Source: Methyloceanibacter stevinii
Lineage (GTDB): Bacteria; Pseudomonadota; Alphaproteobacteria; Rhizobiales; Methyloligellaceae
Assembly (NCBI RefSeq): GCF_001723355.1
Contig: NZ_LPWE01000010.1
Location: 310,001 to 374,000 of the forward strand
Direction of reading: 5' to 3'
DNA: 64,000 bases
Shown here: positions 1 to 64,000 of the stretch, piece by piece
How the letters are laid out: each line of letters starts with the position of its first letter
Numbering within the stretch: position 1 is the stretch's first letter
Made by a program: the position numbers and the translations under genes
Notes under the pieces: model-generated
What the model saw: only the letters and a program-made list of their open reading frames with translations
Told to the model about the DNA's origin: nothing
The model's database searches: none

Positions 1-2524
1 CGCGCTTGAGCACCGGCGCCGGCAGTCCTGCCAGCTTGGCCACATGGATACCATAGGACCGGTCGGCGGCGCCCATCTTCACGCGATACAGGAAGACGAT
101 CTCCTCTCGCCATTCCTTGACCTCGACGGTCGCGTTGGCGGCATGGGGGAGCCGGTCCGCAAGCGCCGTCAGTTCGTGGTAGTGGGTTGCGAACAGCACG
201 CGCGACCGGTTGACCTCGTGAAGATATTCGAGTGCGGCCCACGCAATCGACAACCCGTCGAATGTCGCCGTGCCGCGTCCGATTTCGTCGAGCACCACGA
301 AGGACCGGGGCGTCGCCTGGTTCAGAATCGCGGCGGTCTCGACCATTTCGACCATGAACGTGGAGCGTCCGCGCGCAAGATCATCCGCGGCGCCGACGCG
401 GCTGAAGAGCCTATCGACAAGGCCGATATGGGCGGACTTGGCCGGAACGAAGGCCCCGGCTTGCGCCAGCACCACGATCAGTGCGTTCTGGCGCAGAAAC
501 GTCGATTTGCCGCCCATGTTGGGGCCTGTGACCACGAGCGCACTTGGAGCCTCGTTGCGGTCGCCTTCGCCGCCGCACAGCCGGCAATCGTTGCCGATGA
601 AGTCGCCGGCCTGCTCGCGCCGCAAGGTCTGCTCCACCATCGGGTGCCGGCCTTCCTCGATTGCGAACACGGCGCTGTCGTCGACGCGCGGGCGCACATA
701 GCGCAGTTCGACGGCAAGCTCCGCGAGCCCCGCATAGTGATCGAGTTCGGCGAGCGCGGCGCTGGCCGCCGACAGTTGCCGCTCCGCAGCCATGACTTCG
801 GCCGTGAGTTTGGCGAAGATCTCGAGCTCCAGCGCCAGCGCCCGGTCGGCGGCGGAGGTGATCTTGGACTCGAGGTCCGAGAGTTCGGTCGTCGAGAACC
901 GCACCGCGTTCGCCATGGTCTGACGGTGAATGAAGGTTTCCGCATGCGGCGGCGCCGTGAGCGTCGGCGCATGGAGCGCGGTGACCTCGACGAAATAGCC
1001 GAGCACGCTGTTGTGCCGGACCTTGAGCGACTTGATGCCGGTGGCCTCGGCATACGTCGCCTGCAAGCCGGCGATGACTTTGCGGCTGCCGTCGCGCAAG
1101 GCGCGCAGTTCATCGAGACCGGCATCGTATCCGGGCTGCACGAAGCCCCCATCCCGCGCATTGACGGGCAACTCTTCGGCAAGGGCGGCAGACAACGACG
1201 CCGCCACGTCCGCGGGCGCTTGCGCCAGGCGTTCGGCGATCCCCATCAGCTCGCGCGGCAGGCCCAGCGCGTCGCCGGCCCTGAGGAGCCGGGCCGCGAG
1301 CGCGTGCGCCGCCCCGATCGCCGCACCGACCGCGCCGAGATCGCGCGGCGTGCCGCGGCCGAAGGCGAGGCGTGAAAGCGAACGGGCGAGGTCGGGTGCA
1401 GCTTTCAGGGCATCCCGCAGATCCTGACGCAGGCGCGGCTCGTCGGCGAGATAACCCACGGCGTCGAGGCGGGCGTTAACCAGGGCTACGTCCGTTGAGG
1501 GGGCTGGAGATGCGCCTCGCGAGTCGCGCGCGCCGGCCGCCGTGACAGTCCGGTCGATCGCCGCCAGAAGACTGCCCGCCCGCGTCCCTTGGTTCGACCG
1601 CACCAGTTCGAGATTGGTGCGCGTCGCCGCATCGATCAGCAGCAGCCGGTCCGCCGATTCCCGGCGCGGCGGACGCAAGAGCGGCATGCGGCCAACCTGG
1701 GTGAGCTCCACATAGGTGAGGAGACCGGCAAGTGCCGCGAGTTCCGCCCGCGAGAAATCGCCGAACGCATCGAGCGTCGCTACGCCGAGGCGCTCTTTCA
1801 GCGCGCGCTCGCCGCGGGCCGAATCGAAATGGGCGCGTGGGCAGGGCGTGAGCGCAGCCCCGGCCTCATCGATGCGCGCGCGGATGCCGGCGTCGCTCGC
1901 GAGATCCTCGCCAACAAGCACCTCGCCGGGCCGGATGCGCGCCAGCTCGCCCGGAATGTCCGTGAGTTTGCAGGTCGCCGCGATCAGTTCGCCTGTGGAG
2001 ATATCGATCGAGGCCAGTGCCAGGCGAGGCTCGGTGCCTTCACCTTGCGGTTCGCGGAACAGGGCCGTGAGGAAGTTATGGGCGCGCGCATCGAGCAGCG
2101 ACTCCTCGGTCAGCGTCCCCGGCGTCACGAGGCGCACCACGTCGCGGCGCACGACCGCTTTCGCACCCCGCTTCTTGGCCTCGGCCGGGTCCTCGGTCTG
2201 CTCGCACACGGCGACGCGGTGGCCGAGCGCGATGAGCTTCTGCAGGTAATCATCGGCGGCATGGACAGGCACGCCGCACATGGGAATGTCTTCGCCGAGG
2301 TGCTTGCCGCGCTTGGTGAGAGCGATCCCGAGCGCACGCGAGGCGACAGACGCGTCCTCAAAGAACATCTCGTAGAAATCGCCCATGCGATAGAAGAGGA
2401 GGCTGTCGGCGTTGGCGGCCTTGATTTCCAAGTATTGCGCCATCATCGGCGTGACGCCCTCGGGCGCGCGGAACGGCTCTTTCGTGCCGCCGATCATCGT
2501 GCCTGTTTCCGCGTCTGTCTTCAT
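1..2524 (-). CDS. mutS: DNA mismatch repair protein MutS (3' end outside window)
   Basis: Mismatch-recognition ATPase of the MutSL pathway. The minus-strand frame is open from an ATG at 2524 to the left edge, about 841 codons; family members are about 870-910 residues, so only the extreme C-terminus is missing. Near the N-terminus the mismatch-contacting FYEMF motif is present, followed by the clamp and lever region. The Walker A motif GPNMGGKST lies near 510-530, followed by the signature and Walker B (VLDEIGRGT) motifs. The start overlaps the stop of the upstream gene by four bases (ATGA), so the two are probably translationally coupled. The long plus-strand open frame across this region is its antisense shadow. 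Confidence 0.97.
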
Positions 2525-3431
2525 GGCCGTCTCTGACCGCATGCCCATTTGAGTCGCGCCACCACTTGCGCGCTCAACTGATCGAACCACACGCCGCACA
2601 ACAGGTCCTGGAACTGCGGATTGTCCGCAGCCTCGGCCACCACCGCATCGACGACCGGACCGTCCTCATAGGGTATCAGGTCCTCCAGCATCCCGGCGGA
2701 TAGGATGCCGAGCAGGTTCGGGTTGTCTTCGATCTCGAGAATGGCTTTCACCAAGGCCAGGCCTTTCAAGGGCTCGCGTACAGTCAGGGTGTGCTGGTAA
2801 TCGTAGAGGTCGTACCACTGATGGTCGCGCTCGATCTCGATATCGGAGCGCGACATGATCTCTACCCATTTCGCGGCCAAGTCGGGAACGGGTAAGGACT
2901 CGAACGCGACCGGCTCGGACTTGGGATGCGCCGCGTCTTCCCAGGCGCGGTAGGCGGGCTCGTCGCAGATCGCCAGGAGGCGCCGCGCCAAATCCGGATC
3001 GTCCACCTTGCCGTTCCCTATGGACGCCGCCTGGCGGCCCATCAGCCACCGCAGCCGTGGCTGCCGCAGCGCAAGCTCTAGCAGGAGAGGCGTCGCCACC
3101 GAGGCGCGGAAGACAAGAAGCTGACCGAGCGGCTTGCCCTTGGCGATCAGATTGAGCACCTCCTCGTCCGGCTCGTGTTGCAGCGCCGCCTCGATGAACG
3201 CGACTCCCTGCTCGGGGTCGTCGTGCGACAGGCGGTCGAAATGGGTGACGAACGCATAGACGCGGGTGTTCGATCCCGGAACTTCGTCGTGCAGACCTCA
3301 CGCCAGGCACGGACCCAGTCGGTCATGGACATCGCGTCGATCCGCGCGGTGACCTCGTAGTAGGCGGGCACGGGATCGAGCGCGGCGCCCGAGGGGTCGC
3401 AGAACCCCAAAATTTCGTCGCACCAGGCCAT
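2521..3431 (-). CDS. Hypothetical protein, DUF6869-like C-terminus, frameshifted in this sequence
   Basis: Two minus-strand frames make one protein. The first begins at ATG 3431 with [10 protein letters not shown] and runs to about 3290 ([10 protein letters not shown]). The second continues as [17 protein letters not shown] to the stop at 2521. One base appears to be missing between about 3255 and 3300. The C-terminal part has a [13 protein letters not shown] pattern followed by [13 protein letters not shown], which resembles DUF6869 proteins from memory; this was not searched. No signal peptide or membrane segment is visible. It overlaps the mutS start by four bases. Function unknown. Confidence 0.6.
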
Positions 3432-3577
3432 CAAAGCGTCCTAGCTTCTCACCGTCGGGCGCACAAGGGCGCGCCCCATGACAGTTGGGGAGGACAGTGG
3501 GGGAAAGGGCTTCCCGCGCCTCACCGCGTCCTCTAGGGTGCGCGACCTCACCGCTATTTCCGAGGAGAGCTGCCATC

Positions 3578-4290
3578 ATTCGCCCGTCCAAACGCGCACC
3601 CGACACGTTGCGCCCCGTGAGCCTCGAACGCGCGGCCTCGCGCCACGCCGAGGGCTCCTGCCTCGTCCGTTTCGGCGAGACTCATGTCCTATGCACCGCC
3701 TCGGTCGCCGAATCGGTTCCCCCGTGGCTCAAGGGGTCCGGGCGGGGCTGGGTCACGGCCGAGTACGGCATGCTGCCGCGCTCAACCCACGACCGCACAC
3801 GCCGTGAGGCGGCGGCCGGCAAGCAGTCCGGGCGGACCCAGGAAATTCAGCGGCTGATCGGTCGCTCCTTGCGGGCGGTGACCAATCTGGCCGGCATGCC
3901 GGACAAGCAGATCGTGGTCGACTGCGATGTGCTGCAGGCAGACGGCGGCACGCGTACTGCCTCCATCACCGGGGCCTGGGTCGCCCTCCATGACGCCCTC
4001 GCCTGGATGGAGGCGCGCAGCATGATCAAGAGCGGCGTCCTGCGCGATCATGTGGCGGCGGTCTCCTGCGGTCTCTATGGCGGCGAACCCGTGCTCGATC
4101 TCGATTACGCCGAGGACTCCGAAGCCGATGCGGACGCCAATTTCGTCATCACCGGCAAGGGCGGGATCGTCGAGGTGCAGGGAACGGCCGAGACCGAACC
4201 GTTTAGCCAGGAGCAGTTCGATGCGCTGATGGGGCTGGCGCGCGCCGCATCGCCGATCTCGTCGAGCTCCAGAAGATGACGATTGCCTGA
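3578..4290 (+). CDS. rph: Ribonuclease PH (non-AUG start, C-terminal frameshift)
   Basis: Phosphorolytic 3'-5' exoribonuclease that trims tRNA 3' ends. The family N-terminus [13 protein letters not shown] is present, as are [16 protein letters not shown] and the phosphate-binding [15 protein letters not shown] region. No ATG, GTG or TTG precedes RPSKR closely. An ATT (3578) or ATC (3575) sits behind a good GAGGAG ribosome site (3562-3567), so a rare AUU/AUC start is likely; the nearest conventional in-frame start, a TTG at 3485, adds 31 non-conserved residues. As read, the frame ends at 4279 with an abnormal serine-rich tail. Restoring one base near 4237-4250 gives the expected RIADLVELQ ending and a stop at 4288-4290. 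Confidence 0.92.
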
Positions 4291-4300
4291 GGAGGCGCGC

Positions 4301-4936
4301 GTGCTCAGTCCCGGCGTTCTTCATCCCGGCTCGAAAATCGTGGTCGCCAGTCACAACGAGGGCAAGGTGCGCGAACTCGGCGAGTTGTTCGAACCGCTCG
4401 GCATCACTTGCATCTCGGCGGGCAGTCTCGATCTGCCGGAGCCAGAGGAGACCGGCGACACGTTCGAGGCCAACGCGCTGCTCAAGGCCCATGCGGCGGC
4501 ACGCGGATCGGGCATGATGGCGCTGGCGGACGATTCCGGGCTCGAAGTCGACGCGCTCGGCGGCGATCCCGGCATTCACTCGGCGCGATGGGGCGGCCCG
4601 GACAAGGATTTCGCGCTTGCCATGCGGAAGGTGCACGAGGCGTTGGAAGCCACCGGCGGAGCCTTCAGCCACGCCAACTTCACTTGCGCTCTGGCGCTCG
4701 CGGCCCCCAACGGCGAGGAAGCCGTTTTCACGGGCAAGGTCTTCGGGCATATCCAATGGCCGCCGCGCGGGGAGCGGGGCTTCGGCTATGATCCCATCTT
4801 CGTGCCTGAGGACTACAAGGAGACGTTCGGCGAGATGGATCCATCCCTCAAGAACGACCTGTCTCACCGTATGCGCGCCTTCGAACAGCTGATCGAGGCG
4901 ACCTATGCTAAAGCCGACGACGAAAACGCAGTCTGA
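4301..4936 (+). CDS. rdgB: dITP/XTP pyrophosphatase (RdgB/HAM1 family)
   Basis: House-cleaning nucleotide pyrophosphatase that removes dITP, XTP and other deaminated purine triphosphates. Family motifs are clear: SHNEGKVRE at the N-terminus, [24 protein letters not shown] with the catalytic acidic residues, PGIHSARW, and GFGYDPIF followed by [10 protein letters not shown] near the C-terminus. The GTG at 4301 is chosen because a GGAGG sits five bases upstream (4291-4295); the open frame extends back to a TTG at 4283 without conservation. Usual length is about 200 residues and this gives 211. It follows rph closely and overlaps hemW by 32 bases, suggesting one transcript. Confidence 0.95.
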
Positions 4937-6086
4937 CGCCAAATACGGCGAGCCGTTCGGCGTCTACGTGCACTGGCCGTTCTGCGCGGCCAAGTGCCCC
5001 TATTGCGACTTCAACTCCCATGTGCGCCACGGCGGCATCGATCAGGACCGTTTCCTCGCGGCCTATCTGAAGGAACTTGGGTATTTCGCGGACGCAGCCC
5101 CGGGGCGCACGGTGACGAGCGTATTCTTCGGCGGCGGCACGCCCTCGCTCATGGTGCCGCGCGTGACCGGCGCAATCCTGGACGCCATCGCCAAACACTG
5201 GACGCTGGACGAGGCCGCGGAGATCACGCTCGAGGCCAATCCCACGAGCGTCGAGGCGGAGAACTTCCGGGGTTACGCGACCGCGGGCGTCAACCGGCTG
5301 TCGCTGGGCGTCCAGGCGCTGGACGATGCCAGTCTGAAGTCTCTCGGCCGCCTGCATACGGCCGACGAGGCACTCGCCGCCTTCGCGCTGGCGCGGGAAT
5401 GTTTCGACCGTATCTCCTTTGACCTAATCTATGCCCGCGAAGGGCAGTCTCTCGATGCCTGGCGGGAGGAACTGTCGCGCGCGCTGACCTTCGCCGCAGA
5501 TCACCTCTCGCTCTATCAGCTGACCATCGAGGACGGGACACCGTTCGCCGCGCTGCACGCGGCGGGTCGTTTACACGTGCCCGAAGGCGAGACGGCCCGG
5601 GCGATGTATCTGGCGACCCAGGACCTGTGTGAGGCGGCAGGGCTCCCCGCCTACGAGGTTTCCAACCATGCCGCGCCGGGTGCCGAATCCCGCCACAACC
5701 TCGTCTATTGGCGCGGCCACGACTATGCAGCGTCGGCGCCGGCGGCCCATGCGCGCATCGCGACGGACGGCACGAAACGGGCGCTCTCGACTTTGCGGCT
5801 GCCCGAAGACTGGCTCGCCCAAGTCGAAGCGCGCGGGCACGGTCTTATGAGCGACGAGCCGCTCAGCCACCGCGAATCGGCGGAGGAATATCTGTTGATG
5901 GCCTTGCGGCTCGCCGAGGGCATGAATCTGTCCCGCTTCGAAAATTTCGCAGGCGAGCCGCTCGACGAGCACCGCATCGACGCGCTCGCTGCCGAAGGGC
6001 TGCTCGTCCGGAACGGCACGCAGCTCACGGCGACGCCGTCGGGGCGGCTCGTGCTGGAACGGCTGATCCTGGAACTCGCCGCCTGA
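4905..6086 (+). CDS. hemW: Radical SAM heme chaperone HemW
   Basis: Radical-SAM protein related to HemN that binds heme and delivers it to respiratory enzymes. The iron-sulfur motif CxxxCxxC is present in [14 protein letters not shown] near residue 27, followed by [10 protein letters not shown] and the SAM-binding EANPTS stretch. The HemW C-terminal domain ([13 protein letters not shown]) is also present. The length of 393 residues fits. One oddity is the segment after HNLVYWR, which usually carries a glycine-rich GxGPGAHGR motif and here reads ASAPAAHAR, so several normally invariant glycines are alanine or serine. The start overlaps rdgB by 32 bases. Confidence 0.93.
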
Positions 6087-6163
6087 AGCCCACGTGCGGA
6101 GCCACGCGAATCCGCCTAAATTCGCAACTCCCGGAATACGACGCGAGAGAAAGACGGAGCCCG

Positions 6164-7087
6164 TTGCAAGACCACGGCACAACGGAAGCCAATGCCAGAA
6201 CGGTGGCTCGAGCCAGCGAAGCGCTGGCCGAACTCCTCGACCGGCCGCTCCCGGCGGGCCTGTATCTCGTGGCGACGCCGATCGGCAATCTTACCGACAT
6301 CTCCTTGAGGGCGCTTGCGGTCCTCTCCCGCGCGCCGCTGATCGCGGCGGAAGACACGCGGCACTCCCGCAAGCTGCTGTCGCACTACAACATCTCCGCC
6401 GAGCTCACGCCCTATCACGAGCACAATGCTGCGCGCGAACGCCCGAAGCTGCTCGCGCGGATCGATGCCGGCTACGCCGTGGCGCTGATCTCGGATGCGG
6501 GCACGCCACTCGTCTCGGACCCCGGCTACAAGCTGGTGCGCGAGGCGCTCGATGCGGGGCTGATGGTGACCAGCATTCCCGGACCCTCGGCGGCGCTGGC
6601 AGCGCTGACGAGCGCGGGCCTTCCGACGGACTCTTTCCTGTTCGGCGGGTTCCTGCCGCCGAAATCCGGACCGCGCCAGGCGCGGCTCACCGCGCTCAAG
6701 GATACGCCCGCAACGCTGATCTTCTTCGAGACCGCGCCGCGCCTCGCCAAGAGCCTTGCCGACATGGCCGCGGTGTTGGGCCCACGCGAAGCGGTGATCG
6801 CGCGCGAACTCACCAAGCTGCATGAGACCCTGCATCGCGGCACGCTGGATGCGCTCGCCGCGCAGATCGACGCGCAGCCGGTCAAAGGTGAGGTGGCCGT
6901 GGTGATCGCGCCGCCACGCGCCGAGGAGGCGCAAGTTGACGATGCGCGCCTCACGGCGGACTTGGAGGCGGCGCTTGGGGCCATGAGCCTGCGCGACGCG
7001 GTGCGCGCGGTGACGGATGCGCATGGGGTGAAACGCGCGCGGGTCTACGAGTTGGGCCTCGCCTTGTCTAAGCGGGACAGATCATGA
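6164..7087 (+). CDS. rsmI: 16S rRNA (cytidine-1402-2'-O)-methyltransferase RsmI
   Basis: SAM-dependent tetrapyrrole-methylase-fold enzyme that 2'-O-methylates C1402 of 16S rRNA. The N-terminal LYLVATPIGNLTDIS motif, AAEDTRHSRKLL, ALISDAGTPLVSDPGYKLV and IPGPSAALAALTSAGLP motifs are all present. No ATG occurs near the start. A TTG at 6164 follows a purine-rich GACGGAG and is preferred; a GTG at 6203 is the alternative. The frame is open further upstream into the end of hemW, but that part is antisense-like and non-conserved. The stop overlaps the yraN start (ATGA), the usual Rhizobiales gene order. Confidence 0.94.
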   Translation: MQDHGTTEANARTVARASEALAELLDRPLPAGLYLVATPIGNLTDISLRALAVLSRAPLIAAEDTRHSRKLLSHYNISAELTPYHEHNAARERPKLLARIDAGYAVALISDAGTPLVSDPGYKLVREALDAGLMVTSIPGPSAALAALTSAGLPTDSFLFGGFLPPKSGPRQARLTALKDTPATLIFFETAPRLAKSLADMAAVLGPREAVIARELTKLHETLHRGTLDALAAQIDAQPVKGEVAVVIAPPRAEEAQVDDARLTADLEAALGAMSLRDAVRAVTDAHGVKRARVYELGLALSKRDRS

Positions 7088-7443
7088 GCCGGGCTCGCGC
7101 ACGCGCCTACCGCGACGGCGTCATGGCCGAGACGCTCACCGCCTGGCTCTTCCGCCTCAAAGGCTATCGCATCGTGGCGAAGCGCTACCGTTCGCCGGTG
7201 GGGGAGATCGATCTCGTCGCCACCAAGGGCGAGCGACTAGCGTTCGTGGAGGTGAAGCACCGGAAGACCCACGACGAGGCGGCGTTCGCGGTGACGGCGC
7301 GGCAGAAGCAGCGCATCGTTCGCGCGGCTCAATACTGGATCGCAAGCCATCCGGATTTCGTCGGCCATGCCATCGCCTTCGACGTGGTGCTGTGCGCCCC
7401 TTGGACCCTGCCGCAGCACGTGGAAAACGCGTTCCCCGTGTGA
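7084..7443 (+). CDS. yraN: YraN family (UPF0102) nuclease-like protein
   Basis: Small protein with a restriction-endonuclease-like fold. The [21 protein letters not shown] stretch near residues 39-59 carries the E-x-D ... E-x-K catalytic-type pattern, followed by a [12 protein letters not shown] helix typical of UPF0102. The length of 119 residues is normal. It starts inside the rsmI stop with a four-base overlap, so the two are probably co-translated. No substrate is firmly known for the family, and function is inferred only from the fold. Confidence 0.92.
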
Positions 7444-7549
7444 GCGACATGGCGGCGGATGTGCCGCGCTTGAAAAGAGGCGCCCCAGCGCGCAAGTTCC
7501 GCGGAACTCGCCTGGCCCCTCATCTGGGCCCCAGAACCGACAGGACATC

Positions 7550-8497
7550 ATGGCCCTCAAAGTCGCCTTCCAAATGGATCCCATCGAGCTGATCGACATC
7601 AACGGGGATTCCACCTTCGCGCTTCTTTTGGAGGCGCAGAGCCGCGGCCATGACGTGTTCTACTACACCCCGCCCAATCTCTCGCTGAAGGACGGCCGGC
7701 TGATCGCGTTCGGCCACAGCCTGACGGTCGAGGACAAGCCGGGCGACCACTACCGGCTAGCGCATCCGCGCAGCGTGGACCTCGCCGATTTCGATGTGGT
7801 GCAGCTCCGCCAGGACCCGCCCTTCGACATGGCCTATATCACCACGACACACCTGCTGGAGCGCCTGCAGCCCGGCACGCTCGTGGTCAACGATCCGGCC
7901 TCCGTGCGCAACGCGCCGGAGAAGGTGTTCGTCCTCGACTTTTTGGATCTGATGCCGCCGACGCTCGTGACCCGGTCGCCGGACGAGATCCGCGCCTTCC
8001 GCGCCGAGCACAAGGACATCGTCGTGAAGCCGCTTTACGGCAATGGCGGCGCCGCGATCTTCCGCATCGCCGAGGGCGACACTAATCTCAATTCGCTGAT
8101 CGAACTGCTCGGTCAGACCTTCCGCGAGCCGATCATGGTGCAGCGTTACCTGCCGAGTGTGCGCGCGGGCGACAAGCGCATCATCCTGGTCGACGGAGAG
8201 GTGGCCGGCGCCATCAATCGCGTGCCGGCAGCGGACGAGACGCGCTCGAACCTGCATGTAGGCGGCACGGCTAGAAAGACCACGCTGACGCCGCGCGAGG
8301 AGGAAATCTGCGTGCGGCTCTCACCCGAGCTCAAGAAGCGCGGGCTGATCTTCACAGGCATCGACGTGATTGGGGATTACCTCACCGAGATCAACGTCAC
8401 CTCGCCGACGGGCATCCGGCAGGTGAAGGAGTTCGGCGGGAACGACATCGCCGCCATGATCTGGGACGTGGTCGAGAAGAAGGTCGCTGCGCGCTAG
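7550..8497 (+). CDS. gshB: Glutathione synthetase
   Basis: ATP-grasp ligase that joins gamma-glutamylcysteine and glycine to make glutathione. This thiol is also used in formaldehyde detoxification in many methylotrophs. The protein begins [14 protein letters not shown] and shows DPPFDMAYI, the [12 protein letters not shown] substrate region, [11 protein letters not shown] (ATP-grasp loop) and a C-terminal [19 protein letters not shown] metal-binding segment. The ATG at 7550 gives 315 residues, as expected. The open frame extends upstream to 7367 but that part overlaps yraN and is not conserved. The gap to yraN is about 106 bases. Confidence 0.96.
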
Positions 8498-8697
8498 GAC
8501 CGCGCGCGCCGTCGCGCACGGCAGCGCCAAACGGCCAGCGCATGGGCGCCCAGCCCGATGCCCCAGCCGGCGGCCACCCACACGAACCAGTGGCGCGGGG
8601 GATCGTGAGACAGCGCCAGCGCGGCACACAGCCCAACGACGGCGAGGTAGACGCCGGCGTGGATCAAGAATCCGAGCGGAATCGAATCGTTTTTCAT
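8494..8697 (-). CDS. Small 2TM-domain membrane protein
   Basis: A 67-residue protein beginning [20 protein letters not shown]. It has two hydrophobic helices (about residues 8-28 and 38-56) separated by a short polar loop containing PPRHWFVW, and an arginine-rich tail. This matches the pattern of 2TM-domain proteins in Proteobacteria. An in-frame start four codons upstream (8709) is possible. It converges on gshB with a four-base overlap of the stops. Function unknown. Confidence 0.6.
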
Positions 8698-8819
8698 TCC
8701 CGAAGACAAACACGATCGCGCTGGATTTGGCAGACGTGCCGTATGTTCACTTAATGTTCTTGCGCCCGCCTACACGCTGAGATAGCATTGCCTTCGAAGA
8801 TCAAACGGGGGTTCGCCGG

Positions 8820-10355
8820 ATGTTCGCGCGGGTTACGACGGTTGCATTCGAGGGCATCGAGGCCCGCGCGGTCGATGTGCAGGTGCAGATCAGCTCCGGG
8901 ATGCCGGCCTTCACCATCGTGGGCCTGCCCGACAAGGCTGTTGCCGAAAGCCGGGAACGGGTGCGCGGCGCCCTGAACGCAATCGGGCTCGCCCTGCCGC
9001 CCAAACGTATCACCGTGAACCTCGCCCCCGCCGATCTCCCCAAGGAAGGCAGCCACTACGATCTGCCCATCGCCCTCGGGGTCATGGCCTCCGCCGGGGC
9101 CATCGCGCCGGATGCGATCGAGGGCCACTGCGTCCTTGGCGAACTGGCGCTCGACGGCTCGATCGCGGCCATTGCAGGCGCGCTGCCGGCGGCGGTCGGG
9201 GCCAATGCGATGAACAAGGGGCTGATCTGCCCCGGGCCTTGCGGCGCGGAAGCCGCCTGGGCCGCCGCCGATATGCCGATCCTGGCGCCGGCGGACCTGC
9301 TGCAGCTTATCAACCATTTCAAGGGCCTCCAGACCTTGCGGCGCCCGGAGCCCAATCTCGAGCCCGAGGACGAGGCGATGCCGGATCTGGCCGATATCAA
9401 GGGCCAGGAAACTGCGAAGCGCGCCTTGGAAGTGGCGGCAGCCGGCGGGCATCACTTTCTGATGGTCGGCCCGCCGGGATCGGGCAAATCCATGCTGGCC
9501 AAGCGCCTGCCCTCGATCCTGCCGCCTCTCGAACCCGCCGAAATGCTGGAAGTCAGCATGATCCGCAGCCTTGCGGGCGATCTGGCAGGCGGCCGGATCG
9601 GGCGCAACCGGCCCTTCCGCGCGCCTCACCATTCCGCCAGCATGGCCGCGCTAGTCGGCGGGGGCACCCGGCCCCGCCCCGGCGAAGTCGCACTGGCCCA
9701 TCTCGGGGTTCTGTTCCTCGACGAACTGCCCGAGTTCAATCCCCAGGTTCTGGACGCGCTGCGGCAGCCGCTCGAGAGCGGCGAGACGATCATCGCGCGG
9801 GCGAACCACCGCATTGCCTATCCCTCCCGGGTGCAACTCGTCGCCGCCATGAACCCCTGCCGTTGCGGCCACGCTGGCGAACCGGGCCATGTCTGCCGCC
9901 AGGGGCAATCCTGCGCGGCGCGCTACCAGGCGCGCATCTCCGGTCCGCTGCTCGATCGGATCGACTTGCAGATCGAGGTGCCGGCAGTCTCCGCCGCCGA
10001 CCTGGTGCTACCGCGCGCCTCCGAAGGCAGCACCGAGGTGCGGGAGCGCGTGGCTGCGGCGCGGGCCATCCAAACGGCACGTTATCGGGGCCTTGGCCTG
10101 CCGCAGGTGCGGACCAACGCGGAGGCCGACGGCCAGGTTCTGGAGAAGGTGGCCACGCCCGATGCGCAAGGGCTGGGGCTCTTGCGCGATGCGGCGCGGA
10201 CGCTCTCTTTGAGCGCCCGCGGCTATCACCGGACCTTGCGCGTGGGCCGCACGCTCGCGGACCTGGACGGGGCGGAGACCGTCTCCCGCATCCACATCGC
10301 CGAGGCGCTCAGCTATCGCGGCGAGGCCCTGCGCCGCACGAAAGTGGCGGCCTGA
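8820..10355 (+). CDS. comM: YifB/ComM family Mg-chelatase-like AAA+ ATPase
   Basis: Hexameric AAA+ helicase-like protein; the ComM homologue promotes branch migration during natural transformation in other bacteria. Residues 1-170 form the ChlI-type N-terminal domain with GLPDKAVAESRERVRGAL. Walker A GPPGSGKS is at 217-224 and Walker B LFLDE at 298-302. A zinc-type CRCGHAGEPGHVC stretch follows PYPSR/VAAMNPC, and the C-terminal Mg-chelatase domain has SARGYHRTLRVGRTLADLDG. The length of 511 residues is standard. It stands alone, with about 120 bases upstream and 110 downstream without genes. Confidence 0.94.
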   Translation: MFARVTTVAFEGIEARAVDVQVQISSGMPAFTIVGLPDKAVAESRERVRGALNAIGLALPPKRITVNLAPADLPKEGSHYDLPIALGVMASAGAIAPDAIEGHCVLGELALDGSIAAIAGALPAAVGANAMNKGLICPGPCGAEAAWAAADMPILAPADLLQLINHFKGLQTLRRPEPNLEPEDEAMPDLADIKGQETAKRALEVAAAGGHHFLMVGPPGSGKSMLAKRLPSILPPLEPAEMLEVSMIRSLAGDLAGGRIGRNRPFRAPHHSASMAALVGGGTRPRPGEVALAHLGVLFLDELPEFNPQVLDALRQPLESGETIIARANHRIAYPSRVQLVAAMNPCRCGHAGEPGHVCRQGQSCAARYQARISGPLLDRIDLQIEVPAVSAADLVLPRASEGSTEVRERVAAARAIQTARYRGLGLPQVRTNAEADGQVLEKVATPDAQGLGLLRDAARTLSLSARGYHRTLRVGRTLADLDGAETVSRIHIAEALSYRGEALRRTKVAA

Positions 10356-10465
10356 AGCCGCAATTCCGCACGATCCTCTCAAGAGTTTCTCAAACTTTCT
10401 CTGCCAAGCTCAGCGCCAATGAAAAGCCGGGCAAAAAGTCCGGCGCATAAACAGGCGTCAAAACA

Positions 10466-12738
10466 GTGCAGTACACGAACTGGCAGAGCTCCGGCGCTGA
10501 CGGCGCCGGCGGGGTGCGCGCACCCCTGACCATCGCGGCCCTCGCGCTGGCGCTGATCGGGCTGTGCCTGCTCGGCTTGGGCGGGACCGGAACGCTCGCG
10601 CTTGCGCCGCTGCTGCTGGGGTTCGCGCTCTTTGTCGTTGCCATGCGTATCCAGCCCACGGCCGACCATAGCCGGCTCGCGGCCCTGGCCGACCGGCTCA
10701 ATACCGACATCGAATCGATCAAGGACTTGCAGTGGGAAATCCGCGAACGCGAGAGGCGCTATCGCGACCTGCTGGATCACCAGGACGAGGTCATCGCGCG
10801 CCGCGATTGGCAAAACAATCTGTCTTTCGTCAACGATGCGTTCTGCAGAACATTCGGCGTCGCGCGAGACGACGTTCTCGGCGCGCCGCTGACGCTGCCG
10901 ATTCTCGATAGCGAATCCGGTTCGAGAAGCGAAGAGACAGGCGCGGGCCGGAGCACCCGCGTGATCGAGCTGAACACCACATCGGGCCCGCGCTGGTTCG
11001 TGTGGGAAGACTTCGTCTTGCCGAGTGAGGACGGAACGGCCGGCGAGGTTCAGAGCGTCGCCCGTGACGTGACCGAGCAGCGGGCCGCCGAATTGGCCTG
11101 GCGCGGGCGCGCGACGAAGCCATGACGGCGAACCAGGCCAAGTCGCAGTTCCTCGCCTCGATGAGCCATGAAATCCGTACACCGATGAACGGCATCCTCG
11201 GCATGACGGGGCTACTTCTCGACACCAAGCTCTCGCCGGAGCAGCTGACCTATGCGCACGCCATTTCGGCATCGGCGACAACGCTTCTGAGCCTCATCGA
11301 CGAGGTTCTCGACTTCTCCAAGATCGAGGCGGGCAAGATGGAACTGCGCCCTGCGCCGTTCGACCTGTCCGAGGCTATTCAAGGCGTCGTCGAACTGCTC
11401 GCTCCCCGCGCCCGCGAGAAGGGATTGGAGATCGGCTGGCTCGTTGCGCCCGACCTCCCACAACGCGTGGTCGGGGATGAGATCCGCGTCCGCCAGGTGC
11501 TGATCAATCTCCTCGGCAATGCCATCAAATTTACCGAGCACGGCGGCGTAAGCCTGTCCGTCGGCCAGGCCGCCGCTTCGTCGGACGCCGGCCGACCGGT
11601 CCTCCGCTTTGACGTGACTGACACCGGTCCCGGCGTGCGCGCCGACGCGCTCGAGCGCATCTTCGCCGAGTTCGAACAAGCCGATCAGGGTCCGACTCGC
11701 CGCCACGGCGGGACGGGGCTTGGCCTCACGATCTCGAAGCGGCTCGTGCAGGCGATGGGCGGTGACATCCGGGTTGCAAACCAGACGGGCGCGGGCACGA
11801 CGTTCAGCGTGGATCTCCCGCTCGAGGCCCCAATCGACACCCCGTGCCTCGGCGCCGCGTGGCCAAAGCCCAGGCCGGGTGAACGCGTGCTCATCCTGCT
11901 CGAGGGCCAAACGGAAGCCACCATCGCTGAAGACCTCATCGCCAGCGCCGGGGCTTCGGTGACCTGCGTCTCCCGCGCCGAAGCCACCAACGTCGCGCAA
12001 CGTGGCGCCAACGAAGGCGCTCCGTACACCGCACTTCTGACCGACCTGGCGAACGCCGAATACGGCGCGCGGTCCCTCGTTCCGCTGCTCGGCCGCGCCC
12101 AAGGCCAGCCGGAGCCCCGCGTGGTGGTGGTCATCGACCCGGGCGAGCGCGATGCCTACGCAGCGCTCGCAGATCAGGGGCAGACTGCCTTTCTGGTGCG
12201 TCCGGTGAGGCCGGTCTCGGCGCTGACGCGCCTGTTCACCCCACCGGAAGCGCCCCAGAAATCCGTACACCGTCTCGGCAGCGGCACTGCCGCCCGCGCC
12301 CATGCAGCAACGGGGCTGTCAGTCCTGCTCGCCGAAGACAATGACATCAACGCCTTGTTGGCGCGCACCGTCCTTATGAAGGCCGGAGCCACCGTGATCC
12401 GCGCGCGCAACGGCGCCGAAGCCATTGCGAAAGCCAAGGACGCGCTCGGCACCGGATCCGGCTTCGACTTGATCCTGATGGATATCCACATGCCGGATGT
12501 CGGCGGAATCGAAGCCGCGGCCCGAATCCGGGCCCTGTATCCCGGCAGCGCAGAGCCGGGGACCGGGCGCCCGCCGATTGTTGCCCTCACCGCCAATGCC
12601 TATGCAGAGGACCGTGAATCCTATCTCGCGGCCGGCCTGGACGACTATCTCGCCAAACCCTTCGAAAAACGGGACTTGGAAGAGCTGGTCCAACGCTGGC
12701 AACGGAACCGCTATGCGGCCGGGGCCGGCGCTGCCTAG
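10466..12738 (+). CDS. Hybrid PAS-sensor histidine kinase / response regulator, frameshifted in this sequence
   Basis: As read there are two overlapping frames. The first, 10466-11125, has two N-terminal membrane helices (about residues 20-55) and a PAS domain ending in a [13 protein letters not shown] linker. The second, 11122-12738, has HisKA with the phospho-acceptor in [12 protein letters not shown], HATPase_c motifs ([30 protein letters not shown]) and a C-terminal receiver with [16 protein letters not shown] and LAKPF. One missing base near 11090-11110 restores a continuous linker ([18 protein letters not shown]), so this is one gene. Because the break creates an ATGA overlap, two coupled proteins cannot be fully excluded. 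Starts with GTG. Ligand and partner unknown. Confidence 0.85.
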
Positions 12739-12919
12739 TCACTGGAATCCGTTTCAGTCGCACACGGATATCCACCGCCTGTCACATAGGGTTCGAATTG
12801 GTTTGCTAACCCGCTTCTGATGTGGCCGAATCGGGGGTGGCCGGAAGGCCCTGCGATCCGTAGAGAGCTTGGCAAAAGCCTCGCGGCACGATCCCCGAAA
12901 ATGTCAGGTGGGCAGCACT

Positions 12920-13942
12920 ATGCCGACGAAAACGACTCCGGGACGCTTTGCAGAGAAGTTTCTGGTGGGAGCCAAATTCCCCGGCTTGAATTTCCGAGGC
13001 GTCCCTGGCGGACTGCCGTTTATGGGCAGGGGCGGCGCTTTGGGCAAAGGCCTTGCCCTGGGCAAGGGCGGCTTCTCGGCAGGCCTTCGCGGGCGGCTTC
13101 AGCCACCGCAGGTTTATGGGCGGATCGGCTCGCTCGAAGTCCGGCTCGCACGCAAGAAAAGCGAAATCCGCCGGGCGCAGCGCCTCCGCTACAAAGTGTT
13201 CTACGAGGAGATGGCAGCCACGCCCAACGCGTTGGCCATGCTGTCGCGCCGCGACGAGGATGCGTTCGATCCGATTTTCGACCATCTCCTTGTGCTGGAC
13301 CACGGCGACCCCAACCGAAAGGGGTGGAGGCGGCCCAAGGTGGTCGGCACGTATCGCGTTCTGCGCCAGGACATCGCCGACGAACACGATGGGTTCTACA
13401 CCCAGGGCGAATACGACATCGAACCGTTGATCCAATCCAAGCCCGGTTACAGCTTCATGGAGCTCGGCCGTTCCTGTGTGCTGAAACCGTACCGCAACCG
13501 CCGCACGGTGGAGCTTCTGTGGCACGGCATCTGGTCCTATGTGCGCCAGCACGGCGTCGACGTCATGGTCGGCTGCGCCAGCTTCCCGGGTGTCGATCCC
13601 GCCCAGCATGCGATGGCGCTCAGCTTCCTGCACCACACCGCCAGCCCGCCCGAAGAGTGGCGCGTCTCGGCGCACAATCATCTGCGTGTCGACATGAACA
13701 TGATGCCGCAGGAAGCGCTGAACATGCGCGCGGCGCTGAAGGCGATGCCGCCGCTGATCAAGGGGTATCTGCGGCTCGGGGCCTATATCGGCGACGGTGC
13801 GGTGATCGACCGGCAGTTCGGGACCACAGATGTCCTGATCATCCTGCCGGTGGAGCACATCAACTCGCGCTATTTCGCCCATTTCGGCGCGCCGGACGAA
13901 CTTTCGGCCCCGGTCGCGCATGATTTCGGGCCGCTGAACTAG
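12920..13942 (+). CDS. GNAT-type acyltransferase, OlsB-like (ornithine lipid synthesis)
   Basis: An acetyl/acyltransferase of the hemolysin-like GNAT class (PF13444), to which ornithine acyl-ACP N-acyltransferase OlsB belongs. OlsB transfers a 3-hydroxyacyl chain from ACP to ornithine. Visible features are the RLRYKVFYEEM motif near the start of the catalytic domain, ELGRSCVLKPYRNRRTVELLW, and a C-terminal GDGAVIDRQFGTTDVLIILP stretch. The first 60 residues are glycine-rich and not conserved. The ATG at 12920 is preferred over a TTG at 12869. No olsA is adjacent, so ornithine lipid synthesis is inferred from family only. Confidence 0.72.
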   Translation: MPTKTTPGRFAEKFLVGAKFPGLNFRGVPGGLPFMGRGGALGKGLALGKGGFSAGLRGRLQPPQVYGRIGSLEVRLARKKSEIRRAQRLRYKVFYEEMAATPNALAMLSRRDEDAFDPIFDHLLVLDHGDPNRKGWRRPKVVGTYRVLRQDIADEHDGFYTQGEYDIEPLIQSKPGYSFMELGRSCVLKPYRNRRTVELLWHGIWSYVRQHGVDVMVGCASFPGVDPAQHAMALSFLHHTASPPEEWRVSAHNHLRVDMNMMPQEALNMRAALKAMPPLIKGYLRLGAYIGDGAVIDRQFGTTDVLIILPVEHINSRYFAHFGAPDELSAPVAHDFGPLN

Positions 13943-14010
13943 TCGGGGCCGACCGACCCCCGCCGCCGATGCCGTTTGACGCCGTGCGGAGCGCTACCTA
14001 AATTTCCCGC

Positions 14011-15105
14011 ATGGGTCATACAGACGTCAAAAGCGCCATGGCGGCGGCGGACGCAGCAGCCGGATTGCGTCAGCTCAACGAACGCTCGCGCGAGATCTTC
14101 CGGCGCATCGTCGAGACCTATCTGGAGACGGGCGAACCGGTCGGCTCGCGCAATTTGAGCCGTGCCCTGCCGATGACCCTGTCGCCGGCCTCCGTGCGCA
14201 ATGTCATGTCCGACCTCGAGGGGCTGGGGCTGATCTACGCTCCGCACACGAGCGCCGGCCGGTTGCCGACGCAAACCGGCTTGCGGCTCTTCGTGGACGG
14301 CCTGCTGGAGATCGGCGACGTCACGGAGGCGGAGCGCAAGGAAATCGAAGCCCGCATTGGCGCGAGCGGCCGCCACCGGGGCGTGAAGGATTATCTCGCC
14401 GAGGCGGGCGAAATGCTGTCGGGCCTGTCTCGCTGCGCCGGTGTGGTCTTGGCCGAGAAGCAAAGCAAGACGCTGCGGCAGGTTGAATTCGTCAATCTCG
14501 GTCAAGGTCAGGCGCTGGCGGTGCTCGTGAGCGAAGACGGGGACGTCGAAAACCGCATCGTGACGCTTCCTCAAGGATTACCGCCGTCGTCCCTGAACGA
14601 AGCAACGAACTACATGAACGCGCGTATCGCCGGCATGACGCTGGAAGAGGCGCGCAAGCGCGTCGAGACGGAGATCGAGGAACGGCGCGCTCAGCTCGAC
14701 GAACTGACGGCGCGGGTGGTCACGGACGGACTCGCGACCTGGTCGGGCGAGGCCGACAATCGGCAGAGCCTGATCGTGTGCGGCCGGGCGCATCTTCTCG
14801 AGGACATCAAGGCGATGGAGGACCTCGAGCGGGTCCGGCTGCTGTTCGAGGATCTCGATGCCAAAAAAGGGCTGATCCAACTGCTCGGTCTTGCCGAACG
14901 GGCCCAGGGCGTCCGGATTTTCATCGGTTCGGAGAACAACCTTTTTTCTCTCTCCGGCTCGGCTCTGATCGTGTCACCGTTTGAGGATTCGGAACAGAAG
15001 ATCGTCGGCGTGCTGGGCGTGATCGGGCCGACGCGCCTCAACTACGCCCGCATCATTCCGATGGTGGACTACACGGCGCGGCTCCTCGGGCGGCTCGTCC
15101 CTTAG
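14011..15105 (+). CDS. hrcA: Heat-inducible transcription repressor HrcA
   Basis: Repressor of class I heat-shock genes that binds CIRCE elements. The N-terminal winged helix includes [20 protein letters not shown] and [18 protein letters not shown] followed by HTSAGRLPT, all typical. The GAF-like middle and C-terminal [19 protein letters not shown] and [24 protein letters not shown] segments are intact. The length of 364 residues is normal. grpE follows about 100 bases downstream. No CIRCE inverted repeat was seen anywhere in the window, so its targets (probably groESL) lie elsewhere. Confidence 0.96.
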
Positions 15106-15204
15106 GCTTCCGCCACGGCGATCCCCGCCTTCTCCCTTGATTTTTGTCGCCGCCCGGTCGATATCCGGGGCTCTTCCTGTCAATCCAAACGCTTGAGAGT
15201 TTTG

Positions 15205-15867
15205 ATGCCGGACGAACCTTCCGATACCCGCCCCAATGACAAGCCGCAGGCGCCGCAAGGCGCACCGGAGGCGTCCGCCACCAAGGACGCCGGCACCGAC
15301 GTCGCGGGCGATCTCGAGGCGCTGCTGACGGAAAACGCGGACATGCGCGACAAGGTCTTGCGCACCATGGCCGACATGGAGAACCTGCGCCGCCGCACCG
15401 AGCGCGAGAAGGAAGATACCTCACGCTACGCCATCTCGAATTTCGCGCGCGACGTTCTCACCATCGGCGACAATCTGCGCCGCGTGCTCGAACATGTGCC
15501 GGCGGAGGCGGCGGAAAAGGACCCGGCGCTCAAGAGCCTTCTCGAAGGCGTGGAGCTGACCGAGCGCGAGCTGCTCAAGATGATGGAGAAGCATGGCGTC
15601 ACGCGGCTGGAGCCGCTGGGGCAGCGCTTCGACCCCAATCAGGAGCAGGCCATGTACGAAGTCCCGACCACGGACGTGCCGGACGGCACGGTGGTGCAGG
15701 TTATGCAGGCTGGCTTCACCATTGGCGACCGGGTCTTGCGGCCCGCGCTCGTCGCTGTGTCCAAGGGCGGCCCGAAACCGGCCCCCACACCGAAAGGCGG
15801 TGCGCCTGAGGGCAACGGCTTCGGTACCGGCCCTGCCGCCAACGACGACACCAAAGGCAAGAGCTAG
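15205..15867 (+). CDS. grpE: Nucleotide exchange factor GrpE
   Basis: Co-chaperone that releases ADP from DnaK. The acidic, low-complexity N-terminus (about 40 residues) is followed by a long coiled coil (LEALLTENADMRDKVLRTMADMENLRRR) and the beta domain with RFDPNQEQAMYEVPT and GTVVQVMQAGFTIGDRVLRPALV. The ATG at 15205 is chosen over a TTG at 15193. At 220 residues it is slightly longer than average because of a glycine/proline-rich tail. It lies between hrcA and dnaK, with alkB inserted on the opposite strand. Confidence 0.95.
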   Translation: MPDEPSDTRPNDKPQAPQGAPEASATKDAGTDVAGDLEALLTENADMRDKVLRTMADMENLRRRTEREKEDTSRYAISNFARDVLTIGDNLRRVLEHVPAEAAEKDPALKSLLEGVELTERELLKMMEKHGVTRLEPLGQRFDPNQEQAMYEVPTTDVPDGTVVQVMQAGFTIGDRVLRPALVAVSKGGPKPAPTPKGGAPEGNGFGTGPAANDDTKGKS

Positions 15868-15879
15868 CAGGCAGCGCGC

Positions 15880-16506
15880 CTAAGCCGGTTTTGTGACGCG
15901 GCGGAGCGTGAGGTTGAACCGCCCGCCCTCGTCCAGGAGATCGCTCGTCCCGGGCAGCACGCAGTCGATACCGTGATAGGCAAGCCGGTCTGCACCCCCC
16001 AGAACGACCACGTCCCCGGACGCCAGTTCGAGTTTGCGCGTCGGGCCTTTCCGGGTGGTGCCGCCGACACGGAAAATTGCCCTATCGCCAAGCGAGACCG
16101 ACAGCACGGGAGCTTCGAACTCGTCCTCGTCCCGGTCCTGATGCAGCCCCATCTTGGCCGTGCCGCCATAGTAGTTGATCAGGCAGGCTTCCGGCCGATG
16201 GGGATAGCCGGCAAGCTTCTCCCACAGCGCAATGAGCCTTGGGGGAATCGCGGGCCAAGAGGCGCCCGTCTCGGGATGGGTGGCCTGATAGCGATAGCCG
16301 CGCGCCTTGTCCGTGACCCAGCCCAGCATGCCCGCGTTGGTCATCCGGACCGACATGGGCCTGCCCGACCGCGGCATGGTGGGGATGAACAGCGGTACCT
16401 GCCGAATAATCTTGCGAATATCGCCCAGCAGCGCGGTCTGTTCGGCCACGGTTAATTCTTTCGGAAAATACTGCACGCGCCGTTTGCCCTTCCGCGTCCC
16501 TTCCAC
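15880..16506 (-). CDS. alkB: DNA oxidative demethylase AlkB
   Basis: Fe(II)/2-oxoglutarate dioxygenase that directly reverses 1-methyladenine and 3-methylcytosine lesions. The metal triad is visible as H122 and D124 (LHQDRDE) and H178 (YHGID), with 2-oxoglutarate-binding arginines in RFNLTLRR (196-203). The nucleotide-recognition lid contains MSVRMTNAGMLGW. The length of 208 residues is typical. It starts with GTG and is transcribed against the surrounding heat-shock genes, converging on grpE with a 12-base gap. Confidence 0.93.
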   Translation of the reverse strand: MEGTRKGKRRVQYFPKELTVAEQTALLGDIRKIIRQVPLFIPTMPRSGRPMSVRMTNAGMLGWVTDKARGYRYQATHPETGASWPAIPPRLIALWEKLAGYPHRPEACLINYYGGTAKMGLHQDRDEDEFEAPVLSVSLGDRAIFRVGGTTRKGPTRKLELASGDVVVLGGADRLAYHGIDCVLPGTSDLLDEGGRFNLTLRRVTKPA

Positions 16507-16828
16507 GCCACTCGCCTTGAAGCTCTAGTCTACCGGGCGGAAATGCTCAGGACAGGGCCCATCGCGAGGTGTCCGGGGTGACAAAGGAGGATCGCGCAAG
16601 AGCACCGGCGGCGATACCTGGAATACCTCCAGATGCGACCTGTGTTCTCCTTGCGGGCCCTAGGGTTGGCACCTATATAACCGCGGAACCCCGTGTGATT
16701 TTGCGCATGGGGGCGCTGCGAAACAATTGGGAACCGGATCGCGCCGCCTTGAGGAAGGCCAGGCGCATCAGTGAATGCCGGGTGCCGCGCTAGGGCCCGG
16801 ACGGTTTGCCAGAAAGAGAGGCTCGGAA
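16507..16828. other. Intergenic region between alkB and dnaK
   Basis: About 320 bases without a credible gene; the short open frame inside it has no start context or conserved pattern. It holds the RpoH-type promoter described separately, and the dnaK leader of about 150 bases. Confidence 0.7.
16650..16678 (+). promoter_or_regulatory. Predicted RpoH (sigma-32) promoter of dnaK
   Basis: CTTG at 16650-16653 and CCTATAT at 16672-16678 are separated by 18 bases. This closely matches the alphaproteobacterial heat-shock consensus CTTG-N17/18-CYTATNT. It sits about 150 bases upstream of the dnaK start and points towards it. The match is by eye; a start site has not been shown. Confidence 0.75.
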
Positions 16829-18754
16829 ATGGCGAAAGTTATTGGTATCGACCTCGGCACGACGAATTCTTGTGTCGCGGTCATGGATGGAACAAGCCCG
16901 AAGGTCATCGAAAATGCCGAGGGCGTGCGCACGACACCGTCCATGGTGGCGTTTGCCGACGACGACGAGGTGCTGATCGGACTGCCGGCGAAGCGCCAAG
17001 CCGTTACCAATCCCGAAAATACGATGTTCGCGATCAAACGCCTGATCGGTCGCCGCTTCGACGACCCGACGGTTGCCAAGGATCAAAAGCTCGTCCCATA
17101 CGAGATCATCAAGGCGGACAACGGCGATGCGTGGGTCGAATCCCATGGCAAGAAGTACTCACCCTCCCAAATCTCCGCCTACATCCTTCAGAAGATGAAA
17201 GAGACGGCCGAAGCCCATCTTGGGCAGAAGGTCGAACAGGCCGTTATCACGGTTCCCGCCTATTTCAACGACGCTCAGCGCCAGGCGACAAAAGACGCCG
17301 GCAAAATCGCCGGCCTTGAGGTGCTCCGCATCATCAACGAGCCGACCGCTGCCGCGCTTGCCTACGGTCTTGACAAGAAGGACGGCCAGACCATTGCCGT
17401 CTACGATCTTGGCGGCGGCACGTTCGACGTCTCCATTCTCGAGATCGGCGACGGTGTGTTCGAGGTGAAGTCGACCAACGGCGACACGTTCCTCGGCGGC
17501 GAGGACTTCGACATGCGCCTGGTCGATTACCTGGCCGACGAGTTCAAGAAGGAGAACGGCATCGATCTGCGCGGCGACAAGCTCGCTCTGCAGCGCCTGA
17601 AAGAGGCGGCCGAGAAGGCCAAGATCGAGCTGTCGTCGACGCAGCAGACGGAAATCAACCTGCCCTTCATCACGGCCGATCAGTCGGGTCCGAAGCATCT
17701 GACCATGAAGCTGACCCGCGCGAAGCTCGAGAGCCTCGTGGAAGACCTGATCAAGCGCACCATCGCCCCGTGCGAGGCGGCGCTGAAGGATGCCGGCCTG
17801 AAGGCTGGCGACATCAACGAGGTGATCCTCGTCGGCGGCATGACCCGCATGCCGAAGGTCGCCGAGACGGTGAAGACCTTCTTCGGCAAGGATCCGCATA
17901 AGGGCGTGAACCCGGACGAAGTCGTGGCCATCGGCGCCGCGATCCAGGCGGGCGTCCTGCAGGGCGACGTCAAGGACGTGCTGCTGCTCGACGTGACGCC
18001 GCTGTCGCTCGGTATCGAGACGCTGGGCGGCGTATTCACCCGTCTCATTGACCGCAACACGACGATCCCGACCAAGAAGAGCCAGGTCTTCTCCACCGCC
18101 GAAGACAATCAGAATGCGGTGACGATCCGGGTCTTCCAGGGCGAGCGCGAGATGGCTGCGGACAACAAGATGCTTGGCCAGTTCGACCTTGTCGGCATTC
18201 CGCCCGCACCCCGCGGCGTGCCGCAGATCGAGGTCACGTTCGATATCGACGCCAATGGCATCGTGAATGTCTCGGCGGCGGACAAGGCGACCGGCAAGGA
18301 GCAGTCGATCCGGATCCAGGCCTCTGGCGGTCTGTCCGATACGGACATCGACCGCATGGTCAAGGAAGCCGAAAGCCATGCCGAGGAAGACAAGAAGCGC
18401 CGCGAACTCGTCGAGGTCCGCAACCAGGCGGAAGCGCTGACCCATTCGACCGAAAAGATGCTCGCCGATTTCGGCGACAAGGTTTCGGCCGAGGACAAGG
18501 CAGCGGTCGAGGCTGCCGCGGCCGAAGTAAAGACCGCCGCCGAAGGCGAGGATGTGGAAGCTATCAAGCAGAAGCTTGAGGCATTGGCCCAAGCCTCGAT
18601 GAAGCTTGGCGAAGCCATGTATCAGTCGAACGAGGCCGAGGGTGCCGCTGAGGGCCCCTCCGCCGACGCGGCCGGAAGCGGCGGCACGGACGAGAACGTG
18701 GTCGATGTCGACTTTGAGGAAGTCAAAGACGACGACGACAAGAAATCCGCGTAA
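16829..18754 (+). CDS. dnaK: Molecular chaperone DnaK (Hsp70)
   Basis: ATP-dependent chaperone working with DnaJ and GrpE. The ATG at 16829 begins [18 protein letters not shown], the first phosphate-binding loop. [21 protein letters not shown], the second loop [15 protein letters not shown] and [12 protein letters not shown] are all present. The substrate-binding domain and helical lid follow, and the C-terminus is the acidic [13 protein letters not shown] tail. The protein is 641 residues, full length. It is preceded by an RpoH-type promoter and followed by a stem-loop and dnaJ. Confidence 0.98.
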
Positions 18755-18775
18755 CGACAAGGTCCAACACGGCAG

Positions 18776-18802
18776 CGGAGCCCCGATCCTCACGGGGCTC
18801 CG
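18776..18802 (+). terminator. Stem-loop between dnaK and dnaJ
   Basis: A perfect 10-bp inverted repeat (CGGAGCCCCG at 18776-18785 and its complement at 18793-18802) with a 7-base loop. No T-run follows, so it is more likely an attenuating or mRNA-stabilising hairpin than a full terminator. It would favour dnaK over dnaJ expression. Confidence 0.6.
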
Positions 18803-18872
18803 CCGGCTGCCCAATAAGAGGCCCGCATGCGCCCCGTTCGGAACCGAAGAGGTATGAGGGTCCGGAGGGGTA

Positions 18873-20030
18873 ATGGCGAAGCAGTGCTACTACGAAGTCC
18901 TCGGCGTTGCCCGCGGGGCCAATGACGCGGAGATCAAGACCGCGTTCCGGCGGCTTGCGAAGGAATGTCATCCCGACCGGCATGGCGGGGACGAGACCGC
19001 CGAAGAGCGTTTCAAGGTTGTCAACGAAGCCTATGAGATCCTGAAGGACCCGCAGCGCCGCGCGGCTTATGACCGGTTCGGCCATGCGGCCTTCGACGGG
19101 CGGTCCGGCTTTGGCGGTTTTGGCGGCGGCGCGGGCGGTCATGGCTTCGGTTCGGACTTTTCGGAGTCCATGTCGGCCATGTTCGACGATCTGTTCGGCG
19201 AGTTCATGGGCGCGCGCCGGCCGCGGCAACGCGGCGGCCGTGAGCGTGGCGCCGATCTCCGCTACAACATGCAGATTTCGCTGGCCGAGGCCTATGAAGG
19301 CCGCACGGCGCAAATCCGCGTCCCCACCGGCGTCACCTGCGAAGAGTGTTCCGGCTCGGGTGCCAAGCCCGGTACATCGCCGGTCACCTGCCGAACTTGT
19401 GGCGGCGCGGGCAAAGTCCGCGCGAGCCAAGGCTTCTTCACCATCGAACGGTCATGCCCCACATGCGACGGCCGCGGCGAGGTCATCGAAGACCCCTGCA
19501 CGAGCTGCCAAGGGACCGGGCGCGTGATGCGGGAGCGGACACTGTCCGTGACGATCCCCGAGGGCGTAGAGGACGGCACGCGGATCCGGCTCGCCGGCGA
19601 GGGTGAGGCGGGCTTGCGCGGCGGACCTCCGGGCGACCTCTACATTTTCTTGGCTATCAAGCCCCATGAGTTTTTCCAGCGCGACGGTGCGGACCTGTTC
19701 TGCCGCGCGCCGATCTCCATGACGACGGCTGCGCTGGGCGGCCAGATCGAAGTCCCGACGATCGACGGCGGACGTAGCCGCGTGAAGATTCCCGAGGGCA
19801 GCGAGAGCGGCAAACAGTTTCGCCTCAGAGGCAAAGGCATGCCCGTTCTGCGGTCCAAGCAGCAGGGCGACCTCTATATTCAGGTCGAGGTCGAAACGCC
19901 GAAGAACCTCACACGCAAGCAGCGCGATCTCTTGCGTCAGTTCGACGAGGAGTCGAACGCGGAGACGAGCCCCGAATCATCGGGCTTCTTCGCGCGCGTG
20001 AAAGAATTCTTCGACGGCATCGGCGAGTAG
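18873..20030 (+). CDS. dnaJ: Chaperone protein DnaJ
   Basis: Hsp40 co-chaperone that delivers substrates to DnaK and stimulates its ATPase. The J domain (residues 4-70) has the HPD motif at 33-35. A Gly/Phe-rich linker (about 80-115) follows. Four CxxCxGxG zinc repeats are present ([32 protein letters not shown]), then the two beta-barrel client domains. The length of 385 residues is normal. It is about 120 bases downstream of dnaK, in the same direction. Confidence 0.97.
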
Positions 20031-20242
20031 CGCATACGCCGTCACGCGATTAGGCCGATTAATTCCACGATCGCCTCTTCCGCTTCCACCAAACCGTCCC
20101 TACATGCATTCCCGCGCGGACGACAGGAGGGCGGCACCGGCGCGCTTCGCCATAAGGCCACGGCGAAGGCGCTCTAAGCCTCGACGGACAAGCCTCAGCC
20201 TGCAAAGATCAACGGGATGGCTCGACTACAACGGAGACGCTT

Positions 20243-20806
20243 ATGCGGTTGTTGTTTTTCGCAGGGAGCGCTCGAGAGGGATCGCACAACAAGAAGCTGG
20301 CCCGTCTGGGGCAGATGATCGCCGAAGCCAACGGCATAGAGGCCGTATTCGCCGATCTTTGCGACTACCACATGCCGATCTACCACGGCGATCTGGAAGA
20401 CGCCGAGGGCGTGCCGGAACGGGCCCAAGCCTTCAAGGCGCTTCTCGGTGAGTATGACGGCGTTATGATCGTCACGCCCGAATACAATTCCGGCATCCCG
20501 GCACTCCTCAAGAACACATTGGATTGGGTTAGCCGCGTTCGCACGGAGCCGAACGTGTTCCAGACCCGCGTGTTCGCGGTCTCGGGCACGTCACCCGGCT
20601 ATTACGGCGCCATGCGCGCGCTGCTGCAGCTGCGCCAAGTCCTCACGGTCGGGCTGGGCGCCACCGTGATCCCGCAACAAATGGCGTTGCCCGGCGCGAT
20701 GAAGGCCTTCGCCGAGGATGGTAGTCTGGTCGACGAGACGCGGCAGAAGATGTTTGCCGATGTGGTCGAGGCCTTGGCGGTGGCGGCGCGTAAGTTCGCG
20801 GCCTAG
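20243..20806 (+). CDS. NAD(P)H-dependent FMN reductase family protein
   Basis: Flavodoxin-fold quinone/chromate/azo-type reductase. The phosphate loop FAGSAREGSHNKKLA is at the N-terminus. The family motif TPEYNSGIPALLKNTLDWVSR and the FAVSGTSPGYYGAMRALLQLRQ segment are clear. The length of 187 residues is typical. It has its own upstream gap of about 210 bases after dnaJ and is followed closely by pyrF. The exact electron acceptor cannot be told from sequence. Confidence 0.87.
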   Translation: MRLLFFAGSAREGSHNKKLARLGQMIAEANGIEAVFADLCDYHMPIYHGDLEDAEGVPERAQAFKALLGEYDGVMIVTPEYNSGIPALLKNTLDWVSRVRTEPNVFQTRVFAVSGTSPGYYGAMRALLQLRQVLTVGLGATVIPQQMALPGAMKAFAEDGSLVDETRQKMFADVVEALAVAARKFAA

Positions 20807-20830
20807 GCGCGGAATCGTTTGGGGGGAAAC

Positions 20831-21538
20831 ATGACAACGGAGAACTTGGCGCCCAAGGACCGGATCGTTCTTGCGCTGGATGTCGCCGATCTCGATGAGG
20901 CGCGCAGGCTTGTCGCCGCACTCGGGGACAGCGTGGGTGTCTTCAAGATCGGCCTCGAGCTGATCTATCGCGGCGGGCTCGGCTTCGCGGAGGAACTGGT
21001 CGGCCAAGGCCGCAACGTGTTTCTCGATGCCAAGCTGCTCGATATCGAAGCGACCGTGGAGCGCGCCACGGCGGCGATCGCCAAGACCGGCGCGCAATTC
21101 CTCACCGTCCACGCCACCGACCGCAAGACCCTGAATGCGGCCGTGCGCGGTCGCGGGGACAGCGCGATGAAACTGCTCGGTGTCACGGTGCTCACCAATC
21201 TCGATCGGGCGGATCTCTCGGAGCAAGGCATCGAGATGCCTCCCTTGGCCCTTGTGCAAGAGCGGGCAAGGCTGGCGCAGGATGCGGGATTCGACGGGAT
21301 CGTGGCGTCGGGCAAGGAAGCGGCAGCGCTGCATGAGCGCCTGCGGGACTTTCTCATCGTCACGCCCGGTATCAGACCGGCGGGTGCCGACGCGAACGAC
21401 CAGGCGCGGATCGTGACCCCTAGCGATGCGATTGCCGCCGGGGCGCATTACCTCGTGATCGGGCGTCCCATCACGCGCGCGGAAGACCCACGGGCGGCGG
21501 CAGAGGCCATCGCCGCGGAGATTGCCGCGACCGCCTAG
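20831..21538 (+). CDS. pyrF: Orotidine 5'-phosphate decarboxylase
   Basis: Last step of UMP synthesis. The class I signature is present: RIVLALDVAD near the N-terminus, the catalytic D66-x-K68-x-x-D71 in FLDAKLLDI, VHATD, and VTPGIRPAGADANDQARIVTP with AGAHYLVIGRPIT for phosphate binding. The ATG at 20831 follows a GGGGGAAAC purine run; an in-frame TTG at 20819 is less likely. The protein has 235 residues. It lies 24 bases downstream of the FMN reductase and overlaps yggU (opposite strand) by four bases. Confidence 0.95.
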   Translation: MTTENLAPKDRIVLALDVADLDEARRLVAALGDSVGVFKIGLELIYRGGLGFAEELVGQGRNVFLDAKLLDIEATVERATAAIAKTGAQFLTVHATDRKTLNAAVRGRGDSAMKLLGVTVLTNLDRADLSEQGIEMPPLALVQERARLAQDAGFDGIVASGKEAAALHERLRDFLIVTPGIRPAGADANDQARIVTPSDAIAAGAHYLVIGRPITRAEDPRAAAEAIAAEIAATA

Positions 21539-21894
21539 GAAGCAGGATTGCTGAATTCGGTGAGCCTTGTGGCGACCAAGGCCGAAAGGCCAATGGCGCT
21601 GCCGTCGATCGCCACGATCTTGATGCGCGCCTTGGTGCCCTGGATGACCGAAACCGTCGACCGCGGCACGCCGAGCCATTTGGCGATCAGCGCTTCGAGC
21701 GCGGCATTGGCTTTGCCGTTCTCAGGCACGGCGCGCACGCGCGCTTTCAGTACGGGATCGCCCCCGAACTCCTCGACGCCTTCCACCGCATCCCGCGCCG
21801 ACTTGGGCGTAAGCCGCACGGCAATGGCCACGCCGGTTTCCGTCTGACGGATTTTCAGTTGCGGCGCACGAGGCCCCGGGGCGCTGTCGCCCAT
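21535..21894 (-). CDS. DUF167 / YggU family protein
   Basis: Small alpha/beta protein of unknown role. Typical segments are VRLTPKSARDAVEGV, LKARVRAVPENGKANAALEALIAKWLGV and STVSVIQGTKARIKIVAI. The length of 119 residues is slightly above the family norm because of the N-terminus. It follows yggT on the same strand with a gap of 7 bases, the usual yggT-yggU pairing. Confidence 0.9.
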   Translation of the reverse strand: MGDSAPGPRAPQLKIRQTETGVAIAVRLTPKSARDAVEGVEEFGGDPVLKARVRAVPENGKANAALEALIAKWLGVPRSTVSVIQGTKARIKIVAIDGSAIGLSALVATRLTEFSNPAS

Positions 21895-21901
21895 GGGAGC
21901 G

Positions 21902-22195
21902 CTACACGAAGGCCGGCAGCAGCCAGCCCAGCAGCACCACGTCGCGGATGAACAACAAGATCAAGATGAGGATCACCGGCGAGATGTCGATACCGCCGAG
22001 ATTGGGCATGAAGCTGCGTATGGGCGCAAGCGCGGGCTCGGTGATGCGGTAGAGCATGTCCGCGATCGAATAGACGAAGCGGTTGTTCGTGTTCACCACA
22101 TTGAAGGCGATCAGCCAGCTCAGAATGGCGCTGGCGATGACAACCCAGATGAAGAGGTCGATGACAAGAGCAATGAATCCGATCAAAGGCACCAT
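21902..22195 (-). CDS. YggT family membrane protein
   Basis: A 97-residue integral membrane protein. It has two hydrophobic helices (about 4-30 and 72-94) and the family pattern LSWLIAFNVVNTNNRFVY with ITEPALAPIRSFMPNLGGIDISPV between them. The ATG at 22195 is chosen because the family starts just before the first helix. It is paired with the DUF167 gene downstream. The family has been linked to osmotic and membrane stress, but no activity is established. Confidence 0.92.
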   Translation of the reverse strand: MVPLIGFIALVIDLFIWVVIASAILSWLIAFNVVNTNNRFVYSIADMLYRITEPALAPIRSFMPNLGGIDISPVILILILLFIRDVVLLGWLLPAFV

Positions 22196-22406
22196 GTAAC
22201 GGCCCCTCCTCGCGCGGCCTCGGACCCCATGTAGCTGACGGGCGCGCCAAAGGGCAAGCCCCGTGACGAAAAGCCCGTTCCTGCGCGCCCTTTGCGCCGT
22301 TTCGTGGCGCTTCCCCGACCAACTGACCACCGCACAGAATTCGGCGCTTCAATGCGGGCGTTGCTTGACAGAGGGGGGAGCGGCTCCCTAAATGCGGGGC
22401 TCGCAT

Positions 22407-22482
22407 GGGGCCGTAGCTCAGTTGGGAGAGCGCAGCAATCGCACTGCTGAGGTCGTCGGTTCGATCCCGTCCGGCTCCACCA
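22407..22482 (+). tRNA. tRNA-Ala (CGC anticodon)
   Basis: A 76-base cloverleaf with encoded CCA. The acceptor stem GGGGCCG pairs with CGGCTCC and includes the G3-U70 wobble that marks alanine tRNAs. The anticodon stem is CAGCA/TGCTG with loop ATCGCAC, giving anticodon CGC (codon GCG). The D-arm GCTC/GAGC and the TTCGATC loop are present. One T-T mismatch is seen in the T stem. Confidence 0.95.
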
Positions 22483-22574
22483 AATCCCTCGCACAATCAG
22501 TGGCTTGACAAAGCCTCGCCGGAAGCCTCGAGGGCCGACCGGTTCGCCTTGGCGCCGATGTGCCGAGCACCAGC

Positions 22575-23549
22575 CTAAGGCGTGATCGCAATGCCCCAAG
22601 GCAGACGCCCGACCGGGACGGACTTGAGCGGCTTCAGCGTCTCCAGATCGACGATGGTCATGTCGTTTGTGAGGCCGTTCGCGACATAGAGCTTCGAGCC
22701 ATCGGGAGCGATCTCCACGTGCCAGGGGCGCTGTCCAACGAGGATGTAGTCCTCCACTTCGAACGTCTCGGCGTTCACCACCGCGACCCGGTTGGCGGGC
22801 CCCAGAGCGACGAAAGCCTTTTTCCCATCCTTGGAGAACCGCATGCCGACAGGCTGTATCTGCTCCGGCGACACACCCGGAATTTCGAAACCGATCACCT
22901 TGAGCGTCTCGTAGGTGTCGCCGTCGATGACCGCAACGGTGCCGCCGACTTCGGAGGTGACCCAAACGTTCTTGCCGTCGGGCTGCCACTCGGCGTGGCG
23001 CGGGCGCGTATCGACGAGGACGTTGGCCACGAGCTCGTTGGTTGCCGTGTCGATGAAATGCGCCATGCTCGAGCTTTCGGACGTTGCCACCGTCACGGCG
23101 CCGTCGGGGCTGACCCGCATGCCTTCCGGTTCGACGCCGACAGGAACCTCGACGATGAGTTCTCCTGAGTCGGGTTCCATGATCGTCACCATCGAGTCGT
23201 CCTCATTGGCGATATAGATGGTCTTACCGTCCTTCGACACGTCCATCAGTTCCGGATCTGGGCCCGAATCCAAGGTACGGACGATCTCGAGCGAGTCTGC
23301 ATCGATGACCTCGACGGCATCGTCGTCACCGACACACACAAACACCTCGGTCTTGTCCGGTCCCGTGACGATCCCGCGCGGGCGGCGTCCCGTGGCGATC
23401 GTCTTGATGATCTCCAAGGAGTCCGAGTCGACCACGGTGACGGTGTTGTCCCGCTCGTTCGAGACGAAAATCCTGTCGGCGTAGGCCGGCGTGATCGCGA
23501 GCATCGCGATCGGCGCCACGGCCAGCATGACGGCATTGCGGCGTTTCAT
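22575..23549 (-). CDS. PQQ-associated YVTN-type beta-propeller protein (TIGR03866-like)
   Basis: Exported protein with a signal peptide (MKRRNAVMLAVAPIAMLAITPAYA). It is followed by about seven repeats of the form DRIFVSNERDNTVTVVD...GRRPRGI, a seven-bladed YVTN/NHL-type propeller. TIGR03866-type proteins sit beside PQQ-dependent alcohol dehydrogenase genes, and this one ends the xoxF-linked block. The ATG at 23549 is preferred to a GTG at 23555. It follows the TIGR03863-like gene with a gap of about five bases. A role in binding or maturing the quinoprotein system is inferred from context only. Confidence 0.85.
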   Translation of the reverse strand: MKRRNAVMLAVAPIAMLAITPAYADRIFVSNERDNTVTVVDSDSLEIIKTIATGRRPRGIVTGPDKTEVFVCVGDDDAVEVIDADSLEIVRTLDSGPDPELMDVSKDGKTIYIANEDDSMVTIMEPDSGELIVEVPVGVEPEGMRVSPDGAVTVATSESSSMAHFIDTATNELVANVLVDTRPRHAEWQPDGKNVWVTSEVGGTVAVIDGDTYETLKVIGFEIPGVSPEQIQPVGMRFSKDGKKAFVALGPANRVAVVNAETFEVEDYILVGQRPWHVEIAPDGSKLYVANGLTNDMTIVDLETLKPLKSVPVGRLPWGIAITP

Positions 23550-23554
23550 TCCCA

Positions 23555-24862
23555 CTATCTCTGAACGGTTGTTTCGGGGGCGGTGTTTTCAGGGAACCGG
23601 CAGGCCGTTTCCGGCTCATCGAAGCCGAGCGTATCGGTCGGGAAATGCTGGTGCAGGAACCCCTCCTGCGGCGAAAGGGATACAAGCGCCTGCGGACCCA
23701 TGATCAGAATTGGTTGACGCAGTTGGTGGTCCCAAGGCCGCACGGTCAACTTCTGACCCTTGAAGCCGGCCACGCGGAACTTGTCCGAATAGACGTAGTT
23801 GCGCAGGGATCCGACGTCGCGCTTCTTAGAACGCGCGGCCGCTTCTCCGAGCGTGCGGACGGCCAGCCAGCCAGCATAGTCTCGCTCGGTCATGTTGCGG
23901 CCAGTCAGTTCCCGGAAAGCGCTCTGCAGGGACATGCCGCCCCATTGTTCGAAGGCGCGGTGCCAAATAGAGGCGGTAAGGCCGTGCGTGCCGACAACCG
24001 GGTCGGGTTCCGCGGTGCGGTACATGAAGTACAGCCCGAAAGCCTCGCCCGTATCGATGACGAAGACCACATCGTGATTGGGCGCGTTCTGCGTGACCAT
24101 CGGGATCTGACTTTGGATCTGCTGATGGCCGGACTCGACGCGCCGCGAACCGGCCTCGAATTCATAGGTGCGTTCGTCAACCACCTTGCCGCCGAATCGC
24201 TGCGCCGCGCGCTTGACGGCCTCGGCATAGGCGTCGTCTTGCGAGCTAGTCCCTTTGACGATCATCCATCGCGGCCACTTCTTCCAAACGAGGTATTGGG
24301 CAAGAGCGTCCGCGCGCATGGCCCAATTGGGCACGATGTGAACGACATTGGCGCGGCAGTTCTCTTGGCGCAGCCGGTCGTCGGCGGAGCGCATGTTCAG
24401 GATCAGCGAGTCTTGCGCCTCGGGAAGATCGGCCACGGCGAGAAGGTCCGCCGGCTCCAGATCGGCCACGATCAACCGCGGTCCTTCGGCAAGCAGTTTC
24501 TTGGCCTTGGCGGCGACATCGCCGTCTTCGGGCACGATGCGCTCCGTCAGCACCGTCTCAACGCCGAGAAAGCGCGCCGTTGCATTGTTATCGAGGATGC
24601 CGAGGCGGGCGCCTTGTAAGCCCTTGTCGGTGAGGACCGGCTCCATCAGCGACAATGGGATCGGTTCCGCGTAGCGCTTGCCGAGATAGACGATGTCCAC
24701 GACCGTTTCCGGCTGCGGTGCCGGTGGCTTCCGCGCCGCCCGGGACTCTTCGGCCGGTTTAGAGACGTTATTGCCGGGCTGCTCCGTGGGATAAGCGGGG
24801 GTGAGCAGTGCGACAGAGATCGCGGCGACGGCGATGCGTAAGGTTGCCGCTCCTAATCTCAT
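23555..24862 (-). CDS. PQQ-associated ABC-type substrate-binding protein (TIGR03863-like)
   Basis: Periplasmic branched-chain-amino-acid-type binding protein of the class associated with PQQ-dependent alcohol dehydrogenases. A signal peptide (about 1-26) is followed by a proline-rich linker and VVDIVYLGKRYAEPIPLSLMEP, then LGILDNNATARFLG. The C-terminus has WDHQLRQPILIMGPQALVSLSPQEGFLHQ, characteristic of this family. It starts inside the stop of the upstream gene (ATGA overlap). No ABC permease or ATPase gene is present nearby, so it may not serve classic transport. Confidence 0.85.
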   Translation of the reverse strand: MRLGAATLRIAVAAISVALLTPAYPTEQPGNNVSKPAEESRAARKPPAPQPETVVDIVYLGKRYAEPIPLSLMEPVLTDKGLQGARLGILDNNATARFLGVETVLTERIVPEDGDVAAKAKKLLAEGPRLIVADLEPADLLAVADLPEAQDSLILNMRSADDRLRQENCRANVVHIVPNWAMRADALAQYLVWKKWPRWMIVKGTSSQDDAYAEAVKRAAQRFGGKVVDERTYEFEAGSRRVESGHQQIQSQIPMVTQNAPNHDVVFVIDTGEAFGLYFMYRTAEPDPVVGTHGLTASIWHRAFEQWGGMSLQSAFRELTGRNMTERDYAGWLAVRTLGEAAARSKKRDVGSLRNYVYSDKFRVAGFKGQKLTVRPWDHQLRQPILIMGPQALVSLSPQEGFLHQHFPTDTLGFDEPETACRFPENTAPETTVQR

Positions 24863-26861
24863 TTCACCTCCATCAGGGCCGCGGACGACTTCTCGGGCGT
24901 TTCTTCGGCGCCGCGCTCGGATTTCTTGACTCGCGGCGCACGAATTTTGGCCGGGAGTTCGAGCTGGAGAACCGCAGCCTCGCTCTGATTGGCCTTGGCG
25001 ATATCCAGCGCCGTTTGACCGCCCGGCGTCTTCACCTCGGGATCCGCGCCCGCCTGAAGCAAGAGACCAATCAGGGGCGGGTTGTTGTGCGTGGCCGCGA
25101 TCATCAACGGCGTCACGCCTTTCGTGCTCCGCGCATCGACATCCGCACCGCCGTCGATCAACCGGCGGGCGACATCGACGGAACTGGCGCCCTGATTGAA
25201 GCGGGCGGCACGTCCCGACTTGAGGGGCTGCGTGGCAACCATCATGAGAGGCGTCAGCCGTTCCGGGCCCACCGGCTCGTCCAGCTTCGCGCCCGCATCC
25301 ATGAGGGCGTTGGCCGCGAAGAACTTGGCTTCCATGATGGCGATTGCCAGCGGTGTCACTCCGCTGGGAGCGGCTTTATCCAAATCGGCGCCGCCTTTCG
25401 CCAGCGCCTCGATGGACGGCACGTGGTTGCGAAATGCCGCGTGGAGCAGCGGCGTCCAACCGTCGCGATCGGCACGATTCGGGTCCGCGCCCTTGTCGAG
25501 CAGAAACGCGATCATGTCGGAGTCACGCTCGCGGCAGCGGTGTGGAGCGGGGCAAGGCCCATGAGATTGAGCGAATCGATATCGGCACCACGCTTTAGCA
25601 GGAAGGCGACCCGCTCGCGGTCGGTGCCGACAACCGCGTTGCTGAGTTCCTCGTTGAGATCGGCGCCGTCGTCGAGCCATTCGTCGAGCCGCGTTTCGGT
25701 CACGACCTGATCGGCGGAAGCCTTGTCTCTCTGCAAGCCCTCGCGATTTTCCGACAAGGGCGTCAGATAGAGCTTTCGCGCCTTCTCCTGCCGGTCCGTG
25801 AAGTAGGTGCCATGGGAAGGGATGTCGCCCGACACGACGCAGTTGCTGCATTGCACGAGCGGCACACCGTACGCGGTCAGGACGTCCTTGATTTCGTCGC
25901 GGCCGCGTTCAAGCGCGTCATCCAGCATGTATTTCAGGACAATGTTGGTCGGCTGGACACCGAGCGCGAGGTTGAACTCGAGCGGCACCTCGTCATCTAT
26001 CTGATTGACGGGTTGAATGGCGATCTTCGCGCCGCGCATGGTCTTGAGGAAGCCCGCAAAGGGGCCGAACACGCCGGCAATGTCGATCTCTCCATCGACG
26101 ACCTGTTGGACCTGCCGCCAGGGCTGTTTCTCGGGCTGCAAGTCCGCGTCGTGGCTGAGGACATGGACATCCAGGCTGTTGGTAATCCCGTGCTTGGCAA
26201 GTGCCAGGCGCAGACCGGAGTGCTGGTAGACGCCGAAGCGCAGCTCTTTAAGGCGCGGATCATCGAAACCTTCGATGTCGATATCGTCTTCCTCGCGGGT
26301 GACGAATACGTAGGGCGTTCGATAGATGGGGGTGGTAGTCAGAACACTTTCATAGCCTGCCGGCATGCCCAAGAGCACGTCGCACTCGTGATTGTCGAAC
26401 GTCTGACGGGTCAGGCCGCGGTCAATCTGCGGACGCCAGAAATAGGTGATCTTGGTGCCGAGTTCTTTCGCGACGATGTCGATGATCTTGTTGTCGAAGC
26501 CTTCGCGCTTGTCGTTCGACAGGGGCAGGTTGCCCGGGTCGGCGCACACGCGCAGCGAATCGATCTTCATCTTGCGCGCGACCGCCTTGGCGGCGGTCAG
26601 TTCGGCCGAGGTCAGTTCGTCATAGGTCTTGTTGGCAAAGCCCTGACTGAGAAACTCGGCTGTTTCTTCGGACTGCGCTGCTTCTTCGGGCCGCGCCGTT
26701 TCTTCGGCCTGAGCAGTCGCGACGGCGCTGCCTGTAAAAAACAGAAATGCCGCGCAGACGGCGGTGCAGGAGATCGGTGGGTCAACGCAACAACCCCAAT
26801 TTGGATCAAAGGTTCTCAGAAAAAGAGGTGGCGCCAGACGAGTTGCCCCGTCTGACGCCAC
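24859..26861 (-). CDS. Quinoprotein-associated (MxaJ/XoxJ-like) substrate-binding protein fused to ankyrin repeats, frameshifted in this sequence
   Basis: The N-terminal half (to about 25820) is a periplasmic binding domain: a hydrophobic export segment, LRVCADPGNLPLSNDKREGFDNKI, ECDVLLGMPAGYESVLTTTPIYRTPYVFV and PFAGFLKTMRG. This is the TIGR03871/MxaJ pattern. The C-terminal half carries about five ankyrin repeats (GWTPLLHAAFRNHVPSIEALAKGGADLD, GVTPLMIAATHNNPPLIGLLLQAGADPE). The two are joined by restoring one base near 25525-25540; as read, the first frame stops at 25512. The start is uncertain: no ATG is available, a GTG at 26861 lies in the xoxF terminator and a CTG at 26819 follows it. 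Location between xoxF and the TIGR03863-like gene suggests a role in quinoprotein maturation. Confidence 0.75.
26815..26861 (-). terminator. Intrinsic terminator downstream of xoxF
   Basis: Read on the minus strand, a 13-bp stem (26849-26861 with 26828-26840, one G-T pair) and an 8-base loop are followed by CTCTTTTTCT. It lies 14 bases beyond the xoxF stop and would separate abundant xoxF mRNA from the genes downstream. Confidence 0.85.
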
Positions 26862-26874
26862 TGACAAGCCGTAG

Positions 26875-28800
26875 CTAGTCGAGGAGTCTGAAGGTAGTGA
26901 CCGTTCCACCCTGCGGGACGTTGTTAAGGCCAGTGGCTTTCGCCATCGCCGTCGCGCCGATCGCACCGAACTTGTCGCTCATGTCGAGGCCCGCGGTGAC
27001 CGGCAGGCCGATCCAGCCGCCGATACCCGAATGCACCGACACGTACTGCTTTCCGTCAAGCTTGTAGGTGATCGGATTGCCGATGATGCCGGAGCCCAGC
27101 TTGCGGCTCCACAGGACCTTACCGGAGTTCCGGTCGACCGCACGGAAGTCACCGCCGAGCGAACCGTAGAAGACGAGACCGCCGTCGGTCACGGCAGCGC
27201 CACCCCAGTTCGGATACGGATCCGGGATCTCCCAGAGCGTCTTACCGGTCAGCACGTCGAACTTCTTGAACTTGCCGGTTACGCCGGGCTTTTCAGGATA
27301 CATGTACACGTTCGCGAACACGTAAACCGTGCCCTGCTGCGTGTGCGTGCGCTCCTGAGGCTCGTCCTCCATGCACCAGTTGTTGGTCGGGCAGTACGCA
27401 ATGTTTCCTTCCTTGGGATCGATTGCGCAGGGCTGCTGATCCTTACCGCCCATGGCAGACGGACAGGCCGACGTGTTCACACCGATGTTGAAGGGCGAAT
27501 GCTCCTTCACCTTGATCGGACGGCCGGTCTTGAGATCGACCTTCTCCGCCCAGTCCACGGTGACGAACTTGTTGGCACGAAGAAGCGTGCCGTCGACGCG
27601 GTCGAGGACGTAAGCAAAGCCGTTGCGATCGAAGTGCACCAGCGTCTTACGCTGTTTTCCGTCGACTTCCATGTCCACGAGGATGTTCTCGTTGACGCCG
27701 TCATAGTCCCACTGGTCGAACGGGGTCATCTGGTAGGCGAACACAGCCTCACCGTTATCGACTTTGCGGCCGAAGATCGTCATCGACCACTTGTTGTCGA
27801 ACTTGCCGGAGGTCAGGTCGGGATCGAATTCGTTGCACTTCTCGTGCGTATGATTCTCACCTTCGAGACCGCAGCGAAGGCCGGGGCTCCAGTGACCGGG
27901 GTTACCGGTGGAGTAGTAGATCATTTTCAGCTCGGGGTCGTAGCTGAACCACGCCCAAGGCGAGCCGCCGCCGATCTTCCACTCATCCTTCGGATAGGTG
28001 ACGACGCCGAGATCCTTGCCGTAGGACCCGTAATGCGGGTTGGCCTTGTTGGTGTCGGCCGTCAGGCAGACATCCTTGTCCGATCCCGTCGAATGACAGC
28101 TCCAAACTTCGCTGCCGTCTTCGATGTTGTAGGCCGTGATGCGGCCGCGAGCGGCAAATTCGTCACCGCCGAAACCGGCCAGCACCAGGTTCTCGGCGAT
28201 CATCGTCGGACCGGTATGCGTCTCGCCCTTCTCAGGATAGGCGTGCTTGACGGTCCAGACCTCCTTGCCGGTCTTGCCGTCGAGCGCAATGACGAAGCCG
28301 TCCAGCGTGTGGAACACGACCTTGCCCTTGGCGTAGTTCAGACCACGGTTGACCGTGTCGCAGCAGGCGCGCGGAATGGCCGATTCGTCACGATCGGTCT
28401 TCTTCACGTAGTTCCAGATCTGCTTCGGATTATCCGGATCCGTCAGGTCAAGCGCCTGCACAACGTTGCAAAGCGGCATCGACGGGCAACCGCTCACGAA
28501 ATACATCATGGGCGTGCCGTCTTCCAACTTGACGACGACGGGCTGGCCTTCCTGGCCACGCAGCGAGTTCATCGACTGCGCCCAAATCATCCCAAGCTTG
28601 CCGACATTCTCCGTGTTGATGTCTTTCAGCGGGCTGTGACGGGTCAGCTGGTTGTCGCGGCCCGGCGCGGGCCACAGATTGGGATCCTTAGCTCGTTCGT
28701 CGATCTCGGCCGATGCGGACTGGTCCGCCATCACCGACACCGGCGCGAGCAGAAGCGCGGCTGTCAGGCCAATACCTAGGCCTAGTTTCTCAAACTTCAT
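26875..28800 (-). CDS. xoxF: XoxF-family lanthanide-type PQQ-dependent alcohol (methanol) dehydrogenase
   Basis: Periplasmic quinoprotein of 641 residues with signal peptide (about 1-25). The adjacent-cysteine disulfide is C146-C147 (RACCDTVNRG). Metal ligands align as E214, N300 and catalytic D365 in FDQWDYDGVNE. D367, two residues after the catalytic Asp, is the extra acidic residue that marks lanthanide-dependent enzymes; MxaF in this window has Ala there. Several additional cysteines (GCPSMPLC, WSCHSTGSDKDVC, RCGLEGENHTHEKC) are not in MxaF, so the subclade is unclear and the substrate may not be only methanol. The ATG at 28800 has a GGAGG upstream. No xoxG-type cytochrome is adjacent. 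Confidence 0.9.
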   Translation of the reverse strand: MKFEKLGLGIGLTAALLLAPVSVMADQSASAEIDERAKDPNLWPAPGRDNQLTRHSPLKDINTENVGKLGMIWAQSMNSLRGQEGQPVVVKLEDGTPMMYFVSGCPSMPLCNVVQALDLTDPDNPKQIWNYVKKTDRDESAIPRACCDTVNRGLNYAKGKVVFHTLDGFVIALDGKTGKEVWTVKHAYPEKGETHTGPTMIAENLVLAGFGGDEFAARGRITAYNIEDGSEVWSCHSTGSDKDVCLTADTNKANPHYGSYGKDLGVVTYPKDEWKIGGGSPWAWFSYDPELKMIYYSTGNPGHWSPGLRCGLEGENHTHEKCNEFDPDLTSGKFDNKWSMTIFGRKVDNGEAVFAYQMTPFDQWDYDGVNENILVDMEVDGKQRKTLVHFDRNGFAYVLDRVDGTLLRANKFVTVDWAEKVDLKTGRPIKVKEHSPFNIGVNTSACPSAMGGKDQQPCAIDPKEGNIAYCPTNNWCMEDEPQERTHTQQGTVYVFANVYMYPEKPGVTGKFKKFDVLTGKTLWEIPDPYPNWGGAAVTDGGLVFYGSLGGDFRAVDRNSGKVLWSRKLGSGIIGNPITYKLDGKQYVSVHSGIGGWIGLPVTAGLDMSDKFGAIGATAMAKATGLNNVPQGGTVTTFRLLD

Positions 28801-29174
28801 TTCGGTTGCTCCTCCCGAATTATCCGGACGGCTCGTAGGATTTGTTCCTGCGCGCCAAACTTGCCCCCTTGGGGCGTGACGTCGGCGAAGCACTCGCTGG
28901 CTAGCTTGTCCGTGAGCGCGATGTTCCGAGGGAAAGTCGAGTTGGGAAGAAGTGCCCAGACGCGGGTTCGAAACGAAGTCAACACTCTGACAAACCGAGG
29001 GCCATAGGGGCTCCCGACGACTGGGATGCTACAGAGTGTCACGCTGCTTGGTGTTCCAGACCTCTCAGAGAAGATTGTGCGCCGACTGCGAAACGCATGT
29101 CTGGGTTTTGGGGAATTTATCCCGACTTTGTGCAACACATGTTCCCCAGTGGGTTCCCGGGGCATGGGGAAGAT
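28801..29174. other. Intergenic region upstream of xoxF
   Basis: About 370 bases between the end of the orphan regulator and xoxF, both on the minus strand. It must hold the xoxF promoter. A ribosome site (GGAGG, read on minus) is next to the start. A short GCCCC-CTT-GGGGC hairpin lies at 28863-28875. No gene is visible. Confidence 0.6.
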
Positions 29175-29897
29175 CTAGCCGGTTTTTTTGGAACCTTTGG
29201 CAAGCGGGCGCGCAACATTCGGGGGTGCCGGAAAGTTCTGAACCGCGAAGTGCACCAATTCCTGCAGCGATTGCACGCCAAGCTTCGGTTTCAGGCGATT
29301 GCAAATGTGAGCAACGGACTTGTAGCTGAGGGCGAGATTGTCGGCGATTTGCGTGTAGGACTTCCCATCCGCAAGTAGAGAAAGGATGAAACGTTCCCGG
29401 GACGATAGGGCCTCGAGGGCCAACGTCTTGGGTTCGCGATTTCTGAGGAACGCGAGATCGGACGCCAGGATCCGACTCACATAGGGAAGTCCCTCACGCA
29501 CCGTCGCTAGCGACATCGCAATCTCGTCGTTCGGTGCGTCCTTCACAACATAGCCATTCGCGCCCACTTTCAGCGCTTCGTGTGCAATGCGCGGATCGTC
29601 GTACATGCTGAGCACGAGGATCGGCACGCTCTCGTCGTAGCGGCGGAGCCGCCTGATGAAGGACAGCCCCGCAAGCGCGCCGGCGCCCATGGCCAAGTCC
29701 ACGATGACGATAGCGGGGCGCCTGGAGCGGCAGAACCTGAAGGCTTCGGCGAAGCTTTGCGCGTTGCGAATGACCGTGCCGCGGGTCTCTTCGATCAGCA
29801 GGCGAATACCGGCGAAGACGACCGGATGATCGTCGACAAGCAGAATGACATCGTCCGAGTCAGTCTGCCGATCGTTCTGGATTTCATCATTCGGCAC
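29175..29897 (-). CDS. NarL/FixJ-family response regulator (orphan, MoxX-like)
   Basis: A 240-residue regulator. The receiver domain begins ILLVDDHPVVFAGIRLLIEE and has the phospho-acceptor in IVIVDLAMGAGALAG and the conserved Lys in GYVVKDA. A LuxR-type helix-turn-helix follows: SSRERFILSLLADGKSYTQIADNLALSYKSVAHICNRLK. It resembles the MoxX-like regulator at 46939 through both domains (GLSFIRRLR, LKxGANGY, VQSLxEL). No kinase gene adjoins it. It starts with GTG. Its position just upstream of xoxF suggests control of xoxF or the mxa operon; this is inferred. Confidence 0.88.
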   Translation of the reverse strand: MPNDEIQNDRQTDSDDVILLVDDHPVVFAGIRLLIEETRGTVIRNAQSFAEAFRFCRSRRPAIVIVDLAMGAGALAGLSFIRRLRRYDESVPILVLSMYDDPRIAHEALKVGANGYVVKDAPNDEIAMSLATVREGLPYVSRILASDLAFLRNREPKTLALEALSSRERFILSLLADGKSYTQIADNLALSYKSVAHICNRLKPKLGVQSLQELVHFAVQNFPAPPNVARPLAKGSKKTG

Positions 29898-30187
29898 CGG
29901 ATCTCAGTTCGCCCCGCTTCGAATCGCCTCGACGGGGAAATGCTAGCAGAGGGTGCCATGCCTGATATTCCAGAGCGCCTGTAGAAAAACGGGAAGCGTC
30001 ACTCATCGCGTTGGCAAGGCGAGGAACAATATTCGCCAACGCCGGGATCGGGGACGACATCGCACCGGCGACGCGGTGAGATCAGAGGTCGAGGCTCAGC
30101 GCAGGGCGCCGCGAGACCGGCCGCTCGTAAGACAGCACTCCGACCGCCGGTTCTTCCAGGCGGACACCGTGCGTTACACGGGTTCGA

Positions 30188-30562
30188 TCAGATGCCGCGC
30201 GCGACGCTGAGCCCGTCGAAGGGCGTGATCCAAGATGCCGTCCAGCCCAAGCGCCCGTCCTCGGCGAAGCGAAGACCGGCAAGCATGAACAAGGCTCCGG
30301 ACTGATTCTTGGTCTTCTCGACTTCCACGACGGCGTAGCCGATGAAGCGTCCGCAGACTTCAGAGCCTGCAGCCTTGTTGACCACATTGACCGCGATGGG
30401 CTCCGTCTTGCCCGCCGACAACTCCGACGCAAGAGAAATGGCCTGCGCCTCGGTCTCGCACAGCATGGCGTTGACTTTTGAAGGAGAGCTGGCCTCGCCC
30501 GCGACCACGGGAAGGGCCGCGAAGATGCCCGCCAACGCAACTAAGAGAGTTTTTGCCTGCAT
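30188..30562 (-). CDS. Hypothetical exported protein
   Basis: A 124-residue protein with a clear signal peptide (MQAKTLLVALAGIFAALPVVAGEA) and two cysteines that could form a disulfide (LCETEAQ and EVCGRFIG). The ATG at 30562 is chosen because it directly precedes the signal peptide; the frame is open upstream to 30739 but that part is hydrophilic and unlike a leader. The mature part is small, with an IGYAVVEVEK beta-like stretch. No family is recognised. About 290 bases separate it from the regulator downstream. Confidence 0.7.
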   Translation of the reverse strand: MQAKTLLVALAGIFAALPVVAGEASSPSKVNAMLCETEAQAISLASELSAGKTEPIAVNVVNKAAGSEVCGRFIGYAVVEVEKTKNQSGALFMLAGLRFAEDGRLGWTASWITPFDGLSVARGI

Positions 30563-30867
30563 GGATAGCCTGTCCTGGTTCCTGCAAATTTGCGTTGAGG
30601 CAAAATTGTCAACATCACCCGGCACCAGGTCAAGAACATCCTGGGGGTTGGCAGGAAAGTTTGCCACTCTCGTATTGGCACTAGTCTGGCCCTGTTTCGT
30701 CCCTTCTTGCTTGGAATTTCGGCCATTTTCACTGGGCACTTCCGAGCTCTGAGCCCTTATGTCCTAGGCATTCTTCCACCGGGAGATTTGCGGGAGATGG
30801 CATCGCTACCAGGGCCTGCGATCGTCTAAGGGAAGACTCTTGTGCCCCCCGAAAAGAGAGTATTCCC
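30563..30867. other. Intergenic region between two divergent exported-protein genes
   Basis: About 305 bases between outward-facing genes, so it should hold two promoters. Nothing further was recognised. Confidence 0.55.
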
Positions 30868-31491
30868 ATGTCCATTCGTATTCCGGCTCTTCGCGCACTG
30901 TGTCTGAGCCTCGCCACGTTCCTCGCACTTGCCTTCATCAACGCCGCGCATGCGCAGGGGCTTGCGGAAGGGGGCTTCGATCCTGCGGACCTCGAAGCGA
31001 TGACCGCTTCCGTGCGTCAGGTGGAGCTCACCGAGGACAACGTGACCCGGCTGATCGCGTCGTTCCCGGAGATACGGAAGACGGGGGCAAAGTTCTCCAA
31101 GACGCAGCTGCCGGAGAAGCCGCCCCTACCGGGCAGCGGCGACTCGGACCTCGATGCCCTGCCGGCCGACAAGCATGCCGCCCTCGAAGCGGTTGCCCAA
31201 AAGCACGGCTTCAAGAATCTGGAAGAGTGGTCGGACACGGCAGGGACCGTGGTCCGCGGATATATTTTCCTGGCCCAAGGCAAGAAGCCCGGCGCGACCG
31301 ACACAGCTCTCCGCTTGAACGTCGAGCATGCCGAACGCAATCCGAATCTCACCGCGGAGCAAAAGGCCGACATCATCGAGATGTATCGGCGGATCGCGTC
31401 CAGCCTCAAGCGCCTCGAGCCGTCCGACGAGAACTACGAGATGATCGTTGCGATGAAGGACAAGCTCGCGCCGATCATGGATCCGAACTAG
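30868..31491 (+). CDS. Hypothetical exported protein
   Basis: A 207-residue protein with a signal peptide (residues 1-29, ending AAHAQ). The mature part is largely helical and charged: an LTEDNVTRLIASFPEIRKTG segment, a helix with KHGFKNLEEWSDTAGTVVRGYIFLAQG, and LTAEQKADIIEMYRRIASSLKRL. The pattern resembles small periplasmic helical proteins, but no family is recognised. Its 3' end overlaps the protease gene on the opposite strand by 17 bases. It is the only plus-strand gene between 22.5 and 44.8 kb. Confidence 0.75.
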   Translation: MSIRIPALRALCLSLATFLALAFINAAHAQGLAEGGFDPADLEAMTASVRQVELTEDNVTRLIASFPEIRKTGAKFSKTQLPEKPPLPGSGDSDLDALPADKHAALEAVAQKHGFKNLEEWSDTAGTVVRGYIFLAQGKKPGATDTALRLNVEHAERNPNLTAEQKADIIEMYRRIASSLKRLEPSDENYEMIVAMKDKLAPIMDPN

Positions 31492-32377
31492 TCGGCCCGT
31501 AGCCAAGCGAACGCGCTGTCTCTTCGATGAACGGAAGGTTTGCGGAAAGCGCCGTGGCGGCGCTCTCGCGGCGACCAAAGACCGCGGCCAGTTCCGGCGG
31601 CAAGCCCCGCTGAGCCGAGATGACGCCGACATAGCGCAACACCTCGTCGTCGTCCTCGATCAGAAGGGCACCACCGCTATCGCCCGGCGAAACATTCTCA
31701 TCCATGCACCATAGCGTCTCGTGCAGACCTGCCTCTCGATCCAGCCGGCTCTTGAAGCACTCGGCTGCGTCTTTGATCTTGACGGGCAGATAGCGGCGCA
31801 CTCCCGCGTTGCTGCAATCTTCGGCCGCAACGCAACTCAGCCCCCCATACGCCACAAGAACGCCCTGGCGTCCGGGCCCCGTCGTCGCGGGGCGTGGCAA
31901 CGAAGGCCCCATCGCGTTCACCTCGCCGAGCGGCAGTTCGACATCGATCGGCGCCGCCGTCACAAGGATTGCCATGTCATGGGGAAGCCGGGCGGTTCTC
32001 CATTGGCTCGTGTCGTTCTGGCGCCACTCCGGTGCGACCTTAACGGCTTCCACGGCATAGGATCGCATGCGCCCCTGCTTGAACACATGTACGAAGAGTT
32101 CTTCGGGTTGCAGATAGGAGTCGACGTAGATGCGCTTGCCCAATGCAGTGGCGACATGCTGCACGCAGTGCGCCGAGGTTACGACGACGCGAGGATAGAG
32201 GACCGTGCCCGAGCAGATCATGCGGCCGCGCTGGGCGATCTCCACGACGAACGGATAGCGCTCATCGCGATCCTCGATGCCATTGGGAAGAGCGCGTGCC
32301 GGAACCCCCGGAAGTGTGATCGCAACCAGAATCCCCAGGCAAAGCGCGATGTCGAGGAAGTGTGTCGGGCGCGGCAT
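31475..32377 (-). CDS. Trypsin-like serine protease (S1 family), exported
   Basis: A chymotrypsin-fold protease with a signal peptide (about 1-29). The triad is visible as H70 (TSAHC), D134 (LPHDMAIL) and S234 (GDSGGAL). Cysteines at 55 and 71 fit the first disulfide, and C224 is near the active Ser. It begins 12 bases after the stop of the YVTN gene and is on the same strand, so it is probably the last gene of the mxa operon. It is not a standard mxa component. Its substrate is unknown; processing of an Mxa protein would be a guess. Confidence 0.85.
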   Translation of the reverse strand: MPRPTHFLDIALCLGILVAITLPGVPARALPNGIEDRDERYPFVVEIAQRGRMICSGTVLYPRVVVTSAHCVQHVATALGKRIYVDSYLQPEELFVHVFKQGRMRSYAVEAVKVAPEWRQNDTSQWRTARLPHDMAILVTAAPIDVELPLGEVNAMGPSLPRPATTGPGRQGVLVAYGGLSCVAAEDCSNAGVRRYLPVKIKDAAECFKSRLDREAGLHETLWCMDENVSPGDSGGALLIEDDDEVLRYVGVISAQRGLPPELAAVFGRRESAATALSANLPFIEETARSLGYGPTSSDP

Positions 32378-32389
32378 CGGCAGCGCTCT

Positions 32390-33361
32390 CTACTCGGCCG
32401 CGGCGATGGCGAGGCCGCGAATTCCTTCGCCCACGGCGATGCGCTTCAGTTCTTCTCCCGTCTGGCCGTCGAGGACGGAGATGTCGCCCGACATCCAATT
32501 GACTACATACAGGCGCCCGCCATCGGGGAGCATGCCCATGCTCTCGGGATACTTTCCGACCTTGGTTCGTTGAACGGGATCGAGCGAGGCGGCATCCAGA
32601 ACCTTCACGGTGCCCGACTGCTGGTTCGCCACGAACACCCGCTCGCCGTCCGGCGAGACCGCGACGCCATACGGCATGGCGCCGGTCCGCACGGTCCCCA
32701 GCGTCTCCAGAGAAGCCGCATCCAAGACTGAGACGTCGCCGCTTCGGACATTCGCCACGTAGAGGCGTTTCCCCGCAGGCGAGACGGCCAACGCGAACGG
32801 CGCCTTGCCGACCTTGACCGTGCCCACGACCTTTAATGCGTCCGTATCGATCGCCGTGACGGAATCGTCCTCCCGGTTCGCCACAAAGACACGGCTGAGC
32901 TGCGGGGCAAATGCCACATGCGCCGGCGCGCGGCCAACCTCGATCTCCGCGAGGACCTTGCCCGTCGCACTGTCGACGACCGACACGAGGTTCCTGTTCC
33001 AGTCACTGACGAAGAGGCGCCCGTCGTCGGAGGCGGCTATCCCGAACGGCGTGCCGGCGATGGTGATCGTGCGCGGAGCGTCCGGCATGCTGGGATCCAG
33101 AACGTCGATCCGGCCGATCTCGGGATAGGTGACATACAGCGTGCGCCCGTTCGGCGCGGCGGCGATGATGGCCGGCCCCCGTGCGACCGAGATCGTTTCG
33201 ACCGTCTCGTCGGTCGCCGTGTCGATCACCACCACGCGACCCGCCTCTTGGTTGGTGACATAGAGGCGCGGCGCGGCGGCGGCGTTCACCACAAACAAAG
33301 TGGCGAAAAGCGCCGCAAAGATTGCGGCCCCGGCGGCAATAGGTTGCCGCGCCACGGTCAC
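32390..33361 (-). CDS. YVTN-type beta-propeller protein in mxaE position
   Basis: Exported protein with signal peptide (TVARQPIAAGAAIFAALFATLFVVNAAAA). About seven propeller repeats follow, of the type PRLYVTNQEAGRVVVIDTATDETVETI and GKRLYVANVRSGDVSVLDAASLETLGTV. GTG 33361 is the best start, seven bases after a GGAGG that lies at the end of mxaD. It directly follows mxaD, where mxaE lies in methylotroph operons, but assignment as MxaE rests on position. It resembles the xoxF-linked propeller at 22575 in repeat type. Confidence 0.8.
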   Translation of the reverse strand: MTVARQPIAAGAAIFAALFATLFVVNAAAAPRLYVTNQEAGRVVVIDTATDETVETISVARGPAIIAAAPNGRTLYVTYPEIGRIDVLDPSMPDAPRTITIAGTPFGIAASDDGRLFVSDWNRNLVSVVDSATGKVLAEIEVGRAPAHVAFAPQLSRVFVANREDDSVTAIDTDALKVVGTVKVGKAPFALAVSPAGKRLYVANVRSGDVSVLDAASLETLGTVRTGAMPYGVAVSPDGERVFVANQQSGTVKVLDAASLDPVQRTKVGKYPESMGMLPDGGRLYVVNWMSGDISVLDGQTGEELKRIAVGEGIRGLAIAAAE

Positions 33362-33363
33362 CT

Positions 33364-33897
33364 CTATTCCTCCGCCTTCTTCTTCAGCTCTTCGAGTCCC
33401 GCCTTGTAGAACTTGGTTACGGCTTCGATCGCCGCCGCATCGTTCTGTTCCTCCGAGGGGAAATTGCCGGTGTCGGCGCGATACAGGCGCGCGTCCCATG
33501 TGACTTCGCTGCCGCCGTCCGCGCCCGGCTTCACGGCCAGGGTGGCGGAATAGAAGCTCACGGGGAACGCTTCGATGTCCGGCGTATCGAGGCGGTAGGA
33601 GTACGACATCTCCTCCTCGACATATTCATCGAGACTGTCCTTGAGCTGGCCGCCATCGCGCAGAACGACCGTTCGTTCCGCACCCGCCTCGTTGCCGCCG
33701 GTCCCCATGCTCGTCTCGACGAGCGGGTTCCACGACACGAGGCTGTCGAAATTCTTGACCAGGTCCCACACCTTTGCGGGCGGCGCAGCAATCGCGATGC
33801 CTTCTTCGACCTTCTGTGGTGTGGGCCCATGCGCCGCTGCGGACGCAGCACCGAGCAGGAGGAAAGCATGCAGCACGGCTATTCTAAACAACGTCAT
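33364..33897 (-). CDS. mxaD: Methanol oxidation protein MxaD (SRPBCC fold)
   Basis: Periplasmic protein thought to help electron flow between methanol dehydrogenase and cytochrome cL. A signal peptide (1-22) is followed by an SRPBCC/polyketide-cyclase-like domain with KVEEGIAIAAPPAKVWDLVKNFDSLVSWNPLV and TWDARLYRADTGNFPSEEQND. The length of 177 residues matches MxaD. Its start overlaps the mxaL stop (ATGA). Confidence 0.9.
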   Translation of the reverse strand: MTLFRIAVLHAFLLLGAASAAAHGPTPQKVEEGIAIAAPPAKVWDLVKNFDSLVSWNPLVETSMGTGGNEAGAERTVVLRDGGQLKDSLDEYVEEEMSYSYRLDTPDIEAFPVSFYSATLAVKPGADGGSEVTWDARLYRADTGNFPSEEQNDAAAIEAVTKFYKAGLEELKKKAEE

Positions 33898-34904
33898 GGA
33901 TAAACCTCATTCAGTGTTGGTTTTGAGTGTGGGCGGCGGCGTGCGATGCGCTCCCGCAGCGGCAGGACGCCGAAAAGAATGACGAGAAGAAGCAGCGCCA
34001 AACCGGCCGGGTAGGCGCGAACGTCCGTCGCGACCCGCACCTCTCGGCCCGGCGTGACCCGCTCGAAGTCCTTAACCAGCGCCCCTGTGCTTCCCAGATG
34101 CGCGTAAGTCAGCCCTGTCACAGCGGCGATCGCTTCCAGGTGCTCCTCCTTTACGGAGCTCATGTGATTGTTGTTATCGACGGGGAAATCGCCGAAGGGG
34201 GCCTGACGCGGATGCCAGCCCGGACGGCTTGAAGCATCGGGGGGCGGCGGCCCGAAGCGATTTTCCTGCAGAACGTCATACGGCCCCAGGTTGCCGACCT
34301 CGCGTCCCGAGTCGTCATATTTCAGCAAGGGGACCAAAGTCTTTCCGCCAACGCCGACGATCAGACCGGGCACCTCTCCCGGCTTGCCCTCGAAGGGCGG
34401 GAGCCCCGTCCAGGGGAGCGGCGGCGCTTCATGGCCGTCCGTGAAGAACACCACCGCGTCGTCGAATGTCTTGGCGACGGCCAATGCGTCGTAGACGCCG
34501 AGCGCCACGTAGCTGTCGCCCTCCCATCCCATGCGCCAATCGAGCGCATCGATCGCGGAATCGAGACTGGAGAAGTTTTCGCAGACCTCAATCGGCTCGA
34601 ACAAGACGAAGACGCGGCGCGCCGTGAAAATGCCGAGCCCCAGCCTGCTTTGACACGGCAGCTCAGCGATGAGGCCTTCCAATCGATCCTTGACGAAATC
34701 GAGCCTGCTGACCGGCTGCCCGTTCAGAACCCCATCGCGGGCATTCATGCTTGCCGTCACATCGACGAATGCCATCACGTCATAAGCTTTTCGCGTCAAC
34801 GTCACGCGCGGCAGGAACAAAGCGACGACGACCAGAAGCAACGCAGCGGCGAGCAGCCAGAAGCGATGCTCGTGGATGGCGTAGCGTAGCGGGAAGCGGC
34901 TCAT
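33894..34904 (-). CDS. mxaL: MxaL, VWA-domain membrane protein
   Basis: Part of the MxaACKL machinery linked to calcium insertion into methanol dehydrogenase. The N-terminal helix (about residues 15-33) is followed by a von Willebrand A domain whose MIDAS-type motif is DVTAS (48-52), with VVFFTDGHEAPPLP later. A C-terminal helix (AGLALLLLVILFGVLPL) ends the protein. The ATG at 34904 overlaps the mxaK stop by four bases, which decides the start over an upstream frame extension. Confidence 0.9.
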   Translation of the reverse strand: MSRFPLRYAIHEHRFWLLAAALLLVVVALFLPRVTLTRKAYDVMAFVDVTASMNARDGVLNGQPVSRLDFVKDRLEGLIAELPCQSRLGLGIFTARRVFVLFEPIEVCENFSSLDSAIDALDWRMGWEGDSYVALGVYDALAVAKTFDDAVVFFTDGHEAPPLPWTGLPPFEGKPGEVPGLIVGVGGKTLVPLLKYDDSGREVGNLGPYDVLQENRFGPPPPDASSRPGWHPRQAPFGDFPVDNNNHMSSVKEEHLEAIAAVTGLTYAHLGSTGALVKDFERVTPGREVRVATDVRAYPAGLALLLLVILFGVLPLRERIARRRPHSKPTLNEVYP

Positions 34905-35518
34905 GGCTCTCCCCGCGGAACTCCCGGCAAGTCGCTCCAAAGGTCCTTGCGCGGCTCCTGCTGCATCGGCTCCTCGGTCTGCACGATTGTCGGCAGATCC
35001 CGCACGAGCCGAGCGGCGACATCCAGATTGTATTTCACGTCCCAGGCGCCGGGATCGAGGCGGAGCGCCTGCTCGTAGTCGGCCTTGGCGAGATTGACGA
35101 GCGATGTCGCCTTGTCGAACTTGCCCTGTTCGATCGCGGCGAAGGTCGTCCTGAGGCGCGCATTGCCGTCGTCGTACAGCATGGCGACGCGCGTCTCGTC
35201 GTCGGCGCGAAAGTTCGCCTGATCCAGGAGGACCTGCGCCTCGCCAACCCTATCGCGCTGGAGGAGATAGTAGGCGCGCGCGAACAGCACCGGCGGCGAC
35301 GCGGTGTCGGCACGAATCTCGACATTCTGCCCGGCGGCCAGCGCGGCGATCGTGCGGTTGTCGTTCCAGGCCTTGTACCAGTTCCACGCCGACGAGATCG
35401 CGAGCGCCAGGCCAATGGCAAGCAGAAGCCACACGAAGACGATGCGCGCGGCATGGATTGCGCCGAAAGCGCCGCGCAGAAGCCCTCGTGTGCGGACTGA
35501 GTGCCGGGCGGCCGTCAT
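34901..35518 (-). CDS. mxaK: MxaK
   Basis: A 205-residue membrane-anchored protein of the MDH maturation set. It has a single N-terminal helix (IVFVWLLLAIGLALAISSAW, about 26-45). A periplasmic part with TPR-like helices follows (LFARAYYLLQRDRVGEAQVLLDQANF, ATSLVNLAKADYEQALRLDPGAWDVKYNLDVAARLV). Position between mxaC and mxaL, with four-base overlaps at both ends, fixes the identity. Confidence 0.88.
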   Translation of the reverse strand: MTAARHSVRTRGLLRGAFGAIHAARIVFVWLLLAIGLALAISSAWNWYKAWNDNRTIAALAAGQNVEIRADTASPPVLFARAYYLLQRDRVGEAQVLLDQANFRADDETRVAMLYDDGNARLRTTFAAIEQGKFDKATSLVNLAKADYEQALRLDPGAWDVKYNLDVAARLVRDLPTIVQTEEPMQQEPRKDLWSDLPGVPRGEP

Positions 35519-37281
35519 TGGGCTTGCTCCTGCAGGCCGGTCGCGGTGTCGAGCCCCTTCAGTCCGCTCAGCGTGGCGCCATCGAGATCGGCATTGGAGA
35601 AGTCGGCACCGGCGACATTCGCTCCATCGAGCTTGGCGCCGGACATCTTCGCCCAGTTGAACCGCGTATCGACCAAGGTGGCATCGCGGAGATCGGCGAA
35701 AGTGAGAACGACATGGACAAGGTTCGAGCCCGTGAGGTCGGCGCCCTCAAGGCTAGCCCCGGCCATGTCGAGACGCACCGGAACCATGCCTTGATTGGCG
35801 GGGTCCGCGCCGAGATCGGCGCCCACCATCTTGACCTTGTTCAAGCGCGCCTTGGCCAACTGGCCGATGATCCGCGTCTTGGACAGATTGGCGCCCGTGA
35901 GGTCCGAACCGTTCATGACGATGGCGAACATGCTTGCGCCTTCGAAGTTGGCGCCCGAGAAGTCCGCCTCGTTGGCGACCATGCGATTGAGGTTGGCGCC
36001 CGCGAAATTTGCGCCCTGCACCATGGAGCCACTCAAATTGGCTGCGAACAGATCGGCGCGCTTGAAGTCGATACCGGAGAGATCGAGCCCGGTGAGATCC
36101 CGCCGCGACAGATCGGGCCGGTCCTCGCCAAAGGCTTCGAGAACCGCCAGGAGCTGCTCGCGCGTGACTTCGGCGCCCCGTGCCGGGTCAGTGGGTGCGC
36201 TCGCAACCGCTAGAGCGCAGAGCACAAGACCGAGACTCGCGTGACCGACACGGCCTACCCGTATCCCCGGCTGCGAAACTCTCACCTCGGCGAGCTTGGC
36301 CAGCACGAGAAGAATCAGGGCACCGAGGGCAATGCTGTAGGCGAGCGCCGACAGGTCCTTTTGCGGAATGCGCTCGTGATAGCGCATGGGGCGCCGCTCG
36401 AGTTTGTCGATCGTGGCGATCGCCTCTCCGACGGCGGATGGGTTTTCCACCTCGAAAGCCCGGTATGGAATCTTGAGGTTCTCGAAGAACAGATTGAGGT
36501 GACGCTCCGGCATGGCCCGAGGCGTGTCGGGCTTGTCCGGATCGGGCGCCTCGAAAATGCCACGCGAGCCTTCCGTGCGCAGGAAGATCCAGTACAGGTT
36601 GACCGGCCGCTTCAGAAAGGCGGCCTCGAGCTTCTGCTGCATCTTGCGGTCGATGACGGCTGCGCCATCCGAGACCAGCACGATGGCGCGGTTCGCAACG
36701 CCCCCGGCCATGTCGTCGACGGACACGATATCCGCGTCGTGCATGGACTGCGCCATGGCGAGCCCCTTGCCGACATTGGTAAGCGCGAGGCCCGGCTGGA
36801 CGATGGCGTCGATGGCGGCAAGCGTCGCGTCTTTATGATCCGACAGCGGCAACACGAACATGGGCGCCGTCGAGAAGGCCGTGACGCCGAAGCGGTCGTG
36901 CTCGCGGGTGGCGACGAACTGTTTCAGGAAGCGCCGCGCCGCCGCCGATTTCGATTCTTCGCCGCTGCGTGTCGGCGCCTGGCCGGCGAACGTGTCGTTC
37001 ATGCTCGCCGAGCGATCGAAGAGCAGTACGATACTGGCGCCTTCACCGGTTCGCTCGATGCTTTGGCCCTTGACGTGGAGCCCCGCCAGCCCAAGCACGA
37101 GTGCGGCGATCGCGACAGCGCCGAGCACGCGCAAGGCCACGTCGATGCCTTGCGAGAGCGGGTCCGGTTTAGCTGCCCGCAACGATGGATAGGGATCCGC
37201 CTCACGCGCCGCGGCCAAGAGTGGCAGGAGTGCCAACGGGAGCAGCAACAGAACCCAAGGATGGCTGACGGCTAGATTCAT
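35515..37281 (-). CDS. mxaC: MxaC (VWA) with an added C-terminal pentapeptide-repeat domain
   Basis: Residues 1-340 match MxaC: an N-terminal helix, a second helix near 50-70, a VWA domain with MIDAS motif DRSAS (89-93) and AIVLVSDGAAVID, and a third helix near 312-332. A signal-peptide-like hydrophobic stretch follows at 348-362. Residues about 389-580 are then continuous pentapeptide repeats (ADLFAANLSGS, ANLNRMVANEADFSGANFEGASM). The total of 588 residues is well above the roughly 350 expected for MxaC. The frame is unbroken, so the fusion is real as sequenced. It overlaps mxaA and mxaK by four bases. Confidence 0.88.
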   Translation of the reverse strand: MNLAVSHPWVLLLLPLALLPLLAAAREADPYPSLRAAKPDPLSQGIDVALRVLGAVAIAALVLGLAGLHVKGQSIERTGEGASIVLLFDRSASMNDTFAGQAPTRSGEESKSAAARRFLKQFVATREHDRFGVTAFSTAPMFVLPLSDHKDATLAAIDAIVQPGLALTNVGKGLAMAQSMHDADIVSVDDMAGGVANRAIVLVSDGAAVIDRKMQQKLEAAFLKRPVNLYWIFLRTEGSRGIFEAPDPDKPDTPRAMPERHLNLFFENLKIPYRAFEVENPSAVGEAIATIDKLERRPMRYHERIPQKDLSALAYSIALGALILLVLAKLAEVRVSQPGIRVGRVGHASLGLVLCALAVASAPTDPARGAEVTREQLLAVLEAFGEDRPDLSRRDLTGLDLSGIDFKRADLFAANLSGSMVQGANFAGANLNRMVANEADFSGANFEGASMFAIVMNGSDLTGANLSKTRIIGQLAKARLNKVKMVGADLGADPANQGMVPVRLDMAGASLEGADLTGSNLVHVVLTFADLRDATLVDTRFNWAKMSGAKLDGANVAGADFSNADLDGATLSGLKGLDTATGLQEQAQ

Positions 37282-38197
37282 GAGGCCCTCCGTTCCGCTG
37301 CACTGAGCTCCGCGCCGAGCGCTGCCATCGCCGGCAACGGCATCGCCTTTTCAGCGCCGCTCACATCGTTTGCGAAGAAGGCCTGGCGGGAGGCAGCAAA
37401 GAACCGATCGATCTCGCGCTCTTGAGCGCGGAACACCCCGTGGCTTTCCAGAAATCCGCGGACATCTTCTGCGAGAACACGGCGCCCAGCGGAGGCATCG
37501 AAGGCCCGGTGCAGATCGAGGAGCCCCGCGCGATAGGCCTCGTCATCGTTCAGGCGTGCGAGGGACCGCAACCGGCGGGAGGCGCGCGCGAAGGGCCGGT
37601 CGGGCCTTGCGCGAAACGGCCACCACGCCCGATCGTAAGCCAGGAAGATCAGCGCCAACCCTGCGAGCCCGAGGCCCACGCCGAAAAGAATGCGATCGCG
37701 GCGCGTGGACACCGCTTGCGGTTTGGCGTCGGGCCTCAGATAGCCTTCCGGCCCCTCTGCCGGCACCTCCGGAATGACTTCCCGCAGCGGTGCCATGATG
37801 AATTTGAAGGGCGGCACTTTGGCGACGGCGACGTCGTCGCCATCCTTGAAGCGAAGCTCAAATGCCGGCAGGTAGCGCTCGGCCGGCGACAACGGCACGT
37901 AGAGCGTTTGGTAGACGAGCTTGAGGCGGTAGCGCGTCGCTCCGGTCTCCTCCCGTTCGGTCACATCGACCGAACGAAGGTCGAGCCAATAGGCCAGACG
38001 GCCGGGCTTCGGCTGGGATGCCGCTTCGAGGACGTAGGGTTTGGCGACGTCAACATGCACTTCGCGAGTCAGCAGATCCCCGACGAAGTAACCGAAGCCG
38101 CGCGGCTCGACCGTGCTGACAGACAGACCGGCGATGCGGGCTCATCGGCCGCGAATGCCGGCGTCGAAAGCAGCAGCGCAAGCACAAACGCGATCAT
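37278..38197 (-). CDS. mxaA: MxaA, frameshifted in this sequence
   Basis: Protein of the calcium-insertion/maturation set. An ATG at 38197 overlapping the mxaS stop starts a signal peptide (MIAFVLALLLSTPAFAADEP). The frame then breaks near 38116-38140 and continues one base off as STVEPRGFGYFVGDLLTREVHVDV, the expected MxaA sequence. One base is missing. A transmembrane helix (ILFGVGLGLAGLALIFLAY) lies mid-protein, followed by a cytoplasmic helical part (RLNDDEAYRAGLLDLHRAFDASAG). Read literally, the frame from 38197 would give only a 40-residue peptide. Confidence 0.85.
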
Positions 38198-39082
38198 CCC
38201 ACCTCACCCATGAGATACGCGCCGAACCTGTCCCAATCGATCTTGCCGACAATCTCGAACGGAGGACGGCCGTAACGCATGGCGAGCGAGCGCAGGCGCT
38301 TGGATCGCTCCGCATCATCGGCGATCAGCGCCGCCCGCAAGGCGGGCCGCATCACATAGAGACGCCTGCCACCCGTCTCGAGATCGGCGAACGACACGAG
38401 GCCGTAGCGCGGCAGGTCCTCCAGCTCACGGGGATCGCGCAGCACGATCGGAATCACATCATGTCCGGCCAGGGCCTCGAAGATAGCTTCGATCGTGTCC
38501 TCCGGCATGAGGAAGTCGGAAATGAGAAACACTAGCTTGCGGCGGCCGGCGATGATTGCGGCGGCATCGACAAGACCCTCCGCGCTGTCGCCGAGCTCGC
38601 CCTGCTCGGCCGGATCGAAGGCGCGCAGATAGGTCAGCATCTCCGCTTCGGCTCCCCGCGACGCGGTCGCCGGCCAGAAACACGTCGGAACAATGCGGCG
38701 GTTGGCGCCGATGAGGCCGAACGTATCGCCTATGCGCCGGGCTGACCCGGCCAGGGCCGCGCACAGATCCGTGGCACGTCGATGATGCGCGCCTGTCCGA
38801 GGAACCCCATGGAGGCTGACAGGTCCACGAGCGCATAGACGGTGATGGCGCTTCGCTGCGAAAACCGCTTGGCATAGAGGTTTCCGAACGGATCGCGCAG
38901 CGACACCCGCAGGTCGATCCGGCGCGGCTCCCGCGCGCGAACAAGAGTTCGTGATCTTTGAAGAGGCCGCCGGCGCCTTCCATCTTTCCTTGATGGGCGC
39001 CGATGCGCACGCCGGCCGCGCGCCAGGCCAGCCGGTAAGGCACCTCGATAGCTGAACTGGCTTCGTGAGAAGCCGTGCTCAT
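38194..39082 (-). CDS. mxaS: MxaS (DUF58 family), two frameshifts in this sequence
   Basis: DUF58-type protein that accompanies MoxR ATPases. Three frames must be joined: residues from ATG 39082 (VPYRLAWRAAGVRIGAHQGKMEG), then DLRVSLRDPFGNLYAKRF...VYALVDLSASMGFLGQA (VWA-like), then DLCAALAGSARRIGDTFGLIGANRR to the end (GRRKLVFLISDFLMPEDTIEAIFEAL). Single bases are missing near 38930-38940 and 38765-38785. It sits between mxaR and mxaA with four-base overlaps at both ends. Confidence 0.85.
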
Positions 39083-40137
39083 GGGGCCGGTACCTTCGCA
39101 AAGACCTCCGCGAACAACGCTTCGACCAGGGCTTCCCGGCGCAGCTCGTAGATCGGATCGAGGAAGACGCGGTGCGACATGATCTCCGGGAACACGGATC
39201 GGATGTCCTCCGGGACCACCATGTCGCGTCCATTGAGCCAGGCTTCGACACGCGCGCCGCGCACGAGATAGGCGATGCCGCGTGGCGACGCGCCACCCTG
39301 AACGAGGCGGGACATGTCGACACCGCTGATCTCAATACCGGCCGACACGGGATCCCGAATGGCGGACCATAGATCGAGGGTGTATTTCTCGAGCGCCTCG
39401 CTGGTTTGGATTCGCGCCTGTACGCCGCGCGCCACATCGTTCAACAGGCTGTGGTCGAGGACATCCTCCGTGACCGATTGCACCAGCGCATCCGCATCGT
39501 AGAAGCGCCGGTCAAAGGCCAGGGCGCGGCGAATCTCGCGATCCTTCGGAGTCTCCATGGAGATCTCCATGAAGAAGCGGTCGCGTGCGGCGGCGGGCAA
39601 TTCGAATGTCTCCTCACGCTCGATCCTGTTGCGGTCGGCGAAGATGAGGAGATGCGGAAAGAAGTACTCGCGATTGAACGCGGTGACACTGCGCTCGGCC
39701 ATGAGGCGAAGCAGCAATGAATGCACCTGAGGGCGGGCGCGGTTGATCTCGTTGAAGAAGAAGACAGTAAGATCCTCACCCTGGCGCAGGACGGGACCCG
39801 GCTCGACGCGCGGCCGCCCGTCCTCGTCGAGGTATGTGTGATAAATCAGATCGGCGGGCATGAGGTCGATCGTGCCCTCGACACGCTCGAACGCGCCACC
39901 GAGCGCGCGGGTCGCAGCCCGCAACAACGTCGTCTTGCCGACGCCGACATCCCCTTCCAGCAGCACATGGCCGCGCGCGAAGATCGCGATCGTCAGCAGA
40001 CGAAGGACGCGGTCCTGTCCGATGATTGTGTTCCTCAGGACGCCCTCGAACGCCAGGGCGCGGTCGCGCCAATTGGCAAGATCGATCCGTTGGTCCCGGC
40101 TGGCGGAGTCCGCAGGCGACTCAGCAAGACCTGCCAT
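39079..40137 (-). CDS. mxaR: MxaR, MoxR-type AAA+ ATPase
   Basis: MoxR-family ATPase, required for active methanol dehydrogenase. The Walker A motif is GDVGVGKTT and Walker B FFFNEINRA; RIEREETFELPAAARDRFFMEI carries sensor and arginine-finger regions. The ATG at 40137 is chosen because AGAGGGG lies seven bases upstream; an upstream in-frame start at 40176 lacks one. About 352 residues, typical. A terminator-like hairpin precedes it, separating it from mxaI. Confidence 0.92.
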   Translation of the reverse strand: MAGLAESPADSASRDQRIDLANWRDRALAFEGVLRNTIIGQDRVLRLLTIAIFARGHVLLEGDVGVGKTTLLRAATRALGGAFERVEGTIDLMPADLIYHTYLDEDGRPRVEPGPVLRQGEDLTVFFFNEINRARPQVHSLLLRLMAERSVTAFNREYFFPHLLIFADRNRIEREETFELPAAARDRFFMEISMETPKDREIRRALAFDRRFYDADALVQSVTEDVLDHSLLNDVARGVQARIQTSEALEKYTLDLWSAIRDPVSAGIEISGVDMSRLVQGGASPRGIAYLVRGARVEAWLNGRDMVVPEDIRSVFPEIMSHRVFLDPIYELRREALVEALFAEVFAKVPAP

Positions 40138-40214
40138 AGCAATGCCCCTCTGTTGCGTTGCGCCGCTCTCGCTCAAGCGCAGGCGCGCGGCACGACGTCC
40201 GAGTTGTCGAAGAC

Positions 40215-40245
40215 AAAAGGGGGTGCAGCCCTTGGCTGCACCCCT
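40215..40245 (-). terminator. Terminator-like hairpin between mxaI and mxaR
   Basis: On the minus strand, GGGGTGCAGCC, a 3-base loop and its perfect 11-bp complement (40220-40230 with 40234-40244) are followed by CTTTTG. The stem is strong and the T-run short. Partial termination here would give much more mxaFJGI than mxaRSACKLD mRNA. Confidence 0.75.
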
Positions 40246-40308
40246 CCCTCGAAAAACAGTGATGGACGCCCTGTTTCGAGGGTTAGCTCTGGGAGAAGCA
40301 AGACAGAG

Positions 40309-40605
40309 CTAGAGCTTGGAAACGTCGTAGACCCACTTGCCGGTCTCTTTGAAGTGCGCAGAACGCTTCGCGTTGCGTGCTTCCATTTCCTTGATGGAAT
40401 CGCCTTGCTTGGCGAGTTCCTTCGGGTCGTGCTTCGGATCGTACTTGGATCCTGCAACCTTCTCCGGATAGCCCGGCTTGGGCTCCCAGCAATTGCCGGG
40501 GGCCTTGCAGTTCGTGCCGTCATAGGCCAGAGCGCTTCCCGCCGTCATGGCAAGCGCAACAGCGCCCGCAAGCGCCGCGCCTGTAATGCGTAGTGTCTTC
40601 TTCAT
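40309..40605 (-). CDS. mxaI: Methanol dehydrogenase small (beta) subunit MxaI
   Basis: The 98-residue precursor has a signal peptide (1-27, ending SALA) and a lysine-rich mature chain starting YDGTNCKAPGNCWEPKPGYPEKVAG. Two cysteines form the usual disulfide. The C-terminal helix (DSIKEMEARNAKRSAHFKETG) wraps MxaF in the alpha2-beta2 enzyme. The gene lies between mxaG and mxaR, as in other methylotrophs. Confidence 0.97.
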   Translation of the reverse strand: MKKTLRITGAALAGAVALAMTAGSALAYDGTNCKAPGNCWEPKPGYPEKVAGSKYDPKHDPKELAKQGDSIKEMEARNAKRSAHFKETGKWVYDVSKL

Positions 40606-40630
40606 GGGTCAGTTCCTCCGTGCTCAGTCG

Positions 40631-41254
40631 CTAGTTTTCTGACGGTGTTTCCGTCTTCTTCTCCGCGCTGTCCGCACCTACTGCGGCCGTTTGCGCGGGA
40701 ATCTCGCAAACCAATTCTTCGGCTTCAGGTTTGTGGTGGTCGGGGTCGAAGGCAACGAAGTTGGCCTTCTGCTCGTCGGTGAGCCAGACGGCGCCTTCCA
40801 CGTCCCCTTTGTACAGGTGACGAACCCAGGCGATCACCAGCAGGATCTCGTCCATTGTTCTGGCTGACGCTTGCGGGCCCATCATGCTTCGGGCGCCGCC
40901 ATAGATCGTCTCGAACAGACCCTTGTCGGTCTGGTTCTTGGGATACGTCCAATAGTCGTCGTTGAGACCGGGGCCGAGCTTGCCTTCGCCAATATGGCCG
41001 TGACATCCCGAGCAAGCCGTGAGGAACACTTCCTCGGCTTCATGGAAGCAACTCTCAACCCCGTTATAGGGATTGTGGCCGGTCTTCATGAACTCTTTCA
41101 CGGCCGGCGTATCTCGGCCTTCCTCAGGCGAAAGGCTGAGATCGAGCGGCATGCCGGTGATCGTGTGAACAAGTTGAATCTGCTGGGCGAGAGCCATCAG
41201 CGGTATCAACGAAAGCGCGGCCACCACGGCTGCAACTTTAAAACCCTGCCTCAT
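40631..41254 (-). CDS. mxaG: Cytochrome cL (MxaG)
   Basis: Specific electron acceptor of methanol dehydrogenase in the periplasm. Signal peptide 1-23. One heme-binding CxxCH motif (ACSGCHGHIGEGKLGPGL) is present, and a Met ligand is likely in GGARSMMGPQ. PEEGRDTPAVKEFMKTGHNPYN precedes the heme site, as in known cytochromes cL. The length of 207 residues fits. It follows mxaJ by 77 bases and precedes mxaI by 25. Confidence 0.95.
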   Translation of the reverse strand: MRQGFKVAAVVAALSLIPLMALAQQIQLVHTITGMPLDLSLSPEEGRDTPAVKEFMKTGHNPYNGVESCFHEAEEVFLTACSGCHGHIGEGKLGPGLNDDYWTYPKNQTDKGLFETIYGGARSMMGPQASARTMDEILLVIAWVRHLYKGDVEGAVWLTDEQKANFVAFDPDHHKPEAEELVCEIPAQTAAVGADSAEKKTETPSEN

Positions 41255-41301
41255 TACGTTTCGCTTCCTTCTCGATTCTTCTTTCTCAAGTCTTCTTTAT
41301 G

Positions 41302-41321
41302 GCGGGCACCCAGACGCCCGC
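41302..41321 (-). other. Short stem-loop between mxaJ and mxaG
   Basis: GCGGGC (41302-41307) pairs with GCCCGC (41316-41321) across an 8-base loop, ten bases beyond the mxaJ stop. No T-run follows. Possibly an mRNA-stability hairpin. Confidence 0.4.
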
Positions 41322-41331
41322 ATGCAACGTC

Positions 41332-42216
41332 CTACGACTTCGTATCCGACGGCGGCTTCGTGGGCTCTTCGACCGGAATGCCTTCATCGATCAGAATCTC
41401 TTGGATCTGCGGTTTGGCCTTTTCCAAAGCCTCTTCGAGTTCGGCGAGAAGCTTCTCGTCGTCCTTGCGCACGCCCATGGACTGATCGAAATGGAACAGC
41501 ACCGGTTCGCCGTCGAAGCGGAAATTGTTGTCGGGCACGCCGGTCATTTTGAGCTTGCCGTCCGACTCCTTGACGTAGCGGGCAACCGATGGCGCGAAGG
41601 CGATGGCGACGTCGGACTTGCCGGACGACACATTGCTCACCATGAGTGCGGGATCGATCCGCAGGTACTGATTGCGGGAGCTCTTGAAGTTGGTCAGCGA
41701 CTTCACGTAGTTGAAGTTCTTACTGAAGAGGCCGTGCTTCACCATCATGACTTCGGCGGGACCGCCGGGCTCGTAGCCCACGTTGTTCGCCTTGGCGAGG
41801 TCCTCGCTATCGAACGCCTCGATCTCGAGCTTGGAGTTCGAGGGCTGCACGAAGACGTAGCCCGCGCGATAGTAGGGCGAAGTGGTGAGCACGCGCGGAT
41901 CGCCCGTATCGACACCGATCACCAGGTCGCACTTGTCCTTGTCGAGAAGGTCCCGCACCACGTAGATCGCAGGCCGGTCCTCCCACACGAATTCCACATC
42001 TCTGCCCATGGCCTCGCCGAGCGCCTTCGCGATGCGGTTTTCGAAGCCTTCCTCGCTCTTCAGGGAGTAGGGGTTTTCGTTGGCGCCCGCGCAGACCCGC
42101 AAGGGGGCCTCGTCGCTCTTTGCGCCGCTCGCCGCATTCGCAGGCCCGGCAAACAGGGCCACGGCGGCAGCGGTCGTCAGAAGCGCCTTGCCTAGGAAGT
42201 TGAATTTCATGTCCAT
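41332..42216 (-). CDS. mxaJ: MxaJ, methanol-dehydrogenase-associated periplasmic binding protein
   Basis: Solute-binding-fold protein thought to act in assembly of methanol dehydrogenase. A signal peptide (MDMKFNFLGKALLTTAAAVALFAGPANA) is followed by LRVCAGANENPYSLKSEEGFENRIAKAL, KCDLVIGVDTGDPRVLTTSPYYRAGYVFV and VAIAFAPSVARYVKES. The ATG at 42216 has AAGGAC upstream; an ATG two codons later is equally possible. It resembles the binding half of the xoxF-linked ankyrin fusion. Position between mxaF and mxaG is standard. Confidence 0.94.
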   Translation of the reverse strand: MDMKFNFLGKALLTTAAAVALFAGPANAASGAKSDEAPLRVCAGANENPYSLKSEEGFENRIAKALGEAMGRDVEFVWEDRPAIYVVRDLLDKDKCDLVIGVDTGDPRVLTTSPYYRAGYVFVQPSNSKLEIEAFDSEDLAKANNVGYEPGGPAEVMMVKHGLFSKNFNYVKSLTNFKSSRNQYLRIDPALMVSNVSSGKSDVAIAFAPSVARYVKESDGKLKMTGVPDNNFRFDGEPVLFHFDQSMGVRKDDEKLLAELEEALEKAKPQIQEILIDEGIPVEEPTKPPSDTKS

Positions 42217-42358
42217 CACATGTGTCCTTACAGACTGTCGTGTTGTTCGGAGGGCTCGACTTGGCGCGGCGACGACGGCGGACCGGCGGTTGCCGATCGT
42301 TCTCTTGTCCATCAGGCGGCCTATTCGACCCTCGCAATGTCTCGGGGAAGCGGGTTCC

Positions 42359-42384
42359 GCCAGGGCGCACCGAGGCGCCCTGGC
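42359..42384 (-). other. Perfect stem-loop between mxaF and mxaJ
   Basis: GCCAGGGCGC (42359-42368) and its exact complement (42375-42384) flank a 6-base loop, about 15 bases beyond the mxaF stop. No T-run follows, so it probably stabilises the 3' end of mxaF mRNA or acts as a processing barrier rather than ending transcription. Confidence 0.65.
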
Positions 42385-42399
42385 AGACCCTTCATCTGA

Positions 42400-44307
42400 C
42401 TAGGTTCCGTCCGTGATGATCTCGGTCGAGTACTCGTCGAGATTCACGTCCTCGCTGTACGGGCCTTTGCCGTCGAGCGAGAAGACCAGAAGGCCACCGC
42501 CCTGCTGGGTCCAGTTCTGCAGGTTGCGGAACGCACCCACGGCACCGAGACCCGCAGTCGGATCCTGGAGGTCGAACACCAGGCCAACACCCGGCCAACC
42601 GCCGACACCGTAGTACACTGCGACATACTGCGTGCCGTCGTGCTCATAGGTCATCGGATAGCCGATTCCGCCAGACGGCATCTTGAACTTCCAGAGAAGC
42701 TCGCCGGTGTCGGAGTTGCGGGCTTTGAGGTAGCCGTCGAGGGTGGGATAGAACATCACACCGCCCTTGGTCGCGAGCGTGCCGCCCCAAGCAGCGAAGC
42801 GCTCCATGACCGACCACTTGTACTTGCCCTCAGGCGCGCTGTAGGCCTTGACCTGACCGAGGCCAAGATAGTTGGCGCGGTCGCCCTTCGGACCCGGGTA
42901 CATCGACAGGGTGGCACCGACAAAGAACTGACCGGCGCGATAGGGAAGCATGAACGGCTCCCAATCCATGCAGATGTGGTTGATGGCGAGGTAGAAGAGA
43001 CCCCGCTCCGGATCGTACGAGTCGTGAGCTTGGTCGTGGTAGCCCATGGCCGACGGGCAGATGTCCTTGCCCTTGTGGTCCATGCGCGTGCCGTATTCCG
43101 GATTACGAACCGGAATACCCGTCTTCATGTCGACATGCGTCCAAACGTTGACGGTGTCATCCAGGAAGTCGGCACGGACAAGGTCGCCGTTGACGCGGTT
43201 CAGCGTGTAGATGATGCCGTTCCGGTCCGGATGGGTGACCAGCTTGAGGTCCTTGCCATCGATATTCTGATCGGAGAGCATCATCACGTTGACGCCGGCG
43301 TAGTCCCACTCGTCATGCGGGGTCTTCTGATACCCCCACTTGAGCATGCCGTCGTCGGCGTTGCGGGCCATGATGGTCATGGTCCACTTGTTGTCGCCCG
43401 GACGCATCGTCTCGTTCCACGGCGAGGGGTTACCCGAGCCGTAGTAGATCAGGTCCAAAGACGGATCGTAGGCATACCAACCCCAGTTGGTGCCGCCGCC
43501 GATCTTCCAGGCATCGCCTTCCCAAGTCGCAAGGCCGAGACCCTTCTGACCGTATTGGGGGTTGTCCTTGTTGAAGTCGTCGCCGATGCCGATTTCGGCG
43601 TCCGGACCCGTGGCATAACGGCGCCAGACCTGCTCGCCGGTCTTGACGTTGTATGCGGTGGCATAGCCGCGCACACCGAGCTCAGCGCCCGACGACCCGA
43701 CAATGACCATGTCCTTGACGACATAAGGTGCAACCGTAAGCGTCGACCCGACCTTGATGTCGGAGTTCTCGACCTTCCAGTACATCTCACCCGTGTCAGC
43801 ATTCAGCGCCACCACATGGCCGTCCAACTGGTTGGAGAGGATGAGGTTCGGCGTCTTGCCCTTATCGTCGGTCGGCCAGTAGGCGAGACCACGATTGACC
43901 AGGTCGCAGCAAGCCACGGCACGGGCCGCAGGATCCTGCTTCGGCTTGTACTGCCATTTGATCTTGCCCGGATTCTTGAGGTCCAGGGCATAGACGTTGT
44001 TCGGGAAAGAGCTGTTGACGTACATCACGCCATCGACCACGAGCGGCGTGCCTTCGTGACCATTCAGCAGACCCGTCGAGAAAGTCCAAGCCACACGGAG
44101 GTCCTTAACGTTCCCCGTGTTGATCTGATCCATCTCACTGTAGTTGTCCGCCGTGTAGTCGAGACCCGGCATGACGTAGTTTTCTGGATTCTTCGCCATT
44201 TCGACCAGACGGTCGTTGGCGTTGGCGGCCCCTGCTAGAAGGCCACCGAGGGCCAGCGCGACGCATGACGCCGACACATACCCACCGATACTGTGAAATC
44301 TCCTCAT
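42400..44307 (-). CDS. mxaF: Methanol dehydrogenase large subunit MxaF (Ca, PQQ)
   Basis: Periplasmic PQQ enzyme oxidising methanol to formaldehyde. Precursor of 635 residues with signal peptide (about 1-31). Adjacent cysteines C133-C134 ([10 protein letters not shown]) form the disulfide over PQQ. Calcium ligands E209, N293 and D335 (catalytic, in [10 protein letters not shown]) equal Glu177, Asn261 and Asp303 of the mature Methylobacterium enzyme with an offset of 32. A337 occupies the place of the lanthanide-binding Asp, so this is a calcium enzyme. Tryptophan-docking repeats run throughout. A GAGGG lies nine bases before ATG 44307. Confidence 0.98.
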
Positions 44308-44873
44308 ATGCGAACCCTCGCGTTTTCGCTCCCATTATGACGAAGAGGTCCAAGAGCCCTCGTGATCGAGGGACTCGTCCTCTCCGCTCGGTTTCTGCGC
44401 GACAACGCCTTGGGCGAACGATGCCGTCGGCGCTTCACACAGCCGCCAAGCCAAATGTTCAAACCACGTGTTGAAGTCTGGCCAAGTCAGGAGAAGGGAG
44501 CAGCCTGTTTCTACAGGGCGCCCACATCCCTGGCGGTGGACGAAGTCTATGGCCGCGCTCGCTGAAACGTCTTTGGGCCTATTCCCAGAAACCTCCCTGG
44601 AGCATTGCTCGAAACCTAAGGGCGCAACTTCATCGCAGGCATGTGGATAAGTGACGGAACAGGCGTGCGTTTTCTCCCGGCAGCCATTGACGGATTCGCT
44701 TCGGACAGCGGCAGGGGTAAGCAATTTTTCGGGAAGAGCGAGCAGACCGATTGGGCAACGGTAGCAAGAAACTTGGTGACATTATTGCTACCGAGTAGAT
44801 GCCGTCGAGAGCGAGCGCGCGGAGCGCATGCGGCCCGGGCATCTTGCCAAATAACTCGAGAGCCGACACCCAA
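44308..44873. other. Divergent regulatory region between mxaF and the moxYX-type operon
   Basis: About 565 bases without a credible gene. It must carry the mxaF promoter (leftward) and the promoter of the lipoprotein-kinase-regulator operon (rightward). It holds a perfect 9-bp inverted repeat (listed separately) and a smaller CCCTCG-TGAT-CGAGGG palindrome at 44357-44372, about 50 bases upstream of mxaF. Confidence 0.7.
44759..44793. promoter_or_regulatory. Candidate operator: perfect 9-bp inverted repeat
   Basis: CGGTAGCAA (44759-44767) and TTGCTACCG (44785-44793) are separated by 17 bases, about 80 bases before the lipoprotein gene. Arm centres are about 2.5 helical turns apart. The arms could bind a dimeric regulator such as the MoxX-like protein; no function has been shown. 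Confidence 0.45.
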
Positions 44874-45425
44874 ATGTCCCCTTCGCTCCCTGCTGTCGCC
44901 GCGCGCCTTTCGCGCCTTTTTTTGGTTGTGCTGACGGCACTTTGCCTCGCCGCCTGCGACGACGACACCGAGACAGCCACACTGACGCCCGTGCCGCAGG
45001 ACGCCGAGAGTTCCGTCTATTCACAGATCACTTGGCTGGACGCGGGCTCCCCCATAGCGCCGGCCCAATGGCTGGCGAGCCGCGCCGCCAAGACCGAGCT
45101 GCCGCAGAACGATCCGCGGGTCGCAGCAGCCCGAAAGGAACTGGGGCTCGCCGCGCACCGCTTCGGTGACGAGCCACGCATGATCGCCAACCGCGCGGTC
45201 CAAGTTGAGAACATGCTCGCGGAGCAAGGCATCCACGAGAGCGCATCCGACATCGTCGCCGCCCTAGTGCCCATCGCGGCCAAGCCCGGCGCCCTCCAAG
45301 GGTTCGGCACGCTATGCCAGCAATACTTCATCCTTCGCCAGCAGGGTTTAGACCGCAACGCCGCCGTCGAACGCCTGCAAGAACTCAGTCTGCGTACACC
45401 CGGGAGCAACCGAAGCCATGGCTAA
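44874..45425 (+). CDS. Hypothetical lipoprotein upstream of the MoxYX-like system
   Basis: A 183-residue protein with a lipoprotein signal (LFLVVLTALCLAAC, lipobox LAAC near residue 26) followed by an acidic DDDTETA stretch. The mature part is helical: QWLASRAAKTELPQNDPRVAAARKELGLAAHRF, RMIANRAVQVENMLAEQGI, and FGTLCQQYFILRQQGLDRNAAVERLQEL. The ATG at 44874 is the start next to the signal; the frame is open further upstream. Its stop overlaps the kinase start by eight bases, so it is in the same operon. A role in sensing with the kinase is inferred from position. Confidence 0.72.
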   Translation: MSPSLPAVAARLSRLFLVVLTALCLAACDDDTETATLTPVPQDAESSVYSQITWLDAGSPIAPAQWLASRAAKTELPQNDPRVAAARKELGLAAHRFGDEPRMIANRAVQVENMLAEQGIHESASDIVAALVPIAAKPGALQGFGTLCQQYFILRQQGLDRNAAVERLQELSLRTPGSNRSHG

Positions 45426-46938
45426 GCTACTGAATGCGATCTGGTACGATCGGACGATCCGCGCCCAGTTCATGATCGCCATCGGCGTCATCAACGTCAT
45501 TGCGCTCTTGATCGTTGGCGTGATCTTCGTCGCCAATGCCAACAAGGCGACGCGGGTCGAGATGGATGCCTCGGTCGAGCTGGCCAAGAATTTCGTCCGG
45601 GTCGCCATCCAATCGCTGTCGCCGAATACGCGCCCCGAGGATATCTCCAAGAACGTAGACCAGCTCTCAAGCCGGCTTCGCATCGGCAATCTCCGGCACG
45701 TGCGCATCTACATGGCCGACGCGACGGGCGCCCTGGTGCAACTGTCGCCCGTACCCAACGCAACGCGTGACCCGGCACTTCCGCCACCCGCGCCGCGCTG
45801 GTTCGAAGCCCTCGTCGCACCCGACGTCGCGCCAAGTACCGTCAGCGTGGTCCACTCGGCAAAGACGGCCGGTTCGATCGTGATGGTGGAGATGCCGGTT
45901 CTCGACGGGCCACGCACCTGGGATCTCGGCACCGTGGTGATTGCCGGCGAACCTTCCGACGAAGTCGCGGAGGTCTGGGCCGACCTGACCGCCCTCGCCC
46001 CTGTCGTCGGCCTGATCAATATCCTGGTTCTCGCGACGCTCTATCTCGTGCTGGGGCGCCTGCTCGATCCGATGGCGAACGTCGCGAAAGGTCTGTCGCG
46101 GCTCGAGGACGGCGATTACGGCACGCGCCTCACCCCACCGCGCGTCATGGAACTTGGCGCGATCGCATCGAGCTTCAACCGGCTCGCGGCAACGCTGGGG
46201 CGCACGCGCTCGGAGAACGGGCGGCTCTACAGCCAGCTTGTCACCGTACAGGAAGAAGAGCGGCGGGAGATCGCCAACGAGCTGCATGACGAGGCGAGCC
46301 CATGCCTGTTCGGGATCATGGCAAACACCATGTCGGCGCAACGGCTCATCGAACACCGGACTGACGAGTCCACCGCAGAACTCGGCGAGCACTTGGCCGA
46401 GATCCTGAAAATCACCGACCGGCTCAAGCACATGAACCGGGTCATGCTAAAAAAGCTGCGCCCGGTCGCGGTCGATCACGTGGCTCTGTCGGAGCTCGCG
46501 CGCGAGCTTGTCGGGGAACTTCAGAACCGGTATCCGGACGTAGACATCACCCCCTCCTTGCGGACACGGGGCGAGCGCTATGGCGAGTTGGTCGACCTGA
46601 CCATCTACCGCTGTATTCAGGAAGGCGTCACCAACGCGATCCGGCACGGCAACGCACGAGCCATTCGTGTCGACTTGTTCGACAAGCGTCCCAAGCGCGG
46701 CGCCAGGCTCTTGCACCTTCTTATTCAAGACGACGGCAAGGGCGTGTCGCCCGGCACGTCTCTCGGCTTTGGGCTGACGGCCATGCGCGAACGCGTGCAG
46801 GCCCTGTCCGGCACCTGGCGGATCGAGAACGTGTCATCGAAAGGCACGCTGCTGAAGATCGTCATTCCAGTCACCGCGGCGCTGGCGAAGACCAAAGCCG
46901 CCGCACCCAGAATACTCGACGACACCGAGGTTACATAA
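45418..46938 (+). CDS. moxY: Sensor histidine kinase, NarX/UhpB type (MoxY-like)
   Basis: A 506-residue membrane kinase. Helix 1 is at about 18-40, a periplasmic sensor domain at 41-190, helix 2 at about 198-218, then a HAMP-like RLLDPMANVAKGLSRLEDGDYG. The HisKA_3 dimerisation motif is EERREIANELHDEASPCLFGI with the phospho-acceptor His in ELHDE. The ATPase part has CIQEGVTNAIRHGNA and LIQDDGKGVSPGTSLGFGLTAMRERV. It lies divergent from mxaF like moxYX in Paracoccus, the basis for the symbol. It abuts the regulator gene directly. Confidence 0.8.
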   Translation: MAKLLNAIWYDRTIRAQFMIAIGVINVIALLIVGVIFVANANKATRVEMDASVELAKNFVRVAIQSLSPNTRPEDISKNVDQLSSRLRIGNLRHVRIYMADATGALVQLSPVPNATRDPALPPPAPRWFEALVAPDVAPSTVSVVHSAKTAGSIVMVEMPVLDGPRTWDLGTVVIAGEPSDEVAEVWADLTALAPVVGLINILVLATLYLVLGRLLDPMANVAKGLSRLEDGDYGTRLTPPRVMELGAIASSFNRLAATLGRTRSENGRLYSQLVTVQEEERREIANELHDEASPCLFGIMANTMSAQRLIEHRTDESTAELGEHLAEILKITDRLKHMNRVMLKKLRPVAVDHVALSELARELVGELQNRYPDVDITPSLRTRGERYGELVDLTIYRCIQEGVTNAIRHGNARAIRVDLFDKRPKRGARLLHLLIQDDGKGVSPGTSLGFGLTAMRERVQALSGTWRIENVSSKGTLLKIVIPVTAALAKTKAAAPRILDDTEVT

Positions 46939-47592
46939 ATGCAGGTTCTCGTAATCGACGACCATCCCATCGTGCTGGAGGGCTGCAAGCAGCTTCTCAA
47001 GTTCGCGGGGGCAAAAAAGATCGTACAGACGGAAAGTCTCGCGGAAGGGTTTCAGCTCTACCGCAGCAAGAAGCCGGACGTGATCATCGTGGACTTGGCG
47101 ATGCGCACCGGGGCGCTTGGCGGGCTGTCCTTCATCCGTCGCCTGCGGCTACACGACAGCCGCACACCCGTGCTTGTGTTCAGCATGCACAGCGACCCCT
47201 TCATCGTGTCGCAGGCGCTGAAGCTCGGCGCCAACGGCTACATCCTCAAGGACACGTCGGGCGACGAGATCGTCAAAGCGTTCGACGCCATCCGCAACGG
47301 CGTCCCGTATCTGAGCCATGAGCTCGCCTCCAACATTGCGTTTATGGAGGCGCGCGGGCACACCAAGAACCCGCTGCACGCGATCACGGAGCGTGAGCTG
47401 CAGATTCTGTCGCTGCTGGCGGAAGGCAAGTCCTACGCCCAAATCGCCTCTGACCTCCACGTGAGCTACAAGACGATTGCGAACACCTGCAGTCAGCTGA
47501 AGTCCAAACTGCGGGTTCAGTCTCTGCCCGAGCTCATGCGGCTCGCGATCGAGAACCTTCCGTCCGTGCCCGGACGAAGCTTGAAGCAGTAG
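46939..47592 (+). CDS. moxX: NarL/FixJ-family response regulator (MoxX-like)
   Basis: A 217-residue regulator. The receiver begins QVLVIDDHPIVLEGCKQLLK and has the phospho-acceptor in VIIVDLAMRTGALGG and the Lys in GYILKDT. The LuxR-type helix-turn-helix reads TERELQILSLLAEGKSYAQIASDLHVSYKTIANTCSQLK. It starts immediately after the kinase stop, so the two form a pair. By analogy with MoxX it may activate mxaF. It has a close paralogue at 29175. Confidence 0.82.
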   Translation: MQVLVIDDHPIVLEGCKQLLKFAGAKKIVQTESLAEGFQLYRSKKPDVIIVDLAMRTGALGGLSFIRRLRLHDSRTPVLVFSMHSDPFIVSQALKLGANGYILKDTSGDEIVKAFDAIRNGVPYLSHELASNIAFMEARGHTKNPLHAITERELQILSLLAEGKSYAQIASDLHVSYKTIANTCSQLKSKLRVQSLPELMRLAIENLPSVPGRSLKQ

Positions 47593-47641
47593 CGAGAGCG
47601 GACGGACGCCCTTTGCCTCGGCGCTGCCAGGTCGGCGCGCG

Positions 47642-48526
47642 TCAACTCTTGTCGTGCTTCGGGGGCGCGGTGTCAGGATGCGGGAGCGGCTTGGCTTCGG
47701 CCGCGGTGCCTTTCTCGTCACGCACGCGGAAGAACCAACCCGATGTGGGAATGAGGAAGTAGCCCGGCACAAAGCGGGCGAGCGTCACGACGGCGTGGTT
47801 CAGCCAGCCTTCGATGATGATCCAGTTGCCGTGCTTGAAGCGCCGATAGGACGCTTCGGCCAGGCGCTCCGGCGTCATCCTGGGCAGGTAGCGCGCGTAG
47901 AAGGAGTTCTCAGCGCCGCCCTCTGCATGAATGTCCGTTTCGATCACGCCCGGCGCAACCATGCAAACCCGCACGCCCGTTCCCATGACTTCGTAAGCAA
48001 GCGCCCGGCTCCAGGAGATCATGGCGGCTTTGGTTGCCGCGTAGGTCGCTTGATAGGGCACCGGCATGAACCCTTCGACCGAAGATACGTTCAGCACGCC
48101 TCCGGCTCTGCGTGCGATCATGTCGGGCAGGAAGCGCCGCGTGAGATCCATCACCGAACGCAGATTGAGATCGATCGTCTTGAGCAGCGTGTCCCGGTCC
48201 TGATCCTGGAAATGGCCCGCGGTCATCATGGCCGCGTTGTTCACCAGCGACTCGCAATAGAGACCATTCGCTTGCAGGGCGTCTTCGACCTTGTCGCAGC
48301 CTTCCGGCGTCGCGAGGTCGCACGCAACGGAATAGGCGCCGACATTGTAGGTGGCAGCGATCTGCTGGGCGAGTTCAGCAAGGGCCGGCTCATTGCGCCC
48401 AACAAGAAGGACGGCATGGCTGTTCTTCGCGAACTCCTCTGCCAAAGCGCGACCGATTCCCCGCGTCGCCCCGGTGACGACGGCGACCGGCTTCAATGGC
48501 TGTCGCGTTTTCTTAGCCGAGTCCAT
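47642..48526 (-). CDS. Short-chain dehydrogenase/reductase (SDR)
   Basis: Classical SDR oxidoreductase. The nucleotide-binding motif TGATRGIG is near residues 18-25, NNAAMM follows mid-protein, and the catalytic Ser and Tyr-x3-Lys are in NVSSVEGFMPVPYQATYAATKAAM. A longer C-terminal part with a hydrophobic stretch (WLNHAVVTLARFVPGYFLIP) may associate with membranes. The ATG at 48526 is preferred to a GTG at 48535. Substrate unknown. It converges on the MoxX-like gene. Confidence 0.9.
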   Translation of the reverse strand: MDSAKKTRQPLKPVAVVTGATRGIGRALAEEFAKNSHAVLLVGRNEPALAELAQQIAATYNVGAYSVACDLATPEGCDKVEDALQANGLYCESLVNNAAMMTAGHFQDQDRDTLLKTIDLNLRSVMDLTRRFLPDMIARRAGGVLNVSSVEGFMPVPYQATYAATKAAMISWSRALAYEVMGTGVRVCMVAPGVIETDIHAEGGAENSFYARYLPRMTPERLAEASYRRFKHGNWIIIEGWLNHAVVTLARFVPGYFLIPTSGWFFRVRDEKGTAAEAKPLPHPDTAPPKHDKS

Positions 48527-48749
48527 GCCTGCCACTTATTGTTGCCCGCTCACTTCGCCGTTCTCCCCCGCCGATAAGTCCGCCAATCGGGCGGCAAGCA
48601 ACCACCGAACGCGTCCTGGCGCAAGCGAAGGCTGCGGGCAATTGGTACAACTTCGCTTCGGAACCGGCCGGAGACATGGCATCCTCTGTCCGAACGGGCG
48701 CAGACGCCAAGATTCAAAGAGGCAAGACCGATAGGAGGCGCGGGCCGAA

Positions 48750-49676
48750 ATGGCGGCCGAAGGCACGGCAAAGAAGCCCGATCGGGACACATTCGGCGCC
48801 ATCACGCTCACCAGTCCGGACAAGGTGCTCTATCCCTCGGTTCCGCTGACCAAGCGCGATCTGGCCGAATACGATGTCCGAATCGCGGAAGCCATGCTCC
48901 CTTACGTCGCCAACCGGCCCATCAGTCTCGTGCGCTGTCCTGCGGGACTCGGTGGCCCTCGCTTCTTTCAGCGGCACGCAACGAAGGGAATGTCCGAGGC
49001 GATCAAGCAGGTGGATGTTCCCAGCGGCGAGACCGACCAGCCGTATCTCTATATCGACAATGAGGATGGCCTGTTTGCGCTGACGCAAATCGGGACGCTG
49101 GAGATTCACGATTGGGGCGTCACCGTCGAGAAGCTCGAAACGCCGGATCGGCTCGTGTTCGATCTCGACCCGGACGAGGACCTGGGGTTCGACGTTCTGA
49201 GAGAGGCTGCAAGGCACGTGCGCGATTTTCTCGCCGAGCTCGGCCTGACAAGTTTTCTCAAGGCAACGGGCGGCAAAGGCGTGCATGTCGTCGCGCCGCT
49301 GACCCCCAAGGCCGATTGGCCGGCGGTGAAGGCCTTCGCGCGCGCGGTCGCCGACGCGCTCGTGGCGGAGGTGCCGGATCGCTATACGGCGAACCCGCTC
49401 AAGCGCACCCGCACCGGCAAGATTTTCATCGACTATCTACGCAACGGCCGGGGCAGTTCGGCGATCTGCAACTACTCGCCGCGTGCCAAAGCCGGCGCGC
49501 CCGTGGCGACGCCGTTGCGCTGGGACGAGCTGGCCGGCCTCAAGAGCGGCGCGCCTTACTCGGTCAAGACGCTGCCCCGCCGCCTGTCCCAGCTGAAATC
49601 CGACCCTTGGAAGGGCTATTTCACCACACGGCAGTCGATGACAGCCCGCGCCCGCAAGGCGCTCGGACTCAATTGA
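48750..49676 (+). CDS. Stand-alone LigD-type polymerase domain protein (NHEJ primase-polymerase)
   Basis: An archaeo-eukaryotic primase-type polymerase like the LigD POL domain. It begins with LTSPDKVLYPSVPLTKRDLAEYD. The catalytic pair is D138-x-D140 in FDLDPDE, followed by KATGGKGVHVVAPL and FIDYLRNGRGSSAICNYSPRA. The length of 308 residues covers only the POL domain: there is no ATP-dependent ligase or phosphoesterase part, and no ku gene in the window. It may extend or fill ends in NHEJ with partners encoded elsewhere. Confidence 0.88.
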   Translation: MAAEGTAKKPDRDTFGAITLTSPDKVLYPSVPLTKRDLAEYDVRIAEAMLPYVANRPISLVRCPAGLGGPRFFQRHATKGMSEAIKQVDVPSGETDQPYLYIDNEDGLFALTQIGTLEIHDWGVTVEKLETPDRLVFDLDPDEDLGFDVLREAARHVRDFLAELGLTSFLKATGGKGVHVVAPLTPKADWPAVKAFARAVADALVAEVPDRYTANPLKRTRTGKIFIDYLRNGRGSSAICNYSPRAKAGAPVATPLRWDELAGLKSGAPYSVKTLPRRLSQLKSDPWKGYFTTRQSMTARARKALGLN

Positions 49677-49771
49677 CGGCTGAATTCCGGCCGTTCTGAA
49701 GACCAGACCGGGGATCAGTCAGGGCCTCGCATTGAAGAATTCTTCACAAACTTGGCCCCAAAGTCGTGCGC

Positions 49772-50586
49772 ATGTTGGGGGCTCGTATTGCGTATCCGGC
49801 CGCCGCGCTGGCAGCGGCTGTCTTTCTCAGTTCATGCGGCGGAGGCGGTATTCCGAACGACACGCGCGCGGAATGGCGCGACCGTGCCGAGGCACAATGC
49901 ATGGCGTCGGGCCAAGTGCGCGCGTCTTCTTACGTGACGCAGGCCTCGTCGATCCGCGGCCGCAGCGCCTGCGGCATTTTGGCTCCGCTAAGGGTCTCGG
50001 CGGCGCTCGGCGGCCGTGTCCGCGTCACGCCGACCGCGACCATCGGCTGTCCGATGACGGCGGCGCTGGATCGCTGGCTCAACAATTCCGTACAGCGTGC
50101 CGCCATGCGCCAGTTCCGGCAGCCCGTGGTCGAGATCAAGCAGATCTCCGCCTATAGCTGCCGCGGCCGAAACAGCAAATCGACCGGCAAGCTGTCCGAG
50201 CACGCCTTCGGCAACGCTTGGACATCGCCGGATTCACGCTCGCGGACGGGCGGACCATCACGGTCGTCAAGGGCTGGTGGCGCGGCACGCGAGCCGAAAA
50301 AGCGTTCCTGCGCGAGGCTTTCGCCGGCGCCTGCCGCGAGTTCTTCACGGTTCTCGGGCCGGGCAGCGACCGCGCCCACTACAACCACTTCCACGTGGAC
50401 CTGCTCATCACCAACGTATCGAAGGGTGGCGGCCACTACTGCCGGCCGCAGCCGAAGCAAGGCCTGTTCGCGGCGGCCGACGACACGTCGCCGGTCTCGA
50501 CGGCGTCGGTCAAGCCGATCCCCTTCACCGGAACGACCGAGGCGGACCAGCAGATGCCGGCGTACACGCTGGGGCCTGCCCACTAG
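49772..50586 (+). CDS. Extensin-like lipoprotein, frameshifted in this sequence
   Basis: Extensin-like C-terminal family (peptidase M15-like fold). The ATG at 49772 (or GTG 49766) starts a lipoprotein signal with lipobox LSSC and a GGGG linker. CGILAPLRVSAALGGRV and LSEHAFGNA follow in the first frame. One base is missing near 50212-50222. The second frame continues LDIAGFTLADGRTITVV, ending with HYNHFHVDL, so the SEHxxGxALD and HxHVD metal-site motifs come from the two frames. A peptidoglycan-related role is possible but unproven. Confidence 0.82.
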
Positions 50587-50735
50587 GGGGAGAAAACAGC
50601 CGACTGTGGCTCATCCGCAACTTCGCAGACGCACCATTGGGGTATGATCAGTTCGGGGAAGAATCGCACCAGGAACGCTTTAACCAAGGCGTAAGCCCTT
50701 GTTTTTCCTTGGGCTTCGTTCGATCGGAGGACGCG

Positions 50736-50957
50736 ATGGCAGCCGAATCGTTGGTGCAAATGCTCGAGGAAATCGCCGTAGGGCTGAAATCGGGCGACGA
50801 GGAAGTCTATGGCTGGCTTCGGGATCAACTCAAAGAGTGCGGCGGCAGCGAAGTGTCCGTCGAACTGGCTATGGGTGTGATCGCCAGGCTCCTGCCGGAA
50901 GAAGCTCAAGGCAGCATAGAACTCGCCGAGCACTATAACCGCCGCTGGGCCCACTAG
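50736..50957 (+). CDS. Small hypothetical protein
   Basis: A 73-residue acidic, helical protein starting MAAESLVQMLEEIAVGLKSGDEEVYGWL. A CGGAGG ribosome site lies five bases upstream of the ATG. No signal peptide or known motif. The frame is also open upstream but that part is antisense-like. It converges on cobC with a 21-base gap. Function unknown. Confidence 0.6.
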   Translation: MAAESLVQMLEEIAVGLKSGDEEVYGWLRDQLKECGGSEVSVELAMGVIARLLPEEAQGSIELAEHYNRRWAH

Positions 50958-50978
50958 GGCGCTCCCGCGGAAGGCCCC

Positions 50979-52040
50979 CTAAGACGGGGATTTGAGCGCG
51001 CCGCTCAGGCGTTGCCACTCTACTTCTTTTCCCGGAAGACCGAATCGCAAGAGTTGCGGGTTCTCACCGAACCGGCGCACGAAGATGCCTGCCTCGCCGA
51101 GCGTTGTGAAAACCGCCTGCGCGCGCGGGCTGCTGACGAGGCAGAAGAGATCCGTGCGGCCTACCGGTGTCAGTCCGGCCGTGCGCAGCAATGTCTCCAG
51201 CCGCTCCGATGCGGCTCTCAGTGTCATTCGGGTGCCGTCTATCCAAGCCCGGTCGGCGAGCGCCGCGGCGCCAATGGACAGCGCCGGCCCGGAAGCCGGC
51301 CACGGACCGAGCCGGGCGCGAAGCCGTTCGGCCAGGGAACGGTTCGTCAGCGCAAAACTGAGACGCAAGCCAGCAAGACCGAAGAACTTGCCGAACGAGC
51401 GCAAGACGGCGATGGGGGCTTGTTCGATGCGGTCCGAGACGCTGGCGGCTTCGGGGCCGACATCCACGAAGGCCTCATCCACCACCAGAATGCCGCCGCT
51501 CGTCCTCTGCCCTTCAGCCAGGTTCAACAGGTCGTCTTTGGACGTCACGCGCCCATCGGGATTGTTGGGATTGACCACCACGGCCAGCGAGGCGCCGCCG
51601 AGGTCGGCGAGGCTCCCGACAGTCGTCACTTCATGCCCTGCCAGCGCCGCCACGCGCGCATGTTCCGCATAGGTTGGTCCCAAGATCGCAGCGGACCCTT
51701 GCGGCATGAGATCGGCGATCAGCGCCATCAGGATCTGGCTTCCCGGCGCGGCCACCACGTTTTGCGCCGACGGCGCGCCGTAGAAGGCCGCGGCCAGTTC
51801 CAGGAGATGCGCGAGCGCCGCGGGTTCGGGGAGCCGCGCAAAATCTTCTTCGCCCAGAGCCGCGATAGGATAGGGATGAGGGTTGATGCCGGTCGACAGG
51901 TCGACGATTGGCAGAGGCGCATTGGGAAACCGCGCACGCGCTGCGGCGAGATCGCCGCCGTGCAACAACGAAGCGTGGGTTTCGCCCGCGGCATTTGCGG
52001 TTTTGAGGCCATTGAGTGGGGATGGATCAGGTGACGTCAT
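50979..52040 (-). CDS. cobC: Threonine-phosphate decarboxylase CobC (cobalamin aminopropanol arm)
   Basis: PLP-dependent class I aminotransferase-fold enzyme that makes the aminopropanol phosphate linker of cobalamin. The N-terminal HGGDLAAAR and STGINPHPYP motifs are typical, as are NPNNPDGRV and the PLP-lysine motif SFGKFFGLAGLRLSFAL. 353 residues. Its ATG shares two bases with the ATG of cbiB on the other strand (CATG at 52038-52041), so the two genes start back to back with no spacer. Confidence 0.92.
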   Translation of the reverse strand: MTSPDPSPLNGLKTANAAGETHASLLHGGDLAAARARFPNAPLPIVDLSTGINPHPYPIAALGEEDFARLPEPAALAHLLELAAAFYGAPSAQNVVAAPGSQILMALIADLMPQGSAAILGPTYAEHARVAALAGHEVTTVGSLADLGGASLAVVVNPNNPDGRVTSKDDLLNLAEGQRTSGGILVVDEAFVDVGPEAASVSDRIEQAPIAVLRSFGKFFGLAGLRLSFALTNRSLAERLRARLGPWPASGPALSIGAAALADRAWIDGTRMTLRAASERLETLLRTAGLTPVGRTDLFCLVSSPRAQAVFTTLGEAGIFVRRFGENPQLLRFGLPGKEVEWQRLSGALKSPS

Positions 52041-53015
52041 GGCAGCACCGCTAGCGCTTCTTGCGATGCTCGTCGAGCTTGCCGTCGGCTATCCGGCCTG
52101 GCTCGCAACACGCATAGGCCATCCCGTGACCTGGATGGGGCGTTTGATCGGCTGGCTGGATACGCGGCTCAACGATCCCGCGGCGGACGGCGAGGCGCGA
52201 CGGCGTGCGGGCCTCATAGCGCTCGTGCTCCTGCTGCTGATTGTCGGCGCCAGCGCGTTTCTTCTCGAGATCGCACTGCCGATGCTGCCCTTCGGCCTCT
52301 TCTTCACCGCGCTCGCGGCGAGCACGCTGATCGCGCAGCGCAGTCTCTATAGTCATGTGGCGGCCGTGGCCGAGGCGCTCGAGAGCGGGGCGCTGGAGGA
52401 CGCACGAAATGCCGTCTCGCAGATCGTCGGCCGCGATACGACTGAGCTCGATGAAGCTGGTATCGCGCGCGCGGCCATCGAAAGTCTCGCCGAGAATTTT
52501 TCCGACGGCGTCGTGTCGCCCGTGATTTGGCTGGGCCTTGCCGGCCTCACGGGCGGAGCGCTCTACAAGGCCGTCAACACCGCCGACAGCATGATCGGCC
52601 ATCGCTCGGCGCGCTATGCGGATTTCGGACGCGCATCCGCTCTGCTCGACGATGTGGTCAATCTGCCGGGCGCGCGCCTTTCCGGGCTGTTGCTCGTCGG
52701 CGCGGCGTCCATGGCGAAGGAGGCGTCCCCAAAGGAAGCCTGGAATACGATGCGGCGCGATGCGGCCAAGCACGCCTCCCCTAATGCCGGTTACCCGGAA
52801 GCCGCCATGGCGGGGGCGCTCGGTGTGGCCTTGGGGGGCCCGCGCACCTACGCCGGATCGAGAAACGATGGCCCTTGGCTCGGCGATGGCCGGCGTACGG
52901 CCACGGCAACCGACATTCGCGCCGCGCTTCGGCTTTCGCCCGTGCCGACGGCCTGTTGATCGCACTTGTGGCGATCGCGGCCGCGCTCAGCATGATCCTC
53001 AGCGCGACAATGTAA
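52039..53015 (+). CDS. cobD: Adenosylcobinamide-phosphate synthase CbiB/CobD, frameshifted in this sequence
   Basis: Membrane enzyme that attaches aminopropanol (phosphate) to adenosylcobyric acid. Several helices, and the family motifs [69 protein letters not shown] and [19 protein letters not shown]. The frame as read stops at 52959. Restoring one base near 52928-52945 continues into [21 protein letters not shown], the expected C-terminal helix, ending at 53015. Named CobD in the aerobic pathway nomenclature. It overlaps cobQ (opposite strand) by 17 bases. Confidence 0.88.
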
Positions 53016-54459
53016 GAAGACGGTCGATGTCGACATGGTCCTCCAAATGGGCGGCAAGGTCGTCCAGAACGGCGTCGACCTGTTCATCGTAGTGGACCTG
53101 CGAGGGGCCTGCAGCAAATCGAGCGAGCCATGCCGCGCGCTGCCGGTCGTCCGCGAAGAGCCCGTGCACGTACGTACCGTAAACTTGGCGATCGGCCGAT
53201 ATCGCGCCATCTTGGAACCCCGTGTCGAGACGGGCGAAGGGTCGCCCGCAATCGGGGCCCTTCGTGCGGCCCATGTGCATTTCGTAGCCCTCGAAAGGGA
53301 CCCCGTCGAAGGTGTGGCCGGACGCCGGCTCGAGGCGCTTATCTCCCGAGAGCGTCGTCTCGATATCGAGGAGGCCCAAGCCTTCGGCTTCTCCCGGCGC
53401 CCCTTCGATCCCCTCCGGATCGCGCAGGACCCGCCCCAGCATCTGATAACCGCCGCAAAGCCCGAGCACCGACCCGCCCCGGCGCAGATGAGCCTCGATA
53501 TCGATGTCGAACCCGGCGTCGCGAAGAACGCGCAAGTCGGACAGCGTCGCTTTCGAGCCCGGTAGGATGACAAGCTGCGCATCCCCTGGCAGCGCCTCGC
53601 CAGGCCGTATACGGACGACTTCGACGGCCGGCTCGGCGGCGAGCGGATCGAGGTCGTCGAAATTGGCGATATGGGGTAGCACCGGCACGGCTACCTTCAG
53701 CGTCGCATCCGTCTTGGCCGCCTGTTGCTGCTCGAGCGCCAGAGCGTCTTCGGCCGGCAGGGCTCTTGCGCCCGCGAAAAATGGAATGAGGCCGAGCGGC
53801 TCCCAGCCGGTCTCTCTTGCGATGCGCACCATGCCGTCCGCGAACAGAGACGGGTCGCCTCTGAACTTGTTGACGAGGAACCCGCGGATCATCGCGGCAT
53901 CGTCGGGGGCGAGCACGGCCTTGGTCCCCACGAGACTGGCGATGACGCCGCCCCGGTCGATGTCGCCGATGAGAACGACCGGCACGTCAGCCTCACGCGC
54001 AAAGCCCATATTGGCGATGTCGTTTGCGCGGAGATTGACTTCGGAGGCGCTGCCCGCCCCTTCCACCAGAACGATGTCCGCCTCGTCCTTGAGAAGGGCG
54101 AAGCTATCCTGCACCGCGTCCATGAGCTCGGGCTTGAGCGCTTGGTAGTCCGCGGCCTTGGCCTTTCCGTAAACCTGGCCGCGCACGATGATCTGCGCGC
54201 CGACCTCGCTTTGCGGCTTGAGCAGAACCGGGTTCATTGTGACGCTTGGGGTCTCGCGGGCCGCGCGCGCTTGCAGCGCTTGTGCCCGCCCGATCTCACC
54301 CCCATCGAGGGTGACGGCCGCATTGTTCGACATGTTTTGCGGCTTGAAGGGCAAGACCTTCAGTCCACGGGACACGAGTGCGCGCGCCAGCCCGGCCACG
54401 ATCAGGGACTTGCCCACATCGGAGCCCGTGCCCTGAAACATGAGCGCGCGGGCGGTCAT
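52999..54459 (-). CDS. cobQ: Cobyric acid synthase CobQ
   Basis: Amidates four side chains of adenosylcobyrinic acid a,c-diamide using glutamine. The N-terminal dethiobiotin-synthetase-like domain begins [22 protein letters not shown] (P-loop) with [13 protein letters not shown]. The C-terminal glutamine amidotransferase has the nucleophile Cys in [11 protein letters not shown] and His in YGTYVHGLF. The ATG at 54459 gives 486 residues, normal length. It is the last gene of the leftward hupE-cobP-cobO-cobQ block, two bases after cobO. Confidence 0.95.
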
Positions 54460-54461
54460 CG

Positions 54462-55079
54462 CTAGAATTCGATGCCGGCTTGCGCCTTCACCCCGGCGGC
54501 GAAATGGTGCTTCACCAGCGTCATGTCCGTGACGAGGTCCGCGGCTTCGATCAGTGCCGGTTTGGCGTTGCGCCCCGTCACGATCACATGGAGGTCCGGG
54601 CGTCGCGCCTTCAGCGTGGCCACGACTTCGTCGAACGGCAGATAGTCGTAGCGCAGGGCGATGTTCAGCTCGTCGAGAATGACGAGGCCGAAGCTGGGGT
54701 CGTCCATCAGCTCGACCGCCTTGGCCCAAGCACGCTCCGCCGCGGCGATATCGCGTTCCAGATCCTGGGTCTCCCAGGTGAAGCCTTCGCCCATGGAATA
54801 CCAGGCGACCTGATCGCCGAAACGCTCAAGCGCATCGCGCTCCGCCGTGTGCCAGGCGCCCTTGACGAACTGCACGATGCCGACGCGTTTGCCCCGGCCG
54901 ATCATGCGTAAGGCAAGACCGAAAGCCGCCGTCGACTTGCCCTTGCCCGTTCCGGTGTGAACGATCAGGAGGCCCTTCTCGACGGTCTTCTCGGCAACTT
55001 CGGCATCCTGCGCCTTTTTGCGGTTCGCCATCTTGGCGCGATGGCGCTCAAGGTCTTTTTCATCGACCGACTTGGTCAT
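54462..55079 (-). CDS. cobO: Cob(I)yrinic acid a,c-diamide adenosyltransferase CobO
   Basis: Transfers the adenosyl group of ATP to the corrinoid cobalt. P-loop [18 protein letters not shown] is followed by [31 protein letters not shown] and [23 protein letters not shown], all of the BtuR/CobO family. The N-terminus is charged ([20 protein letters not shown]), as in alphaproteobacterial forms. 205 residues. Its start overlaps the cobP stop by four bases. Confidence 0.95.
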
Positions 55080-55612
55080 GTGCTTCCTTTCACCACGAGA
55101 GGTTGCCCGGCGACCACGAAGATCACCCGGCTGGCGATGGCGGCAACGCGCTGGTTGAGACGCCCTTGCGCGTCCCGGAACGCGCGCCCCAGCGGCGTTT
55201 CCGGCACCAGCCCCAGACCCACTTCGTTCGAGACGAGCACGGTGGCGCTCTCGCGGGCGTGCAAAGCCTGCTCCAGTTCCGTCATCGCGTGTTCGATATC
55301 GTAGGGACCGTGCATGATATTGGAGAGCCACAAGGTCAAACAGTCCACCAGCACGACGGCTCCCTTGGGTGCCGCGCCTATGGCGTCGTGCAGATCGTGG
55401 GGCGCCTCGAGAGTCTGCCAACCGGCTTCACGCTGGGCCCGGTGCTCGGCGATACGCACCGCCATCTCGTCGTCATGCGCTTCGGCCGTGGCGATATAGA
55501 CCCATGGGCGGGGCAGACTGGTGACGAAGCTCTCGGCGAAACGGCTCTTTCCGGAGCGGGCGCCCCCGAGGACGAAGGTGATCCCCTCGTCCTCGAGATC
55601 GGTACCTGACAT
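55076..55612 (-). CDS. cobP: Adenosylcobinamide kinase / guanylyltransferase CobP (CobU)
   Basis: Bifunctional enzyme of the nucleotide-loop assembly: phosphorylates and then guanylates adenosylcobinamide. P-loop VLGGARSGKSRFAE near the N-terminus, IATAEAHDDEMAVRIAEHRAQR with the guanylated His, VVLVDCLTLWLSN, and VSNEVGLGLVPETPLGRAFRD. The ATG at 55612 gives 178 residues, as expected. It follows the hupE-like gene by seven bases. Confidence 0.94.
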   Translation of the reverse strand: MSGTDLEDEGITFVLGGARSGKSRFAESFVTSLPRPWVYIATAEAHDDEMAVRIAEHRAQREAGWQTLEAPHDLHDAIGAAPKGAVVLVDCLTLWLSNIMHGPYDIEHAMTELEQALHARESATVLVSNEVGLGLVPETPLGRAFRDAQGRLNQRVAAIASRVIFVVAGQPLVVKGST

Positions 55613-55619
55613 TGAACCG

Positions 55620-56249
55620 CTATGCGCTGGGGATGATCTGCCCGAGCAGCGTCGCAAGACCGATGCCGACGACCACGGCGCCGGCCAGACGGGGCGCAAT
55701 GGCCGAGACGGACGGGGAGCGCATGCGGAAGAGCATGGCGACACCGACGCTAAGCGCGCTCTGGATGATCACGAGACCGAGCAGATAGGCCACAAGCGGC
55801 GTCGACTCCGCCCCGAAGATCGACTCGCCATAGGCATAGCCATGAGCCAGGCCGGCAATGCCGAACAGCACCGTCCAGGCGGCCAGCGGAAGGGCGCGGC
55901 CACCGGCAAGCACAACGCCGGCAATTACCACGGACAGAGCCACGATCAGTTCGGCGCCGGGCATCTGGAACCCGCCGACATGGATGCCGACACCGATGGC
56001 TGATGCCCCGACGAAGAGAACGGGCAGGCCGAGATTGAGACCGCCGACGCCAACCGCAACACCCACGGCGATGAGAAAGGCGAGATGGTCAAGCCCGATC
56101 ACAGGGTGAGCGAGGCCGGAAAGGAAGCCTTGGGCGAAGGTCGACGGCAAGACGCCGCCCATCGCGTGATGCGCCGAGGCCGGCGCTGCGGTGAGCACAA
56201 GCGCGGCGAGCGCCAAAAACGCGGTGCGCTGGAGTGAAGAACGGGTCAT
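55620..56249 (-). CDS. HupE/UreJ-family membrane protein, probable cobalt transporter
   Basis: A 209-residue membrane protein with a signal-like N-terminus ending in ASAHHAMGG and about six helices. The family motif HPVIGLDHLAFLIAVGVAVG carries the metal-binding H-x5-DH pattern, and GIAGLAHGYAYGES a second His. HupE/UreJ proteins carry nickel or cobalt. A cobalamin riboswitch lies directly upstream and cob genes directly downstream, so cobalt uptake is the likely job here, not hydrogenase maturation. Confidence 0.85.
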   Translation of the reverse strand: MTRSSLQRTAFLALAALVLTAAPASAHHAMGGVLPSTFAQGFLSGLAHPVIGLDHLAFLIAVGVAVGVGGLNLGLPVLFVGASAIGVGIHVGGFQMPGAELIVALSVVIAGVVLAGGRALPLAAWTVLFGIAGLAHGYAYGESIFGAESTPLVAYLLGLVIIQSALSVGVAMLFRMRSPSVSAIAPRLAGAVVVGIGLATLLGQIIPSA

Positions 56250-56289
56250 ATGATCCCCCTTGCGCCCTCCACCCGAGGGCGCGGTTCAA

Positions 56290-56469
56290 GGTTTGCGCCG
56301 CGGCAGGTTTCCTGGCTTCGCGGGTCTGCGCATCCCCTCCACCTTCCCGGAGCGGTGGCTCCAGTGGCCTGAGGAGGGGCGCTCTCCGCTTACAGTTGCG
56401 GGGGCAGCCACGGAATTGGGTAATGACCCTCACCGTATTCCCTTCTTGTATCCGCCTCATGCGGAAACC
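56290..56469 (-). promoter_or_regulatory. Cobalamin riboswitch controlling hupE-cobP-cobO-cobQ
   Basis: Read on the minus strand, conserved B12-aptamer blocks occur in order: GGGAATACGGTG, CTGCCCCCGCAACTGTAAGCG, GGCCACTGG, then GACCCGCGAAGCCAGGAAAC and CTGCC. The core is followed 40 bases later by the hupE start. The outer stem is weaker than in the partner riboswitch. Confidence 0.93.
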
Positions 56470-56556
56470 ATCGGCGCCCCGACTATAGCGACGTTCGCAT
56501 GCGCCGCAACCAAGCTCGTGACGCCGTGTGGGGGTAGGGCGGCTGAGTTAGGGGGG

Positions 56557-56727
56557 CTATTGACGGCAGTCGCCGTCTCTTTCCTTTGACCGGCACTCGT
56601 TGTGAAGCTCTCCCGACTTTGGCCGGCCGGATGTGGTGACCTCGTCATAGTCGCTTGTCGGCCATTGCGAGCAGTTCCTGCACCAGTGCCAGGTATCGCT
56701 CCCCTTCCTCTTCCGGTAGGTGGGCAT
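56557..56727 (-). CDS. Small cysteine-containing conserved hypothetical protein
   Basis: A 56-residue protein beginning MPTYRKRKGSDTWHWCRNCSQWP. CxxC (WCRNC) plus two later cysteines (NECRSKERDGDC) make a possible zinc site. From memory, similar short proteins occur in many Alphaproteobacteria. An ATG five codons upstream (56742) is possible. It lies between the two divergent cobalamin riboswitches but reads away from the right-hand one. Function unknown. Confidence 0.6.
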   Translation of the reverse strand: MPTYRKRKGSDTWHWCRNCSQWPTSDYDEVTTSGRPKSGELHNECRSKERDGDCRQ

Positions 56728-56873
56728 GCGGGCATCCTCCATAGGTTGTTTATGGTGGCATAATACTCGTATTACGTGCTTTTCTCAACACGGCGACCCA
56801 AGGGTGAACTAGGCAAGGGCGAGCGGGGCAAGGCCCGCATTGACAAACACACGCCCGGAGCCCTTATGTGCCT

Positions 56874-57075
56874 GATCGACGGTTGCTCATTTCGAGCGAA
56901 CAGGGAACGCGGTATGGGGATGTCCCAAATCCGCGGCTGCCCCCGCAACTGTAAGCGGCGAGCCCACGGAACGGTTTCGATACCGGTCTTGGGCGCCCGA
57001 GCCATCGCCACTGGGGTCGACCCGGGAAGGCGGCGAAGGGAGAGACCCGCGAAGCCAGGAGACCTGCCGTCGATC
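56874..57075 (+). promoter_or_regulatory. Cobalamin riboswitch controlling the DUF1636-cobW-cobN-cobG-cobH-cobI block
   Basis: A perfect 9-bp outer stem (GATCGACGG 56874-56882 with CCGTCGATC 57067-57075) encloses the B12-aptamer blocks: GGGAACGCGG, GCTGCCCCCGCAACTGTAAG, GCCACTGGG, GACCCGCGAAGCCAGGAGAC. Its core nearly matches that of the left riboswitch. The expression platform lies in the 120 bases before the DUF1636 gene. Confidence 0.95.
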
Positions 57076-57195
57076 TAGTCGTCAGCCGGGCGGGGTGCCT
57101 CTGCGACGGTTGGATCTTCGTCCGGCCCGAATCTGGGCCGACTTGCACCCTGTCTGCTGTGGCTTTCGCTTGAGATCGCCGAGGGATTTATCAGG

Positions 57196-57620
57196 GTGAC
57201 AACTCCCCTAGACGCCAAGGGCACTGCCGCCAAGGCCCCGGAAGGGCCGACCGTCTATGTCTGCGTGACCTGCCGCAAGCCGGGCGAGGTCGGCGATGGA
57301 CCACGCGCGGGGCTCCTGCTCGCCGAGGCCACCGCCGAGGCGCGCACGGGACGGGTGTTACGGTCCGCCAGGTCGAATGCCTTGCCAATTGCCGCCGCTC
57401 GCTCAGTGCCGCGATGCGGAAGAAAGACAGCTGGACTTATGTCTTCGGTGACTTGACCGCCCCGGACGATGCGACAGCTCTCATCGACGGCGCGATGCTT
57501 CTCGCGGAGTCCGATGACGGACTTTTGCCCTGGAGGGGCCGGCCCGAAGCCCTGAAGGGCGGCCTCGTCGCCCGTGTTCCACCCCTCGTACTCGGCCCCA
57601 TTCCGGAGGATTTCGAATGA
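57196..57620 (+). CDS. DUF1636 family metal-binding protein, frameshifted in this sequence
   Basis: Small protein with four cysteines suited to a 2Fe-2S or metal site: VCVTC near the N-terminus and ECLANC later. The first frame gives PTVYVCVTCRKPGEVGDGPRAG. One base is missing near 57341-57360, and the other frame continues GVTVRQVECLANCRRSLSAAMRKKDSWTYVFGDL to the stop at 57620. Starts with GTG. DUF1636 genes often accompany cobalamin or cobalt genes. Its stop overlaps the cobW start by four bases. Confidence 0.82.
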
Positions 57621-58669
57621 ATTCTGTCGCCCGCATTCCCTGCACGATCGTGACCGGCTTTCTCGGCTCGGGAAAGACCACGCTCATCCGGCACGTGCTC
57701 GCCAACACGGGCGGGCGGCGTCTGGCCGTGATCGTCAACGAATTCGGTGACGTCGGTATTGACGGCGAGATCCTCAAAGGCTGCGGCGACGAGAACTGCA
57801 GCGAGGAGAACATCGTCGAACTGGCCAATGGCTGCCTGTGCTGCACGGTTGCAGACGAGTTCGTGCCCGCGCTCGACGAGATCCTGGCGGCCGAGCCGCC
57901 GGTCGACCACATCGTCATCGAAACTTCCGGTCTCGCGCTGCCCAAGCCCCTGGTCCAGGCCTTCCACTGGCCGGCGATCAAGAACCGCGTCACAGTGGAC
58001 GGGGTCGTGGCGGTCGTTGACGGGGCGGCGCTGGCTGACGGTCAGGTCTCCGCCGACATCGAAGCGCTCTCGGCACAGCGCGCCGCCGACGATGCGCTCG
58101 ATCATGACGACCCCATTGAGGAGGTCTTCGAGGATCAAATCGCCTGTGCCGATCTGATTGTCCTGAACAAGCGCGATCTGCTCGACACGGACGGGCTGCA
58201 GCGCGCTATGAAGACGGTGACCGACGCTCTCCCGCGCGGCATCGGTGTGGTGACCGTGTCGGAAGGGAAGGTCGACGCCACGGCCCTGCTTGGTCTCGGC
58301 ATCGGCGCGGAGGACGACATCGAAAACCGCATGACCCACCATGACAGCGAAGAGGACCACGACCACGACGACTTCGATACGTTCGTGGTTCCGATCGCAG
58401 AGGTCGCCGATCCCGCAGACATCGCGAAGCGCATCGCCGATTTGGCCGAGGCACATGATATCTTGCGCGTGAAGGGCTTCGCCGCCGTGACGGGCAAACC
58501 GATGCGGCTGCTGATCCAGGCGGTGGGTCCGCGCGTGACCCACTATTTCGACCGCCCCTGGGACCAGGCCGAGGATCGCCAAGGCAAGGTCGTCGTGATC
58601 GGCTTGAAAGGCCTCGACCGCGAAGCGGTGGCCAGATCTTTGGCCGGGCACGAAGCCCTGGCCGGGTAA
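57617..58669 (+). CDS. cobW: CobW-type G3E GTPase / metallochaperone
   Basis: G3E GTPase thought to deliver cobalt to the CobNST chelatase. The P-loop GFLGSGKT is at 14-21, the metal-binding CLCC at 73-76, ETSGLALP and NKRD follow. A His/Asp-rich metal-binding stretch (HHDSEEDHDHDD) is near residue 240, and the C-terminal CobW domain begins ILRVKGFAAV. 350 residues. It starts within the DUF1636 stop and is followed by cobN after 16 bases. Confidence 0.95.
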   Translation: MNSVARIPCTIVTGFLGSGKTTLIRHVLANTGGRRLAVIVNEFGDVGIDGEILKGCGDENCSEENIVELANGCLCCTVADEFVPALDEILAAEPPVDHIVIETSGLALPKPLVQAFHWPAIKNRVTVDGVVAVVDGAALADGQVSADIEALSAQRAADDALDHDDPIEEVFEDQIACADLIVLNKRDLLDTDGLQRAMKTVTDALPRGIGVVTVSEGKVDATALLGLGIGAEDDIENRMTHHDSEEDHDHDDFDTFVVPIAEVADPADIAKRIADLAEAHDILRVKGFAAVTGKPMRLLIQAVGPRVTHYFDRPWDQAEDRQGKVVVIGLKGLDREAVARSLAGHEALAG

Positions 58670-58685
58670 CCGATAGGACCCTCGG

Positions 58686-61600
58686 ATGCACCTCCTGCAG
58701 ACAAGCAGCGCGACGCTCGACGACATCGCCGAGCCGATCGACCTGGGCCAAACGCCTGGCGACATCGCGGTCTTGTCTTTCACCGACAGCGACCTCTCGG
58801 GACTCGCGGCCGCGTATACGCACGAGCGCGAACAGGTGCCGTCCGTGCGGCTCGCGCATTTGCGCGACCTGCGCCATCCCATGTCCACCGATCTGTGGAT
58901 CGAGACCGTCGCCCGGCACGCCAAGGTGATCGTGGTCCGGCTCTTGGGCGGGCTCGATTGGTGGCGCTACGGCGTCGAGAGGCTGTCCGCCCTCGCCCGC
59001 GAGCGCGGCATCGCCCTGGCCATCCTGCCGGGCGAGGACCGGGACGACCCGCGCCTGTTCGAGCAGTCGACGCTGGACGAAGCCGAGCTGCAGACTCTTC
59101 TGGCCTATTTCCGCGAGGGCGGTTCGGCGAACCTGCGCGCGCTGTTGCGGCGGCTGGCCCGTCTTGGCGGCGCCGCGATCGAAGCGCCGGCGCCGCAAAC
59201 CTTTCCGCGCATGGGCGCCTACCGGCGCGGCACAGGCGTGACCGGCCTCGATTCCCAACTTACGCCGGGCCGGGAGCGGGACGCCGTCGTTCCGATTCTT
59301 TTCTATCGCGCCTCGCTGCTTGCCGCGGACACGGGGCCAATCGATGCGCTCTGCAGTGCGCTGGAAGCGCGCGGGCTCAATCCCGTCCCGCTCTTCGTCC
59401 CCAGCCTGAAAGCGCCGGATGCGATCGCCTTCGTGCGCGACGCCTTCGAACGGCTCGACCCTTCGGTGATCGTGACGACGACAGCCTTTGCCGCCGGCGA
59501 TGGTGTGTTCGACGGATGCGACGCACCGGTGCTGCAAGCGATCGTCGCCAATACGCGGCGCGAGGCTTGGGCCTCCAACCCGCGCGGTCTCGGACCGTCG
59601 GACCTGTCCATGCACGTGGTGCTGCCGGAGCTCGACGGGCGCGTCCTGATCGGCACGCTCGGCTTCAAGGACAAGCGCGACAGAGACGATGCGCTCGGCT
59701 TTGAAGGTTTCGTCAGCAGGCCCGAACCCAATCGCATCGAGGCCGTCGCCGACAAGATCGCGAAGCTCGTCCGTCTCCGGCACACGCCGCGCGCGGATCG
59801 CAAGCTGGCAATCGTGCTGCCGGACTATCCCGCGCCGGCGGACGGGCCGCCTATGCCGTGGGGCTCGACGTGCCCGCGAGCGTGCTGGCCTGCCTATCGG
59901 ATCTCGGGGACGCTGGATACACGGTTGAAAATATTCCGGAGGACTCCCGCGCCCTTCTGGCCCGTCTCACCGATCCGGCTGCCGGGCTGGCCCTGACCCT
60001 CGAGGACTACGAGCGCTTACTCGCGGCGCTTCCAGAGTGCGTCGGCGCGACCATGCGCGAGGCATGGGGTGCGCCGGAAGACGACCCGGATTTCGCGACG
60101 GCGCCTTCCGCTTCAAGGCGGCCCGGTTCGGCAATGTCGTCGCCGCGCTTCCGCCCGACCGGGGCAAGACCACGGAGCGGCGCGCGGACTATCACGATCC
60201 GGCGCTGCCGCCCCGCCACGCGCTACTCGCTTTCGGCCTATGGCTGCAGCATGAGATCGGCGCCCATGCGGCGCTGCATCTGGGCGCGCACGGCACGCTC
60301 GAGTGGCTTCCCGGGCACGCCGTTGCGCTGACCTCATCCTGCTTCCCGGAAGCCGTGCTGGGCGCCTTGCCTGTGTTCTATCCCTTCATCGTCTCCAATC
60401 CTGGCGAGGCGGCGCAGGCCAAGCGGCGCGTCGCGGCCGTGACCATCGGCCACCTGCCACCTCCGCTCACGGGCACGGAGATGTCCGGCGCGGCGCTCGA
60501 GCTGGAGCAACTCGTCGATGAATATGCGATTGCCGACGGACTCGACACGCGGCGTCGCGACCGACTCGCTCTCCTCATCGTGGACAAGGCAAAAGAGACG
60601 GGCCTCGCCGCCGAGGCCGGCCTTGCCCAGGGTGAGTGCGAGCAGGAGGCCTTGCGCAAGATCGATACCTGGCTGTGCGATCTGAAGGATCTTGCGGTCA
60701 AGGACGGGCTGCACGTGTTCGGGCGCGATGCGCATACGGACGATTCCAATTGGCTGGCTTGCGCGGGGACGGAGCGCGCCGCGCTGCTCGATGCACTCGA
60801 CGGCAAGCGCGTGAAGCCCGGGCCTGCCGGTGCGCCGGCGCGGGGACGCCGCGACGTGCTGCCGACGGGGCGCAATCTCTATACGGCCGATCCGCGCGTT
60901 CTGCCCACCCACACAGCCATGGAGCTAGGATCGCGGGCGGCCGGCGAGATCGTTCGGGGGTATATGCAGGACCACGGCGAAATGCCCCGCTCGCTTGTGA
61001 TCGACCTTTGGGGCAGTTCGACATTGCGGACCGGCGGCGAGGAGATCGCGCAAGGCCTTGCACTGATGGGCTGCCGGCCGGTCTGGGATCCCGCCACCGG
61101 CCGCGTCACCGGCGTCGAAGTTCTGCCGCCAGCCGCGATGGGACGGCCGCGTGTCGACGTGACCTTCCGCATCTCGGGACTGTTTCGCGACCTCTTCCCG
61201 GCGCAGATCGCCCTCTTGGACGCCGCCGTGAAACTCGTGGCCGCGCGCGACGAAGATGCAGAGGAAAACCCGCTGGCCGCTGCGGCCGCCGGTGAAGGCA
61301 ACGCCGCGCCTGCGCGCATCTTCGGCAATGCGCCAGGGGCCTATGGCGCGGGGATCGAAGACTTGCTCGGGTCCGAGAGCGCCGAGAGCGTGTCGGACGA
61401 CGCCTTGAGCGCGGCCTATCTCGCCGCCACATCGCACGTCTATGGCGGCGCCGAGGGAATGGGCACTCCCCGGCGCGGCGCCTTCGCCGACCGCGTGGCG
61501 GCGGCCGACCTTCTCGTGCATGTGAGCGACGACCCGACGCGGGACATCCTCGAAGGCTCGGAAGACGTCGCCCATCTCGGCGGATTTGCCGCCGCGGCGC

Positions 61601-62022
61601 GCGCACTCGGCGCTAGTCCCGACCTGGTCGTGCTCGACACGACCAACCCTGACGCACCCAGGGCACGTCCGCTGCCGCAGGCCTTGGCCCGGATTGTTCG
61701 CGCACGCGCGATCAGCCCGTCCTTCATCGAAGGCATGATGCGCCATGGCGCGCGCGGCGCGGCGGAGTTGGCGGAGACAGTCGACCGGCTGGCGGACTTC
61801 GCCGAGATCACGGACGCCGTTTCCGATAGCTTGTTCGATGCAATCCACGCGGCCTATCTTGCTGACCCCAACGTGCGGGATTTCCTGATCCGCGAAAACC
61901 TGCCGGCCGCCCGCGCCATCGCCGAACGCCTCGACGATGCGCGCCGCAAGGGGTTATGGCATCCGAAGCGGAACGATCTTTTGACAGACGACCTCTTGGG
62001 CGTCTCGGAGGCAGCGCAATGA
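58686..62022 (+). CDS. cobN: Cobaltochelatase subunit CobN, two frameshifts in this sequence
   Basis: Large subunit of the ATP-dependent aerobic cobaltochelatase that inserts cobalt into hydrogenobyrinate diamide. Three frames join: 58686 to about 59845 (VVPILFYRASLLAADTGPIDALCSALEARG), about 59845-60100 (YAVGLDVPASVLACLSDLG), and about 60100-62022 (HLGAHGTLEWLPGHAVALT, NLYTADPRVLPTHTAMELG, FRISGLFRDLFPAQIALLD, GAYGAGIEDLL). One base is missing at each break (59836-59855 and 60090-60110). The restored length is about 1110 residues, as expected. The stop overlaps cobG. Confidence 0.92.
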
Positions 62023-63298
62023 GTGACGTGCAGCGCCACATCGACGATAGGGAGACGCGATGGCCGAGAGGCGCATGCCCCCGCCTGTCCGAACCCATGG
62101 AAACGGGTGACGGCCTGCTGGCGCGGATTGTGCTGTCGAGGCCGGTGCTGATCGACGGCTTCGCCGCCCTTTGCGCCGCCGCGCGGACCCACGGCAACGG
62201 GCTCATGGAGATCACGGCCCGGGGCAGCCTACAGGTGCGGGGGCTGTCGGATACTTCCGCGCCGCGTTTTGCAGCAGCCGTCGAAGCTCTCGGCATTCCG
62301 TTCGACGATCATGTCCCCGTGGTCGGGTCGCCGCTACCCGCGCACCCTCGGGCCGGCTTCAACGCTCAAGACCTCGCCTCTGAAATCCGCGACGGGATCG
62401 CGGAGCGCCCACTGAAGCTTGCGCCTAAGGTCTCGGTCGTCATCGACGACGGCGGCCCGATCTCGCTGGATGGGTTGGCCGCCGATGTACGCCTGACGCT
62501 GTTGAACTCATCGTCATCCGCACCGAAAGTTTTGGTCGGCCTTGGAGGCGACGGCGAGACGGCCACACCGCTCGGCGTCACGCGGCCGGAACATGCAGCC
62601 ACGGTTGCCGTCAATCTGCTCGCGGCCTTGGCGGCAAGCAGCGCCAATGCACGGGCGCGTGATGTCATCGCGCGCGAGGGCCTTGAGCGGTTCTTGCGTG
62701 CAGCGGGAGATCACCTCGACACGCCCCCCAAGCGGCCTGCTGCGCGGACCACCGAAACCATCGGTCTGCACCGCCTGGCGGGCGGAGCATGCGCGATCGG
62801 CGTGGCGCTTCCTTTCGGCCAGGCTCAGGCGCTCGACCTCATCGCGCTCGTCCGCATTGCCGGCGCGAACGGTGCGGACTGGGTGGCGCTGGCGCCGCAG
62901 CGCACGCTTCTTCTCGGGCCCATCGGCGAGATGACGGCCTTTGCGCTCGGGACGGCCGCCGACACGCTCGGTTTCATCGTGGACGCCCGCGATCCACGGC
63001 GGCGCATTGCCGCCTGCGCGGCGCGCCGGCCTGCAGGTCGGGGCATATCCCATCACGCGAACTCGCGGCGCGCATCGCCGAATGTCTGCCGCAAGGCACT
63101 TTCGCGCTTCACATTTCCGGTTGCAGCAAGGGCTGCGCCTGTCCAAGACCGGCCCCCCTGACGATAATGGGCACCGAGCAAGGCGCGCGCATCATCGACG
63201 GCGATTCCGTTCGCAATGTGCCGGAAAATGATGTGTATACGGATGACCTGATCGAGCAGATTGTGCGCCGGGTCGCCGCGGAGAACGAGAATGCTTGA
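62019..63298 (+). CDS. cobG: Precorrin-3B synthase CobG, frameshifted in this sequence
   Basis: Iron-sulfur monooxygenase of the aerobic pathway, related to sulfite/nitrite reductases. The N-terminal part has RGACPRLSEPMETGDGLLARI and ITARGSLQVRGL. One base is missing near 63012-63032. The restored C-terminus reads AGAPACRSGHIPSRELAARIAE and HISGCSKGCACPRPAPLTIMG, with the four [4Fe-4S] cysteines. As read, the first frame ends at 63161 without part of that cluster. It overlaps cobN by four bases and cobH by eight. Confidence 0.9.
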
Positions 63299-63923
63299 CC
63301 ACGACTATATTCGCGACGGCACGGCGATCTACGAGCGCTCCTTCGCGATCATCCGCGAGGAGTCCGACCTGTCTCGGTTTACACCCGAGCAGGCCGATAT
63401 TGCCGTGCGCATGATCCATGCGTGCGGCCGTGTCGATGCGGCCGAGTTCTTCGAGTTCTCCGACGACTTCGTGCCCGCCGCACGGCAGGCGCTGCGGGAC
63501 GGGGCGCCGATCTTTTGCGATGCGCAGATGGTGGCGCACGGCGTCACGCGGGCGCGCCTGCCAGCCGACAACGACGTGATCTGCACCTTGCGGGACGAGC
63601 GCACGCCGGCTCTTGCCGAAAAGCTCGGTACGACGCGCTCGGCGGCGGCGCTCGAACTGTGGCGCGACCGGCTCGAGGGGGCGGTCGTGGCCATCGGCAA
63701 CGCGCCGACGGCTCTGTTCCATCTGCTGGAGATGATCGAAGCGGGAGGACCGAAGCCCGCCGCCATTCTCGGCGTGCCCGTTGGTTTTGTGGGCGCGGCC
63801 GAATCAAAGGACGCGCTGGCGGAACGGTCCGGCGGCGTCCCCTGGCTTATCGTGCGCGGCCGCATGGGCGGCAGCGCCATGACAGCGGCGGCGCTGAACG
63901 CGCTCGCGCGCGAAGGCATATGA
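63291..63923 (+). CDS. cobH: Precorrin-8X methylmutase CobH
   Basis: Moves a methyl group from C11 to C12 of precorrin-8X, giving hydrogenobyrinate. The family pattern is intact: DYIRDGTAIYERSFAIIREE, the catalytic-His region MIHACGRVDAAEFFEFS, GAPIFCDAQMVAHGVTRARLPADNDVIC, and AILGVPVGFVGAAESKDAL. The ATG at 63291 gives 210 residues. It overlaps the end of cobG. Confidence 0.95.
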   Translation: MLDHDYIRDGTAIYERSFAIIREESDLSRFTPEQADIAVRMIHACGRVDAAEFFEFSDDFVPAARQALRDGAPIFCDAQMVAHGVTRARLPADNDVICTLRDERTPALAEKLGTTRSAAALELWRDRLEGAVVAIGNAPTALFHLLEMIEAGGPKPAAILGVPVGFVGAAESKDALAERSGGVPWLIVRGRMGGSAMTAAALNALAREGI

Positions 63924-63933
63924 GGATGGGCGT

Positions 63934-64000
63934 ATGAGCCGCATGACCGGGCGTTTGATCGGGGTGGGTGTCGGGCCCGGCGATCCTGAACTTCTGACGG
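63934..64000 (+). CDS. cobI: Precorrin-2 C20-methyltransferase CobI (5' end only)
   Basis: Only 22 codons are in the window. They read MSRMTGRLIGVGVGPGDPELLT, the N-terminal SAM-binding GVGPGDPEL motif of CobI-type methyltransferases. It starts ten bases after cobH, where cobI commonly lies. Other corrin methyltransferases share this motif, so the exact member is inferred from gene order. Confidence 0.75.
   Translation, partial: MSRMTGRLIGVGVGPGDPELLT

Follow-up and report, generated by a model that had tools for sequence, protein, structure and literature searches.

Within a 64,000-nucleotide stretch of the Methyloceanibacter stevinii genome (hereafter the window), the frame of an mxaC gene runs on past the MxaC part into a long series of pentapeptide repeats. 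This raises two questions: whether the two parts are truly one gene, and what such an extension would do for MxaC.

The mxaC gene of the window and its product

The gene is a single open frame on the minus strand. Its stop codon overlaps the start of the next gene in the sequence ATGA. The features of the locus are as follows.

35515..37281, minus strand: mxaC with a pentapeptide-repeat domain, one open frame of 588 codons
36280..37281, minus strand: MxaC part, residues 1-334, with membrane helices at about 8-27, 41-69 and 311-336
36658..37032, minus strand: VWA domain, residues 84-208 (Pfam PF13519 and PF00092)
37003..37017, minus strand: DRSAS, residues 89-93, a DxSxS motif
36259..36279, minus strand: basic linker, residues 335-341, predicted cytoplasmic and fast evolving
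36193..36258, minus strand: fourth hydrophobic segment, residues 342-363, at the position of the signal peptide of standalone relatives
36130..36162, minus strand: capping helix, residues 374-384, from the model and the alignment
35542..36129, minus strand: right-handed pentapeptide-repeat beta-helix, residues about 385-580, from Pfam, the model and the fold match
35773..35811, minus strand: insert GADPANQGMVPVR, residues 491-503, with conserved D493, N496, Q497, M499 and R503
34901..35518, minus strand: presumed mxaK, its start overlapping the fusion stop; TPR traces below the cut-off
37278..38060, minus strand: mxaA-like gene, directly upstream, overlapping the mxaC start

The names mxaA and mxaK are our assumption from operon order, and DRSAS is what we take to be a MIDAS-like metal-site motif. 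The mxaA-like gene has near full-length matches in two relatives, G009 and G004. The product resembles the MxaC of the mxaFJGIRSACKLD operon in its operon position between mxaA and mxaK, its three membrane helices and a VWA domain lying between membrane helices (VWA_2, residues 84-206, 45.3 bits), and it is 50-99% identical to the MxaC of 48 other genomes in a sample of the order. It runs on well beyond the last membrane helix; the length of 588 residues is the extension itself, and no MxaC feature is lost. The classic paper on mxaACKLD is reportedly Morris et al. 1995. No paper combining MxaC with a pentapeptide repeat was found in a literature search. PMC12482762 lists MxaC in methanol dehydrogenase maturation and assembly and labels it a methyltransferase, a label that is unsupported because the protein has a VWA domain.

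The original prediction held that about 200 C-terminal residues are pentapeptide repeats preceded by a hydrophobic, export-like stretch, and both points were borne out. PF00805 matched the fusion with 106.7 bits (E 3.9e-31; cut-off 20.2), and the A(D/N)LXX repeats form a quadrilateral beta-helix according to Pfam, the model and the fold match. The hydrophobic stretch is the segment at residues 342-363; the span first assigned to the extension, 35515-36170, corresponds to about residues 371-588 and so covers the repeats without this segment. An AlphaFold model, the structure prediction proposed as a check, was built from 25 rows (mean pLDDT 72.3, pTM 0.45). It is weak in the VWA part and places helices at 8-27, 41-69 and 311-336, a fourth at 346-360, and then a beta-helix spanning about 385-580. 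The pLDDT of the beta-helix is mostly above 90; averaged over ten residues it is 88-98 throughout 371-580, apart from the loop at 491-500, the insert region, where the mean is 64. Foldseek returned solved pentapeptide beta-helices, and the best target-length TM-score among the matches listed was 0.83, for the designed solenoid 4yc5. The domain thus shares the right-handed quadrilateral beta-helix of HetL, MfpA and Qnr; identity to these and other solved pentapeptide-repeat proteins is 13-32% among the matches listed. Solved proteins of this kind act elsewhere, for example on gyrase. A gyrase-protecting role of the Qnr/MfpA type was rejected, since all NCBIfam scores fall far below the cut-off and an export segment precedes the repeats.

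Hydrophobicity of the fusion protein peaks at about residues 7-25, 48-66, 310-328 and 342-363. The linker before the fourth segment is basic in the window and in two relatives, G006 and G019, despite the divergence of its sequence. Because a basic linker fits the positive-inside rule, the linker is predicted to be cytoplasmic and the repeats to be exported. Hydropathy, the same rule and the signal-peptide-like N-termini of the standalone relatives all point to a periplasmic repeat domain.

Distribution of the fusion and selection on the repeats

The domain pair was sought in other mxa operons in samples of the order and the phylum, and was found only within the genus. MxaC is present in 7 of the 17 genomes of the genus searched, and five of these seven carry the repeats on MxaC (G000, G009, G006, G019 and G005). 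The repeats are absent from the MxaC of G004 (346 residues) and G008 (352 residues). The mxaC of G003 runs off its contig. Of the 397 genomes that make up the order sample, 49 have an MxaC match. When the tails of the 42 MxaC proteins from outside the genus were inspected (23 + 19, one with 13 masked residues), none had the fusion, and 37 of them stop at most 34 residues from the position aligned to residue 334. The claim that known MxaC ends near residue 350 therefore holds for the order sample; the window protein differs from all 42, which end shortly behind the last helix, in continuing into a fourth hydrophobic segment and some 200 residues of repeats. In other genera, five MxaC proteins (L032, L034, L035, L036 and L242) have tails of 62-94 residues past the position aligned to residue 334, and these tails look like coding insertions of GC-rich palindromic repeats. 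The fusion was also absent from four further genomes of the phylum sample (G623, G626, G726 and G758), one of which, G726, has three MxaC-like genes. We conclude that the fusion is real, rare and of genus level, and that both of its parts are known kinds of protein.

A tree of 11 proteins places G004, with full support, as the sister of the window and G009, nested inside the carriers. Three changes are counted on this tree, and holding the five carriers together was rejected (p-AU 3e-34). Since G004 lies among carriers, its sequence is most likely the product of a clean loss of the domain. No other close copy of the domain was found in G004 (one match, E 3e-8). The retention of an open mxaC after this probable loss suggests that mxaC can do without the domain, and an essential role of the repeats is not supported.

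Where the domain is kept, purifying selection acts on it as strongly as on MxaC. The dN/dS of MxaC residues 1-334 is 0.02-0.13 in four pairs, and that of the repeats, up to a frame break in G006 and G019, is 0.04-0.13; for residues 511-588 it is 0.14 between the window and G009. The linker (residues 335-368) gave 0.30, 0.43 and 0.63 in the three computable pairs of four. The break in G006 and G019 is a change of one base at the same repeat site, AG-CTCGA (L072 about 7700; L073 about 7510), and downstream of it the repeat frame resumes with a dN/dS of 0.22 in G006 and 0.18 in G019. Because these values are still low, the breaks are either recent or errors. In G019 the mxaK, mxaL and propeller genes are broken too, which indicates sequence errors there. 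In G006 the repeat break is the only frame change among the mxa genes compared, and its propeller-gene match also holds an in-frame stop. A programmed frameshift at this site was considered and rejected; no slippery heptamer could be read, and no single motif explains the breaks. The fifth carrier, G005 (470 contigs, 80% complete), has a one-base offset in the linker and a second offset later, and no plausible new start was found. The whole frame is thus intact in only two of the five carriers, and those two are closely related.

These observations bear on whether the repeats do anything for MxaC. A secreted repeat gene could have been captured between mxaC and mxaK, fused by loss of a stop, tolerated, and now be in the course of being lost. 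The clean absence in G004 among carriers, the absence in G008 and the one-base breaks in G006, G019 and G005 would all be expected of such a neutral passenger. A passenger would not be expected to show a dN/dS as low as that of MxaC, maintained at 0.18-0.22 after the breaks, and the several broken mxa genes of G019 point to sequence errors there. We consider neutral carriage unlikely.

It is somewhat less probable still that the fusion serves to co-produce a free periplasmic repeat protein, with signal peptidase cutting after the fourth segment and the two parts acting separately. The fourth segment does sit where standalone relatives have their signal peptide, and plausible cleavage motifs were read in G005 (VSA/AE) and G019 (NAAA/G). 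Signal peptidase cleavage motifs follow an A-x-A rule; a good site of this type could not be recognised in G006, and the ASA of the window has a proline directly after it.

An assembly join was the refutation that the original prediction itself named, in the form of a stop and a separate start between the domains in related genomes. These were sought and not found: the junction is read through in G006 and G019, G005 has the one-base linker offset, and G004 and G008 have no repeat domain. The genus relative G009, assembled as a single contig, encodes a 588-residue MxaC of the same layout. Window positions 27964-43957 are 94.8% identical to it, with no indel within 35515..37281, which agrees with the claim that this frame is unbroken unlike other genes of the locus. 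In the window, mxaS (38194-39082) is split in two frames, having lost one base at about 38775 and another at about 38946 relative to G009; the two missing bases are probably assembly errors. Between the window and G019, the length of the linker changes by 12 bases net and the frame stays open. An assembly or sequencing artefact joining two adjacent genes might be suspected from the mxaS breaks and the G005 linker offset, but it is very improbable given the same uninterrupted frame in G009 at about 95% DNA identity and the read-through in G006 and G019 across a strongly diverged linker.

The exported pentapeptide family and its gene neighbourhoods

The fused domain falls within an exported pentapeptide family, whose members it resembles in its N-terminal export segment, capping helix, DLSGLDLSG start and N-Q-x-M insert. 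This family was defined by an alignment and a 58-row quick tree with SH-aLRT support only. The phylum sample was searched with a 23-row alignment, from which L173, L176 and L177 were left out; no more than six candidates were scored per genome, so the counts are lower bounds. At least 21 matches at 176 bits or more were found in at least 13 genomes, and the next matches reached at most 131 bits. By window numbering, D400 and R470 are invariant in the 23 rows, and the insert residues D493, N496, Q497, M499 and R503 occur in 87-91% of them. The N-Q-x-M insert is present in 49 of the 58 tree rows. Among the nine misses, L120 is merely an incomplete sequence, the sister genes L130 and L131 carry a T-N-A-N-M variant, and the insert is absent in L159, L160, L173, L176, L136 and L148.

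The five fused domains form one clade in the 58-row tree (99*). Their sister group (93) consists of standalone exported proteins of G320 and G201, about 52-53% identical, of which the G201 copy holds a stop. A wider clade of 13 rows (99*) holds the fused rows, the G320 and G201 proteins, Methylococcales proteins, L122, L162 and L163. The fused domain thus descends from this exported family.

Several standalone relatives lie near genes of methanol or alcohol oxidation. In L122 (genome G259), L162 (Alphaproteobacteria MAG VGDY01000024) and L163 (Methylocystaceae MAG WSXZ01000002), the gene is on the same strand as an mxaF match and ends about 2.1-2.2 kb before it. These three proteins share with the fusion an mxa locus, an identical ADLGADPANQGMVPVR and 41-44% identity, whereas each is encoded by a separate gene upstream of mxaF and the domain here is at the end of mxaC. 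Among 45 genomes searched, a close relative beside mxaF was found only in G259. In G002, the gene of a standalone relative (42-43% over the domain) begins within the last part of pqqE, which gives the order pqqB-C-D-E-repeat gene (L076 7793-9708), with a PQQ-dehydrogenase further along; the pqq names were confirmed with NCBIfam. On a plasmid of Ruegeria sp. AD91A (L302 1-24744), an annotated family gene adjoins a quinoprotein relay hydrolase and is separated from xoxF5 by 3.3 kb; about 7-12 kb on lie genes for BatD, a TPR protein, two VWA proteins and DUF58. This last set resembles mxaRSACKL, and the family gene lies between it and the xoxF5 cluster. G242 encodes a distant exported pentapeptide protein (37%; L303 3253-3957) lacking N-Q-x-M, 6.5 kb upstream of mxaF on the same strand; it is a second kind of mxa-linked repeat protein. 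G030 has at least six family members, two of them in tandem (L113 8921-10528), and one PQQ-dehydrogenase match (E up to 1e-40).

Most family loci show no mxa, pqq or PQQ-dehydrogenase neighbour. No mxa or pqq genes stand beside the sister genes of G320 and G201, whose neighbours are unrelated, and G320 has only a partial dehydrogenase-like match about 22 kb away. The plasmid copies of Methylocella tundrae and Methylorubrum populi had no such neighbours among the features listed. With 15 marker proteins, and with many loci cut by contig ends, 5 of 17 family loci in the sampled genomes had any marker, two had a PQQ-dehydrogenase and 12 had none; L126, a weaker match and one of 18 stretches, was left out of this count. 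A genome scan, made up of the best 80 matches and possibly leaving out the window's own relatives, gave any marker at 9 of 25 named family loci, one of them (L171) through a 54-bit match to MxaR that is probably a generic ATPase, a PQQ-dehydrogenase at seven, and no marker at 16. Other pentapeptide loci of the scan, mostly from taxa that possibly lack PQQ-dehydrogenases, had any marker in 1 of 55 (L189, truncated at a contig end, carries two markers and is possibly a family member) and a PQQ-dehydrogenase in none. The difference in PQQ-dehydrogenase neighbours, 7/25 vs 0/55, has a Fisher p of 1.5e-4, the loci having been sorted into family and control post hoc by identity and insert. Similarly, when PQQ-dehydrogenase genes were located across whole genomes, 5 of 20 family genes proved to be no more than 20 kb from one vs 0.46 expected (P 6e-5), with three of the five from one genus, a limit set after the distances were known, and genes counted by hand with fragments merged.

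A possible counterpart is PedD of Pseudomonas (PP_2673, QedB), which lies beside the calcium PQQ-dehydrogenase gene pedE and is likewise a predicted-exported pentapeptide protein tied to a PQQ-dehydrogenase. PMC12997753 states that PedD adjoins pedE and is uncharacterised, suggests a biofilm role, raises metal chelation as an idea untested there, and reports that a truncation mutant in P. putida U grew poorly with short-chain alcohols. According to PMC7188995, PP_2673 falls with lanthanum on glycerol and 2-phenylethanol, like PedE, and PMC12875217 describes qedB as the small-operon partner of qedA1. PedD is standalone and the domain here is fused; the likeness is one of setting and description, and PedD was not recognised among the matches listed from the phylum samples, plasmids and genome scan.

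A possible role in dehydrogenase maturation

The explanation that we favour is that, in an ancestor within the genus, the gene of an exported pentapeptide accessory protein of PQQ-dependent alcohol or methanol dehydrogenase systems was joined, without a change of frame, to the 3' end of mxaC. The former signal peptide would now be the fourth membrane helix, and the resulting membrane protein would hold its VWA domain next to a rigid beta-helix in the periplasm. The rod may use its conserved insert loop to dock a periplasmic partner of the dehydrogenase system, either the MxaFI apo-enzyme or a maturation partner, at the site where the MxaR-type ATPase and the VWA proteins act. Such docking would raise the efficiency of maturation without being essential. 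To this statement as a whole, a periplasmic repeat rod beside the MxaC VWA domain that binds a methanol dehydrogenase-system partner through the insert, we assign a probability of roughly 0.5; its structural part is very likely to be correct. That the family at large works in PQQ-dehydrogenase maturation is a more tentative proposal.

The proposal of a rigid periplasmic platform for dehydrogenase assembly therefore stands in part. The fusion is genuine, the repeats should be periplasmic, and standalone relatives are found near mxa, pqq and xoxF genes, but most family loci lack such a neighbour, and the part of the domain in maturation is inferred. Calcium delivery, the other function proposed, is unsupported.

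Taken with the standalone genes that lie before mxaF and behind pqqE, the MxaC fusion points to a task at the dehydrogenase itself instead of the biofilm role or metal chelation suggested for PedD, and it hints at the function of an uncharacterised protein that other bacteria export separately and in some cases encode near this type of enzyme. Possibly, the N-Q-x-M proteins, with PedD probably among them, are a periplasmic factor dedicated to the maturation or scaffolding of PQQ-dependent alcohol dehydrogenases, and in this genus one of them became tethered to the MxaC VWA machine. If so, the fusion would reveal the partner of a protein of unknown function in Pseudomonas. To our knowledge, the way in which the MxaR/S/A/C/K/L proteins gain access to their substrate in the periplasm is still poorly understood, and the fusion offers a handle on this question. 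Its value lies in the link that it makes between the maturation of methanol dehydrogenase and an exported family that is uncharacterised.
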